Source of the DNA: Mesostigma viride
Lineage: Eukaryota > Streptophyta > Mesostigmatophyceae > Mesostigmatales > Mesostigmataceae
Assembly: GCA_009746045.1 (NCBI GenBank)
Contig: RPFO01000050.1
Span: 4,679,824-4,743,823 of the forward strand
Length of the DNA: 64,000 nucleotides
Direction of reading: 5' to 3'
Shown: positions 1 through 64,000 of the stretch, piece by piece
Position numbering within the stretch: position 1 is the stretch's first letter
How the letters are laid out: each line of letters begins with the position of its first letter
Notes under the pieces: generated by a model
What the model was told of the DNA's origin: nothing
The model's input: only the letters and a program-made list of their open reading frames with translations
The model's database searches: none
Made by a program: the position numbers and the translations under genes

Positions 1-392
1 ACAGTACTGGCGCGGCGCCCAGGTGCCACTGACCAGTTGTACTACAAAGAACCCACTTGTACTGATTCTTTCGACATTGTACTACGTTTAGTCACTGTCT
101 ACTTCAACCCAGGCGGTCATACCACCTCCTAGGCAGGTTGTGCTACACCTGAACGAATCTTTACTAGCCTGAGCTAGTTTGAACTAGTTTGAAGTAGATT
201 GTACTACCCTGTAGTACCAATGAAGTACTTTGAACTACATCCAAGTACTTGGAAACAGTCCAGAGGTCATTTGCAGGGACTTCCACCCTTTCTAGGAGCA
301 TTTCTCGCAGATCAGCCATGAGGCAGCGGCACCGACTCGCACTCCGCTCCCCTTAGTCGCAAATCAGGGAATCCAGATCGTAAGATCAACCA
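1..392 (-). repeat. Family A terminal A repeat, partial, reverse orientation
   Basis: Reverse complement of the roughly 465-bp A repeat that recurs at 13113, 15571, 16493, 36530, 46011 and 48213. The repeat begins TGGTTGATCTTACGATC, here read backwards and ending at 392. The window starts inside it, so the element lies outside to the left. It abuts a D-family A1 repeat that lacks its first 57 bp, so one of the two insertions cost D its left tip. The body contains the family array of AAGTACTT, GTAGTAC and CTAGTTCAAA words. Confidence 0.85.
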
Positions 393-397
393 GCCGT

Positions 398-544
398 ATA
401 GCACCAAAAGAAAAAATAATTTTAGAAAAAATATTTTTTGTGCTGGCACCCGTACCCCAGCCACCCAGGTAGAGGTTGGCTGGACAGGTGGTTGCTATAA
501 AAGGTGGGCTTCCATTCTAGGGAAGCAGGTTGTGTCTTTTGCCT
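398..544 (+). repeat. D-family A1 repeat with TATA promoter
   Basis: Matches 7198-7332 (A2) nearly base for base, including the run from AGCACCAAAAG to CTTTTGCCT. The first 57 bp of A2 (7141-7197) are missing here, where a family A repeat abuts. A clear TATA box sits at 496-503, so this repeat probably carries the element promoter. Confidence 0.8.
496..503 (+). promoter_or_regulatory. TATA box of D element (copy in A2 at 7284-7291)
   Basis: TATAAAAG in a GC-richer context, about 110 bp upstream of the gag start at 613 and duplicated at 7284-7291 in A2. The position inside the terminal repeat fits a retrotransposon promoter. Assignment rests on motif and position only. Confidence 0.55.
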
Positions 545-612
545 GAGAACCTCAAGTGACCACATCACAAAAAACAAAACGCAATATAACACATCAAGCA
601 TTATAACCCACC

Positions 613-1731
613 ATGACCTCAGTGACAGCCCCAGAGCGGAATTTCATAGCAAAGCTCAAGCAAGAAGCCAGGGAGGGATGCACCCCAAAGGAGGCCGCAA
701 CTGCGGTCCAGAAGATCCTAGGGGAGGGGCATTGGCTAGAGCGGATCCAGAAGCTCAATCCGGGGCGTGCCAAGAACGTCATGGACGTGTTGGAGAAAAG
801 GGGGTTTTGTCAGCGACTGGGATGGGGAGGAGGCCCTGGCCGATGTGCTAGCAGCGCAACTGGGGGAGGCTATTGCAAAGCCGGATCCACCAGTGTCAGC
901 AGGTGGGGTGGGAGCTGGGGGTGTTCCCCTTTTGGCAGGTGGAAGCGGAGGGGCGGGGCATGGTGGACCGGGCGCTGGCGAGGAGGATGGCGCCCCTGGG
1001 GCGATCGACCAGGATGTGGCGGACCTAGACCGGAACATAGGTCGGCTGCTGGGGACCGAGACGGGCTATGCAACGCCAGCGGGAGGGCTTCCATCCCGCC
1101 CGGGCGACGCCCGCACTGGCGGAGAAATTGGCGACCTGATATCGGCCATGTCGAAGCTGCTGGACCAGGCAAAGACTCCAGCAACTGCAAGCCCAGCCGC
1201 AGCGGCGACTGCTGGCAGGCTGGCGCGCACGAAGGGGGTGGCGCTGAGCGGGCATGCAGTGCCGGTCCTGGTGAGCAACATGCTGGAGGCGGTGCTGCCG
1301 GGGATGCTGGACTACGCAGAGAGCGTGGGGGGGAAGTCAATCCGTGCATCGTTAATGCTGACGATGCACGGCAGCTCAGCCAGCGGGGATAGGCGGATGC
1401 TGCTCCTGCAGATGGCAGGAATTCTGGACACGATGGTGACAGAATTTGGCTACTGGGCCACACCACGCTCCGAACTAATTCATTCTCTGTAAATCTGAAG
1501 CTGGCAGCAGCCGAGTACCTGGCAAAGCTGATCACGGCATGCCAGCTGGTGGATGTGGGGTCGACGGGTTGGAAGAGCACTCCGTCGGCAATGCTGCCAT
1601 TCCAGGAGGGTGGAGCAATGCTGGCGTCTCCGGCGGTGCGGGCGGCGATGAGCATGGGGAAGCTGCAGCACAAGCTGGAGCAGGGTCCCGGCAAGAAGGG
1701 GCAGGGCGGCCCGTCCAACAACAACAAGTGA
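613..1731 (+). pseudogene. gag: D-family gag, frameshifted
   Basis: Starts at ATG 613 (MTSVTAPERNF). The reading frame must change near 800 in a GGGGGTTTTG tract (to continue as VSDWDGEEAL) and again near 1460-1490 (to continue as NLKLAAAEYLAKLI). It ends with PSNNNK and TGA at 1729-1731. The C-terminal part shares the pattern TKGVAL and then AEYLAKL with A and C Gag (TKGVxL, ACxEYxAR), so this is the equivalent of their conserved Gag C-terminal domain. No zinc knuckle is visible. The protein would bind the element RNA and form particles; that role is inferred from position and family. Not intact. Confidence 0.6.
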
Positions 1732-1734
1732 GGG
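1724..1734 (+). promoter_or_regulatory. gag stop / pol GUG overlap (D)
   Basis: AAGTGAGGG at 1726-1734: the gag TGA overlaps a GTG in the -1 frame, and the -1 frame continues as VRERCLLPLPLPAP, aligning with VRGRGVFPLPVPA of A and VRGRGVLPLPVK of C. The same nonamer occurs at the gag stop of every A and C copy here. It may mark coupled termination-reinitiation or -1 frameshifting; no standard slippery heptamer is visible. Confidence 0.5.
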
Positions 1735-2392
1735 AGCGGTGCCTTCTTCCACTACCTCTTCCAGCACCCCTGCCACCTCGTGACTGGTGGCAGCAGGTAC
1801 GCTCAGGCCGTAGGCGCGATAGGATGAGTCGGGCTTTTAATGCTCGCACACTAGCCTGTCAGACGGTTAGGGCGTTAAACTGGATGGGGGGGGGGGCGAG
1901 ACCCGCCTGCTGTAGATTCAGCCCGTGTGCCCGGGCCTCTGCAGCAGGCGGTCCTAGATGGGATCGATGATGCTTGCAGGTCCTTTGTCCGCCGGAACGG
2001 TGGTTCCGTAGCGGCAATGGCAGGATTTGTAGTGGATAAGGGTGAATATGCTGAAGGAGCCCCTTACGAGCCGTTAGTGGCCGCACGCTTGGCCTTGCCT
2101 GGTCCGGGGGAAGGTGGCCAAGTGGATGTGCTGAACTTACTACCCCCCTCTTGGGGAGCAATTTTGAATTATGAGAGTAGGATGGTACGGACGCTGAGCT
2201 CAGCAGAGCGGATCTTGCAGAAGTCGATGCGGATCTCGCGGGGGTGTAGCATGGAGGAGTTCGCGCGGGTTTGCACGGTGTGTGTGGAGAGGGGGATTTT
2301 GGGTGGATTTTTTGAGGAGGAGCCGCCTATGGTGAACGGTACTTTTGGGGTCGGAAACCCGACGGCCGTATACGGCTGATTGTGGACAACCG

Positions 2393-3766
2393 CAGTGTTT
2401 CTAGTAAGGGTTTTTGCTCGCGTCAGCCTGGCTGACTCGCCGCCGTTGGCGGCGCGTCGGACGGCTGACTCGCCGCCGTTGGCGGCGCGTCAGAAAGCTG
2501 ACTCGTTGCCAACGGCGGCAAGTTAGCCAATGGAAGCTCAAGTGGGGAATCCGAAAGGGGTTCTCTTGCTACAGGGCCGAACGACCCCTGAGATAAGGTT
2601 TGGGGCACATGTCTAGCTTTTGAGTCAGTCTGACTTGTAAAAGCGCAACGAGAAATGGGTTCGATGCATGATACAAAATTCAGAATAATATGACCTACTT
2701 CAACTGTTTTTCTGAATTTACTGTTACACTTAATTAGGATGGCATCCACAATGCCACAGCCCAGTACGGCACACACCCACATCAAACTTATTATTTATCA
2801 AACTTAAAATAAAAGACTTTAATGATGAGCTCGTGAACACTAGTGATGTCCCAGCTAGTGGCATGGCAAAACGACCGGCCTGGGGGCTCACCAGCATTGC
2901 CGGACTGAGCCGATGCTGCTGCTACACCACTGGCAGCATTGCTATCATTTCCCCTTTTCCTCTTGCTGCGGTTCAGCTCGTTTGCTGCCTGGCCTACGCC
3001 AACAATGGCACGCGGACTAGGCGCAGGCGCTTTGGCCATGTCGGCGGCCTGTTTCGGCATTAAAAAAGCTGCGATCCCCCCAGATTTAATTTTCCCCAGT
3101 ATTCCTTTCGGCGCCATCCCTTCACCCAAAAACTTCCAACCCCCAGGTCGCTAACTTTTCTAGTTGACTATCAGACTAAACCATTAACGTTGTTAAATGT
3201 TTATACAATATTTCTGACCCGGGCCGAAATTTCACCTACGCGTATAGTAATGAATGGATCCAACAAATCTAAAGCGTTAATCAACACACCTGGAATCCGA
3301 TTCAAAGCAATCTACAAGGAAAGGATGTTCATCTAAATCAGGCAACCTCGCAAAGCTGCGTCAATCAGCTCATCAATCATATTCCGGAGGATCGACCATT
3401 GCCAGTCGTCCTCGGCTAGGTATTGTGCTCGTCTCGAACAGTGGTCTAGACTCTAGAAGTCTCGTCACTCTCGCCGCCAAGCAGGCAAGGGCCGGCAGGT
3501 CTGGCACTTGGCATGGTAACGGGCTGTTTAGGAAGGATTCCGCACTGTCTGACGCATAGACTCGGTGCACATGAGTACTGACGCAGGACGTGCTGCCTAA
3601 ATTTACGCGTCAGACGACTGACGTGCAGTCAAAATTTACGCGTCAGACGACTGACGCGGGGCCAAAATTTACGCGTCAGCTGTCTGACGTGCGGACGAAA
3701 AAGTCGGACGCGTCAGACACTGACGCGTCAGCGGCTGACGTATACGTCCCGTTACTAGAAACACTG
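2393..3766 (+). mobile_element. Non-autonomous hAT transposon with perfect 8-bp TSD
   Basis: Ends are CAGTGTTTCTAGTAA (2393-2407) and its reverse complement finishing at 3766. Target duplication GACAACCG at 2385-2392 and 3767-3774 is perfect. The 8-bp duplication and CAGTG terminus are diagnostic of hAT. Subterminal regions carry many CTGACG/CGTCAG and GCTGACTCGCC words (2425-2530 and 3570-3745), typical transposase-binding arrays. At 1,374 bp it is too short for an hAT transposase and none is visible. Excising it in silico rejoins the D pol reading frame. Confidence 0.92.
2791..3129 (-). CDS. Small basic ORF inside hAT element, unrecognised
   Basis: 112 codons beginning MGEGMAPKGILG and containing a basic NLS-like KRKRG stretch followed by an Ala/Ser-rich tail. 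It could be the remnant N-terminus of an hAT transposase or captured host sequence. No zinc-finger BED or dimerisation motif is visible. A chance ORF cannot be excluded. Confidence 0.25.
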   Translation of the reverse strand: MGEGMAPKGILGKIKSGGIAAFLMPKQAADMAKAPAPSPRAIVGVGQAANELNRSKRKRGNDSNAASGVAAASAQSGNAGEPPGRSFCHATSWDITSVHELIIKVFYFKFDK

Positions 3767-5263
3767 GACAACCGGCGTGGCAACATGCCACTACCAGATC
3801 CTATGCCCGCTTTTCTACCGCACCTTGGCGTGATTTGCGATTTGCCCACGCGCGCTGGGGAGGATGTTTTTGGGGGCGTATCAGATTTGGATTCGTACTA
3901 CAACAGACTCCGCCTGCCAGTTTGGATGCGGCGGTACTGTGCGTGGATGCCGGTGTGGTCGGATCTGGTGGGCCTGAGTGGGGCTCGTCGGAATGTGTGG
4001 CCGTGGATGTTGTGCTGGCCAATGGGCAACAAGCTGGCTGTCGCCGTGGCCCAGTGTGTGCATCAGTCTGTGTCGTACCGCTGTGGCCCCAAGCCGCCGT
4101 TGGAAGCTAGTCGTGGGCTGAGCATCAACATGTCCGCGCTGATCCTGGTGGCGGAGGCCAACGAGGCGGGGGAGATCGTCCGGCTGAGGATGGAGGAGGA
4201 CCCTGCTGCGCCCTTGGCGCCCTCGCCGTGCTTCGAATCTCGGCAGGATCTGGAAGGTATGCATGCTGTGACGATCGATGATTTCCATTTCACCCACTGT
4301 GCGTCGATGGATGGGGTGAATCAGCAGCTAGATCGTGTTCAGGCTGCCTACGCCGCTGTTGGGCTGGTGCAGAAGTCTGACAAGGTGGTACGGGCGACAG
4401 CAGAGCAGACTGGTGTGCAGGCGGTGGGGGTCATTCACCAAAGAGATGGTCACGTGGTGCCTGTTCCTGAGCGTGTGGTGGCAGTTATCGCTGCTACTCA
4501 TAGAATCTTAGATCGCGGGTTCACATACTACCGCGAACTTAGTTCTGTGCTTGGGAAGTGGGTGTGGATGCATCTGCTGTGCCGCCCCATGCTTTCGGTG
4601 TGGTCTGAGACGTACCGGCTGCTAGCAGCCATGAATGCCTCCCTGCCTGGGCGCCGCTGGCGCCTCCCTGCGGGGGCCCGCCAGGAGCTTCAGGCGGCGA
4701 TCGACCTGGCCCCCTTTTTGAGGGCGGCCAGGGCCCGGCCCCTTTCTGACCGGGTCGTCGCAAGTGATGCGAGCAGCTCCGGCGGTGGGGTGGTCTACAG
4801 GGACCTGCCTGGGGCCGATTGTGCCCGGCTGGCGACCCGGCGCGAAGCGCGGGGGTGGCGGACGACAGCTTTAACGTCTGGGGAGGACTGGGACCTGGAG
4901 CGCATGGAGGAGGGGGACTACAGCCTACTGGATAGTGGCCACTGGCGTACGGCACTGTCCTACCGGTGGCGGGGGCAGCCTAACCACATCAACGTCAAGG
5001 AGGCGATTGCTGCGACACAGGGGGTCGAGTGGTCGTGCCGGACCAAGGCGTGTCCAGGTAAGCGAGTCGTCCGGCTCGTGGACTCCAGTGCTGTGGTGGG
5101 GGCGTTTGTCAGAGGGCGGTCGTCTTCCTACCGCCTCAACCAGCTGGTTCGGCGCTACTGCGCTCTGTCACTGGCTGGCGACATGCAGAGCCACTGGGTC
5201 TGGGTGGCTACCGACCACAACCCAGCTGACAAGGCCAGTCGGCGTGGTGATGTGACCCGGTGT

Positions 5264-5290
5264 GGTGGCGTGCATCCCAACCCTGGGCCT
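5264..5290 (+). other. Degenerate 2A-like motif in D pol
   Basis: Codes GGVHPNPGP between RNase H (NPADKASRRGD) and the recombinase N-terminal domain (LEGTVNPVSTLPAYRRA). The NPG^P core is intact but the aspartate of the D-V/I-E-x-NPGP consensus is glycine and the glutamate is histidine, so skipping may be weak or lost. It lies at the same position as the canonical motif of A and C. Confidence 0.6.
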
Positions 5291-5571
5291 GAGGGGGCGC
5301 GACGCCCTCGGGACTTGGCACTTTTGGAGGGCACAGTCAACCCTGTGTCTACCTTGCCAGCGTACCGGCGCGCGGCGGCTGTCTACGTGGCGTGGGCGCC
5401 ACCTGGCCCTGTCGACCCAGCTGACGCGGAAGCCATTTTCTGTGAGTGGATTTCTGCTGTCTACCATGCCAGAGGCGGGCGGGGGCGTACCTTATGCCAG
5501 CACGCCAAGGCCTGTCTGCAACTGTACTACCCCGACATTGTTCGGAATTGGGTACTGGCGGACCGCCTGCT

Positions 5572-6352
5572 TGGTTGATCTCCCTCGATCTGGATTCCCT
5601 AATTTGTCGGGGCGGAGGGAGCGAAGGAGGCGAGGGACGCCGCTGGGTGACAGCACATATAAAAAATAAATAGAGCATTTAATATTTTATAATAGGCCCT
5701 GGTCTTTTATAAGGGGCAGTAGTCACAATGTATAAGGGCCCTGGAATTTAATAAGGGGCGCCAGTGTGGTGGTACGAGATCTGCCCTCTAATAGGGTGAA
5801 AGTCCGTACAAGTAACTTGTAAACTAGTTCTAAGTACTTGGACGTAGTTCCAAGTACTTCACTTGGCCTACAGGGTAGTACAGTCTACTTCAATCTACTT
5901 CAAACTAGTTCATTCTAGTTCAAACTAGTGCTGACGTGCTTCGGCGTAGCACTGGACGCTCAGGAGGTGAACGGACCTACTGGGGTGTAGTAGACCAAGA
6001 CTAAACGTAGTACAATGTCAAAAGAATTAGTAGGGATGGGTTCCTTGTAGTACAACAACTGGCCAAGGGTGCTTTTGGCGCCAAAACCAGGTGTACCGGA
6101 CTTGCATCCGCCACAGTGGGCAAGTACGCTGCCACTTCGCATGGTGTACGAATATTGAATGGGTCACGGAATTGTGTTTCGACCCGAATTAGAAGGACCT
6201 GGGCCGCCGCCGGCCCAAGTCTGAGAAAAAGTGCTGGCATATAACCAGCCGAGGTGTGCCTGAGCTGGTATTCGTTTTTATTAGTTAGTGGTGACGGCCA
6301 GCCATGGTGGCTGGCAATGATTTAAACGAATGCAAAAGGCCTCCCCGAGTCA
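5572..6352 (+). mobile_element. Truncated family B insertion (A repeat plus about 65 bp) in D pol
   Basis: Starts exactly at TGGTTGATCTCCC, runs through the complete B-family A repeat (to 6284) and about 65 bp of B internal sequence, then joins D pol at a G-run shared by both (about 6352). It has no B1, A2 or B2. The same A-plus-short-tail form occurs at 13827-14623. The insertion is accompanied by loss of about 85 codons of the recombinase. Confidence 0.75.
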
Positions 6353-6945
6353 GGGGGCGGCCCAGCACGTCCTCGTCCGGGATCCACTTTCTTTGTGGCT
6401 CCTGCGACGTCTGACGGCTTGCCAGCCCCCGGATGCACTCCTCTTTCGGGGCTTAACGTACAGCCAGGCTAGGCAGCAGTGGGAGGCTGTGCAGGCCCGC
6501 ATGGGCATCCCAGGGATGTTTTCTTTTCACAGCCTCCGGCATGGGGGGGCGACGCACGAGGCCATCGCTGGCGAGTCGCCGGAGGCCATCCAGCTGCGCG
6601 GCCGGTGGGCTTCGGCCCTCTCGGTCACGCGCTACATTGGCCTCCACCGCAGCCTCCTGGGGCGCGACATCCTGCCCGCCCTCTGGGCTCAGGCCCTGGG
6701 TTTTGACCCAGCGGCCTTCCGGCGCCACTTCGGTGGCGTCGAGTTTTGACGTCTTCCTGTCTTTATCTCTCGTCTTTTAGCTATCAACTGACCTTACCCT
6801 TGTGTGGGAGGTCAGGGGGGAAATGGTTTAACTAACCCGAGGGTGAACCTGGGTTGGGACAAAGTACCCCCATAGCTAGGTAGTTTAAGTTTTTTTTTTG
6901 CATGTCCTACGTGTTTTCGGCTGTTAGCCATGTAAGGAGATGTGG

Positions 6946-7140
6946 GTAGAGCAGGGGCACAGCTGCTGTGGGCTGGCCCTGCACATTCACATAGTGTGCT
7001 CACCCTAGCATACAGATGGCCGTGTTGCCATCTGGTAGACATGTCTGTGTTATTCCACCGTATAGAGCTAGCACACATATTGTAATAAATTTGATGTTTT
7101 GTGGTGATGCATGCAAAGCAAGGCAAGGCCAGAAATGGAT
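6946..7140 (+). repeat. D-family B1 repeat
   Basis: Matches 7359-7553 (B2) over 195 bp with few changes. It includes a TGTAATAAATTTG stretch that could hold the polyadenylation signal (AATAAA); B2 has TGTAAAAAATTTG instead. It lies 3' of the pol stop, directly before A2. Confidence 0.85.
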
Positions 7141-7332
7141 TTGATGAGCTATGCTCATTTTATCTATGACTAACCTGCTGAGCGGAGAATGCAACGCCAA
7201 ATAGCACCAAAAGAAAAAATATTTTATGTGCTGGCACCCGTACCCCAGCCACCCAGGTAGGGGTTGGCTCGACAGGTGGTTGCTATAAAAGGTGGGCTTC
7301 CATTCTAGGGAAGCAGGTTGTTTCTTTTGCCT
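7141..7332 (+). repeat. D-family A2 repeat
   Basis: Starts TTGATGAGCTATGCTCA. The GAGC-TAT-GCTC inverted repeat just inside the end parallels the GATC..GATC inverted repeats at the same place in families A, B and C. It ends CTTTTGCCT, followed by the CCCACCC spacer. TATA box at 7284-7291. Confidence 0.85.
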
Positions 7333-7553
7333 CCCACCCACCCACCCTGGCAAAAGGGGTAGAGCAGGGGCACAGCTGCTGTGGGCTGGCCCTGCACATT
7401 CACATAGTGTGCTCACCCTAGCATACAGATGGCCGTGTTGCCATCTGGTAGACATGTCTGTGTTATTCCACCGTATAGAGCTAGCACACATATTGTAAAA
7501 AATTTGATGTTTTGTGGTGATGCATGCAAAGCAAGGCAAGGCCAGAAATGGAT
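7333..7553 (+). repeat. D-family C-rich spacer and B2 repeat
   Basis: Spacer 7333-7358 starts CCCACCCACCCACCC, a potential G-quadruplex on the minus strand, present at the same junction in the other families. B2 is 7359-7553. The element ends at GAAATGGA and flanking DNA follows; no target duplication is visible, as expected for recombinase-mediated integration. Confidence 0.8.
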
Positions 7554-7914
7554 GGGTGGGTTGCATGGCATCTGGTTCGCAAAATTGTGAAGTTACAGCC
7601 GATGCATTGGCAGTATTTCTGCCCATTTAGGGGTTATAGGTCTTCACTTTCGGTATTTCTTGGACCTAGCTAGAACGCAGCACAAGCGTGGTTTATATCA
7701 TTTTCGAACCGGTTGGCCAGCTTTGGTGCGCTCTGCTCTCGGAAAGCTGTGTAACAGAATAAAATGGTAGATTCTGCTTCGGTTGGAATAAGATCTTTTA
7801 CCTTTTGCTTATCGTAGCGAAACTGACTTGGAAACTCCTTGGAACTTGGAGAACTCCGGATATTCTCTAGGAGTCACTGAGCTTGGTCGTTTCCCGTCTA
7901 GAAGCCGTTCCTAC
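7554..7914. other. Unassigned spacer between D and B copy 1
   Basis: 361 bp of moderate GC. No ORF with recognisable homology, no terminal repeats. Probably older host or transposon sequence into which B copy 1 inserted. Confidence 0.5.
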
Positions 7915-8257
7915 TGGTTGATCTCCCTCGATCTGGATTCCCTGATTTGTCGGGGCGGAGGGAGCGAAGGAGGCGAGGGACGCCGCTGGGTGACAGCACA
8001 TATAAAAAATAAATAGAGCATTTAATATTTTATAATAGGCCCTGGTCTTTTATAAGGGGCATTAGTCACAATGTATAAGGGCCCTGGAATTTAATAAGGG
8101 GCGCCAGTGTGGTGGTACGAGATCTGCCCTCTAATAGGGTGAAAGTTCGTACAAGTAACTTGTAAACTAGTTCTAAGTACTTGGACGTAGTTCCAAGTAC
8201 TTCACTTGGCCTACAGGGTAGTACAGTCTACTTCAATCTACTTCAAACTAGTTCATT

Positions 8258-8908
8258 CCCTACTAGTTCATTACCTTGGCAGTTGATCACCCATTGGTTG
8301 ACAAACGGGCCACCGACGTCCAGCACCTGCTTATGCATCGGGCCATCGGGGTCAATTCCCAATTGCACCACCGGTACTCCCACGCGGCGGCGTGCTTATG
8401 CAACTTTCCAGATGAAACAATTGAGCACAGATTTATGGACTGCCAACTCGCAGGGGTTTGGCAATGGCTGCTGGGTATATGGGCCAAGTGGATGGCTATT
8501 ACAGCTCCCCCCACCACCGTCACACTATCTACGGTTATTTTCGGCATCACGGGATTACGGGACGCGAGCCTCACAGCCAACCAGATGGCATGGATATGGC
8601 TCCGCACGACGATGCTTCACACCATATGGCAAGTTCGCAACGAGACCGTATTCACGTTACGTGCCGCGTACACGAGAGGTGCCGTGGTCCGCCGGTTTAT
8701 CTCCTCTTGGAACCTGGCTATGCGTCGTTACTGGCTCCTGGCGACGGAACAACACAAAGTATGGGACCCGGGCCCTAACAATGACACCCCCAGCCCACTG
8801 GAAGTCTTCCATGCACTCATGGGCATGAACCAGGTCTTTACACGTATGCCGGATGACAATATAACTACAGTACAATGGCTACCTTGGTCGCAGGGCGCGC
8901 CTTATTAA
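8258..8908 (+). pseudogene. LINE ORF2 C-terminus (zinc-binding RVT tail)
   Basis: The frame starting near 8276 gives about 205 codons ending at TAA 8906-8908. It has the zf-RVT pattern of non-LTR retrotransposons: paired Cys in CLCNF, then DETIEHRFMDC, then a VWQWLLGIW segment and a WIWLRTTMLHTIWQVRNETVF stretch. The RT and endonuclease domains are absent because of 5' truncation. The reading frame is uninterrupted, suggesting a fairly recent insertion. Confidence 0.75.
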
Positions 8909-9013
8909 TGCGGGCAACCCAATTTAGGCACAACTAGGCATTTCAGGCTATTTTTGGCATACCTGGGTCACCTTAACTGTTATATGGAAATAAACTAACA
9001 CCCATTTCACCGG
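8258..9013 (+). mobile_element. 5'-truncated LINE insertion with 13-bp TSD
   Basis: Inserted in the A1 repeat of B copy 1. A perfect duplication AAACTAGTTCATT flanks it at 8245-8257 and 9014-9026, a size typical of target-primed reverse transcription. The 5' end is truncated inside ORF2. The 3' UTR (8909-9013) has no poly(A) tail. Confidence 0.85.
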
Positions 9014-9529
9014 AAACTAGTTCATTCTAGTTCAAACCAGTGCTGACGTTGACAGACGTGCTTCGGCGTAGCACTGGACGCTCAGGAGGTGAACGGACCT
9101 ACTGGGGTGTAGTAGACCAAGACTAAACGTAGTACAATAATGTCAAAAGAATTAGTAGGGATGGGTTTCTTGTAGTACAACTGGCCAAGGGTGCTTTTGG
9201 CGCCAAAACCGGGGTGTACCGGACTTGCATCCGCCACGGTGGGCAAGTACGCTGCCACTTCGCATGGTGTACGAATATTGTATGGGTCACGGAATTGTGT
9301 TTCGACCCGAATTAGAAGGACCTGGGCCGCCGCCGGCCCAAGTCTGAGAAAAAGTGCTGGCATATAACCAGCCGAGGTGTGCCTGTGCTGGTATTCGTTT
9401 TTATTAGTGGTGACGGCCAGCCATGGTGGCTGGCAATGATTTAAACGAATGCAAAAGGCCTTCCCGAGTCCGGGGGGGCTGGGAATGAATTTTAGTTAGA
9501 GACGCGCGACGGTGGTCGGCGTCCAAGCG

Positions 9530-9888
9530 GTCGTTTGAGGGCCAGTCGTTGAAAATCGGGGCAGAAATTGCGGATTTAGTGCCGAAATCTGCGGTAGGGT
9601 GCCGGCAATCTTTTTCAGCCTTAACTGACCTGGGACGAGGCGAATAAAGGTTGCTTGGACCTGTTTCGATGGTCCTAAACGACGAGCAAAGGTGGCCGGC
9701 TGCTGTCCCGTCGTTTGAGGGGTGGGCATAGAAATTTTGACCCGAAATTGAGTCGCAAGGCCGGAAAGTGCGGTAAGGGAACGAAAATTCTATTTCGGCC
9801 CTGGGCGTGCTTGTTCGAGCTGTTTTACGTTTGATACTGCCTTGCACGATGACCCTCAACGACGAGCAGTGTAAAAAATATAGTAGGC
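9530..9888 (+). repeat. Two diverged about 179-bp tandem repeats in B internal region
   Basis: TCGTTTGAGGG recurs at 9532 and 9711, and AAACGACGAGC / TCAACGACGAGC recur at about 9676 and 9855, a constant offset of 179 bp. Sequence between them is alignable but diverged. The words CGTCGTTT and AAACGACG are inverted relative to each other, so each unit can fold. Copies 2 (about 35102-35460) and 3 (reverse, about 40045-40405) carry the same array. Confidence 0.6.
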
Positions 9889-10792
9889 TGCAAACCCGGC
9901 TGCCCAAGATCTGAATGCGGCATCATTAGCTATCTTTGGCTCTCGGGGCTTTGCGGGCAGGGCATACCGCGTCACAGCCCGATGGCTTTGAAGGAGCGGG
10001 TCGGCTGGTCCATTACGTGATGGTAACGTGAAAAAGAATATGTGGAGCCGAATTTTATGGGGAAAACCGGTGGCTGGAGGAGCGCTGGGTGTGGCTCCCT
10101 GGATTTTATTTCTCGAGAGCTTACGTGGTGGTAGGGCGGCTCGGCGGCCTTGGGCCAGTGGTGGCCGGTTGGGGGAGGTGCCTTTCTTGACGGCTTTGGG
10201 GAGCTAAGGACTGTGGTGTTTTGGAACTGGGGGGAGGCAAAATGAGCGGCCTACGTAAAAAGACTTTTGGGCGCTGCCAGGCTGGAACCCTGAGAGCTTT
10301 GGGATGACATCTGTAATGGCATCCAAGAGGTGGCAATTTTAATGGGGGGAGCCTGGTGAGACCGGCTGGTTTTGACGGTTGTGAGGGCTAAGAGCAGGGG
10401 CGCTTGCTCAAGATAGCCTAAGTGACCGGCTAGCTGTCCTGAGAATGGAATGGAGATTACACCTTGCTATGTATGCCGCCGGCAGCCCTCTAGGGCGAGT
10501 ACCTGGGGATGCTTGCACCCCGGGTTACGCCCTGCAAACAGAGGGCTGTGACCGTAGCTGCAGCTTGTGGCATGTGACTTTTGGCGAGTCGCTGGGCCAT
10601 AGCACTGGATCGTGACAGTTATGGCATGAGGAGCGCGAGGAGGATGGTGTAGGGTGGAAGTTGGCAGACGTGCCAGCTATTTTCGCTGGACGAGGAGGGG
10701 GGAAAGGTGTGGGGGATTGATTGACCGTACCTTTGGTTGGACGCTGTTCTCTCCTATCCAAGGGGGATGAAGGCATTGTTTGAGACTTCGCT

Positions 10793-10897
10793 AGTGGGGC
10801 GCACTCCAGCAGACAAGCTGGGGCCCCACTGTTGGTGACAGGCTTCCCCGCGACCAGTAAGTGAGGGGCACTCTAGCAGTCATGCTAGGCCTTCACT
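10793..10897 (+). other. Two covarying two-stem hairpins, 3' region of family B
   Basis: Hairpin 1 (10793-10830): outer stem AGTGGGGC/GCCCCACT, internal loop GCACT opposite G, inner stem CCAGC/GCTGG, loop AGACAA. Hairpin 2 (10860-10897): outer stem AGTGAGG/CCTTCACT, inner stem CTAGCA/TGCTAG, loop GTCA. The shared core GCACTC(T/C)AGC and the changing but complementary stems match the hairpins of A (15159-15368) and C (27526-27563). Function unknown; probably an RNA signal for a step of the element cycle. Confidence 0.7.
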
Positions 10898-10944
10898 ATT
10901 GGTGACGGGTCCTCCACGGCCAGAATGGCCAGGCTGGGGGAAGC

Positions 10945-11108
10945 GGGAAGTGAGATGGCAGCATCAGCTGGCTGGGGGGCCTGCAGATGCTTTATTCACC
11001 AATTATGCGACTTTGGTCCAAGAGTCTCTTGTGCGTAAACGTATTTTGTAAAAAATAATGTCTGGAGCCCTCAGTGATGGAGTGAACGAGTTGAGACATG
11101 CATAGGGA
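10945..11108 (+). repeat. B-family B1 repeat
   Basis: Matches B2 (11838-12002) and ends CATAGGGA directly before A2. It contains ATGCTTTATTCACC, the reverse complement of an AATAAA-type signal. Confidence 0.85.
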
Positions 11109-11818
11109 TGGTTGATCTCCCTCGATCAGGATTCCCTGATTTGTCGGGGCGGAGGGAGCGAAGGAGGCGAGGGACGCCGCTGGGTGACAGCACATATAAA
11201 AAATAAATAGAGCATTTAATATTTTATAATAGGCCCTGGTCTTTTATAAGGGGCAGTAGTCACAATGTATAAGGGCCCTGGAATTTAATAAGGGGCGCCA
11301 GTGTGGTGGTACGAGATCTGCCCTCTAATAGGGTGAAAGTCCCTACAAGTAACTTGTAAACTAGTTCTAAGTACTTGGACGTAGTTCCAAGTACTTCACT
11401 TGGCCTACAGGGTAGTACAGTCTACTTCAATCTACTTCAAACTAGTTCATTCTAGTTCAAACCAGTGCTGACGTGCTTCGGCGTAGCACTGGACGCTCAG
11501 GGGGTGAACGGACCTACTGGGGTGTAGTAGACCAAGACTAAACGTAGTACAATGTCAAAAGAATTAGTAGGGATGGGTTCCTTGTAGTACAACTGGCCAA
11601 GGGTGCTTTTGGCGCCAAAACCAGGTGTACCGGACTTGCATCCGCCACAGTGGGCAAGTACGCTGCCACTTCGCATGGTGTACGAATATTGTATGGGTCA
11701 CGGAATTGTGTTTCGACCCGAATTAGAAGGACCTGGGCCGCCGCCGGCCCAAGTCTGAGAAAAAGTGCTGGCATATAACCAGCCGAGGTGTGCCTGTGCT
11801 GGTATTCGTTTTTATTAG
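11109..11818 (+). repeat. B-family A2 repeat (710 bp)
   Basis: Begins TGGTTGATCTCCCTCGATC, with an inverted GATC pair separated by 6 bp, and ends TTTTTATTAG. The same repeat occurs at 5572, 13827, 34270, 38113 (reverse), 40524 (reverse), 46519 (partial), 47333 (reverse) and 56360 (partial). Confidence 0.9.
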
Positions 11819-12002
11819 CCCACCCAACCCACCCTGAGGGAAGTGAGATGGCAGCATTAGCTGGCTGGGGGGGCCTGCAGATGCTTTATTCACCAATTAT
11901 GCGACTTTGGTCCAAGAGTCTCTTGTGCGTAAACGTATTTTGTAAAAAATAATGTCTGGAGCCCTCAGTGATGGAGTGAACGAGTTGAGACATGCATAGG
12001 GA
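11819..12002 (+). repeat. B-family C-rich spacer and B2 repeat
   Basis: Spacer CCCACCCAACCCACCC starts at 11819. B2 runs 11838-12002 and ends CATAGGGA. This is the right end of B copy 1. Confidence 0.85.
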
Positions 12003-12498
12003 GAGACGATACTTACGCGGTAAGGAGCTGTGGACCCCTTTTTGTCGAGAGTCTCCTTGCTGGTTCGTACTGACACAAGACTTCCTGTCTAAGTACTGGA
12101 TATGACTGTCCAATAACAGGGCCTGGAGTGAGAATGTTTGGTTATAAGAATAACTTCACATGTTGGGTGAGAGGTAACTGGCTATGGAGAAATGTTCTCA
12201 CTGTATACGCTTTTTTAGGGTAAAAAAGTAATAACATGAAGGGATTCAATTGATCCAAGTAGGTAGAAACCATGTGCCATGACATTTTTATAGGGGTTGT
12301 GCTTTTGGGATACATCTGGTTCTCCCACTAGTCTGGGCAAGATGTGCCCAAAACAGCGTTTTTTTTTTTTTTTTTTAGCACATAGCCGATGTATGGCTGG
12401 GGGTAGTACCCCCAACAAGTGGTGGTATGCATGCCCAAACATCATGTTTCTGGTCCCCAATCATCGTTCAGTGGTTGGCAGTTGCATTTCTGTAGTTA
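12003..12498. other. Unassigned flank with a 15-bp G/C hairpin and poly-T tract
   Basis: No recognisable gene. It holds a 16-17 bp T-run near 12361 and, around 12402-12420, the perfect palindrome GGGGGTAGTACCCCC followed by AACAAGTG. The same palindrome plus AACAAGTG recurs at about 61122 with weaker similarity downstream (CCCCAATCAT..), so this is part of a diverged dispersed repeat. Confidence 0.5.
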
Positions 12499-13111
12499 TT
12501 AAGAAGCTTCAGTTTTGATATAATTCCATGGGACCCTCCCCTTAATGGAGACGGCGAGACAAGTCTGAGCAGGAGCCCCTAACATGGGCTCATACTTCTT
12601 CAGCACAGCAGGGTATGTGACCACAGCCTTCCTCAGAGGATCACCACGCCATCCATCTGTGTGTCGCGCCATCAGATCCTGATAGGCCCAGTAAAGCTTG
12701 AGCCTACCCATAAGGTGATGAGACTCCACAGTCTGGAGTGGAATCAACTGATTCTGTAGGGAGTACTGATCTCTCTCGCAGCCCGAGCAGGAGGGAAAGG
12801 TGCGTAAGGCAGGGGGACAAGAGAAGATCTGGCACTCAAGGGCCAGCACTCAGCACTATTCCTCAGCACCAGAGTCACATCAAATTCTCTATTGGCTTCC
12901 ACAAGCCCCACCAGAAGGTTCCACAGCGTCATCGGCTTCTACATGCAACCAGAAACAGGAGCTGCAGAGTCCACCACCAGTTGCTGGAGAGCTCAGCATA
13001 CAAGTCTTCACCCACATTAGCCTCCATGTCCAGGCTCTCTAAGGGCCACTGTTTCAAAGCCCCGTGCTGATATGTAACCACACAGCTGGGTGAAGATGGT
13101 CCACATTGCAC
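12499..13111 (-). pseudogene. Unrecognised protein remnant on minus strand
   Basis: Three consecutive minus-strand ORFs (13111-12929, 12932-12744, 12849-12499) read like one protein broken by indels or introns. Segments such as GALKQWPLESLDMEANVGEDLY, MTLWNLLVGLVEANREFDV and RHTDGWRGDPLRKAVVTYP have balanced composition rather than chance-ORF composition. I do not recognise the family. It ends at the left edge of A copy 1 and may continue beyond it in the acidic minus-strand ORF at 16400-16047. Confidence 0.35.
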
Positions 13112-13112
13112 T

Positions 13113-13574
13113 TGGTTGATCTTACGATCTGGAGTCCCTGATTTGCGACTAAGGGGAGCGGAGTGCGAGTCGGTGCCGCTGCCTCATGGCTGATCTGCAA
13201 AAAATGCTCCTGGAAAGGGTGAAAGTCCCTGCAAATGACCTCTGGACTGCTTCCAAGTACTTGGATGTAGTTCAAAGTACTTCATTGGTACTACAGGGTA
13301 GTACAATCTACTTCAAACTAGTTCAAACTAGCTCAGGCTAGTAAAGATTCGTTCAGGTGTAGCACAACCTGACTAGGAGGTGGTTGAAGTAGACAGTGAC
13401 TAAACGTAGTACAATGTCGAAAGAATCAGCACAAATGGGTTCTTTGTAGTACAACTGTTCAGTGGCACCTGGGCGCCGCGCCAGTACTGTACCGGACTTG
13501 CATCCGTCACCGTGCGCATGCAATGCAGCCAATTTATTGAGGAAGACATGGCGGCGCATGCTTTATCAGTTTTC
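13113..13574 (+). repeat. Family A A1 repeat (copy 1)
   Basis: Begins TGGTTGATCTTACGATC and ends TTATCAGTTTTC. It carries the AAGTACTT/GTAGTAC/CTAGTTC array and GTACCGGACTTGCATCC near its 3' end, shared with family B. Confidence 0.85.
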
Positions 13575-15081
13575 TTGTGCATGAGGGCGTTGTTTGGGCT
13601 GCAACTGTACTATCCCAGCCAAGTGCAGGGGTGGCGCGAGGCCCGCCGGCTCCTCTACGGGTGGCAGCGACGCGTGCAAACGCATAGCCCCAATCCGGTG
13701 CCGTGGGAGCTGCTCTACCTGGTGGTGCAGATCCTCCGCTGGCAGGGGGCGCCCATGGCAGCAGCCGTGTGCATCATCACTTTCCAGCAATACCTGCGCA
13801 TCGGGGAGGCCTTCAAGCTCCGAGTGTGGTTGATCTCCCTCGATCTGGATTCCCTGATTTGTCGGGGCGGAGGGAGCGAAGGAGGCGGGGGACGCCGCTG
13901 GGTGACAGCACATATAAAAAATAAATAGAGCATTTATAATTATAATAGGCCCTGGTCTTTTATAAGGGGCAGTAGTCACAATTTATAAGGGCCCTGGAAT
14001 TTAATAAGGGGCGCCGGTGTGGTGGTACGAGATCTGCCCTTTAATAGGGTGAAAGTCCGTACAAGTAACTTGTAAACTGGTTCTAAGTACTTGGACGTAG
14101 TTCCAAGTACTTCACTTGGCCTACAGGGTAGTACAGTCTACTTCAAACTACTTCAAACTAGTTCATTCTAGTTCAAACCAGTGCTGACGTGCTTCGGCGT
14201 AGCACTGGACGCTCAGGAGGTGAACGGACCTACTGGGGTGTAGTAGGCCAAGACTAAACGTAGTACAATGTCAAAAGAATTAGTAGGGATGGGTTCCTTG
14301 TAGTACAACTGGCCAAGGGTGCTTTTGGCGCCAAAACCAGGTGTACCGGACTTGCATCCGCCACAGTGGGCAAGTACGCGGCCACTTCGCATGGTGTACG
14401 AATATTGTATGGGTCACGGAATTGTGTTTCGACCCGAATTAGAAGGACCTGGGCCGCCGCCGGCCCAAGTCTGAGAAAAAGTGCTGGCATATAACCAGCC
14501 GAGGTGTGCCTGTGCTGGTATTCGTTTTTATTAGTGGTGACGGCCAGCCATGGTGGCTGGCAATGATTTAAACGAATGCAAAAGGCCTCCCCGAGTCCGG
14601 GGGGGCTGGGAATGAATTTTATTTGGCACTGCGCGGCGACCGTCGCCTGGGGCAGCGGGGACTGGGCGCGCTTCTTCTGCGGGATCCCAAGACAGCCAAG
14701 GGGGGTGCACAGGCGGTGCTGGTGCAGGACCCCCTCTCGCTGTACGTGCTCGAGCGCCTGTGCGCTGGGCGGGAGCCCGAGGAGCCCTTGTTTGGGAGCC
14801 TCAACTACAGCCAGTTCTCTCGTCGGTGGCACGCGGCGTGGGATGTTCTGGGCCTGCGGGGGATGTTTCCGCCCTACTCCATGCGACATGGTGGGGCAAC
14901 GTACGACTACCTGCAGGGCGTTTCACTCCCAGACATCCAGAAGCGCGGGCGTTGGCGCCAGTTCAAGTCGGTGGACCACTACGTGGGCCTGCACTGTGCT
15001 CTAGCGGTGCAAGTGCCGCGGTGGGTGTGGTTACTGGCTGAGGAGTTCCCCCCCGCTCAGTGGAGTTCACACTGGCAGTAG
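13575..15081 (+). pseudogene. pol: Family A pol remnant: tyrosine recombinase domain, interrupted
   Basis: Coding 13575-13826 (LYYPSQVQGWREARRLLYGW to LRIGEAFKLRV, first catalytic arginine box) and 14624-15081 (ALRGDRRLGQ to stop, with YSMRHGGAT, KRGRW and the catalytic tyrosine in VDHYVG). A truncated family B element sits between them with a 7-bp loss of pol. In HxxR the histidine is tyrosine, as in C. The upstream RT, RNase H and 2A segments are deleted. Non-functional. Confidence 0.75.
13827..14623 (+). mobile_element. Truncated family B insertion (A repeat plus about 85 bp) in A copy 1
   Basis: Starts TGGTTGATCTCCC at 13827. The complete A repeat runs to 14534, then B internal sequence to about GAATTTTA (14621). 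B1, A2 and B2 are missing. Same form as 5572-6352 and in the same recombinase region of the host element. Confidence 0.75.
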
Positions 15082-15158
15082 CAAGTGTGTGGATGCGCCT
15101 GCCCCGGTCTAGGCCGGGGGGCGCAGTATAAAACGATGCAGCTCCGTTGGAGGAGTCG

Positions 15159-15368
15159 GCAGGGCGCACTCCAGTGGACACGCTGGGGCCCTGCTGGTTT
15201 TGGGCGTTGCGCCATCATCCTGATTTCCGGCTTGGCTCAACTTCGACCGTATCCTGCCTTGGACAGAGCCGGCGGGGCGCACTCTAGTGGATACACTAGG
15301 GCTCTGCGGGTACCTGCATTGACAGGTGCAGGGGAGGCGCACTCTAGCAGCCACGCTAGGGCTTCCCC
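15159..15368 (+). other. Three covarying two-stem hairpins, 3' region of family A
   Basis: HP1 15159-15194: outer GCAGGGC/GCCCTGC, inner CCAGTG/CGCTGG (one G-U), loop GACA. HP2 15272-15307: outer GCGGGGC/GCTCTGC (two G-U), inner CTAGTG/CACTAG, loop GATA. HP3 15331-15368: outer GGGGAGGC/GCTTCCCC, inner CTAGC/GCTAG, loop AGCCAC. All share GCACTC on the 5' side of the internal loop. A copy 3 has HP1 with CCAGCG/CGCTGG. Stems change while pairing is kept, which indicates selection on structure. Confidence 0.75.
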
Positions 15369-15418
15369 CTCTACAACCACTCCAGATGCGGCCGAGGACG
15401 GCCAGGTTGGAGATGCGG

Positions 15419-15570
15419 GTGTTATATGGTGGCAGCCGCCTGAGACTTGCGCACAATTTGCCAGTCTCTCGGTCTACCAAGGCCTGCAAGCGGCTTAAGC
15501 ATATAATTCTGCAATAAACAAGTTCTGGTGCCTTCTCAAACAAAGTGAACCTGAAAGCATGCACAGAGGA
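15419..15570 (+). repeat. Family A B1 repeat (copy 1)
   Basis: Starts GTGTTATATGGTGG and ends GCACAGAGGA before A2. It contains GCAATAAACAAGTTCTGG; AATAAACAAGTTCTGG is shared with the family C B repeat and is a likely polyadenylation signal. Confidence 0.8.
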
Positions 15571-16046
15571 TGGTTGATCTTACGATCTGGATTCCCTGAT
15601 TTGCGACTAAGGGGAGCGGAGTGCGAGTCGGTGCCGCTGCCTCATGGCTGATCTGCGAGAAATGCTCATGGAAAGGGTGAAAGTCCCTGCAAATGACCTC
15701 TGGACTGTTTCCAAGTACTTGGATGTAGTTCAAAGTACTTCATTGGTACTACAGGGTAGTACAATCTACTTCAAACTAGTTCAAACTAGCTCAGGCTAGT
15801 AAAGATTCGTTCAGGTGTAGCACAACCTGCCTAGGAGGTGGTATGACCACCTGGGTTGAAGTAGACAGTGACTAAACGTAGTACAATGTCGAAAGAATCA
15901 GTACAAATGGGTTCTTTGTAGTACAACTGTTCAGTGGCACCTGGGCGCCGCGCCAGTACTGTACCGGACTTGCATCCGTCACCGTGCGCATGCAATGCAG
16001 CCAATTTATTGAGGAAGACATGGCGGCGCATGCTTTATCAGTTTTC
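15571..16046 (+). repeat. Family A A2 repeat (copy 1)
   Basis: Direct repeat of 13113-13574, followed by CCCACCTACC, a decayed or altered form of the usual CCCCACCCACCCACCC spacer. Confidence 0.85.
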
Positions 16047-16400
16047 CCCACCTACCTCCACCTCACTGTCCGTCTCATCCTCCTCCTCATCCTCCTCCTC
16101 ATTCCCATCGTCATTTTGGTCCCCATCCCCCTCTCCATCCTCCTCTCCCAACTCATCCTCATCACTCTCACTAACCAGGCCAGGGCACTCAGTGCCATCC
16201 TCACTCTCACTGCCAGTTTCTTCCTCAATCGGAATCTTCCTAGAGGGACCACCAGGGTCAGGCACCTCAGACAGGGAACATGGCACGTAAGAATCCAGAG
16301 AGTGAGGAGAGCCACTAGACGGCTTCTGGGCAGGGACCTGGCCAGACACAGGGTGAACCGGCACATCCTGGGGAAGAGAGGTCTCTGGTGCCGGCTGCAC
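16038..16400 (-). CDS. Acidic low-complexity ORF, unrecognised
   Basis: 120 codons, Glu/Asp/Ser-rich C-terminal half (SESDEDELGEEDGEGDGD type), beginning MQPAPETSLPQD. It occupies the place where spacer and B2 of A copy 1 should be and runs into the repeat at 16046. It may be the N-terminus of the same minus-strand protein remnant seen at 13111-12499, with A copy 1 inserted between them; that link is inference. Acidic repeats can also arise by chance in a TCC-rich tract. Confidence 0.3.
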   Translation of the reverse strand: MQPAPETSLPQDVPVHPVSGQVPAQKPSSGSPHSLDSYVPCSLSEVPDPGGPSRKIPIEEETGSESEDGTECPGLVSESDEDELGEEDGEGDGDQNDDGNEEEDEEEDETDSEVEVGGEN

Positions 16401-16427
16401 AAGCTGAGTAGGGGTAGCCCCAGTCCT

Positions 16428-16492
16428 CAGTGCATGCTTTCAGATTCACTTTGTTTGAGAAGGCACCAGAACTTGTTTATTGCAAAATTATA
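16428..16492 (-). repeat. Family A B-repeat fragment, inverted
   Basis: Reverse complement of the outer 65 bp of the B repeat (from GCATGC..TTTCAG to AAAATTATA), directly abutting A1 of A copy 2 in the opposite orientation. Such head-to-head B/A joints are not part of the normal element and mark a rearrangement. Confidence 0.7.
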
Positions 16493-16969
16493 TGGTTGAT
16501 CTCACGATTTGGATTCCCTGATTTGCGACTAAGGGGAGCGGAGTGCGAGTCGGTGCCGCTGCCTCATGGCTGATCTGCGAGAAATGCTCCTAGAAAGGGT
16601 GAAAGTCCCTGCAAATGACCGCTAGACTGCTTCCAAGTACTTGGATGTAGTTCAAAGTACTTCATTGGTACTACAGGGTAGTACAATCTACTTCAAACTA
16701 GTTCAAACTAGCTCAGGCTAGTAAAGATTCGTTCAGGTGTAGCACAACCTGCCTAGGAGGTGGTATGACCACCTGGGTTGACGTAGACAGTGACTAAACG
16801 TAGTACAATGTCAAAAAGAATCAGTACAAGTGGGTTCTTTGTAGTACAACTGTTCAGTGGCACCTGGGCGCCGCGCCAGTACTGTACCGGACTTGCAACT
16901 GTCACCGTGCGCATGCAATGCAGCCAATTTATTGAGGAAGACATGGCGGCGCATGCTTTATCAGTTTTC
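16493..16969 (+). repeat. Family A A1 repeat (copy 2)
   Basis: Begins TGGTTGATCTCACGATT (two changes from the other copies, which break the second GATC) and ends TCAGTTTTC. Followed by the gag leader. Confidence 0.85.
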
Positions 16970-17299
16970 GTTGCCGTTTCTTGGTCAAAATCACTCGTTT
17001 TTTTTGCGCTCACTAAAGCTCGATAATTTCCACGTCATATTAAGTGATTTCGCAGCAAAACATGGGGTCGAATGAGCCCATTCCGAGAGGTTTCGCGCAA
17101 ACTGCACGAAATCTTTATTTTGCAGCAAATAAGGATAGCACTTCGTTGGCCACTTTGATAGTGGGTTCCCTCGGTCCTGCCTACAAGGCAAGACTTGCAG
17201 CTTCTTCAAAAAGTCCCTTAGACTCATTAGGACGGTATTTGGTGAGTGTGGGATATGAAATAGAAGCTAGCAGTGAGCCAGCACAACACTAGGAACTCA

Positions 17300-17650
17300 G
17301 ATCTGAGATTTTTCTCAGTTTTTCTCAGTTTTCTCAGTTTTCTCAGGAAGGCTGCCTGAGATTTCCTGAGATTTCCTGAGATGTCCTGAGATTTCCTGAG
17401 ATTTCCTGAGATCAACTGAGAAAAATCTCAGTTTTCTCAGGAAAACTGAGAAAATCACCTGAGAAAACTGAGAAAACTGAGAAAAAACTGAGATCAGCCT
17501 GAGAAAGTCGCCTGGCCTGAGATTTTTTTTTCTCAGGAACGAAATTTCTCAGGCGCCCGTTTTTTTCTCAGGTTGCTGCCTGAGAAAATCTGAGACTGAG
17601 AAAATCTGGGAAACTTAAGGCCTGAGAAAAACTGAGAAACCTCATGCACA
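17300..17650 (+). repeat. Left subterminal repeat array of CACTA element
   Basis: More than twenty copies of TCTCAG, CCTGAGA and CTGAGAAAA in both orientations, mirrored at the right end (30645-30985). Putative transposase-binding sites. Confidence 0.8.
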
Positions 17651-18192
17651 CAGAGAAATCGCATTCATACCACGCAACCAGAAATCGCTTTGATTACAAA
17701 TTATAATAATTTCTTGTGCAGTTGGAGTACAGCTCTTCAAGTTTGCTAAGAACATCAATTTCAGTCACTAGACGAATTGCTACAATCTGCTTCAGCGTAG
17801 CTCACTTTTCCATACGCCCTTGCACTTCTCCTCGTTGGTGCAAGGTCGCCCCGGCTAGGTTCAGCCACATTCTTGTGCTGCCTACCCCCTCTCCCCCTCT
17901 GCCCACGATTCCCCCGCGTAGGTTCAGCCGCATACTCGCGGCCATCGCCACCACGGGCAGAATCAGCAGCATTTTCTGCTGCAGGCTGCCTCCTTCCTCT
18001 CCCCCTCCGTCCACGCTTCCCCGTGCAGGTTCAGACGCATTGTAGCTGCATGGGTCATCACTGTCGCTGCTAGGTGGAGCCACATCCTCTTGGCTACCAT
18101 TATCACTGCCGCTGCAGATGGAGGAATCAGTTTCTGCTGCAGGCTGCTTACCCCTCCTCTTCCTTGGTGCAGGCATGCCATCCTCGCTGCCA
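17651..18192 (-). other. GC-rich internal CACTA segment with imperfect repeats and a 124-codon ORF
   Basis: Minus-strand ORF 18176-17802 (MPAPRKRRGKQPAAETDSS..., basic then Ser/Asp-rich) overlaps imperfect repeats of a unit containing GGTTCAG-CGCAT and TTTCTGCTGCAGGCTGC. No known domain. It may be a transposase N-terminus or host fragment captured by the element. Confidence 0.3.
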
Positions 18193-18258
18193 CACTAGGA
18201 ACGGAGTGTTGACAAACTTTGACAATTGTTTGTCAAGAATTGTCAAATAGTTCTAGTG
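18193..18258 (+). repeat. 66-bp palindromic mini-element with CACTA-type ends
   Basis: Starts CACTAGGAAC and ends GTTCTAGTG, almost exact inverted repeats resembling the ends of the surrounding 13.7 kb element. The interior is TTGACAAA..TTTGTCAA inverted words. The whole unit can fold into one hairpin. It could be a miniature CACTA derivative or two ends joined after internal deletion. Confidence 0.55.
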
Positions 18259-18639
18259 TGACCCGCTGGCTTCGCACAGCCAAAAAAAAAAAAAAATTTA
18301 ATCAATTTTTGGCGGTAGAGAGACCATGGAGGGACTGCCCGCTGCCCACTGTAGACGCATACTGTAGTTCGTAGAAGCGTACTCCTTCGCTGCACTCCGG
18401 AGAGGAATCGTGACGGACTGACGGTCTCCTTCGCTGCCCTCCAGAGAGGAGGCCGCTAAAGCGGCCGCTCGCTTCGCTCGCTGGGAGCTTTGCGCGGATT
18501 GGTTGGCAGTTCTTCCGTGCGCTGGGAGCTTCGCGCGGATTGGTGGTCAGTCAGTCCGCCCCTTCTGGATTGGCCGCGTACTCGGTGATGCCCTGAATAG
18601 TGTCGGATTACCTTACATTGCCAAATTAGTAATATAGAT
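18259..18639. other. Internal CACTA segment with short direct repeats
   Basis: Contains a 14-15 bp A-run near 18282, and two copies of a GCTGGGAGCTT(T/C)GCGCGGATTGGT unit (about 18480 and 18520), plus repeated CTCCTTCGCTGC. No coding sequence recognised. Confidence 0.5.
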
Positions 18640-18965
18640 TCTTGACATATCAACTGCCATGACCTTGACAAACCTTGACAGAACTTGACAAAAGCTTGAC
18701 ATGACAACATCAAAGGCTTGACAAACCTTGACAGAATGTTGAAAGGTTGACAAAACCTTGACAATCTTTGAAATATCAACATATCAACACGGAAAAAAAT
18801 GTCAATACACTGACAAACCAAGGTGATGTGTCAAGAAATGTCAAGACGTTAACAAACAAAGGCAAAAAAATTGTTAACATGACAAAATGTCCACAAATGT
18901 TAACATGACAAACGTCAACATGACAACCAAAGGCGTAGCAAACTGACAAATCAACACCACGCACA
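18640..18965 (+). repeat. TTGACA/TGTCAA word array
   Basis: More than twenty TTGACA, TGACAA and TCAACA words, resembling a subterminal transposase-binding array. The same TTGACAA word fills the mini-palindrome at 18193-18258, so both may derive from one further CACTA-type family whose other end I cannot place. Confidence 0.5.
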
Positions 18966-19606
18966 GGTAAACTTATTTCATTAAAATCAACAAGTTCAAA
19001 AGACCACCTAAACCGAGTCATCATCATCATCATCATCAAAATCAACATGGCTGCTACCTTGCTGCCTGAATTGCGGTTTTCTGCATTACATTAGCATGAC
19101 AAACTGTACTGACAAAACACATGAAGGAGAAGTGCACTCAATCACAGTCCGAGGGTGGCGGGCAAGATGCACAGCCACAAGCATCTTACAAATGCAGTAT
19201 AACATCCGCGTAGGGCTGTCCCAGCGATCATTGCTGAAATTAATGGACGACTTTCTAGAAATTTACCGCAGGAGACTGTCCAGTGCTACAGCGATGTGAC
19301 GAGGTCTCAGAGCCTACAAAATCTGTGTCCGCAGGTGCCCTCCCCGCCATGCTGGGCTGGCCGATGTGTGCGCCATGGTTGTGTTAGGTAGATTGCCTGC
19401 ATGCAAGGGAAACATGCGTTATCCAGCAAAGCAGCAAAGGGAACACACAACGATCTTAAGTGAGATGAATACCCGACGCCTTGACGCGCCAACAACGTTG
19501 CATTACCTAAATCAGTTGTGTGTAATGAGACGGCGTGAGAGCACAGCAGTCGCGTGGCTGTTTGTGAGTGATGGCTTGATTTTTGGACCGAGAAAGTGAG
19601 ATAGTG

Positions 19607-19705
<99 letters not shown>

Positions 19706-20870
19706 CCTGGTATTCTCGCCTAAACTGTCCCTATGTACCTCACAAGATGTAGGGAACTGCGAAACCACAGGAATACCTAGAGAAGAGCGCTTCCTGGCTC
19801 ACGAAAAACTCGCCGATTGAGTGCTTGACGTTCACGTTTGATAATGCTGAACTGCGTTATCAAATCATCATCTGGCAGAGTCACGTCACTTGGTTGGTGC
19901 CGGGCCCGCTACAAAAAACGTAGCGGGCCCGGTGATGTCGCTATTGCACCACCCGACTTTACATCGAGTCACTGTGAATGATATATATATGGCTGCCTAC
20001 AGCACCGCGCATGGTGTCCAAGTAAAATTATGGCGCTGCCAAGGCTGCGTACCTGCCGTTATCGCCTTGGTCTTTGTCACGGTGGCGTTCTCCAATTCAC
20101 GTGCAACGTCCACTTCCTGTGCCAGCTCTGGCGCGGCGCGTGCCCTCCGGGCTGAATTTCAAATTTCCGCGTGCAGTCCGTTGGAGAGGGGCGCTGCGTC
20201 CGGAGTCCGGACTTAAGGAGGCTGCTGGTCGCACAAAAGATCGTTGTTGGCTGTTGAGTGATGTCCGACTGGCACGATGGAGAGGGCTCCATCACATTGG
20301 CGACCTCACCAGTGGCCCACATGTACCGACGAGACCTGCATCTCGAGCTTGTCGGCCCTCACGCTGCAGCTGTCACCATGCGAGACGCCCTGAGACTCTC
20401 GGCATGATTTTTCCCGTGCAATATCACGCCCTCGATTCGCAGCAAGGCCCGTCTCCTCCAATATGGCCGACTGCGGGCTGTGCCGTAACAGGAAATGTCC
20501 GGGTGATGGCAGGCAGTGCCTACCCATCCCCCCGCATGCACCGCGTCAAGCAATATTTCCACTTCCGCTGCTGCTGGGCACCGGGCTACTGCCTACATTT
20601 CTTAAATCGCTCCATCGCCTCCTCCATGGTGCCTCGCTCCCTGCGGCCCCTCCGCCACGCCGGATATCCTTGGCAATCAAGCCTACCGGCTACCACCATA
20701 CCGGCCACGAGCCCTTGCTGCACCAAACGAAGTGTGCGGCCCCGAATTAAGTGAAGTACACGGCAGGACTGGGAACCACCTGAAATTACATCGGGGTCTA
20801 CAGTGGACTTGGCGTCACATCTTGCTAACGTTGTCACTGTCGCCAGTTGTCAGTTGCTGTTGGTTGTTGC
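18966..20870. other. CACTA internal DNA without recognised genes; (GA)n microsatellite
   Basis: A pure GA dinucleotide tract runs 19611-19702. Short ORFs on both strands have no recognisable domains; the minus-strand Ser/Leu repeat peptide over the GA tract is an artefact. CGGGCCCGCTACAAAAAACGTAGCGGGCCCGG near 19903-19932 is a strong palindrome. No transposase motif found. Confidence 0.5.
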
Positions 20871-21019
20871 ATGCTGAGCAGAGTGAGATCATACGCCGTA
20901 TAATACGGTATAATACGGTATAATACGTAATACGCTGGCTTTTAGCGTATGATTTTTCATACGTAATACGTTTTAGCGCATAATGACGTATAATACCGTA
21001 TAATACCGTATAATGCCGT

Positions 21020-22158
21020 GTTTTCCGCGTTTTTTTTACGTTTTGCGCGGCTAGGATGCCAGAACGACAGGGCAACGATTTGAAGCCACAGATTTCGTAT
21101 CTCTACTATAAGTACTGACCCGTCTGAACTTTCACAATTCGACGCGATCTTATTTTGACATTGTGGTGCACAGTGCGCGCACCGTGCGGAGGTGGCCATG
21201 GCGACGTGCGTTCCGTTAAAATATGGCTAATCCGGCGGGCGACAGGCGAAAAAATTAAGCCGATGGTTAAAAGTGATGTTCTATTATGATGTTTCATAGC
21301 AAGATCTGCACTATTTGCAAATTCGCTGCCTTTGTTGGTACAGATTTGGACGGGGGTCTCATCCAACGTCAATTTGGCCGCGATGAATAATCTAGCATGT
21401 GTGCCTGCGACGGTAGAACTCGACATTCGTGGGTTAGTTTGATGCAGCAAGAGCCGTTTAGTAACGGACACCATGAAAATAACCTAAGCATCTTCGATCT
21501 GCGGCCATTTCCTGTCATTTCTAAAATGATTTCGTTCAGGCCTGCGCGATCCGCGGTTAATCCATCCATGGCTGGCTGGCTTTTCTTGCGCGCCTGGGTA
21601 GGAAATAATGCCGGCCGTGGTACGTTGATTTGCCGCATGTCACCGCCCAATCTGTTTGCGCTCTTAATGAACCTGGCATGAAACTTTTTGCGCCGTTTCT
21701 GGGTTTTTCTTGCTATTTTGTTCTCCACTTGTTGCAGTTGTGCTATCAGATTTTCCGCAGCTTTCAATGGTTTTCCTTACGCTGCGTATGCCATGCTTCC
21801 TAAAGCTACCCAGAATTGATCGGGCAGTTATCTGGCTTTGCTACGCTTCCTGTATGGAGGTTTTCACACGGTAGACATTCTATATTGCGTAGTCAAGGAC
21901 CCTAGCTGCCTGGGAGCGGCATCACCGTTGCAAGGAGCTGGCGAGCTCATAGACGCCTGTCATGCTCTTCAGCCTGCTGGAAAACAAGGTTGTTGTATGG
22001 AAGGTGAGAATATGTGAGTTACTTATCACATCCCCACCTGTTTAGCCTCCGTGGTTCCCCAACGGGGACACGAGATTAATTAATATTAATTAATTAATTC
22101 AGTTAATTAATTAATTAATGCACACCACGAGTCACACACCTGTAGTCACATGCAGCTC
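21020..22158. other. Left internal region of hAT element
   Basis: Minus-strand ORFs (21767-21369, 21474-21106) contain VPRPALFPTQARKK and ILEMTGNGRRSK. A weakly similar stretch lies at about 59040-59720 with the same order of words (GGTGGCCATGGCGAC / GTGGTCATGGCGAC, TGCGCGCCTGG, CAGGCCTGCGC), whose minus-strand ORF has IPRPGAQQRPFF and LTDNGRKCSK. Probably internal sequence of a diverged transposon family. A TTAATTAATTAA tract lies near 22076-22120. Confidence 0.4.
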
Positions 22159-22667
22159 TGATTGATCTTACGATCGGGATTCCCTGATTTTGCCTGGGGG
22201 AGCGGAGGGATGGAGGTGCGCCGCTACCTTGGAGGCGCTACACCGTTGCCCAGTGGTGCAAGTCGACATGCGGGAGCCAAACGGGGTGGCCACGCCCTCT
22301 CTGGAGGGTCTGACAGCCTTGGATGGGCCTCAGATGTAGTTCAAACTAGTTCAAAGTTAGTACAGGTAGTACAAACTAGTTCAAACGAGTTCAATCTACT
22401 TCAACTAGTATCCAGGGACCCTCAAGATATGCCAGGTGGTTGCTGAACGGTTCTGGCATGACAGAACATGTGTGACATCATAAAAATGTAGTACAATGTT
22501 GAAAAAAGTAGTATCAGGGTCCTAGATCTAGTACAGTAGTATTCTGAGGTCATTCTTACATGGAGCGCCGCGCCAGCGGGGCGCCGCACTTGCGTGTGTC
22601 ACGGATGCAACGTTGATGCGATGTATTTCAAGGTGGTGATGGCTGCCAAGCCAGCTTATCAGTTTTC
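22159..22667 (+). repeat. Family C A1 repeat
   Basis: Begins TGATTGATCTTACGATC and ends TATCAGTTTTC. The GATC-TTAC-GATC core is identical to family A although the rest differs. CTAGTTCAAA and GTAGTAC words are present. Confidence 0.9.
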
Positions 22668-22908
22668 AACACAACTAGAGCAATACTTCACCGTTTTTGA
22701 CAAAGTTGGTGTCAAACTAATCGTGAGACAATAGCCGACATCATTTTGACGGTTTTCGCACCAAGTTTTGACGGGTTTGCGCAACGGGAGTAAAAGTCCG
22801 CAAGGTAGAACTGAGTGACAAATTTTCAGTCCGAAATTTTTCTCAGTCTCCAAGATTGCGGAATATTGAGCCTAGTTGTGAGAAATTTCTTCATCTTTGA
22901 ATTCTATA

Positions 22909-23619
22909 ATGGCTAGTGATCACGAAGACACCACCCTTGAGGCAGTAGACCGAGATTTCTTATTAAATGTGAAAAAATCGTATTTTCAGGGGGGCAAGGA
23001 GTTGTTAACGACTTTGAAGTTCTTGACTGAGTATCTCGGTCCAAACTGGGCCCAAAGGCTTACTACTATGTCTGAGGGTCGTTTGACATCCTTGGGACAG
23101 TTTCTCAAGACTGCAGGGCTCCAGATTAGTGAGGGGTCAAGTGATTCCGACATGGGTTCCATGTTGTGCAAGGCCATTACTCTAGAGATGAAGAAGCCCC
23201 CAGTGGCCACTGGGGGCAAGGGGAAGACTGGTCCAGCCAGGGGCGAAAGGACCCGAAAGGATCCTCCCAGCAACGGCACCGACGAGGAAGAGGAGGACGC
23301 GACGAGCTCTGAGGATTTTTTGGACGCGCGCGAGCAGCTGGCCCCTGCTGCTGCTCGCGCCAAGGGAAAGAAGTCTCAGGGCAGGAACCGAAAGCTGGCA
23401 GAGAATGCTGCCCTTCTGGCGGGCGTCCGCGAGCTCATCGGAGCGGAGTTGCAAGCCCTGGCGCGGGGGAAGAGGAGGGACGCGAGGAAAGGGAAGAGCC
23501 AGCGCGAGGACAAGGGGGGCAAGGGCCATCCGAAGAGCAAGCGCCAGGAGAAGAGACGCGCGCGGCGCGGGAGCAGCCCAGGCTCGACAGACACCAGCAG
23601 TGGGAGCGACGAGAGTCGC

Positions 23620-23676
<57 letters not shown>

Positions 23677-24417
23677 TCCGACAGCGAGAGCAGAGGCCGT
23701 GGCAGGGGCAGGGGTGGCGCTCGGTCGCGCCGCGACAAGTCCCGGGAGCGACGTGGGCATGGCAGGGGCCGTTCTGCGGAGCCCAAGGGGCGTCGGGATC
23801 GCTCCCGCGAGCGTCGCAAGGAGCGGCAGCGGTCCAGCAGCCGGAGCACGAGTCGGGACTCCTCCCAGCGGAGCTCGCGTCGATCGCGGGAGCGTGTGAG
23901 GGAGAGAGACCTGCGCCGAACCACCAAGGGGGTGCGTCTCCCCCGGCGAGCTTTCAAAGTGGCCTGGCGCCTGTTGGTCAAGGACCGCGACGACAGGGTG
24001 CTGCCGCTGCAGGTGCTGGATGCGCGCCAGGTCGCGCACGGGAGCCTGCAGGCCCGCTTGGCCCTTCGCAAGGAGCAGGAGGGCGTTGGGGCTGCACCGG
24101 GAGCCCCCCGCGGGTGGAAGAACAGCACGCACCATCTGGTGTGCAACAACCTGACCTACATTCTGGATGTGGCCATCCAAGAGCTGGGGGAGGATGTGGT
24201 GACGGAGCTGGCCTGCTTCGAGTACCTGGCGCGTGTGGTCGAGGCGTTCCTCATGGTGGAGAAGACCAGCGGCTGGAACAACGGGGCGATGCACCTGCTG
24301 CCACTGGTGGAGGGCAGTACTATTGGAAGCGCAGCAGCCCGGGCAGCGCGGAAGGCGGCTCGCCAGGAGGCGGAGCTGGCATCGGCGGCGGCGGCGGCGG
24401 CCAAAAAGGACAAGTGA
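22909..24417 (+). CDS. gag: Family C Gag with RS domain (copy 1)
   Basis: Intact 502-codon ORF from ATG 22909 (MASDHEDTTLE); upstream in-frame codons include only TTG. The N-terminal 90 residues (SYFQGGKELLTTLKFLTEYLG..LGQFLKTAG) align with family A Gag. Residues about 215-345 are a strong Arg/Ser domain: a 16-Ser run encoded by AGC repeats, then RSRRDKSRERRGHGRGRS and SSSRSTSRDSSQRSSRRSRER, like SR splicing factors. The C-terminal 150 residues form the domain shared with A and D (TKGVRLPRR, ELACFEYLARVVEAF, LLPLVEGS) and end KKDK. Likely role: RNA-binding particle protein; the RS domain suggests nuclear localisation. C copy 2 differs by one fewer serine. Confidence 0.8.
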
Positions 24418-24420
24418 GGG
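24412..24420 (+). promoter_or_regulatory. gag stop / pol GUG overlap (C copy 1)
   Basis: AAGTGAGGG; TGA at 24415-24417 overlaps GTG of the -1 frame (VRGRGVLPLPVK). A C-AAA-AAG sequence lies 10 bases upstream and is a weak -1 slippery candidate, but it is not conserved in A or D. Confidence 0.5.
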
Positions 24421-27400
24421 GCAGGGGTGTGCTCCCGCTGCCAGTGAAGATGGTCCCCCGCTCGACCGCAGCCGCCTGCGATCCAACCGCAGGCTGCAGC
24501 GCGCTCTGCGTGCCAGAGCAAGGCTGCGGTGTCAAGAGCGGGCCACAAGGGGCCTGAACTGGCTGTGGGGCAGGACCCGGGAACGGTCCGGTGGACCGGC
24601 GGTGCAGCAGCAGGCTATTACTGCGAGCCCCTGCACCGTCGCCCAAAGGGCCGCCCTACAAGGGATGGAGGATGCTGCCCGCGTCTACAACCGCCGGCTT
24701 ACCGCCGTAGCGGAGGCGACAGACACGGGGGACGCAGAGCCCGCGCCATACGGGCCGGGCGGTCAATACGAAATTATTGACCCGGAGAGGCTGGCACTGC
24801 CAAAAGGAGGAGCTGCAGGTAGTGTCAAGCTGCTGGACTGCCTGCCGGAGGCATGGCAGAGGACGTATGAGGACATAAACAACATTCTACAAAGATGCGA
24901 CGCGGAGGCGGGGGCGTGGATGCGGCGGGGCCGGGTGTCTCATGGTTGTGCAAGCGATGCGGCGTACGCACGACTGAGCATCAGGCTGGCGGAGACGCGG
25001 ATGATCGAGTACAGTGAGGAGGCGCCCCTGTGGTGAACGGCTGTTTTGCCGTCCCCAAGAAAGACCCCGGGGTTGTGGAGCCCAGCGAACGACGGCAGCG
25101 GTTTATAGGGAATATGGTGCCGTGCAACCGGCGCTTCCTCAAGCCGCCTACCTGTTACCTGCCTAACTTGGGCGAGGTCGCTGAGCTGAGTGTGGGGGCG
25201 CCATGCTATTCGGGCAAGACAGACCTTGACACCTACTATTACCGGTTCGAGGTACCTGAGAGCTGGCGCCCCTATTTCTCGCTGCCCCCCGTGTGGTCCG
25301 ATGAGGTCGGCCAGCTGGGACGACGGCGAAAGTTGTACCCCAGGTTCCGGGTCCTTGTCATGGGCTGGAGCCACTCGGTGGTCCTTGCACAGGTTGCCCA
25401 CCTGCACTGTCTCTACGGGGCGGGGTGCTCGATGCCAAGAGAGGGCTGTCATATCCCATGCACTTGATGGGGGTGCGCACAGTGCGCGGGGATGGCATGG
25501 ACCGGCTGGAGTTGGTGGAGAGCGCAGCCAGTGCAGCGTGGCGGCTGCTGCCGGAGGATCCCCCACATCCCGCTCAGCTGGTCATGATCGATGATCTGGG
25601 GGTCACCCATGGGCGGAGCGCGGAGGAGACCAACGCCGTGCTCACCAAGGCGTGCGAGGAGAGCTACGGTCCCAAGGGGTTGGTGGTCAACGAGAAGAAG
25701 GTGGAGAGAGCTGAGGAGGGGCGCCCGGTGGAAATCTTGGGGATTGAGTTCTGCCAGGACGGGTCCATGCGGCCGAGCGCGGCCCGGATGGCGGCCTTGG
25801 TGCGCGACACGCAGGCAATGCTGGGGCGTGGACGGGCCACTTACCACCAACTGGCCTCGTTGCTGGGACGGTGGGTGTGGGTCCACTTGCTGCGTCGGGG
25901 TCTACTGTCCATCTGGTTTCACGCCTACCGCTTGCTGCAGCAAGTCCTGGTGCACAAGCGGGGCTGGAGCTATCGGCTGTGGGGTAGTGTAAGGGAAGAG
26001 CTCCAGGCTGCAATGGACTTGGCCCCGCTGGTGCATGCGCAGCGCGACCAGCCCCTGAGCTGCACCGTGGTGGCCACTGATGCGTCAACCCACGGTTCTG
26101 GGGTGGTGTACAGCCGGTGGGAGGCGCCTGCGGTGCGTGGCCTGTCCAACTGTCGGGAGCGGAAGGGCTGGAAGACGCTCTGTGTGGACTCTGAGACGGC
26201 CAGCGTGGAGCGCACAGGGGAGATTGAGCACCGAGCCATGGCAGCGGCGCAGTGGCGCACCGCTCTTGCCCACCGGTGGCTCGATCCCTCGGCCCACATC
26301 AACGAGAAGGAGATTCGTGCGGCTGTGCAAGGGATCGAGTGGGGCCTGCGCTCACAGGTTCACTGGCAGCAACGTCACGTGCGGCTGGTGGACAATTCGG
26401 CAGTTGTCGGTGCGCTCGTCAAAGGGCGTTCGTCGTCCTACCGGCTGAACGCCTGGTGCCGCCGGGCGATCGCGCTAGGGCTGGCCAGCAACACCCGCTA
26501 CCACTGGGTGTATGTGAGGTCGGAGCGCAACCCGGCCGACGCGCCCAGTCGTGGTCGATGGGTGCGCAACCTCACTGCGGATGGCGACGTGGAGAGCAAT
26601 CCGGGGCCACATGGGCGGCAGGAATTGCTGGAGGCCACTGTGCAGCCCAGCACGCTAGCTGCATATCACCGAGCGCTGAGGGCGTACGTGGAGTATGGTC
26701 AACCCCTCGCTCCCGTGGCCAAGACGGAGGCGGAAGGCGTCTTTTGTGAGTGGCTGGTCAGCGTGTATGAGGAAGGGGGAAGCCGGACCATGGTTGTGCG
26801 CGCATTATGCGGGCTGCAGCTGTACTTCCCCAACGAGATTAAGGGGTGGTACGAGGCGCGTCGCTTGCTGGCCGGCTGGGCGCGACGAGTTCCCGTGCAG
26901 AGCCCTCACCCCGTCCCGTGGCAGCTACTGTACCTCGTGGCAAACATTCTTCGTGCACAAGGCTCGATATTAGCTGCCTGCTGCTGCATCATTGTTTTTC
27001 AGCAATACTTGCGCATCGGAGAAGCGTTCAAGCTTCGCGTGGGGGACGTGGCTCTGCGCGGGGACTTCCGCCTGGGGCCCAGTAACCAGGGTGCGCTGCT
27101 GCTACGCGACCCCAAGACAGCCAAGGGCCAGGCCCAGGCAGTGGTGGTTGTTGAGCCCCTTTCACTCACGTTGCTTGGCGCCCTGTGTGCTGGGCGGGCG
27201 CACGAGGAGCTGCTCTTTGGCGCACTCAGCTACAGCCGTTTCTTGCGGCGGTGGCACGCCGCCTGGGACCTCCTTGGCTTGCGGGGGATGTTTTCACCCT
27301 ACAGCATGCGCCACGGGGGGGCCACCCATGACTACCTGCGCGGGGTACCAATCGCGGACATCCAAAAGCGTGGCCGGTGGCGCCAGTTTTCGTCCGTGGA

Positions 27401-27509
27401 CCATTACGTGGGGCTCCACCGCGCCCTGCAGGTGCGGGTGCCCCAGGTGGTGTGGGACCTCGCGGGCAGACTGCCCCCCCGTGACTGGCGTCGTCACTTT
27501 GGGCCGTAG
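24414..27509 (+). pseudogene. pol: Family C pol: RT - RNase H - 2A - tyrosine recombinase (copy 1, frameshifted)
   Basis: Begins in the -1 frame at the gag stop. Three frame breaks: a 5-C instead of 6-C run near 24452 (C copy 2 has 6), a 2-bp TG insertion at about 25032 and a one-base loss near 25420; the last two are shared with copy 2. The main open part is 25425-27509. RT: YYYRFEVP, PRFRVLVMGWSHS, LVMIDDLG (25581-25598). RNase H: VATDAS, NEKE, LVDNS, NPADAPSR. 2A at 26583-26609. Recombinase: LRIGEAFKLR, YSMRHGGATHDYLRG, KRGRWRQF and tyrosine in VDHYVG; stop 27507-27509. The last 30 codons end DWRRHFGP. Integration and reverse transcription functions follow DIRS family knowledge. Confidence 0.85.
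26583..26609 (+). other. Canonical 2A ribosome-skipping motif in C pol (copy 1)
   Basis: Codes G-DVESNPG^P, matching the D(V/I)ExNPG^P consensus of viral 2A peptides. It is in frame between the last RNase H motif (NPADAPSRGRW) and the recombinase N-terminal domain (LEATVQPSTLAAYHRAL). Skipping between G and P would release RT-RNase H from a recombinase beginning with proline. The motif match is seen; activity is inference. Confidence 0.85.
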
Positions 27510-27525
27510 ATTTCGGCCATACTTC

Positions 27526-27563
27526 GGTGAGGCGCACTCTAGCGGACACGCTAGGGCTTCACC
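27526..27563 (+). other. Two-stem hairpin, 3' region of family C
   Basis: Outer stem GGTGAGGC/GCTTCACC, internal loop GCACT opposite G, inner stem CTAGCG/CGCTAG, loop GACA. Versus HP3 of family A (GGGGAGGC/GCTTCCCC) the outer stem has a compensated G-C to T-A change. It lies 17 bp after the pol stop. Confidence 0.75.
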
Positions 27564-27644
27564 AGCTGGAGGGTAAGGATGTGCCCTCCCATGGCTCCTG
27601 ACGCGGTTTCCAGATGTACGGCCTGCGGCCAGGTTGGAGATGCG

Positions 27645-27789
27645 GGTCAAGTGGAAGCGGCGGCCAGGGACTGCCAAAAAATATTTTATGTCTCTCTGTC
27701 TACTAAGTCCGGTCGGCTTCAACATATAGTGTAATAAACAAGTTCTGGTGCCCTTCAACCAGAAGTGGACCTAGGCAATGCACAGTGGA
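27645..27789 (+). repeat. Family C B1 repeat
   Basis: Matches 28334-28478. Contains TAATAAACAAGTTCTGG (probable polyadenylation signal, shared with A). Ends GCACAGTGGA directly before A2. Confidence 0.9.
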
Positions 27790-28298
27790 TGATTGATCTT
27801 ACGATCGGGATTCCCTGATTTTGCCTGGGGGAGCGGAGGGATGGAGGTGCGCCGCTACCTTGGAGGCGCTACACCGTTGCCCAGTGGTGCAAGTCGACAT
27901 GCGGGAGCCAAACGGGGTGGCCACGCCCTCTCTGGAGGGTCTGACAGCCTTGGATGGGCCTCAGATGTAGTTCGAACTAGTTCAAAGTTAGTACAGGTAG
28001 TACAAACTAGTTCAAACGAGTTCAATCTACTTCAACTAGTATCCAGGGACCCTCAAGATATGCCAGGTGGTTGCTGAACGGTTCTGGCATGACAGAACAT
28101 GTGTGACATCATAAAAATGTAGTACAATGTTGAAAAAAGTAGTATCAGGGTCCTAGATCTAGTACAGTAGTATTCTGAGGTCATTCTTACATGGAGCGCC
28201 GCGCCAGCGGGGCGCCGCACTTGCGTGTGTCACGGATGCAACGTTGATGCGATGTATTTCAAGGTGGTGATGGCTGCCAAGCCAGCTTATCAGTTTTC
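27790..28298 (+). repeat. Family C A2 repeat
   Basis: Direct repeat of 22159-22667 with one visible change. It joins B1 at its start and the C-rich spacer at its end. Confidence 0.9.
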
Positions 28299-28478
28299 CC
28301 CACCCACCCACCCTTTTCTGTTTTGTCTTGGGGGGTCAAGTGGAAGCGGCGGCCAGGGACTGCCAAAAAATATTTTATGTCTCTCTGTCTACTAAGTCCG
28401 GTCGGCTTCAACATATAGTGTAATAAACAAGTTCTGGTGCCCTTCAACGAGAAGTGGACCTAGGCAATGCACAGTGGA
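28299..28478 (+). repeat. Family C C-rich spacer and B2 repeat
   Basis: Spacer starts CCCACCCACCCACCC and ends in a G-run; the B2 copy follows (28334-28478). Right end of the element inside the hAT transposon. Confidence 0.9.
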
Positions 28479-28854
28479 AGTATATTCACATAGCATCGCA
28501 CCATGCAAACATACTACATGCATTAATTGTATACTACTGTAGTATTTGCGTGCATGCACAGCCACATATATATATTAAAATATATAATTACTTGCATCAA
28601 AGTGAAGGCACCCAAGTAAACATAACCAATATAAAGCCACATATATACACATACACACAATTATGCATGCGCACGTTTACATTCTCAGTATTACATGCAA
28701 TACATCGATCGTGTCCACAATATCCACCGTATAGAGTATAGCCGAGGGTAGGGCAACCTTGGATTATGTCCAAAACAGTGTTAAAAACATGTGGATTGAT
28801 GGTGGGTGTCTTAAAATGTGTAAAATCAGAGTATTCTGAGTGTGTCCGTACGAA
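28479..28854. other. Right internal AT-rich part of hAT element
   Basis: About 375 bp, AT-rich, with TATATAT and CATGCA words. No gene recognised. It continues into the GTATAATACC subterminal array of the hAT element (28855-28930). Confidence 0.5.
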
Positions 28855-28955
28855 AACGTATAATACCGTATTATACCGTATTATACCGTATTATACATTA
28901 TACTCCACCGTGACCGTATAACGCGTATAACGTACGATCTCACTCTGATGCTGAG

Positions 28956-29870
28956 GGTTGCAGATGTTCTAGGAACAGCTGGTCCAATGTTGCTATGCAT
29001 GCAGTTACTCTTGCCATTACGTGTGTCCGTGTGCCTCCAACCATCCCGCCACAATGCCAGCACCCTCCACCCCGCTAACTCCCACTCGCCCCACTCCCCT
29101 GCCTGTTCCATACCCGCCCCACCCACAAATATACGTCACAGATATCCGCATGCCGTTATCCATCCCCACCTGACTACGGACTACTCTCGCCCCCACGCTG
29201 AGGTCCCCCACAACACCGCAACACCGCCCTCCTCCCCCAAACCATCCGATGACCCACCCGACCATCCACCTTGAGTCCCCCCAAACCAACCTATCTGACT
29301 ACCACCCTTCCGTATTACATACACCACCTTCCACACCAACATAACAAACCACCTACTAAACAAACCTACCGCCCCACAACGAGGTTCCCCTACACCACTG
29401 CACCCCGCCCACCCCGCCCCCCGCTGCCCCAACATACGATGACTCCACCCCACCATCCACGTGAAGCATAACCATCCACCCCGGCCTCCGGGGCAACCAA
29501 TCAGCTGTCCACTCAACCATAACTGACACTGCTGCACCGACCACCGGCAAGCCCGCCTACGTACCATACCTAAGCCACCCACGCAACCCAAGCATCCCCA
29601 ACCCTCACACGAACCTGTGACCTACGCACGAGCTACCTACAACTGCGACTCACAACTACTACATAATCAACCCATAACAATGTCCCCCATGACCCCCGCC
29701 AAAGGGGGGGGTCCCCCCAATAGTCCAACACACACACACACACTCTACAATACCCAGGACCACGAGTACCCACCCAATTCACCTCCCACAACGGTATCAC
29801 CCACGAGTCCAGTGCCCCACCCATGTCCACAGCGACACCCCGGAGACTTCACCACGCCCACCGACTGCAC
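28956..29870. other. Strand-asymmetric C-rich, G-poor tract within CACTA
   Basis: From about 29040 the plus strand is very rich in CCCACC, ACCACC and CCACCC and strikingly poor in G. The minus-strand G-rich ORFs here reflect this composition, not genes. No recognisable protein. Confidence 0.5.
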
Positions 29871-30150
29871 GCACGCACACCTAGCTGCACACTCCCACGC
29901 ACCTACCCTTGCACGCACGCATGCACGCAGCCATCAACCCACCCACCAAGGCACGCCTGCACAAACGCACACATGCACAAGTGCACGCACACGCACACAT
30001 AGCTGCACACTCTCACGCACCCACTCACGCACGCACGCCTGCACACAGCCATCAACCCACCCGCCAAGGCATGCCTGCACAAACGCACTCATGCACAACT
30101 GCACACACTCGCCCACGCACGCACACCTAGCTGCACGCCTGCACGCAGTC
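29871..30150 (+). repeat. Minisatellite, about 120-128 bp units
   Basis: CACGCACAC(C/A)TAGCTGCAC recurs at about 29872, 29992 and 30120, with the intervening sequence (AGCCATCAACCCACC, CCTGCACAAACGCAC) repeated between copies. GCAC/CGCA-rich, low complexity. Confidence 0.65.
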
Positions 30151-30644
30151 ACGCAATGCATGGCAGCATGCCCGCCTTCTATATCATTCTTGGAATATCA
30201 TGTTGCATATGGCATTATTATAATGTTTGTAAATTTAACTCCTTGCTTTCTGTATGCTTTCTTTCTTTGGGGGATTACTTGATGCAGATCGTGGAGCATA
30301 CAAGCTCGACGAGAAGACGTACACATCAATATTGAGTGAAACCACCGTTGCTGGGCTCTGGCATGCCAGCTGTTATATGGCCATGAGCCATCAGCTAGCA
30401 ATCCAGAAATAGGATGAGAGCAGTTTTGAGTCGATGTTTTATATTTTGATGGTATTGAAACGATGAGTAACAGAATGCCACAATGAAACATAAGTTCATT
30501 ACTATCAAACAGCGTGATGCCATGAATGCCACGCCTAATACCACAAGATGTGCTAATAACGTATTTAATTCATTAATGAATTGTTGGATTTATTGCATGA
30601 TGGTGTTATGCTTGTTAGAATACACATTTAATTCTGGAAATGGC
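30151..30644. other. Unassigned CACTA internal sequence
   Basis: Moderate AT content, no recognisable ORF, leading into the right subterminal TCTCAGG array. Confidence 0.5.
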
Positions 30645-30985
30645 ATGCCTGAGAAATTGCCCTGAGATTTTAAGTGCCTGAGAAAATGCCCTGAGATTTT
30701 AAGCGCCTGAGAAAATGCCCTGAGATTTTCAGCGCCTGAGAAAATGCCCTGAGATTTTCAGCCTGAGAAAAAAAAATCTCAGTGTCCACGTAAAATCTCA
30801 GTTTCCACTTAGCCCTGAGATTTCCTGAGATTTCCTGAGAAAAAGCCAATTTTCTCAGGCCAATCTCAGGAAATCTCAGGTCACTTTCTCAGGAAATCTC
30901 AGGAAATCTCAGGAAAATCTCAGGAAATCTCAGGAAATCTCAGGAACATCTCAGGAAATCTCAGGAAATCTCAGTTTTCTCAGTA
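30645..30985 (-). repeat. Right subterminal repeat array of CACTA element
   Basis: Dense CCTGAGA and TCTCAGGAAA words, reverse-oriented counterpart of 17300-17650, ending 3 bp before the terminal inverted repeat. Confidence 0.8.
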
Positions 30986-31991
30986 GCGAGTTCCTAGTGA
31001 AGTGGGAAAGAATATCGCGTTTTCCTTGGAGCACAAACTGCCAGAGGGGTTCCTGGCCGAAATGGGGGCCGAGGGGGGCTTCGTAGGCTCTGAGGAGGCC
31101 GAAGATATGTTGGGGGACATGTCTGGGGCCTCTGGAGATGAGCAAAATGATGGGGCGCCTCAAGCTGCGAATTTTTCCAATGATTTGGCAAAAATTGCGG
31201 CAACCATGGGCCCTAGGATCGGCTCAGGAGACTGGCACAGGTCTCCCAGGAGGTGGGGAGACTGTTGGCAGTGGTGCCACGCCATTTGCTGGGCGAGGGA
31301 AGGTGGTGGGAGGCACCCCCCTGGTGGCTGGAGGGGCCAGGGGAAAGGGGGTAGGGGGCACGGCATCAACTGTGGGGGGGGGGCGCAGCGGTGGCAAGGG
31401 AGGGGCTGCGGGGGCCCACCTGTTGGCCATGGACCCCTCCATGATTGCCCGCACGGGCGCCGTCATGGGTGGACTGGGGGTGATGGGTGCGGGGGGGGTG
31501 GGGGGGGGCCCTGCCGGCTTGCAGGGAGGAGGGCACCCCCCATTGGGCCCTGCACTGTGAGTGCCGGGTGGGCACACCCCTCAACCCCACCCTGGGATAG
31601 CCCCACTTTGGGCTGGTGGCCCGCACGCCACGGGGGTAGCCCCTCCATGGGGTACACCAGTGGGGCAGTAGAAGGAGCAGTGCCAGGGGGCGGTTACTGG
31701 GTGCCTGCCCCCCCCCCCCGGGGTACTGGGGAGCCGGGTGGCCGGGGGCTGGAGGCCCAGGCACTGGGGAAGAGCCCCGGGGCGGCCAGGGGGGATGGGT
31801 GACGGCCCCCGCGTCCGTGGCGGGGGACGAGGAGCCTGCAGAGGGGTATGCCTTGCACAGCTCACACCCAGCGGCCCAGCAAGGGGCGCGGGGGGGTGGG
31901 ACAATCCTGCCCGGCGCCAAACCAGTGGCCCCAGCACCGGCGCGAGCCAAGACGGCCAAGTGTCCCAAGTGCCGCCATCGCACGTGCCGTT

Positions 31992-32069
<78 letters not shown>

Positions 32070-32688
32070 GCAGCGACTTGGGCCGGCGCAGCAGCAGTCG
32101 GCGCCGCAGGGACCGCCTACCGGGTCGCGCCGACCCAGCGAGCGGCCATGTGTTGGCTGTGCCCATGACCAAGGGGGTCGCCCTGCCGGGGACTGCCACC
32201 AGTATCCCTTGGGAGGTGGAGGACTACCGGTACAAGCTGCGGGTGCTGCCCGAGTACCTGCAAACGGCCAAGGACCGGTACGGGGGCAGTCTGCGGGCTG
32301 GGCTGGAGGGCCTGAAGCCCATGTTCATCCGTGGGCCAGGCCAGACCAGCGGGTGGCAGAGTCGCGAGCGCATGGACATCGCGGTCAACCTGTGCCACGC
32401 CCTGGACGTGGCGGTGAAGGAGCTGGGAGTCACGGCGGTGACCGAGCTCGCGTGCATGGAGTACTTTGCACGCATCTTGGAGTCACTCATGGTGGTGGAG
32501 AGCGAGCGGGGCCAGGGCGCGTGGGTCGCCCAGGCCGCCTTCGTGCTGCCGGTGGTGGAGAGCGGCAGCCAGCGGACGAGGGCGGCGCGATGGGCTCTCA
32601 AGGCCGCCAAGAAGGAGCACGACGCGCGGGTCAGCTGCCCAAGGTGGATGGGGGGGCGGTGGCCTCCTCCTCCACTAGCAACAAGCAG

Positions 32689-32697
32689 AAGTGAGGG
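32689..32697 (+). promoter_or_regulatory. gag stop / pol GUG overlap (A copy 2)
   Basis: AAGTGAGGG: gag AAG-TGA overlaps GTG of the pol frame, which reads GTG AGG GGG CGC (VRGR). Same arrangement as in C and D. Confidence 0.5.
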
Positions 32698-34061
32698 GGC
32701 GCGGCGTGTTCCCCCTCCCAGTTCCGGCCGTCCAGCTCCTCGACCGGTCCCGCCTGCGCTCACGACGCAGGCTGCAGCGAGCCACGCGGCGGCGGGCACG
32801 CTTGCTGCTCATGGTCTGGCTCGTGGAAGGCCTGAACTGGATGTGGGGGGGGACACGGGAACCGCCTGTGGGGGCGGCCGGGTGTGGGGCGGGGCCAGCA
32901 ATGGCCACGCCTGCCGGCGGGCCCCCAGGGCGCCGCACTAGCGGGGCGACGGCAACGGCTCCCTGCACCGCTGCCCAGCAGGCGGCCCTACAAGGGCTGG
33001 AGATTGCCGCCCAGGTCCATGAGCGCCGGCTGAGAGCCGTAGCGGCAGAGGACCTGGTGCATGACGTTGAGTCTGGGCCCTATGGGCCCGACGGGCAATA
33101 TGAAATGATTGTCCCAGAGAGACTTGCGCTGCCTGCGGGCGGAGTGGCGGGCAGCGTGCCGCTGATAGACTGCCTCCCGGCCCCCCAGTTGAGGGAGGTA
33201 TACGGCAACATAAAAAATATTTTGAGGGAGGAGCAGGTAGTGCAGCCAGGGCGTCGAAGGCGAGTGACGCATGGCTGTGCGAGCGACACTGAGTACGCGC
33301 GCCTGAGCGTGCGGCTGGCGGAGACCGGGATGACAGAGTATAGCGAGGAGGAGCCCCCGGTCACCAACGGCCTGTTCGGCGTGCCCAAGCGCGATCCAGG
33401 GGTGGTGGACCTGTCAGCCCAGCGCCAGCGACTCATCTGCAACATGGTGCAGAGCAACGGCAAGTTCCTCACCCCTGGCGGCTGTTACCTGCCAGATGTG
33501 GGGGCGGTGGCCGAGATGGCAGGGGGCGCGCCCAGCTACTCGAGCAAAACGGACCTGGAGACGTACTACTACCGCTTCTCCGTGCCAACGGAGTGGCGGG
33601 AGTGGTTCGCGCTGCATCCAGTCTGGTCGGACGAGGTCGGCCAGCCCGGGGAGCGCCGCCGGCTCTATCCCAGGTTCCGTGTTCTGGTGATGGGGTGGTC
33701 CCACTCGGTCCTGCTGGCGCAGGTGGCGCACATGCAGACCCTGTTCGGGCCGGGGAAGCTGAAACCCAGGCTGAGTGTGAGCGCCCCGATGCATCAGCTC
33801 GGGGTGCGCACATTGCGTGAGGGAGGACGGGAGTGGATGGAGTTGGTGGGGGCCGCCGAACTTGACTGGCTGCAGCTGCCCGAGGACCCTCCTCGGCCGG
33901 CGCAGTTGGTCATGATCGACGACCTGGGCACGACACACGCGCGCAGCGCAGCGGAGGCGAACGCGCTGCTAGACCGCGCATGCAGCGAGTGCTACGCGCC
34001 AGCTGGCCTGGTGGTGAATGAGAAAAAGGTCGAGCGGGCGCGGGAGGGCCAGGCTGTGCAG
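32691..34061 (+). pseudogene. pol: Family A pol, N-terminal part to RT, truncated (copy 2)
   Basis: 457 uninterrupted codons from the GTG at 32691. The N-terminal basic segment (RLRSRRRLQRATRRRAR) is followed by a conserved pre-RT region and RT motifs: NGLFGVPKRDPGVV, RLICNMVQSNGKFL, YYYRFSVP, PRFRVLVMGWSHS, LVMIDDLG (catalytic aspartates at 33917-33922) and LVVNEKKVERA. It is cut after GQAVQ by a reversed B-repeat fragment. The reading frame is clean up to the break, so truncation is recent. Confidence 0.8.
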
Positions 34062-34146
34062 TACACCCTAGTAGGTCCGTTTACCTCCTGAGCGTCCAGT
34101 GCTACGCCGAAGCACGTCAGCACTGGTTTGAACTAGAATGAACTAG
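34062..34146 (-). repeat. Family B A-repeat fragment, reversed
   Basis: 85 bp matching the middle of the B-family A repeat in reverse (TACACCC(T/C)AGTAGGTCCG to GAATGAACTAG). It truncates pol of A copy 2 and abuts a B1-type segment of B copy 2 in the opposite sense, a rearrangement joint. Confidence 0.75.
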
Positions 34147-36480
34147 GATGTCTTATTCACCAATTATGCGACTTTGGTCCAAGAGTCTCTTGTGCGTAAA
34201 CGTATTTTGTAAAAAAAAATGTCTGGAGCCCTCAGTGATGGAGTGAACGAGTTGAGACATGCATAGGGATGGTTGATCTCCCTCGATCTGGATTCCCTGA
34301 TTTGTCGCGGCGGAGGGAGCGAAGGAGGCGAGGGACGCCGCTGGGTGACAGCACATATAAAAAATAAATAGAGCATTTAATATTTTATAATAGGCCCTGG
34401 TCTTTTATAAGGGGCAGTAGTCACAATGTATAAGGGCCCTGGAATTTAATAAGGGGCGCCAGTGTGGTGGTACGAGATCTGCCCTCTAATAGGGTGAAAG
34501 TCCGTACAAGTAACTTGTAAACTAGTTCTAAGTACTTGGACGTAGTTCCAAGTACTTCACTTGGCCTACAGGGTAGTACAGTCTACTTCAATCTACTTCA
34601 AACTAGTTCATTCTAGTTCAAACCAGTGCTGACGTGCGTCGGCGTAGCACTGGACGCTCAGGAGGTGAACGGACCTACTGGGGTGTAGTAGACCAAGACT
34701 AAACGTAGTACAATGTCAAAAGAATTAGTAGGGATGGGTTCCTTGTAGTACAACTGGCCAAGGGTGCTTTTGGCGCCAAAACCAGGTGTACCGGACTTGC
34801 ATCCGCCACAGTGGGCAAGTACGCTGCCACTTCGCATGGTGTACGAATATTGAATGGGTCACGGAATTGTGTTTCGACCCGAATTAGAAGGACCTGGGCC
34901 GCCGCCGGCCCAAGTCTGAGAAAAAGTGCTGGCATATAACCAGCCGAGGTGTGCCTGTGCTGGTATTCGTTTTTATTAGTGGTGACGGCCAGCCATGGTG
35001 GCTGGCAATGATTTAAACGAATGCAAAAGGCCTCCCCGAGTCCGGGGGGGCTGGGAATGAATTTTAGTTAGAGACGCGCGACGGTGGTCGGCGTCCAAGC
35101 GGTCGTTTGAGGGCCAGTCGTTGAAAATCGGGGCAGAAATTGCGGATTTAGTGCCGAAATCTGCGGTAGGGTGCCGGCAATCTTTTTCAGCCTTAACTGA
35201 CCTGGGACGAGGCGAATAAAGGTTGCTTGGACCTGTTTCGATGGTCCTAAACGACGAGCAAAGGTGGCCGGCTGCTGTCCCGTCGTTTGAGGGGTGGGCA
35301 TAGAAATTTTGACCCGAAATTGAGTCGCAAGGCCGGAAAGTGCGGTAAGGGAACGAAAATTCTATTTCGGCCCTGGGCGTGCTTGTTCGAGCTGTTTTAC
35401 GTTTGATACTGCCTTGCACGATGACCCTCAACGACGAGCAGTGTAAAAAATATAGTAGGCTGCAAACCCGGCTGCCCAAGATCTTAATGCGGCATCATTA
35501 GCTATCTTTGGCTCTCGGGGCTTTGCGGGCAGGGCATACCGCGTCACAGCCCGATGGCTTTGAAGGAGCGGGTCGGCTGGTCCATTACGTGATGGTAACG
35601 TGAAAAAGAATATGTGGAGCCGAATTTTATGGGGAAAACCGGTGGCTGGAGGAGCGTTGGGTGTGGCTCCCTGGATTTTATTTCTCGAGAGCTTACGTGG
35701 TGGTAGGGCGGCTCGGCGGCCTTGGGCCAGTGGTGGCCGGTTGGGGGAGGTGCCTTTCTTGACGGCTTTGGGGAGCTAAGGACTGTGGTGTTTTGGGACT
35801 GGGGGGAGGCAAAATGAGCGGCCTACGTAAAAAGACTTTTGGGCGCTGCCAGGCTGGAACCCTGAGAGCTTTGGGATGACATCTGTAATGGCATCCAAGA
35901 GGTGGCAATTTTAATGGGGGGAGCCTGGTGAGACCGGCTGGTTTTGACGGTTGTGAGGGCTAAGAGCAGGGGCGCTTGCTCAAGATAGCCTAAGTGACCG
36001 GCTAGCTGTCCTGAGAATGGAATGGAGATTACACCTTGCTATGTATGCCGCCGGCAGCCCTTTAGGGCGAGTACCTGGGGATGCTTGCACCCCGGGTTAC
36101 GCCCTGCAAACAGAGGGCTGTAACCGTAGCTGCAGCTTGTGGCATGTGACTTTTGGCGAGTCGCTGGGCCATAGCACTGGATCGTGACAATTATGGCATG
36201 AGGAGCGCGAGGAGGATGGTGTAGGGTGGAAGTTGGCAGACGTGCCAGCTATTTTCGCTGGACGAGGAGGGGGGAAAGGTGTGGGGGATTGATTGACCGT
36301 ACCTTCGGTTGGACGCTGTTCTCTCCTATCCAAGGGGGATCAAGGCATTGTTTGAGACTTCGCTAGTGGGGCGCACTCCAGCAGACAAGCTGGGGCCCCA
36401 CTGTTGGTGACAGGCTTCCCCGCGACCAGTAAGTGAGGGGCACTCTAGCAGGCATGCTAGGCCTTCACTATTGTTGACGG
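34147..36480 (+). mobile_element. Family B element, copy 2 (3' repeats missing)
   Basis: Starts with a B-type repeat (34147-34269), then A repeat 34270-34979, internal region with the 179-bp tandem pair, and hairpins at 36365-36402 and 36432-36469. It stops at TCCTC, where the end of A copy 3 begins; TCCTC is shared by both, so the joint is at microhomology. No ORF. Copy 2 is nearly identical to copy 1 across the internal region. Confidence 0.8.
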
Positions 36481-36529
36481 TCCTCTGTGCATGCTTTCAG
36501 GTTCACTTTGTTTGAGAAGGCACCAGAAC

Positions 36530-36990
36530 ATGCGCCGCCATGTCTTCCTCAATAAATTGGCTGCATTGCATGCGCACGGTGACGGATGCAAGTCCGGTAC
36601 TGTACTGGCGCGGCGCCCAGGTGCCACTGAACAGTTGTACTACAAAGAACCCATTTGTACTGATTCTTTCGACATTGTACTACGTTTAGTCACTGTCTAC
36701 TTCAACCCAGGTGGTCATACCACCTCCTAGGCAGGTTGTGCTACACCTGAACGAATCTTTACTAGCCTGAGCTAGTTTGAACTAGTTTGAAGTAGATTGT
36801 ACTACCCTGTAGTACCAATGAAGTACTTTGAACTACATCCAAGTACTTGGAAGCAGTCCAGAGGTCATTTGCAGGGACTTTCACCCTTTCCATGAGCATT
36901 TCTCGCAGATCAGCCATGAGGCAGCGGCACCGACTCGCACTCCGCTCCCCTTAGTCGCAAATCAGGGAATCCAGATCGTAAGATCAACCA
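36530..36990 (-). repeat. Family A A2 repeat (copy 3), preceded by B2 remnant 36481-36529
   Basis: Reverse complement of the A repeat; its element-left end TGGTTGATC lies at 36990. The 49-bp outer tip of B2 is fused to position 36530, with the expected spacer and the rest of B2 absent. Confidence 0.85.
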
Positions 36991-37142
36991 TCCTCTGTGC
37001 ATGCTTTCAGGTTCACTTTGTTTGAGAAGGCACCAGAACTTGTTTATTGCAAAATTATATGCTTAAGCCGCTTGCAGGCCTTGGTAGACCGAGAGACTGG
37101 CAAATTGTGCGCAAGTCCCAGGCGGCTGCCACCATATAACAC
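36991..37142 (-). repeat. Family A B1 repeat (copy 3)
   Basis: Reverse complement of 15419-15570 with few changes; includes the reversed AATAAACAAG signal. Confidence 0.85.
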
Positions 37143-37192
37143 CCGCATCTCCAACCTGGCCGTCCCCGGCCGCATCTGGAGTGGTTGTAGAG

Positions 37193-37402
37193 GGGGAAGC
37201 CCTAGCGTGGCTGCTAGAGTGCGCCTCCCCTGCACCTGTCAATGCAGGTACCCGCAGAGCCCTAGAGTATCCACTAGAGTGCGCCCCGCCGGCTCTGTCC
37301 AAGGCAGGATACGGTCGAAGTTGAGCCAAACCGGAAATCAGGATGATGGCGTGACGCCCAAAACCAGCAGGGCCCCAGCGTGTCCGCTGGAGTGCGCCCT
37401 GC
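37193..37402 (-). other. Three two-stem hairpins of family A (copy 3)
   Basis: HP3 37193-37230, HP2 37254-37289, HP1 37367-37402. HP1 here has a fully Watson-Crick inner stem CCAGCG/CGCTGG where copy 1 has a G-U pair. HP2 has one disrupted inner pair (CTAGTG/CTCTAG). Same order and spacing as in copy 1. Confidence 0.7.
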
Positions 37403-37851
37403 CGACTCCTCCAACGGAGCTGCATCGTTTTATACTGCGCCCCCCGGCCTAGACCGGGGCAGGCGCATCCCCACACTTTCTATGGCCAGTGTGAACTCCA
37501 CTGAGCGGGGGGGAACTCCTCAGCCAGCAACCACACCCACTGCGGAACTTGCACCGCTAGAGCACGGTGCAGGCCCACGTAGTGGTCCACCGACTTGAAC
37601 TGGCGCCAACGCCCGCGCTTCTGGATGTCTGGGAGTGAAACGCCCTGCAGGTAGTCGTACGTTGCCCCACCATGTCGCATGGAGTAGGGCGGAAACATCC
37701 CCCGCAGGCCCAGAACATCCCACGCCGCGTGCCACCGACGAGAGAACTGGCTGTAGTTGAGGCTCCCAAACAAGGGCTCCTCGGGCTCCCGCCCAGCGCA
37801 CAGGCGCTCGAGCACGTACAGCGAGAGGGGATCCTGCACCACCACCGCCTG

Positions 37852-37978
37852 TGCACCCCCCTTGGCTGTCTTGGGATCCCGCAGAAGAAGCGCGCCCAGT
37901 CCCCGCTGCCCCAGGCGACGGTCGCCACGCAGTGCCACGTCCCCCACTCGGAGCTTGAAGGCCTCCCCGATGCGCAGA
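37852..37978 (-). repeat. 127-bp direct duplication, left copy
   Basis: Identical to 41233-41359 over all 127 bp; it starts TGCACCCCCCTTGG and ends CCGATGCGCAG. It is pol sequence duplicated around B copy 3, acting as a very long target-site duplication or the trace of a repair event. Confidence 0.9.
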
Positions 37979-40900
37979 AGAGATTTTACAAAATACGTTT
38001 ACGCACAAGAGACTCTTGGACCAAAGTCGCATAATTGGTGAATAAAGCATCTGCAGGCCCCCCCAGCCAGCTGATGCTGCCATCTCACTTCCCTCAGGGT
38101 GGGTTGGGTGGGCTAATAAAAACGAATACCAGCACAGGCACACCTCGGCTGGTTATATGCCAGCACTTTTTCTCAGACTTGGGCCGGCGGCGGCCCAGGT
38201 CCTTCTAATTCGGGTCGAAACACAATTCCGTGACCCATACAATATTCGTACACCATGCGAAGTGGCAGCGTACTTGCCCACTGTGGCGGATGCAAGTCCG
38301 GTACACCTGGTTTTGGCGCCAAAAGCACCCTTGGCCAGTTGTACTACAAGGAACCCATCCCTACTAATTCTTTTGACATTGTACTACGTTTAGTCTTGGT
38401 CTACTACACCCCAGTAGGTCCGTTCACCTCCTGAGCGTCCAATGCTACGCCGAAGCACGTCAGCACTGGTTTGAACTAGAATGAACTAGTTTGAAGTAGA
38501 TTGAAGTAGACTGTACTACCCTGTAGGCCAAGTGAAGTACTTGGAACTACGTCCAAGTACTTAGAACTAGTTTACAAGTTACTTGTACGGACTTGCACCC
38601 TATTAGAGGGCAGTTCTCGTACCACCACACTGGCGCCCCTTATTAAATTCCAGGGCCCTTATACATTGTGACTACTGCCCCTTATAAAAGACCAGGGCCT
38701 ATTATAAAATATTAAATGCTCTATTTATTTTTTATATGTGCTGTCACCCAGCGGCGTCCCTCGCCTCCTTCGCTCCCTCCGCCCCGACAAATCAGGGAAT
38801 CCAGATCGAGGGAGATCAACCATCCCTATGCATGTCTCAACTCGTTCACTCCATCACTGAGGGCTCCAGACATTATTTTTTACAAAATACGTTTACGCAC
38901 AAGAGACTCTTGGACCAAAGTCGCATAATTGGTGAATAAAGCATCTGCAGGCCCCTTCAGCCAGCTGATGCTGCCATCTCACTTCCCGCTTCCCCCAGCC
39001 TGGCCATTCTGGCCGTGGAGGACCCGTCACCAATAGTGAAGGCCTAGCATGACTGCTAGAGTGCCCCTCACTTACTGGTCGCGGGGAAGCCTGTCACCAA
39101 CAGTGGGGCCCCAACTTGTCTGCTGGAGTGTGCCCCACTAGCGAAGTCTCAAACAATGCCTTCATCCCCCTTGGATAGGAGAGAACAGCGTCCAACCAAA
39201 GGTACGGTCAATCAATCCCCCACACCTTTCCCCCCTCCTCGTCCAGCGAAAATAGCTGGCACGTCTGCCAACTTCCACCCTACACCATCCTCCTCGCGCT
39301 CCTCATGCCATAACTGTCACGATCCAGTGCTATGGCCCAGCGACTCGCCAAAAGTCACATGCCACAAGCTGCAGCTACGGTCACAGCCCTCTGTTTGCAG
39401 GGCGTAACCCGGGGTGCAAGCATCCCCAGGTACTCGCCCTAGAGGGCTGCCGGCGGCATACATAGCAAGGTGTAATCTCCATTCCATTCTCAGGACAGCT
39501 AGCCGGTCACTTAGGCTATCTTGAGCAAGCGCCCCTGCTCTTAGCCCTCACAACCGTCAAAACCAGCCGGTCTCACCAGGCTCCCCCCATTAAAATTGCC
39601 ACCTCTTGGATGCCATTACAGATGTCATCCCAAAGCTCTCAGGGTTCCAGCCTGGCAGCGCCCAAAAGTCTTTTTACGTAGGCCGCTCATTTTGCCTCCC
39701 CCCAGTTCCAAAACACCACTGTCCTTAGCTCCCCAAAGCCGTCAAGAAAGGCACCTCCCCCAACCGGCCACCACTGGCCCAAGGCCGCCGAGCCGCCTTA
39801 CCACCACGTAAGCTCTCGAGAAATAAAATCCAGGGAGCCACACCCAGCGCTCCTCATGCCACCGGTTTTCCCCATAAAATTCGGCTCCACATATTCTTTT
39901 TCACGTTACCATCACGTAATGGACCAGCCGACCCGCTCCATCAAAGCCATCGGGCTGCGACGCGGTATGCCCTGCCCGCAAAGCCCCGAGAGCCAAAGAT
40001 AGCTAATGATGCCGCATTCAGATCTTGGGCAGCCGGCTTTGCAGCCTACTATATTTTTTACACTGCTCGTCGTTGAGGGTCATCGTGCAAGGCAGTATCA
40101 AACGTAAAACAGCTCGAACAAGCACGCCCAGGGCCGAAATAGAATTTTCGTTCCCTTACCGCACTTTCCGGCCTTGCGACTCAATTTCGGGTCAAAATTT
40201 CTATGCCCACCCCTCAAACGACGGGACAGCAGCCGGCCACCTTTGCTCGTCGTTTAGAACCATCGAAACAGGTCCAAGCAACCTTTATTCGCCTCGTCCC
40301 AGGTCAGTTAAGGCCGAAAAAGATTGCCGGCACCCTACCGCAGATTTCGGCACTAAATCCGCAATTTCTGCCCCGATTTTCAACGACTGGCCCTCAAACG
40401 ACCGCTTGGACGCCGACCACCGTCGCGCGTCTCTAAATAAAATTCATTCCCAGCCCCCCCGGACTCGGGGAGGCCTTTTGCATTCGTTTAAATCATTGCC
40501 AGCCACCATGGCTGGCCGTCACCACTAATAAAAACGAATACCAGCACAGGCACACCTCGGCTGGTTATATGCCAGCACTTTTTCTCAGACTTGGGCCGGC
40601 GGCGGCCCAGGTCCTTCTAATTCGGGTCGAAACACAATTCCGTGACCCATACAATATTCGTACACCATGCGAAGTGGCAGCGTACTTGCCCACTGTGGCG
40701 GATGCAAGTCCGGTACACCTGGTTTTGGCGCCAAAAGCACCCTTGGCCAGTTGTACTACAAGGAACCCATCCCTACTAATTCTTTTGACATTGTACTACG
40801 TTTAGTCTTGGTCTACTACACCCCAGTAGGTCCGTTCACCTCCTGAGCGTCCAATGCTACGCCGAAGCACGTCAGCACTGGTTTGAACTAGAATGAACTA

Positions 40901-41232
40901 GTTTGAAGTAGATTGAAGTAGACTGTACTACCCTGTAGGCCAAGTGAAGTACTTGGAACTACGTCCAAGTACTTAGAACTAGTTTACAAGTTACTTGTAC
41001 GGACTTGCACCCTATTAGAGGGCAGATCTCGTACCACCACACTGGCGCCCCTTATTAAATTCCAGGGCCCTTATAAATTGTGACTACTGCCCCTTATAAA
41101 AGACCAGGGCCTATTATAAAATATTAAATGCTATTTACTTTTTATATGTGCTGTCACCCAGCGGCGTCCCTCGCCTCCTTCGCTCCCTCCGCCCCGACAA
41201 ATCAGGGAATCCAGATCGAGGGAGATCAACCA
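37979..41232 (-). mobile_element. Family B element, copy 3, inserted in A copy 3 pol
   Basis: Minus-strand order: A1 41232-40524, internal 40523-38986 (179-bp tandem pair; hairpins at 39102-39139 and 39035-39072), B1 about 38985-38823, A2 38822-38113, C-rich spacer and B2 38112-37979. B2 lacks its outer 50-55 bp. Hairpin 1 has CCAGC/GTTGG, a change kept paired by G-U. The element is flanked by a perfect 127-bp duplication of pol. Confidence 0.87.
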
Positions 41233-41359
41233 TGCACCCCCCTTGGCTGTCTTGGGATCCCGCAGAAGAAGCGCGCCCAGTCCCCGCTGCCCCAGGCGAC
41301 GGTCGCCACGCAGTGCCACGTCCCCCACTCGGAGCTTGAAGGCCTCCCCGATGCGCAGG
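41233..41359 (-). repeat. 127-bp direct duplication, right copy
   Basis: Perfect match to 37852-37978; adjoins the intact A1 end (TGGTTGATC) of B copy 3 and continues into uninterrupted pol. Confidence 0.9.
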
Positions 41360-41766
41360 TATTGCTGGAAAGTGATGACGCACACGGCTGCTGCCATGGG
41401 CGCCCCCTGCCAGCGGAGGAGCTGCACCACCAGGTAGAGCAGCTCCCACGGCACCGGATTGGGGCTATGCGTTTGCACGCGTCGCTGCCACCCGTACAGG
41501 AGCCGGCGGGCCTCGCGCCACCCCTGCACTTGGCTGGGGTAGTACAGTTGCAGCCCACACAGCGCCCTCATGCACATGGAACGCCAGGCTGCTCCCCCTC
41601 CATCCTCGTAGACAGACACGAGCCACTCGCAGAACACGCTCTCCGCTTCCTCCGGCGGTACAGCACCATAGGGCTCAGCCCACAGGAGGTACGCGATCAC
41701 TGCGCGATGGTAGCTGCGCAGGGTCGCGGGCAGCACGGTGCTCTCCAGCAGTTCCTGCCGCCCTCC

Positions 41767-41790
41767 CGGCCCCGGGTTACTCTCCACATC
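41767..41790 (-). other. Canonical 2A motif in family A pol (copy 3)
   Basis: Minus strand codes DVESNPGP preceded by G and followed by GGRQELLESTV. Compared with family C, five of 24 bases differ (GAT/GAC, AGT/AGC, AAC/AAT, CCG/CCA), all synonymous. It sits between RNase H (NPADAPSRGRWVRDL) and the recombinase. Confidence 0.85.
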
Positions 41791-44006
41791 GCCATCGGCG
41801 GTAAGGTCCCGCACCCACCGTCCCCGGCTGGGCGCGTCAGCGGGGTTTCGCTCCGAGCGGATGTACACCCAGTGGTACCTGGTGTTGCTGGCACAGCCCA
41901 GGGCGGCAGCGCGGCGGCACCACGTGTTGAGGCGGTAAGATGATGACCGTCCCTTCACCACTGCGCCCACAACGGCGGTGTTATCCACCAGCCGTACGTG
42001 CCGTCGCCCCCACCGCGCCCGCGTCCGCAGCCCCCACTCTAGGCTCTGCACGGCTGCGCGCGCCTCTTTCTCATTGATGTGCGCCCCCGCGTCCCTCCAC
42101 CGGTGTTTCACCGCCACACGCCAGCGGGCGGTCGCCACCGCCCGATGTTCCCTCTCCCCCGTTCGCTCCACACCGACCTCTTCCGACCCTACACACAGAG
42201 TCTTCCACCCCTTCATTTCGCGGCAGTTGGACAAAGCCTTCACGTCTGCCTCTGCCAGACGGGCGTACACCACACCGGAGCCCCGGCTCGACGCGTCACT
42301 GGCCACGACGGTGGTGTCCAGTGGCTGGTTGCGCTGCGCATGCACCAGGGGAGCCAGGCAGACAGCCGCCCAGAGCTCCCGGCGCACACTTGCCCAGAGT
42401 TGGAAGCGTCCTCCCTTGTGGAGGGCCAGCACTTGGTGGAGCATCCTGTAGGCGTGGAACCAGGTGCTTAGCAGACTCCTGCGCAGCAGCTGGATCCATA
42501 CCCAGCGTCCCAGTAGGGAGGCCAACTCATGGTAGCTTGCACGTCCCCGAGCCAGCACCGCCTCGGTGTCGTGGACCAGGAGGGCCAGTCGCTTCGCCGA
42601 CGGCCACAAGCTCCCATCTTGGTGAAACTCGATGCCCAGGATCTCCACAGCTTGACCTTCCCGCGCCCGCTCGACCTTTTTCTCATTCACCACCAGGCCA
42701 GCTGGCGCGTAGCACTCGGTGCATGCGCGGTCCAGCAGCGCGTTCGCCTCCGCTGCGCTGCGCGCGTGTGTGGTGCCCAGGTCGTCGATCATGACCAACT
42801 GCGCCGGCCGAGGAGGGTCCTCGGGCAGCAGCTGCCAGTCAAGTTCGGCGGCCCCCACCAACTCCATCCACTCCCGTCCTCCCTCACGCACTGTGCGCAC
42901 CCCGAGCTGATGCATCGGGACGCTCACACTCAGCCCGGGGTTCAGCTTCCCCGGCCCGAACAGGGTCTGCATGTGCGCCACCTGCGCCAGCAGGACCGAG
43001 TGAGACCACCCCATCACCAGAACACGGAACCTGGGATAGAGCCGGCGGCGCTCCCCGGGCTGGCCGACCTCGTCCGACCAGACTGGGGGCAGCGCGAACC
43101 ACTCCCGCCACTCCGTTGGCACGGAGAAGCGGTAGTAGTACGTCTCCAGGTCCGTTTTGCTCGAGTAGCTGGGCGCGCCCCCTGCCATCTCGGCCACCGC
43201 CCCCACATCTGGCAGGTAACAGCCGCCAGGGGTGAGGAACTTGTCGTTGCTCTGCACCATGTTGCAGATGAGTCGCTGGCGCTGGGCTGACGGGTCCACC
43301 ACCCCTGGATCGCGCTTGGGCACGCCGAACAGGCCGTTGGTGACCGGGGGCTCCTCCTCGCTGTACTCTGTCATCCCGGTCTCCGCCAGCCGCACGCTCA
43401 GGCGCGCGTACTCTGTGTCGCTCGCACAGCCATGCGTCACTCGCCGTCGACGCCCTGGCTGCACTACCTCCTCCTCCCTCAAAATATTTTTTATGTTGCC
43501 ATATACCTCCCTCCACTGGGGGGGGAGGCAGTCCATCAGCGGCACGCTGCCCGCCACTCCGCCCGCGGGCAGCGCAAGTCTCTCTGGGACAATCATTTCA
43601 TATTGCCCGTCGGGCCCATAGGGCCCAGACTCAACGTCATGCACCAGGTCCTCTGCCGCTACGGCTCTCAGCCGGCGCTCATGGACCTGGGCGGCAATCT
43701 CCAGCCCTTGTAGGGCCGCCTGCTGGGCAGCGGTGCAGGGAGCCGTTGCCGTCGCCCCGCTAGTGCCGCGCCCTGGGGGCCCGCCGGCAGGCGTGGCCAT
43801 TGCTGGCCCCGCCCCACACCCGGCCGCCCCCACAGGCGGTTCCCGTGTCCCCCCCCACATCCAGTTCAGGCCTTCCACGAGCCGGACCATGAGCAGCAAG
43901 CGTGCCCGCCGCCGCGTGGCTCGCTGCAGCCTGCGTCGTGAGCGCAGGCGGGACCGGTCGAGGGGCTGGACGGCCGGAACTGGGAGGGGGAACACGCCGC
44001 GCCCCC

Positions 44007-45904
44007 TCACTTCTGCTTGTTGCTGGCGGAGGAGGAGGCCACCGCCCCCCCATCCACCTTGGCCAGCACCGCCGCGCTGACCCGCGCGTCGTGCTCCTTC
44101 TTGGCGGCCTTGAGAGCCCGTCGCGCCGCCCTCGTCCGCTGGCTGCCGCTCTCCACCACCGGCAGCACGAAGGCGGCCTGGGCGACCCACGCGCCCTGGC
44201 CCCGCTCGCTCTCCACCACCATGAGTGACTCCACGATGCGTGCAAAGTACTCCATGCACGCGAGCTCGGTCACCGCCGTGACTCCCAGCTCCTTCACCGC
44301 CACGTCCAGGGCGTGGCACAGGTTGACCGCGATGTCCATGCGCTCGCGACTCTGCCACCCGCTGGTCTGGCCTGGCCCACGGATGAACATGGGCTTCAGG
44401 CCCTCCAGCCGGGCCCGCAGACTGCCCCCGTACCGGTCCTTGGCCGTTTGCAGGTACTCGGGCAGCACCCGCAGCTTGTACCGGTAGTCCTCCACCTCCC
44501 AAGGGATGCTGGTGGCAGTCCCCGGCAGGGCGACCCCCTTGGTCATGGGCACAGCCAACACCTGGCCGCTCGCTGGGTCGGCGCGACCCGGTAGGCGGTC
44601 CCTGCGGCGCCGGCTGCTGCTGCGCCGGCCCGAGTCGCTGCTGCTGCCGCTGCTGCTGCTGCTGCTGCTGCTGCTGCAACGGCACGTGCGATGGCGGCAC
44701 TTGGGACACTTGGCTGCCTTGGCTCGCGCCGGTGCTGGGGCCACTGGTTTGGCGCCGGGCAGGATTGTCCCACCCCCCCGCGCCCCTTGCTGGGCCGCTG
44801 GGTGTGAGCTGTGCAAGGGATACCCCTCTGCAGGCTCCTCGTCCCCCGCCACGGACGCGGGGGCCGTCACCCATCCCCCCTGGCCGCCCCGGGGCTCTTC
44901 CCCAGTGCCTGGGCCTCCAGCCCCCGGCCACCCGGCTCCCCAGTACCCCGGGGGGGGGGCAGGCACCCAGTAACCGCCCCCTGGCACTGCTCCTTCCCCT
45001 GCCCCACTGGTGTACCCCCATGGAGGGGCTACCCCGGTGGCGTGCAGGCCACCAGCCCACAGTGGGGCTATCCCGGGGTGGGTTTGAGGGGTGTGCCCAC
45101 CCGGCACTCGCAGTGCAGGGCCCAATGGGGGGTGCCCTCCTCCCTGCAAGCCGGCAGGGCCCCCCCCCCCCCCCGCACCCATCACCCCCTGTCCTCCCAT
45201 GACGGCGCCCATGCGGGCCATCATGGCGGGGTCCATGGCCAACAGGTGGGCCCCCGCAGCCCCTCCCTTGCCACCGCTGCGCCCCCCCCCACAGTTGGGG
45301 CCGTGCCCCCTACCCCCTTTCCCCTGGCCCCTCCAGCCACCAGGGGGGTGCCTCCCACCACCTTCCCTCGCCCAGCAAATGGCGTGGCACCTCTGCCAAC
45401 AGTCTCCCCACCCCCTGGGAGACCTGTGCCAGTCTCCTGAGCCGATCCTAGGGCTTCTATGCTCATCTTGCCCATGGTTGCCGCAAATTTTGCCAAATCA
45501 TTGGAAAAATTCGCAGCTTGAGGCGCCCCATGATTCTGCTCATCTCGAGAGGCCCCAGACATGTCCCCCAACATATCTTCGGCCTCCTCAGAGCCTACGA
45601 AGCCCTCCTCGGCCCCCATTTCGGCCAGGAACCCCTCTCGCAGTTTGTGCTCCAAGGAAAACGCGATATTCTTTCCCAGTTGTGCTGGCTCGCTGCTAGC
45701 TTCTATTTCATATCCCACACTCACCAAATACCGTCCTAATGAGTCTAAGGGACTTTTTGAAGAAGCTGCAAGTCTTGCCTTGTAGGCAGGACCGAGGGAA
45801 CCCACTATCAAAGTGGCCAACGAAGTGCTATCCTTATTTGCTGCAAAATAAAGATTTCGTGCAGTTTGCGCGAAACCTCTCGGAATGGGCTCATTCGACC
45901 CCAT
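44007..45904 (-). pseudogene. gag: Family A gag (copy 3), one homopolymer frameshift
   Basis: ATG at 45904 (MGSNEPIPRGFAQ), stop TGA 44009-44007. One break near 45290: a 9-base G/C run where copy 2 has 10, so the ORFs 45904-45221 and 45242-44007 would otherwise be one protein of about 630 residues. Domains in order: an N-terminal domain shared with C Gag (LYFAANKDSTSLATLIVGSLG), a Gly/Pro-rich middle, CPKCRHRTCRC (possible zinc-binding cluster), a short Ser tract with RRSSSRRRRDRLPGR, and the C-terminal Gag domain (TKGVALPG, ELACMEYFARIVES, VLPVVESGS), ending NKQK. Homopolymer length may be a sequencing error rather than a mutation. Confidence 0.78.
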
Positions 45905-46010
45905 TTTTTGCTGCGAAATCACTTAATATGACGTGGAAATTATCGAGCTTTAAAGAGCGCAAAAGGAACGAGTGATTTTGACCAAGAAACGGCAAAGAAA
46001 ACTAATAAAT

Positions 46011-46479
46011 AATAAAGCATGCGCCGCCATGTCTTCCTCAATAAATTGGCTGCATTGCATGCGCACGGTGACGGATGCAAGTCCGGTACAGTACTGGCGC
46101 GGCGCCCAGGTGCCACTGAACAGTTGTACTACAAAGAACCCATTTGTACTGATTCTTTCGACATTGTACTACGTTTAGTCACTGTCTACTTCAACCCAGG
46201 TGGTCATACCACCTCCTAGGCAGGTTGTGCTACACCTGAACGAATCTTTACTAGCCTGAGCTAGTTTGAACTAGTTTGAAGTAGATTGTACTACCATGTA
46301 GTACCAATGAAGTACTTTGAACTACATCCAAGTACTTGGAAGCAGTCCAGAGGTCATTTGCAGGGACTTTCACCCTTTCCATGAGCATTTCTCGCAGATC
46401 AGCCATGAGGCAGCGGCACCGACTCGCACTCCGCTCCCCTTAGTCGCAAATCAGGGAATCCAGATCGTAAGATCAACCA
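46011..46479 (-). repeat. Family A A1 repeat (copy 3)
   Basis: Reverse complement; left end TGGTTGATC at 46479. Beyond it, 46480-46518 holds the outer 39 bp of a further B repeat in the same orientation, so a second A element or a solo unit once stood immediately upstream. Confidence 0.85.
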
Positions 46480-46518
46480 TCCTCTGTGCATGCTTTCAGG
46501 TTCACTTTGTTTGAGAAG
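46480..46518 (-). repeat. Family A B-repeat tip
   Basis: Matches the outer end of B (TCCTCTGTGCATGC..GTTTGAGAA) and is joined to the interior of a B-family A repeat. Confidence 0.7.
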
Positions 46519-47301
46519 AATTTTATAATAGGCCCTGGTCTTTTATAAGGGGCAGTAGTCACAATGTATAAGGGCCCTGGAATTTAATAAGGGGCGCCAG
46601 TGTGTTGGTACGAGATCTGCCCTCGAATAGGGTGAAAGTCCGTACAAGTAACTTGAAAACTAGTTCTAAGTACTTGGACGTAGTTCCAAGTACTTCACTT
46701 GGACTACAGGGTAGTACAGTCTACTTCAATCTACTTCAAACTAGTTCATTCTAGTTCAAACCAGTGCTGACGTGCTTCGGCGTAGCACTGGACGCTCAGG
46801 AGGTGAACGGACCTACTGGGGTGTAGTAGACCAAGACTAAACGTAGTACAATGTCAAAAGAATTAGTAGGGATGGGTTCCTTGTAGTACAACTGGCCAAG
46901 GGTGCTTTTGGCGCCAAAACCAGGTGTACCGGAATTGCATCCGCCACGGTGGGCAAGTACGCTGCCACTTCGCATGGTGTACGAATATTGTATGGGTCAC
47001 GGAATTGTGTTTCGACCCGAATTAGAAGGACCTGGGCCGCCGCCGGCCCAAGTCTGAGAAAAAGTGCTGGCATATAACCAGCCGAGGTGTGCCTGTGCTG
47101 GTATTCGTTTTTATTAGCCCACCCAACCCACCCTGAGGGGAGTGAGAGGGCAGCATCAGCTGGGTGGGGGGGCCTTCAGATGCTTTATTCACCAATTATG
47201 CGACTTTGGTCCAAGAGTCTCTTGTGCGTAAACGTATTTTGTAAAAAATAATGTCTGGAGCCCTCAGTAATGGAGTGAACGAGTTGAGACATGCACAGGG
47301 A
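46519..47301 (+). mobile_element. Family B 3' remnant: A2 (5'-truncated) - spacer - B2
   Basis: A repeat from ATTTTATAATAGG to TTTATTAG (47117), spacer CCCACCCAACCC, B2 to CATGCACAGGGA (about 47301). Upstream parts are lost. Confidence 0.8.
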
Positions 47302-47332
47302 CATCCCTACTAATTCTTTTTCGAGGGAGATC

Positions 47333-48023
47333 CAGCACAGGCACACCTCGGCTGGTTATATGCCAGCACTTTTTCTCAGACTTGGGCCGGCGGCGGCCCA
47401 GGTCCTTCTAATTCGGGTCGAAACACAATTCCGTGACCCATACAATATTCGTACACCATGCGAAGTGGCAGCGTACTTGCCCACCGTGGCGGATGCAAGT
47501 CCGGTACACCTGGTTTTGGCGCCAAAAGCACCCTTGGCCAGTTGTACTTCAAGGAACCCATCCCTACTAATTCTTTTGACATTGTACTACGTTTAGTCTT
47601 GGTCTACTACACCCCAGTAGGTCCGTTCACCTCCTGAGCGTCCAATGCTACGCCGAAGCACGTCAGCACTGGTTTGAACTAGAATGAACTAGTTTGAAGT
47701 AGATTGAAGTAGACTGTACTACCCTGTAGGCCAAGTGAAGTACTTGGAACTACGTCCAAGTACTTAGAACTAGTTTACAAGTTACTTGTACGGACTTTCA
47801 CCCTATTAGAGGGCAGATCTCGTACCACCACACTGGCGCCCCTTATTAAATTCCAGGGCCCTTATAAATTGTGACTACTGCCCCTTATAAAAGACCAGGG
47901 CCTATTATAAAATATTAAATGCTATTTACTTTTTATATGTGCTGTCACCCAGCGGCGTCCCTCGCCTCCTTCGCTCCCTCCGCCCCGACAAATCAGGGAA
48001 TCCAGATCGAGGGAGATCAACCA
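47333..48023 (-). repeat. Family B A repeat, reversed
   Basis: Nearly complete A repeat in reverse, with its left end TGGTTGATC at 48023 and its right end truncated at CAGCACAGG. With 46519-47117 it forms a large inverted repeat separated by B2 and about 30 bp. A short ACTAATTC / CGAGGGAGATC filler at 47302-47332 consists of pieces of the repeat itself. Confidence 0.8.
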
Positions 48024-48131
48024 TTCCTCACGGTAGATAGGCATGACAACGCTGATGATGTGGCTCACTACCATGCATATATGGATGTCCTGATGGCCTC
48101 GCGTGGTACTTACCAGACTGATGGCAACTAG
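48024..48131 (+). pseudogene. Possible C-terminal tail of LTR-retrotransposon polyprotein
   Basis: Open frame reading LTVDRHDNADDVAHYHAYMDVL..YQTDGN then stop TAG. It lies upstream of the polypurine tract and LTR at 49170-49183 once the solo A element is removed. No catalytic motif is in this short piece, so the assignment comes from position only. Confidence 0.35.
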
Positions 48132-48212
48132 ATAGAGGGCCTTTGGCCCAACCTGAGGGTGTTGTCCCTCCGGTATAATTATAGAGTCGCCCTCATATTC
48201 TGGCCAGTTGGT

Positions 48213-48889
48213 TGGTTGATCTTACGATCTGGATTCCCTGATTTGCGACTAAGGGGAGCGGAGTGCGAGTCGGTGCCGCTGCCTCATGGCTGATCTGCGA
48301 GAAATGCTCCTGGAAAGGGTGAAAGTCCGTGCAAATGAATTTGGACTGCTTCCAAGTACTTGGATGTAGTTCAAAGTACTTCATTGGTACTACAGGGTAG
48401 TACAATCTACTTCAAACTAGTTTAAACTAGCTCAGGCTAGTAAAGATTCGTTCAGGTGTAGCACAACCTGCCTAGGAGGTGGTATGACCAACTGGGTTGA
48501 AGTAGACAGTGACTTAACGTAGTACAATGTCGAAAGAATCAGTACAAATGGGTTCTTTGTAGTACAACTGGTCAGTGGCACCTGGGCGCCGCGCCAGTAC
48601 TGTACCGGACTTGCATCCGTCACCGTGCGCATGCAATGCAGCCAATTTATTGAGGAAGACATGGCGGCGCATGCTTTATCAGTTTTCCCCACCCACCCAC
48701 CCTCTTTTGTTTGTTTGTTCGTTTGTTGTCTCTGGGGGTGTTATATGGTGGCAGCCGCCTGGGACTTGCGCACAATTTGCCAGTCTCTCGGTCTACCAAG
48801 GCCTGCAAGCCGCTTAAGCATATAATTTTGCAATAAACAAGTTCTGGTGCCTTCTCAAACAAAGTGAACCTGAAAGCATGCACAGAGGA
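48213..48889 (+). mobile_element. Solo family A unit (A - spacer - B)
   Basis: One A repeat (48213 to about 48686), C-rich spacer CCCCACCCACCCACCC with a TTTGTTTGTTTG tail, then one B repeat (48738-48889), and nothing else. This is what recombination between A1 and A2 of a full element would leave, the analogue of a solo LTR. The flanking TTGGT/TGGTC suggests crossover on a TGG(T) shared between target and element. Confidence 0.8.
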
Positions 48890-49361
48890 TGGTCGTTCTT
48901 GGTCCCTGGTGTTGACATTGTTCACTCTGTGTGTCCTGCCCAGTGCCGTCCCTCCCGGCAAGGCCTCCGTGCCAGGCAGTTAGGGGAACCTCCCACCAGG
49001 CTTGGTGTTGGCTAACCCTACACCACTCGGGGTGGAACCGAGTTAACATGTTGGTGCTTTGTACCTTGGATGGCCTGTCGATTGTGCTGGATTTGTGTTG
49101 GGTGCGTTTCTTTTATATTCCTACCCCTTGGTTTCCTCCCGGTGCGTAGGGAGAGGGCTCCCCACCTTTGTGGGGGGGGAGGTGTTACGTCGCGTAACAA
49201 TCTGTCGCAGTTACGGACGTAAATTAGACTATATTATTACACTATATGTTGAAGCCGACCGGACTTAGTAGACAGAGAGACATAAAATATTTTTTGGCAG
49301 TCCCTGGCCGCCGCTTCCACTTGACCCCCCAAGACAAAACAGAAAAGGGTGGGTGGGTGGG

Positions 49362-49864
49362 GAAAACTGATAAGCTGGCTTGGCAGCCATCACCACCTTG
49401 AAATACATCGCATCAACGTTGCATCCGTGACACACGCAAGTGCGGCGCCCCGCTGGCGCGGCGCTCCATGTAAGAATGACCTCAGAATACTACTGTACTA
49501 GATCTAGGACCCTGATACTACTTTTTTCAACATTGTACTACATTTTTATGATGTCACACATGTTCTGTCATGCCAGAACCGTTCAGCAACCACCTGGCAT
49601 ATCTTGAGGGTCCCTGGATACTAGTTGAAGTAGATTGAACTCGTTTGAACTAGTTTGTACTACCTGTACTAACTTTGAACTAGTTCGAACTACATCTGAG
49701 GCCCATCCAAGGCTGTCAGACCCTCCAGAGAGGGCGTGGCCACCCCGTTTGGCTCCCGCACTTGCACCACTGGGCAACGGTGTAGCGCCTCCAAGGTAGC
49801 GGCGCACCTCCATCCCTCCGCTCCCCCAGGCAAAATCAGGGAATCCCGATCGTAAGATCAATCA
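49362..49864 (-). repeat. Family C A2 repeat (copy 2)
   Basis: Reverse complement of the A repeat, missing 6 bp near 49760 (GTCGAC-containing) relative to A1, so A1 and A2 have begun to diverge. Confidence 0.85.
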
Positions 49865-50077
49865 TCCACTGTGCATTGCCTAGGTCCACTTCTGGTTGAA
49901 GGGCACCAGAACTTGTTTATTACACTATATGTTGAAGCCGACCGGACTTAGTAGACAGAGAGACATAAAATATTTTTTGGCAGTCCCTGGCCGCCGCTTC
50001 CACTTGACCCGCATCTCCAACCTGGCCGCAGGCCGTACATCTGGAAACCGCGTCAGGAGCCATGGGAGGGCACATCC

Positions 50078-53000
50078 TTACCCTCCAGCTGGTGAAGCCC
50101 TAGCGTGTCCGCTAGAGTGCGCCTCACCGAAGTATGGCCGAAATCTATGGCCCAAAGTGACGACGCCAGTCACGGGGGGCAGTCTGCCCGCGAGGTCCCA
50201 CACCACCTGGGGCACCCGCACCTGCAGGGCGCGGTGGAGCCCCACGTAATGGTCCACGGACGAAAACTGGCGCCACCGGCCACGCTTTTGGATGTCCGCG
50301 ATTGGTACCCCGCGCAGGTAGTCATGGGTGGCCCCCCCGTGGCGCATGCTGTAGGGTGAAAACATCCCCCGCAAGCCAAGGAGGTCCCAGGCGGCGTGCC
50401 ACCGCCGCAAGAAACGGCTGTAGCTGAGTGCGCCAAAGAGCAGCTCCTCGTGCGCCCGCCCAGCACACAGGGCGCCAAGCAACGTGAGTGAAAGGGGCTC
50501 AACAACCACCACTGCCTGGGCCTGGCCCTTGGCTGTCTTGGGGTCGCGTAGCAGCAGCGCACCCTGGTTACTGGGCCCCAGGCGGAAGTCCCCGCGCAGA
50601 GCCACGTCCCCCACGCGAAGCTTGAACGCTTCTCCGATGCGCAAGTATTGCTGAAAAACAATGATGCAGCAGCAGGCAGCTAATATCGAGCCTTGTGCAC
50701 GAAGAATGTTTGCCACGAGGTACAGTAGCTGCCACGGGACGGGGTGAGGGCTCTGCACGGGAACTCGTCGCGCCCAGCCGGCCAGCAAGCGACGCGCCTC
50801 GTACCACCCCTTAATCTCGTTGGGGAAGTACAGCTGCAGCCCGCATAATGCGCGCACAACCATGGTCCGGCTTCCCCCTTCCTCATACACGCTGACCAGC
50901 CACTCACAAAAGACGCCTTCCGCCTCCGTCTTGGCCACGGGAGCGAGGGGTTGACCATACTCCACGTACGCCCTCAGCGCTCGGTGATATGCAGCTAGCG
51001 TGCTGGGCTGCACAGTGGCCTCCAGCAATTCCTGCCGCCCATGTGGCCCCGGATTGCTCTCCACGTCGCCATCCGCAGTGAGGTTGCGCACCCATCGACC
51101 ACGACTGGGCGCGTCGGCCGGGTTGCGCTCCGACCTCACATACACCCAGTGGTAGCGGGTGTTGCTGGCCAGCCCTAGCGCGATCGCCCGGCGGCACCAG
51201 GCGTTCAGCCGGTAGGACGACGAACGCCCTTTGACGAGCGCACCGACAACTGCCGAATTGTCCACCAGCCGCACGTGACGTTGCTGCCAGTGAACCTGTG
51301 AGCGCAGGCCCCACTCGATCCCTTGCACAGCCGCACGAATCTCCTTCTCGTTGATGTGGGCCGAGGGATCGAGCCACCGGTGGGCAAGAGCGGTGCGCCA
51401 CTGCGCCGCTGCCATGGCTCGGTGCTCAATCTCCCCTGTGCGCTCCACGCTGGCCGTCTCAGAGTCCACACAGAGCGTCTTCCAGCCCTTCCGCTCCCGA
51501 CAGTTGGACAGGCCACGCACCGCAGGCGCCTCCCACCGGCTGTACACCACCCCAGAACCGTGGGTTGACGCATCAGTGGCCACCACGGTGCAGCTCAGGG
51601 GCTGGTCGCGCTGCGCATGCACCAGCGGGGCCAAGTCCATTGCAGCCTGGAGCTCTTCCCTTACACTACCCCACAGCCGATAGCTCCAGCCCCGCTTGTG
51701 CACCAGGACTTGCTGCAGCAAGCGGTAGGCGTGAAACCAGATGGACAGTAGACCCCGACGCAGCAAGTGGACCCACACCCACCGTCCCAGCAACGAGGCC
51801 AGTTGGTGGTAAGTGGCCCGTCCACGCCCCAGCATTGCCTGCGTGTCGCGCACCAAGGCCGCCATCCGGGCCGCGCTCGGCCGCATGGACCCGTCCTGGC
51901 AGAACTCAATCCCCAAGATTTCCACCGGGCGCCCCTCCTCAGCTCTCTCCACCTTCTTCTCGTTGACCACCAACCCCTTGGGACCGTAGCTCTCCTCGCA
52001 CGCCTTGGTGAGCACGGCGTTGGTCTCCTCCGCGCTCCGCCCATGGGTGACCCCCAGATCATCGATCATGACCAGCTGAGCGGGATGTGGGGGATCCTCC
52101 GGCAGCAGCCGCCACGCTGCACTGGCTGCGCTCTCCACCAACTCCAGCCGGTCCATGCCATCCCCGCGCACTGTGCGCACCCCCATCAAGTGCATGGGAT
52201 ATGACAGCCCTCTCTTGGCATCGAGCACCCCGCCCCGTAGAGACAGTGCAGGTGGGCAACCTGTGCAAGGACCACCGAGTGGCTCCAGCCCATGACAAGG
52301 ACCCGGAACCTGGGGTACAACTTTCGCCGTCGTCCCAGCTGGCCGACCTCATCGGACCACACGGGGGGCAGCGAGAAATAGGGGCGCCAGCTCTCAGGTA
52401 CCTCGAACCGGTAATAGTAGGTGTCAAGGTCTGTCTTGCCCGAATAGCATGGCGCCCCCACACTCAGCTCAGCGACCTCGCCCAAGTTAGGCAGGTAACA
52501 GGTAGGCGGCTTGAGGAAGCGCCGGTTGCACGGCACCATATTCCCTATAAACCGCTGCCGTCGTTCGCTGGGCTCCACAACCCCGGGGTCTTTCTTGGGG
52601 ACGGCAAAACAGCCGTTCACCACAGGGGCGCCTCCTCACTGTACTCGATCATCCGCGTCTCCGCCAGCCTGATGCTCAGTCGTGCGTACGCCGCATCGCT
52701 TGCACAACCATGAGACACCCGGCCCCGCCGCATCCACGCCCCCGCCTCCGCGTCGCATCTTTGTAGAATGTTGTTTATGTCCTCATACGTCCTCTGCCAT
52801 GCCTCCGGCAGGCAGTCCAGCAGCTTGACACTACCTGCAGCTCCTCCTTTTGGCAGTGCCAGCCTCTCCGGGTCAATAATTTCGTATTGACCGCCCGGCC
52901 CGTATGGCGCGGGCTCTGCGTCCCCCGTGTCTGTCGCCTCCGCTACGGCGGTAAGCCGGCGGTTGTAGACGCGGGCAGCATCCTCCATCCCTTGTAGGGC

Positions 53001-53241
53001 GGCCCTTTGGGCGACGGTGCAGGGGCTCGCAGTAATAGCCTGCTGCTGCACCGCCGGTCCACCGGACCGTTCCCGGGTCCTGCCCCACAGCCAGTTCAGG
53101 CCCCTTGTGGCCCGCTCTTGACACCGCAGCCTTGCTCTGGCACGCAGAGCGCGCTGCAGCCTGCGGTTGGATCGCAGGCGGCTGCGGTCGAGCGGGGGGA
53201 CCATCTTCACTGGCAGCGGGAGCACACCCCTGCCCCTCACT
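50078..53241 (-). pseudogene. pol: Family C pol (copy 2), frameshifted
   Basis: From the GTG overlapping the gag stop (53240) the -1 frame is open to 52617 (here the 6-C run is intact), then come the same TG insertion and the same one-base loss as in copy 1, then the long part 52228-50078 with IDD, RNase H motifs, 2A (51067-51044) and recombinase. A further one-base loss in the final C-run (6 versus 7) replaces the normal end DWRRHFGP with a 34-residue extension; the original stop corresponds to about 50130. Confidence 0.85.
51044..51067 (-). other. Canonical 2A motif in family C pol (copy 2)
   Basis: Minus strand codes DVESNPGP, identical in nucleotide sequence to copy 1, and in frame within the open part of pol. 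Confidence 0.85.
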
Positions 53242-53977
53242 TGTCCTTTTTGGCCGCCGCCGCCGCCGCCGATGCCAGCTCCGCCTCCTGGCGAGCCGCC
53301 TTCCGCGCTGCCCGGGCTGCTGCGCTTCCAATAGTACTGCCCTCCACCAGTGGCAGCAGGTGCATCGCCCCGTTGTTCCAGCCGCTGGTCTTCTCCACCA
53401 TGAGGAACGCCTCGACCACACGCGCCAGGTACTCGAAGCAGGCCAGCTCCGTCACCACATCCTCCCCCAGCTCTTGGATGGCCACATCCAGAATGTAGGT
53501 CAGGTTGTTGCACACCAGATGGTGCGTGCTGTTCTTCCACCCGCGGGGGGCTCCCGGTGCAGCCCCAACGCCCTCCTGCTCCTTGCGAAGGGCCAAGCGG
53601 GCCTGCAGGCTCCCGTGCGCGACCTGGCGCGCATCCAGCACCTGCAGCGGCAGCACCCTGTCGTCGCGGTCCTTGACCAACAGGCGCCAGGCCACTTTGA
53701 AAGCTCGCCGGGGGAGACGCACCCCCTTGGTGGTTCGGCGCAGGTCTCTCTCCCTCACACGCTCCCGCGATCGACGCGAGCTCCGCTGGGAGGAGTCCCG
53801 ACTCGTGCTCCGGCTGCTGGACCGCTGCCGCTCCTTGCGACGCTCGCGGGAGCGATCCCGACGCCCCTTGGGCTCCGCAGAACGGCCCCTGCCATGCCCA
53901 CGTCGCTCCCGGGACTTGTCGCGGCGCGACCGAGCGCCACCCCTGCCCCTGCCACGGCCTCTGCTCTCGCTGTCGGA

Positions 53978-54031
<54 letters not shown>

Positions 54032-54742
54032 GCGACTCTCGTCGCTCCCACTGCTGGTGTCTGTCGAGCCTGGGCTGCTCCCGCGCCGCGCGCGTCTCTT
54101 CTCCTGGCGCTTGCTCTTCGGATGGCCCTTGCCCCCCTTGTCCTCGCGCTGGCTCTTCCCTTTCCTCGCGTCCCTCCTCTTCCCCCGCGCCAGGGCTTGC
54201 AACTCCGCTCCGATGAGCTCGCGGACGCCCGCCAGAAGGGCAGCATTCTCTGCCAGCTTTCGGTTCCTGCCCTGAGACTTCTTTCCCTTGGCGCGAGCAG
54301 CAGCAGGGGCCAGCTGCTCGCGCGCGTCCAAAAAATCCTCAGAGCTCGTCGCGTCCTCCTCTTCCTCGTCGGTGCCGTTGCTGGGAGGATCCTTTCGGGT
54401 CCTTTCGCCCCTGGCTGGACCAGTCTTCCCCTTGCCCCCAGTGGCCACTGGGGGCTTCTTCATCTCTAGAGTAATGGCCTTGCACAACATGGAACCCATG
54501 TCGGAATCACTTGACCCCTCACTAATCTGGAGCCCTGCAGTCTTGAGAAACTGTCCCAAGGATGTCAAACGACCCTCAGACATAGTAGTAAGCCTTTGGG
54601 CCCAGTTTGGACCGAGATACTCAGTCAAGAACTTCAAAGTCGTTAACAACTCCTTGCCCCCCTGAAAATACGATTTTTTCACATTTAATAAGAAATCTCG
54701 GTCTACTGCCTCAAGGGTGGTGTCTTCGTGATCACTAGCCAT
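53237..54742 (-). CDS. gag: Family C Gag with RS domain (copy 2)
   Basis: Intact 501-codon ORF, one Ser shorter than copy 1 in the AGC tract and otherwise the same: N-terminal domain, RS domain of about 130 residues, conserved C-terminal Gag domain, KKDK end. ATG at 54742 reads MASDHEDTTLE. That gag stays open in both copies while pol does not suggests either recent origin from one defective master or supply of Pol in trans. Confidence 0.8.
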
Positions 54743-54983
54743 TATAGAATTCAAAGATGAAGAAATTTCTCACAACTAGGCTCAATATTCCGCAATCTTG
54801 GAGACTGAGAAAAATTTCGGACTGAAAATTTGTCACTCAGTTCTACCTTGCGGACTTTTACTCCCGTTGCGCAAACCCGTCAAAACTTGGTGCGAAAACC
54901 GTCAAAATGTTGTCGGCTATTGTCTCACGATTAGTTTGACACCAACTTTGTCAAAAACGGTGAAGTATTGCTCTAGTTGTGTT

Positions 54984-55492
54984 GAAAACTGATAAGCTGG
55001 CTTGGCAGCCATCACCACCTTGAAATACATCGCATCAACGTTGCATCCGTGACACACGCAAGTGCGGCGCCCCGCTGGCGCGGCGCTCCATGTAAGAATG
55101 ACCTCAGAATACTACTGTACTAGATCTAGGACCCTGATACTACTTTTTTCAACATTGTACTACATTTTTATGATGTCACACATGTTCTGTCATGCCAGAA
55201 CCGTTCAGCAACCACCTGGCATATCTTGAGGGTCCCTGGATACTAGTTGAAGTAGATTGAACTCGTTTGAACTAGTTTGTACTACCTGTACTAACTTTGA
55301 ACTAGTTCGAACTACATCTGAGGCCCATCCAAGGCTGTCAGACCCTCCAGAGAGGGCGTGGCCACCCCGTTTGGCTCCCGCATGTCGACTTGCACCACTG
55401 GGCAACGGTGTAGCGCCTCCAAGGTAGCGGCGCACCTCCATCCCTCCGCTCCCCCAGGCAAAATCAGGGAATCCCGATCGTAAGATCAATCA
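54984..55492 (-). repeat. Family C A1 repeat (copy 2)
   Basis: Complete reverse-oriented A repeat, left end TGATTGATC at 55492, directly abutting the 22-bp duplication. Confidence 0.9.
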
Positions 55493-56017
55493 CGCAGTTA
55501 CGGACGTAAATTAGGTCCTTTGCCTCAGTCGTTCTTAGGTTTACGTGTAGCTTGTACTGTTGGACACTGTTGTCCCAGTACTGTGGTGCATTGGATGCCT
55601 TTGGCGTCGCAACGCGTACTTTAGTTAGTGGTCCTTATCCTTTGGGTAGAATGTAGTGGACCAGCGTGCATCTGTGCATTTGTAGGCGAGGGCCATGTCG
55701 GCCCGAGCATGCTGGACCGTTGGTGATCATTTATGCACGTTCTACCCCTCGTGTTGACACTCGGCGTGTGTTAATGAATTGACACATATAGCTACGGTCA
55801 CGGCAGTGTAGTAGTGTTTCCTTCCTCTATTCCTGGAATAAACGGGGTTCGGGTAAATGGCTTATGGCGTATTATAGTCGTACTTACGTAAATGCACTGA
55901 GATCCGGATCGTCACGTTCGTCTTTCGCGCAGGGTTTGACTAGAGGTGGCCTCACTAATTTAGGTAGCATTAGACCAGTTAGAGGTAGAGGCGGAGGTAG
56001 AGGACTGAGTCGTAACA

Positions 56018-57014
56018 TCCAGGCATCGTTTGAGACTTCGCTAGTGGGGCGCACTCCAGCAGACAAGCTGGGGCCCCACTGTTGGTGACAGGCTTCCCCG
56101 CGACCAGTAAGTGAGGGGCACTCTAGCAGGCATGCTAGGCCTTCACTATTGGTGACGGGTCCTCCACGGCCACAATGGCCAGGCTGGGGGAAGCGGGGAG
56201 TGAGATGGCAGCATCAGCTGGCTGGGGGGGGCTGCAGAAGCTTTATTCACCAATTATGCGACTTTGGTGCAAGAGTCTCTTGTGCGTAAACGTATTTTGT
56301 GAAAAATAATGTCTGGAGCCCTCAGTAATGGAGTGAACGAGTTGAGACATGCATAGGGATGGTTGATCTCCCTCGATCAGGATTCCCTGATTTGTCGGGG
56401 CGGAGGGAGCGAAGGAGGCGAGGGACGCCGCTGGGTGACAGCACATATAAAAAATAAATAGAGCATTTAATATTTTATAATAGGCCCTGGTCTTTTATAA
56501 GGGGCAGTAGTCACAATGTATAAGGGCCCTGGAATTTAATAAAGGGCGCCAGTGTGGTGGTACGAGATCTGCCCTCTAATAGGGTGAAAGTCCGTACAAG
56601 TAACTTGTAAACTAGTTCCAAGTACTTCACTTGGACTACAGGGTAGTACAGTCTACTTCAATCTACTTCAAACCAGTTCATTCTAGTTCAAACCAGTGCT
56701 GACGTGTTCAGGCGTAGCACTGGACGCTCAGGAGGTGAACGGACCTACTGGGGTGTAGTAGACCAAGACTAAACGTAGTACAATAATGTCAAAAGAATTA
56801 GTAGGGATGGGTTCCTTGTAGTACAACTGGCCAAGGGTGCTTTTGGCGCCAAAACCGGGGTGTACCGGACTTGCATCCGCCACGGTGGGCAAGTACGCTG
56901 CCACTTCGCATGGTGTACGAATATTGTATGGGTCACGGAATTGTGTTTGGACCCGAATTAGAAGGACCTGGGCCGCCGCCGGCCCAAGTCTGAGAAAAAG
57001 TGCTGGCATATAAA
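56018..57014 (+). mobile_element. Family B 3' remnant, copy 4
   Basis: Begins in B internal sequence (GTTTGAGACTTCGCTAG), contains both 3' hairpins (about 56043-56080 and 56110-56147), B1 (about 56195-56359) and A2 truncated at 57014 (GCTGGCATATAA). B2 is absent. It abuts the LTR end at 56017 on the left and a LINE-like sequence on the right. Confidence 0.8.
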
Positions 57015-57480
57015 ATAACCTCCGACACCGCCGCCTCCTCTTTGCCGGCCATCTTCCCCGCACAGACCAGGTGAATACCGATGTGGGCCCTGCCGGGGGG
57101 CTTAAGACGGGCCAACCAGGTAGACACCTCCTCTGGCAGGGTCCCCTTGTCCCATCGCAACCCACTGGCAAACTTGCGCGCGCCGGGCACCGGCGCGGCG
57201 CAACCCGGACCTATGTGACACAACTACTTGAAGATGCAGGGCTTCTGGGACTATCCGTACTCCGCGCCCGCATGATTGACAAGGAGAAATGGGCTGCCAT
57301 CTGCGATAAGCACCTTCCCGAGGGGTATGCTTCCTATTTTCTCCCCACGGGCCCCGCGGCCCGTTGCTAGCCAGGGTAGAAGTCCGCAGGTAGAGGTTAT
57401 TGGTCCTGAGGAGAACCGCTACACTACCGCCTCGTCTGCCATTGTAAACAGTAGAGGACAGCTCGGATGAGGATTACATC
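57015..57480 (+). pseudogene. Probable LINE ORF2 C-terminal tail
   Basis: The plus frame to TAG near 57370 reads PGRHLLWQGPLVPSQPTGK, RRGATRTYVTQLLEDAG and RARMIDKEKWAAI. This resembles the C-terminal region of CR1/Jockey-type ORF2 (a basic stretch, then a degenerate helical segment ending in D+xxW). The RT domain is absent. Assigned from pattern only. Confidence 0.45.
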
Positions 57481-60400
57481 CCAATCTAGTGCTTAACGGT
57501 TGGGGGATGATGCAGACGATAGTTGTTTAAACTTTTGTGTAATTATTTTTCTAATGAGATTAGCATAGTACTCCGTGGCATGCCTTGTCGCGTTCGGGTG
57601 CCATATCATCCTGGACTGGTCATTACCGCTACTTGGAATGCATCCACTATCAGCAGTAATCATGTGTGTGATATGCCACCTATTTTATAGTCTCTTCGAG
57701 TAACGAAAAGAGGGTTCTCAGCCGAGGACAAGGAACTGTCCCTCGTGCCTGGTGACCACCTTATTGATCCCCTTGTGTACCGTCACGTGCCGCGTTTGAG
57801 TATCCTTGCTGGGGCGTTAGCTAGACGCTCCAACTAATCTAATTGCCACAATGATGATGGTGCAAGATGATGCTTTTGCCTCCCCTGCTATAGAACAATG
57901 CTTTCACACCACACACTTTGCACAGTCTGATGATGAAGCCGCACATGCGGAATTTATTGAGAAAGTTAATACAATTACAACACGTTGATAGTCTCAATAT
58001 TGATGCACTCCATGCTCACGAGCCCGCAGTTAGGCAGCGCTCCATGACATGCTACCGGCCTTGCTCCCAAGGAAAGGGAGAAACACGAAGGCCGCTAACG
58101 AGAAACTCGAAGAGACTACACGCTGCGTGAGAGTCCTCTTCGACTATGAACCAAACCATTCGTCATGCCACACGCATGACACACGCCACACTTAATTGTC
58201 AGTCCAGCCAGGAATGCCAAAACTATCTTGCTGCCTGAACCATGCAAATAGAAACCGCATTCCAGTTGCCGTCCTGGCTTTCTACCACACATGCCAACAA
58301 AAGCAGGGAGGCATCCCGACAAATCTAAATTGCTACCCTGTTGCCGATCTCATCTCCTAGAGGCTCCGGCATTTCTGTCCCTGGGAATGTCCGGCATTGA
58401 GTCACGTCCACCAAGGTCTGCACGCTCACACCTTGCGTGTGAGTGGCCCATGCAGCAAACATTGCTTCTAATCTTTCCTTTCTAGAAGAAATCCCTTTGT
58501 AGGGCTGCCAGCGATTTCGCATTCATTCCAGCGATCTGGCTCCGCACCGCAAATTGTCCTTTTCCATTTTCTGTCCAGTCCTCATAACGTTGACCCGCTA
58601 TTCTACACCACAAAGACACCTGGCCTGTCAATAGCCTCGGCGCTGTTGAAGTCCAGCAGTCCAGCTCCAGCTCCAGCTCCAGCTTTCAACTAACTCGCGT
58701 ATGATCCTCTCGACGCTGCGCACTTGTGCTGCCGTCCGCTCAAGTCAGTGCCCAGCTGTGCCTGGCCCGGCGCGCGTGCACGTACACTTCGTCCGCTCTT
58801 ATGCTGCAAGTGCTAGTGTCCCCCCCCGGTCACTAGCCTTTGTCGAAAATGCGTAGAAAACAAATTCCTTGCGCACGTCACCGGACCGTCTTGCATAATG
58901 GGCGCCCGGATGACATAGCTCACGTCGGTGACAGCTGTCGCGTCTGCGTGCCACAATCTCCGGCGCCACCATGGCGGCTGGCCACTCAGTGGGTTTTACC
59001 AAGACGTGGCGCGCCGAATATTTTCCGCGCGAAAAAATTCGCGGTACCAGCCGTACCGTGAAAAGTGGGTGCACCGTGCGCGCACCCCTTGCGGAAGTGG
59101 TCATGGCGACTGCGTTTAGGTGAAACTAGCAATGTAGGGCTAGAGAAATGCAAAAAAAATGCTCGAATGTTGAAGAAGATGATTTCATGATGTTGGGTTG
59201 TGGCGGCAAGTAGCTGGTTTACAATATTGCTGCTTTCTTTTACTGCCATCGGCATGGGGGTTAAACTGCATTTTTTGGTCGCGCGGAATAAAATAGAGTT
59301 CGTGATAGCGGCAGTAAATTCGCAGTTTTGGGGGCCTTTTTGACCGTCAAGGATGCATTAATATCGGTAGCATTGAATTCCAAACCGAACTGGTGCTTTT
59401 TGCTACATTTTCGGCCATTGTCGGTAAGTAATTCTTCAGGCCTGCGCAGTGCATGTCGGAATCTTCCATGGAAGAACGGCCGTTGTTGCGCGCCTGGGCG
59501 AGGGATCTGCGAGGGCAAGGTATAGATTTGTCGCGAATGTTATGTGCTATCAGTTCTTTCTTCTATGAGCTCATCGTTCGAAGGTTTTTGCGTTCTGTTT
59601 GGGCCGTTTCCGCCAGCTAGCTCGCCGTTGCTTGCCGAATACCTGGCAGCTTTAGATTGTTTTCGTTGATGTCGTGGTTAGGGCCGCTTCAGTCGAAGCC
59701 TATAGCTTCTCGGGAAGGTTTAAGGCATTTCATAAAACGTGTTCTGGCAAGGATGGTGTGCGTATGGACGCTTCTTGTTGTGTTAGAGTGACGCACCCTC
59801 TCTTCGCAGCGGCATCACAGCGCTCATGCGCTGGAGGGCCGCCAATGGTTTCTTTCCATTTTATCGTGCAGGGGAGGAAGTGTTTTATTGACGATCATGT
59901 TGGAGATATTGCATTTGTGTGACTGCATGTAGATAGCTGCCACCATTGGTTTATTTGAGCTTTCCCTTGATATGATGATGTGAAAAGACTGCAATGTGCT
60001 GAGCCAACCATGGTTGACATGGTTGACTGCATGCCATCGTTGTATGCCATGATCTCCTTGGTTCCTTGCCCTCCATAGTTCCAGTTTGTTGCCCATCTCA
60101 GGTAGGGCAGTGAAGGAGTTGTTGCTGTGTTGATTAGCTTGGTTGGCATAAACCTTACACTCTAACCTGGGAGAAACATAGAAAATGCTGGTTAGGCATT
60201 TTAGTGCCATCATCATTATTGCTATTCACATGCTTATATGTCTGGCCATGCTCGAGGGACGGTGAAGGTGTATGAGGTGTGTGGCCACCCCTTTGTACTT
60301 CATAACATATTCAGCATGTATTTGATGCATGTTGGATGGCATGTAAAGTGTGATTGTGTTAACTTGGTTACTGAGTGGTCCTTAGCGCCTGTCAGGTGGT

Positions 60401-61237
60401 CGTCTAGGAAACCCATCAGTGCGTGTCACAGTGACCCCAAACCTTGAGCATGTGTCGTCATCAGTGTGCAAGAGTTATTTATATGTGCTTTTGGTCATAG
60501 ATTTGCTGAGTTCTAATCATGAAGTTTACAAGGTAACCTTGGGTTGACTAATGTGTATGCTCTCTTGGCATGTATGCCTAACGATCGTGTTGCTATGCTT
60601 AGGCTGGCAAGGTTGGCCATGCCGAGGGCAGGTGAGGGCAGATGAGGTGCCTAGCTGTTTGCTTATGTATTGTGATCGAGTAGGGCATGCTTTCAGGCTT
60701 TTTGGATGGAAAACATCATGCCTAACTGGCCTTGTACAAAGAAAAACCTCCTTTAGCTTATGTTCAGGTTTTAGCACGTTTAACTTTATAACTTGAGCTA
60801 GACTTGTCGGAATGACCTGGGACTTGGAAGACCGGTTGTCCCCCTGTTAGACGGATTTTCGCTGCAGAAAAAAGTATTTTTTTGACGTGTTTATAAAAAG
60901 TTATTCCCAATGTCCGGTAAAAAAAGGGTCGTTTTGCGGGGAAATTAATAACTGTTCGAGGTTTTGCCCTTTCCATGATGTAAATAGCTCAGCAAGCTAC
61001 AAACTCAGGGAACTAAAAACGCTGCAGGCAGTTTTGCAAATAAATGTGTGCATTGGCTGGGGCATACCCAGCCCTAATTAGCGTCTTTTGCTATTTATAG
61101 CGCATTATTGGTGTATATATGGGGGTAGTACCCCCAACAAGTGCATGGACAACTCACTAGAGATGTTATTTAGTGCCCCCAATCATAACTTAGCGTTGTG
61201 CAAATGAATTTCAAGTGATATTAGCATAGGTCAATTT
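57481..61237. other. Intergenic or old repeat sequence, no recognised gene
   Basis: Balanced composition. Short open stretches at 57851-57988 (MMMVQDDAFASPAIEQCF.., 45 codons) and 58049-58195 (MLPALLPRKGRNTKAANEK.., 48 codons) look protein-like but have no known domain and could be exons or transposon remnants. CCAGCT is repeated four times near 58660. 59040-59720 resembles the hAT internal region 21180-21780. 60240-60400 and 60600-60760 resemble each other (GGCCATGC..GAGGG..GATGAGGTG). The palindrome GGGGGTAGTACCCCC lies near 61122. Confidence 0.45.
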
Positions 61238-61256
61238 TTAACTCGTCGTCTGTCCC

Positions 61257-61284
61257 AACTCAGTCCTCACAAGAGGACTGAGTT
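61257..61284 (+). repeat. Subterminal hairpin, left end of TIR element
   Basis: AACTCAGTCCTC, loop ACAA, GAGGACTGAGTT: a perfect 12-bp stem. Two related hairpins in tandem lie at the right end (62892-62919 with loop TAGA, and 62921-62942 with loop CGTA). Confidence 0.8.
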
Positions 61285-62891
61285 GACAATTTTCAACCGC
61301 GTGTAGCGACTAGGTGGGGGGTCCATCCCAAATGTTTTGATGTGGATCTGGGGTGTACTAGATATCATTTTGTTGGCAAAAATACTGCATATGTGAAAAC
61401 TTGACCCGAACACCTGAAAATTACACGGACGTTGGGCGCCCCTCGCGAATTTGCATTTTTCGGGATAAGAACGAGTGGGAAAAATTCAATCAAATCCTGG
61501 TGCATGAAGAAAAAATATAGGCACGTAAACAACATAGTTCTTGAAGCGTGGCAAAAAACTGGGCTCCATTTGGCCACTGCAACTGCCTGAAACAATTAAA
61601 AAACTCTCAGTCCTCAGGAGAGGAATGGGGCTTTTGCTAACTTTGCTAGCATGTAAGTGCGGTCATACTACATCACCGTGGCCACCAACCATCCCAATCA
61701 ACTCATTTCCCTTCAAGCATTACAGGACAACACACTTGCATCATCATACTTCAGGTATATCATACCTTATCATGTAGTGAGAGCCTATGCATGCATGTAG
61801 GGAATGGGCTTGGATACCTACCAACAAAGGGTTATGTTATAAGTGCCAACCACCAATATAATGGGTAGGTTAAGCATATTTCCATTGTTTCAAACAACAA
61901 TAGATATGGCTATAACTGTTTTGCCTTGCCATGATGTGGCCAACATAGTTGCTGGCACATGATGGCAGTGGTTTGTCACCAAGACTTTTCACTCACCCGT
62001 AAAAGCTTGAATGCACCCTTGACGCAGCCCGTGGCCACACAATCATGCAGTATGAACGTAGCAAAAGAATAACTAACATCTATGAAGGTGTTTAAACCTG
62101 CACAGCTCCTAAAACCCTGCACAACTACACTGGGTTAAGGCAAATGCCTGCTAACATCATCTGAAAAGGGGGTTTTAGAGAGGGGCAGGCAACGGTCAAG
62201 AAAGAGCATCAAGACTTGAACCTGACAACGCCTCGCAAGCTTAAACTCATGTACGAACATCAAGGAACGAAGAGGCAACGATTATCCGGCTTTACCTGGC
62301 ACGGCTGGCGTTACCTTGGCCCAGGCGGTGCCCGCAAAAGTGGCACTTTGCGGCACATAGACCATGACGTGACAGAATGGTCGAGATCATCAAATCTATA
62401 CTGTCACTCAATATATTCTAATACAATTCATGTTAAAATGTAGAAAGAAACCTATCAGCCATTGAAATTGCGCCGGAAAGCAAGCGCAGTCATCAATTCC
62501 GTCGACCTGCCTTATCGCAGTTTTTTCCAGCAAGAACAGTGCCGACACCGGGTAAATCGCATCCCCGCGAGCTAAAAATTGATTTATATCATCTTTAGGG
62601 CATTTTAAATCTATTTACTGAGTTTGGACGGCTAACTCGTCCGCAAACGTAAACTGCATGCATGGGCGCGAGCCGCCATGGCTAGGTCGTGCATTTCCGG
62701 AACTCGCGTTTCACGTGGAAAAGTACCCTTACCACCTGTACTTTGACCGTACAGTTAGCCGCGCATACCAAATCCAAAAAAATCCCCAAAATATGTCCAA
62801 GAAAGATCTTTTCACGTAGTATTTGAATAAATTTTGAGAGAAATGTTTTGTCAAACATTCTGACCGGGGCGAATTTTCTACGAAACCCAAA

Positions 62892-62942
62892 AACTCGGTC
62901 CTCTAGAGAGGACTGAGTTCAACTCAGTCCTCCGTAGAGGAC
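62892..62942 (+). repeat. Tandem subterminal hairpins, right end of TIR element
   Basis: AACTCGGTCCTC-TAGA-GAGGACTGAGTT followed after one base by AACTCAGTCCTC-CGTA-GAGGAC. The first has one G-T pair. They mirror the single hairpin at the left end. Confidence 0.75.
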
Positions 62943-63048
62943 CAGGGACAGACGACGAGTTAAGGGTTTTGGGGTGCCACCTCCCCACTCTCTGGCCACG
63001 TCTTGGTAAAACCCAAATGAGCTGAGCTGACGTGCCTGCCTTAACTGC

Positions 63049-63486
63049 ATGCCCTGTGGGGTGGGCGAGGACCTGTCCCATGATTCCCCCCCTCGCTGGC
63101 GACCTCATTCATCACGAAGACAGCGATCGTACCAAGACCAGGGCAGCGGTGACGTCGAGATCAACGCTGCGGAGGCTACCAAAGGCAAGCAAGCACGCAG
63201 CCCGCTTTCTTTTCAGCAGGCACCCATGTTGCCTGCCGGGCAGTTGCCCGCGTCCTTTTCTATGCCGCTGGCTGGGGTGCAATCTGCTTTTGAGCATGTG
63301 AACCCTGCTGGGCTGGAGAATGAGAATGAAAGGTGCGGTCCTTTACGGCACCGCCACCTTCATGACAGGCAATCCGGCCCAATCAGCCGATTCTTGAGAC
63401 AATGCTTTATCATCAAAGCAACCAAAAGACCTTTCAATTCCAATGAGCAACATGACAAATTACAAAGACTGCATGTCGAGTTGTAA
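63049..63486 (+). CDS. Hypothetical ORF, 145 codons
   Basis: Opens MPCGVGEDLSHDSPP and includes GSGDVEINAAEATKGKQARS and PLAGVQSAFEHVNPAGLENENERC, then a basic C-terminus; stop near 63484. No known domain. Composition is plausible for an exon or transposon Gag fragment, but a chance ORF is possible. Confidence 0.25.
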   Translation: MPCGVGEDLSHDSPPRWRPHSSRRQRSYQDQGSGDVEINAAEATKGKQARSPLSFQQAPMLPAGQLPASFSMPLAGVQSAFEHVNPAGLENENERCGPLRHRHLHDRQSGPISRFLRQCFIIKATKRPFNSNEQHDKLQRLHVEL

Positions 63487-64000
63487 TGTTGTAGTTATAA
63501 GAGCAGCTGTGAGGCCCCTTGGTTGACGCCACTGCAGGCCCCTTGTGGCGGCAGTGCGCGTGTGTTCCCGACCTAGTTCCTACTGGCACGCATGCCAACG
63601 ACGACCAGGGTTGCCCGAAGGCCCTGTCCCTTGTCTCGTTCTCAGTCTTACACACATTCTTAACAAAACCAATACATTGCCGTATCCGTCAGTCCATCCT
63701 CATGGCAACTGACTGCATGCAAGCACTCACGGGGGCTGCTCCGGGCTGCTCGAACTATTTCACCCCATGAAGACAACAAACCAGTTGTGAGGGAGAGAAA
63801 CGGACGAACAACGACCACCATGGTTCGTTGCTCATCCTTCTATACTGCTCAAAGCTCAAGCCTGGCGGCTGGCGCCACTAGCGCCACTCTAGACATCAGC
63901 CAATCATAACATTGTCTAATTTCCGACAAGCTAAACTTTAAGCTTTATCTGTCAAGCGAACACAAATATACAAGGGCAAATCTATCGGCCATGCCAGGCA
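63487..64000. other. No feature recognised to window end
   Basis: About 510 bp without recognisable gene, terminal repeat or tandem repeat, except an imperfect CTGGCGGCTGGCGCCACTAGCGCCA stretch near 63862. Confidence 0.5.

Follow-up and report, generated by a model that had tools for sequence, protein, structure and literature searches.

The window analysed here, the full 64,000-nucleotide stretch of Mesostigma viride DNA, contains a tyrosine recombinase (YR) retrotransposon, element A, in whose pol frame a sequence resembling the 2A/StopGo peptides lies between the RNase H motifs and the recombinase. It also holds an inverted second copy of this element and two diverged relatives, elements B and C. 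The features to which we refer are the following.

3575..5578, forward strand: element C, a diverged pol with its YR interrupted
5264..5290, forward strand: altered 2A of element C, GGVHPNPGP
22159..28478, forward strand: element A, a YR retrotransposon of about 6.3 kb with split direct repeats in the order A1 ... B1-A2 B2 (self-BLAST and repeat search)
22159..22667, forward strand: repeat A1, 99.8% identical to 27790-28298
22882..24417, forward strand: gag-like ORF of 511 aa, so called by position, in which no Pfam domain was found
25305..27509, forward strand: ORF of 734 aa with the end of the reverse transcriptase (RT), RNase H, 2A and tyrosine recombinase
26529..26552, forward strand: NPADAPSR, the last RNase H motif, with N, P, A, D, P, S and R the same in all 35 rows of alignment A6
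26559..26609, forward strand: 17-codon 2A/StopGo block, WVRNLTADG-DVESNPG^P, of motif-4 type
26583..26609, forward strand: core of this block, G-DVESNPGP (translation and pattern match)
26610..27509, forward strand: tyrosine recombinase (PF00589, E 5.6e-7, ORF residues 551-703)
27644..27789, forward strand: repeat B1, 99.3% identical to 28333-28478 and abutting A2
27790..28298, forward strand: repeat A2 (repeat search)
28333..28478, forward strand: repeat B2 (repeat search)
41131..45309, reverse strand: pol frame of element B, open through RT, RNase H and 2A, with YR similarity lost partway where a repeat interrupts
41767..41817, reverse strand: 2A block of element B, WVRDLTADGDVESNPGP
49234..55492, reverse strand: second copy of element A, inverted, 99.8% identical over 6269 aligned columns
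51044..51070, reverse strand: GDVESNPGP of the second copy, identical in DNA over the 44 codons compared

Within the 734-residue ORF, the codons GGC GAC GTG GAG AGC AAT CCG GGG CCA read G-DVESNPGP in frame. Only 6 bases separate the end of NPADAPSR from the tryptophan that opens the block, and 19 residues lead from NPADAPSR to the end of NPGP, after which the recombinase begins. The first-pass annotation had placed such a core after the final RNase H motif and ahead of a recombinase, and translation together with the downstream PF00589 match confirms that it lies there in frame. The block thus stands between two proteins in a eukaryote, and its core has the form (D/G/C/N)(V/I)ExNPGP given for StopGo by Li et al. 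2026 (PMC12846837, cited throughout from its accessible portions). RT, RNase H and tyrosine recombinase of the DIRS order are all present, the RNase H by motif only; element A itself gives PF00589, and RVT_1 is matched only in distant relatives. No Pfam RNase H family was matched in scans of two gag-like ORFs and 13 other proteins, and what we take to be the RNase H of these pols is named by its motifs and position. The same 15 proteins yielded no protease domain.

Each of the three pols in the window is damaged: in A the RT frame is broken, and in B and C the recombinase is interrupted. Specifically, the RT frame of element A breaks near 25036 and about 25450, and up to about 25440 the 734-residue ORF runs in another frame than the RT; a copy elsewhere in the genome (L001) has a single open frame of 1092 residues running RT-RNase H-2A-YR, with the first methionine of its recombinase part 60 residues past the core. 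Another repeat family, at 5572-6056, 11193-11947, 34354-36480, 37984-38955 and 46520-47246, appears to interrupt the recombinases of B and C. The inverted 6.3-kb pair (22159-28426 and 49234-55492, 99.8% identical) is due either to recent duplication or to the assembly. The Mesostigma gene model of element A (P0001) matches the queried region at 100%, and its AlphaFold2 model (mean pLDDT 73.8, pTM 0.49) has fold matches to RTs and to Cre. In this prediction the 2A block, residues 438-454, is modelled within a low-confidence stretch between two domains (residues 437-454 below pLDDT 50, as are 1-78, 84-123, 304-321 and 620-629).

The element had been called PAT-like, and the part of this that stands is the split direct repeats. 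According to the accessible portions of the relevant papers (PMC8547959, PMC3266345, PMC3783388), Ngaro elements have split repeats arranged as A1-[ORFs]-B1A2B2, PAT elements likewise have split repeats, and the pol of DIRS1 runs RT-RNase H-methyltransferase, with PAT similar except for its termini. The part that does not stand is the methyltransferase domain of PAT, for which element A has no room between RNase H and recombinase; Ngaro, with split direct repeats and no methyltransferase, also fits, and because of this missing room the element may be of either the PAT or the Ngaro kind.

The DNA pattern for D(V/I/M)ExNPGP matches the window three times, at 26586 (+), at 51045 (-, the inverted second copy) and at 41768 (-, the diverged element B), against 0 matches in 100 dinucleotide shuffles. 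A six-frame translation of the window contains NPGP five times: once each in element A, in the inverted copy of A, in B and in C (GGVHPNPGP), and once at 6691, where QNPGP is out of context. Across the Mesostigma assembly (440 Mb in 2243 contigs), DVExNPGP has 177 matches against 0 for a reversed control and DVHxNPGP has 326 against 1, counts in which near-identical copies are not independent; by eye, DVExNPGP has at least 12 DNA spellings among the matches listed. Where the context of DVExNPGP loci was read (L051-L064, n=14), 10 are RNase H-YR junctions of pols and 4 lie elsewhere. At L052, L059, L060 and L061, on the reverse strand, DLTxDGDVExNPGP is found outside YR pols, after a common FIN(L/I/F)(R/K)..R.(Y/T)WRA stretch, and at L060 it is in a tandem repeat.

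The first-pass annotation had proposed a search for NPGP between RNase H and recombinase of related elements, and it is present there in several Mesostigma families and in the intact copy L001. The blocks read WVRNLTADG-DVESNPGP (A), WVRDLTADG-DVESNPGP (B), WVRDLTADG-DVERNPGP (L057), WRRDLTSDG-DVEANPGP (L051, L058), WHRDLTSDG-DVEANPGP (L062), WRRNLTADG-DVEANPGP (L064) and WLRDLTQDG-DVEANPGP (L063); divergent blocks have RDLAADG (P0005), WVPNVTQAG (P0006), TANG (one in L008) or NPGR (one in L026). Family C occupies at least 91 places genome-wide at 97-99% identity, and all 20 fetched copies read W(I/V)PDLTRCGDVHPNPGP, that is, W(I/V)PDLTRCG-DVHPNPGP. A second DNA spelling of DVHPNPGP, GATGTCCACCCCAACCCGGGCCC, at G000 C1:10104305, C1:12041351 and C2:4663508, suggests another 2A family.

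The block is kept more at the amino-acid than at the DNA level. Of the differences between A and B in the block, 8 are synonymous and 1 is a replacement, the core accounting for 4 and 0; the 366 codons before it have 143 and 105. Summed over pairs of 13 distinct DNA blocks, synonymous and replacement differences stand at 416:269 in the block, 217:79 in the core and 157:875 in the next 17 codons, with the reservations that pairs are not independent, that the comparison with the next 17 codons is ungapped and crude, that the search pattern fixed several letters and that the L059 block is not from a YR junction. All 11 DVE/DVH rows have 17 residues from the tryptophan to the final proline, and all 3 GIE rows have 16; the spacing from SR to the tryptophan varies from 2 to 9 residues. 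The first methionine past the core lies 29-122 residues downstream in 12 of 14 rows, the other two rows being cut short, and a recombinase start by internal initiation right at the junction is unlikely because of this distance.

It is the upstream context that gives the strongest support for the 2A reading of these sequences, the published assays being in reticulocyte lysate and not in an alga. Li et al. (PMC12846837) describe an upstream motif 4, DLTxDG with p12=D, and an upstream motif 1, (R/K)DLTxE with p12=G and p15=P, and the tested example of each was almost 100% active in rabbit reticulocyte lysate; the two motifs have WV(R/K)DLTx[acidic]G in common, offset by one residue. Compared by eye with these recognised active contexts, the Mesostigma WVR(D/N)LTxDG before DVExNPGP corresponds to motif 4, and W(T/V)RDLTEEG-IEPNPGP, at the same junction in P0008, P0013 and P0014, corresponds to motif 1, so that the published one-residue offset also separates the two element clades. 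The core of family C has H in place of E at p14, a variant of which an example was over 95% active in the same source. Two distant proteins, P0011 and P0012, have NPGP directly behind RIGEA(S/Q); in P0011 a long insert, placed between its RNase H motif and an end that resembles a recombinase, comes first. Neither was counted as 2A, since the dinoflagellate-like IGEAxNPGP has A at p14.

Relatives were collected by three protein searches with about 8000 candidates scored in each (one search contributing 120 of 272 matches), which gave at least 139 proteins. The junction was classed in 124 of 131 rows (129 proteins plus B and C of the window); the rows dropped, with no NPADxPSR or fewer than 300 residues before it, were P0003, P0007, P0011, P0012, P0046, P0093 and P0100, and P0003 does carry the motif. 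Among the 124 classed Pols, 78 have their end 1-15 residues past NPADxPSR, so the RNase H boundary is a usual protein end. NPGP is present in 10 (6 DVExNPGP, 3 GIEPNPGP and element C of the window), and the script assigned 30 to an FDST class and 6 to a GDGP class; by eye, P0018 (FDATLG), placed under GDGP, belongs with FDST, and the FDST row P0083 ends GEGGS. Among the 139 proteins, 44 have at least 60 residues after NPADxPSR, comprising 30 with FDxT, 9 with NPGP, 4 with SS(D/N)...GDGP and 1 with none, P0011 with its long insert. Ten proteins were new in the third search: P0131 has CGDVHPNPGP, eight end 9-38 residues past the start of NPAD, and P0130 is without the junction. P0121, a stop-type Pol filed in nr under Nostoc sp. 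DedSLP01, is probably eukaryotic contamination of a cyanobacterial assembly. Scans of viral contigs and GTDB found no DNA of the relatives.

In a quick tree of 66 rows (all 46 non-stop rows and 20 of the 78 stop rows), the GIE rows (99, starred) are nested with the FDST rows (97, starred), far from the DVE rows, and a branch (81) sets the stop rows apart from all others; element C is long-branched there and carries a long-branch warning. A set of 36 rows was drawn after this first tree, without P0001, P0003 and element C; it included 16 of the 30 FDST rows, 2 of the 6 rows of the GDGP class and 10 of the 78 that stop. In its tree the stop rows have no support as one side (0), and a single common clade of all eight 2A rows is rejected (p-AU 0.0019). 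In these quick, unrooted trees the junction carries 2A in two clades that are separate from each other. Because the root is not fixed, two gains are not separable from one gain with replacements, and either fits.

At this junction a further block, FDSTLG(F/Y)PGEGP, is found in P0009, P0010, P0015-P0037, P0039-P0041, P0043, P0047 and P0083, with FDAT in P0018 and without the last P in P0083. When FDxT by itself serves as the anchor, the 30 FDxT proteins have 32 occurrences, all of which continue (L/K)G(F/Y)PGEGP (17 FDSTLGFPGEGP, 12 FDSTLGYPGEGP, 2 FDSTKGFPGEGP and 1 FDATLGFPGEGP), and P0026 and P0029 have the block twice. In a profile anchored on PGEGP, where the invariance of those five letters is by construction, information drops to 1.65 bits one position past the last P. 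No FD(S/A)T(L/K)G was found outside the junction among the proteins collected, and the string FDSTLG had no match in the literature search. In the model of P0020 (mean pLDDT 85.7, with fold matches to RT chains) the sole stretch below pLDDT 50 past residue 124 is 667-683, which covers the block. Furthermore, two MAFFT alignments, each of 35 chosen fused rows, set the G-P of NPGP over the G-P of PGEGP or GDGP, invariant. The exchange of the FDST block for 2A in a nested clade suggests that the two may have an equivalent role. It is tempting to go further and to suppose that FDSTLG(F/Y)PGEG^P, with a variant (F/Y)SSxxxGDG^P, makes up a new class of signal for skipping a peptide bond, not related to NPGP, one that many YR retrotransposons would use at the RNase H-YR junction and that one clade would have exchanged for canonical 2A; we put this forward tentatively, as an idea with perhaps one chance in three of being right.

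Turning to what the NPGP block may do, we consider it very probable that it is a working 2A/StopGo element through which RT-RNase H and recombinase are made separately. The ribosome would finish WVR(D/N)LTxDGDVExNPG, whereupon the nascent chain in the exit tunnel would prevent the Gly-Pro bond; RT-RNase H would be released with an 18-residue tail after NPADAPSR, and translation would continue into a separate recombinase starting with proline. A YR retrotransposon with neither protease nor DDE integrase could in this way express both enzymes from one frame. Skipping itself, its efficiency and with it any ratio of products, the use of two free proteins and the dispensability of a protease are what we infer from sequence. 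The earlier identification of a canonical 2A is strengthened by the upstream match, the amino-acid conservation, the low-confidence stretch of the model and the occurrence in two separate clades.

It is worth considering what else the block might be. Skipping could be deliberately incomplete, with an RT-RNase H-YR fusion as the main integration-competent product, the split forms as accessories and 2A setting the ratio. Natural mixtures of cleaved and uncleaved forms are reported in the accessible portions of a 2016 sea-urchin 2A paper, and family C does have the rarer p14=H core; however, the examples of motif 4 and of p14=H that were assayed in 2026 (PMC12846837) proved highly active, and in the 78 stop-type relatives the RT-RNase H protein ends right at the junction, so that we regard this version as unlikely. 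We think it more improbable again that the block is a conserved linker, a host protease site or a binding site between two domains. Interdomain linkers can be conserved, and at this junction other clades conserve a block of a quite different kind, but a plain linker or site would have to match the viral StopGo consensus over 17 residues, upstream class included (PMC12846837), and to do so in two separate clades.

A chance match, or a fossil of dead elements, is hardly credible, even with all three pols of the window damaged somewhere: chance origin is rejected by the shuffles and the genome control, synonymous change is in excess, and full-length open frames exist elsewhere. We therefore return to the 2A reading as the preferred one. 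If it is true, the range of StopGo, so far RNA viruses and non-LTR elements, would take in tyrosine-recombinase retrotransposons and a streptophyte alga, and StopGo would explain how free RT and recombinase come from one frame in elements without a protease. The RNase H-YR junction is in itself a natural experiment, in which ends after RNase H, two 2A classes and the conserved, previously undescribed FDSTLGxPGEGP block alternate.

The first-pass annotation knew of no 2A in DIRS, PAT or Kangaroo elements, and our literature search likewise found no earlier description in elements of the DIRS order. Rao et al. 2025, reportedly a survey of 2A in viral and cellular proteomes, lay outside the reach of that search and may include such proteins. 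The accessible portions of PMC12846837, which liken class B of Rao 2025 to motifs 1/4, report no evidence of StopGo use by plant viruses and make no mention of transposons, DIRS or tyrosine recombinase, although one reference title names retrotransposons.

Among known systems, Ngaro and PAT/Kangaroo elements have split direct repeats, RT, RNase H and tyrosine recombinase as element A has. As far as the accessible portions of their descriptions go, however, their YR is an ORF of its own, perhaps in frame with RT-RNase H in fungal Ngaro, and 2A is not mentioned. The viral StopGo sequences with motif 4 or motif 1 (PMC12846837) have the same core octapeptide, the same WV(R/K)DLTx[acidic]G and the same one-residue offset between p12=D and p12=G, but sit in the ORFs of RNA viruses, whereas those described here are in retrotransposons of a streptophyte alga. 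Non-LTR retrotransposons (L1Tc and APE-type elements) have 2A sequences (cited in the accessible portions of PMC4981915 and PMC11512398) and are likewise retroelements using 2A; in contrast to them, the elements described here encode RT-RNase H and a tyrosine recombinase, with the 2A between both enzymes.
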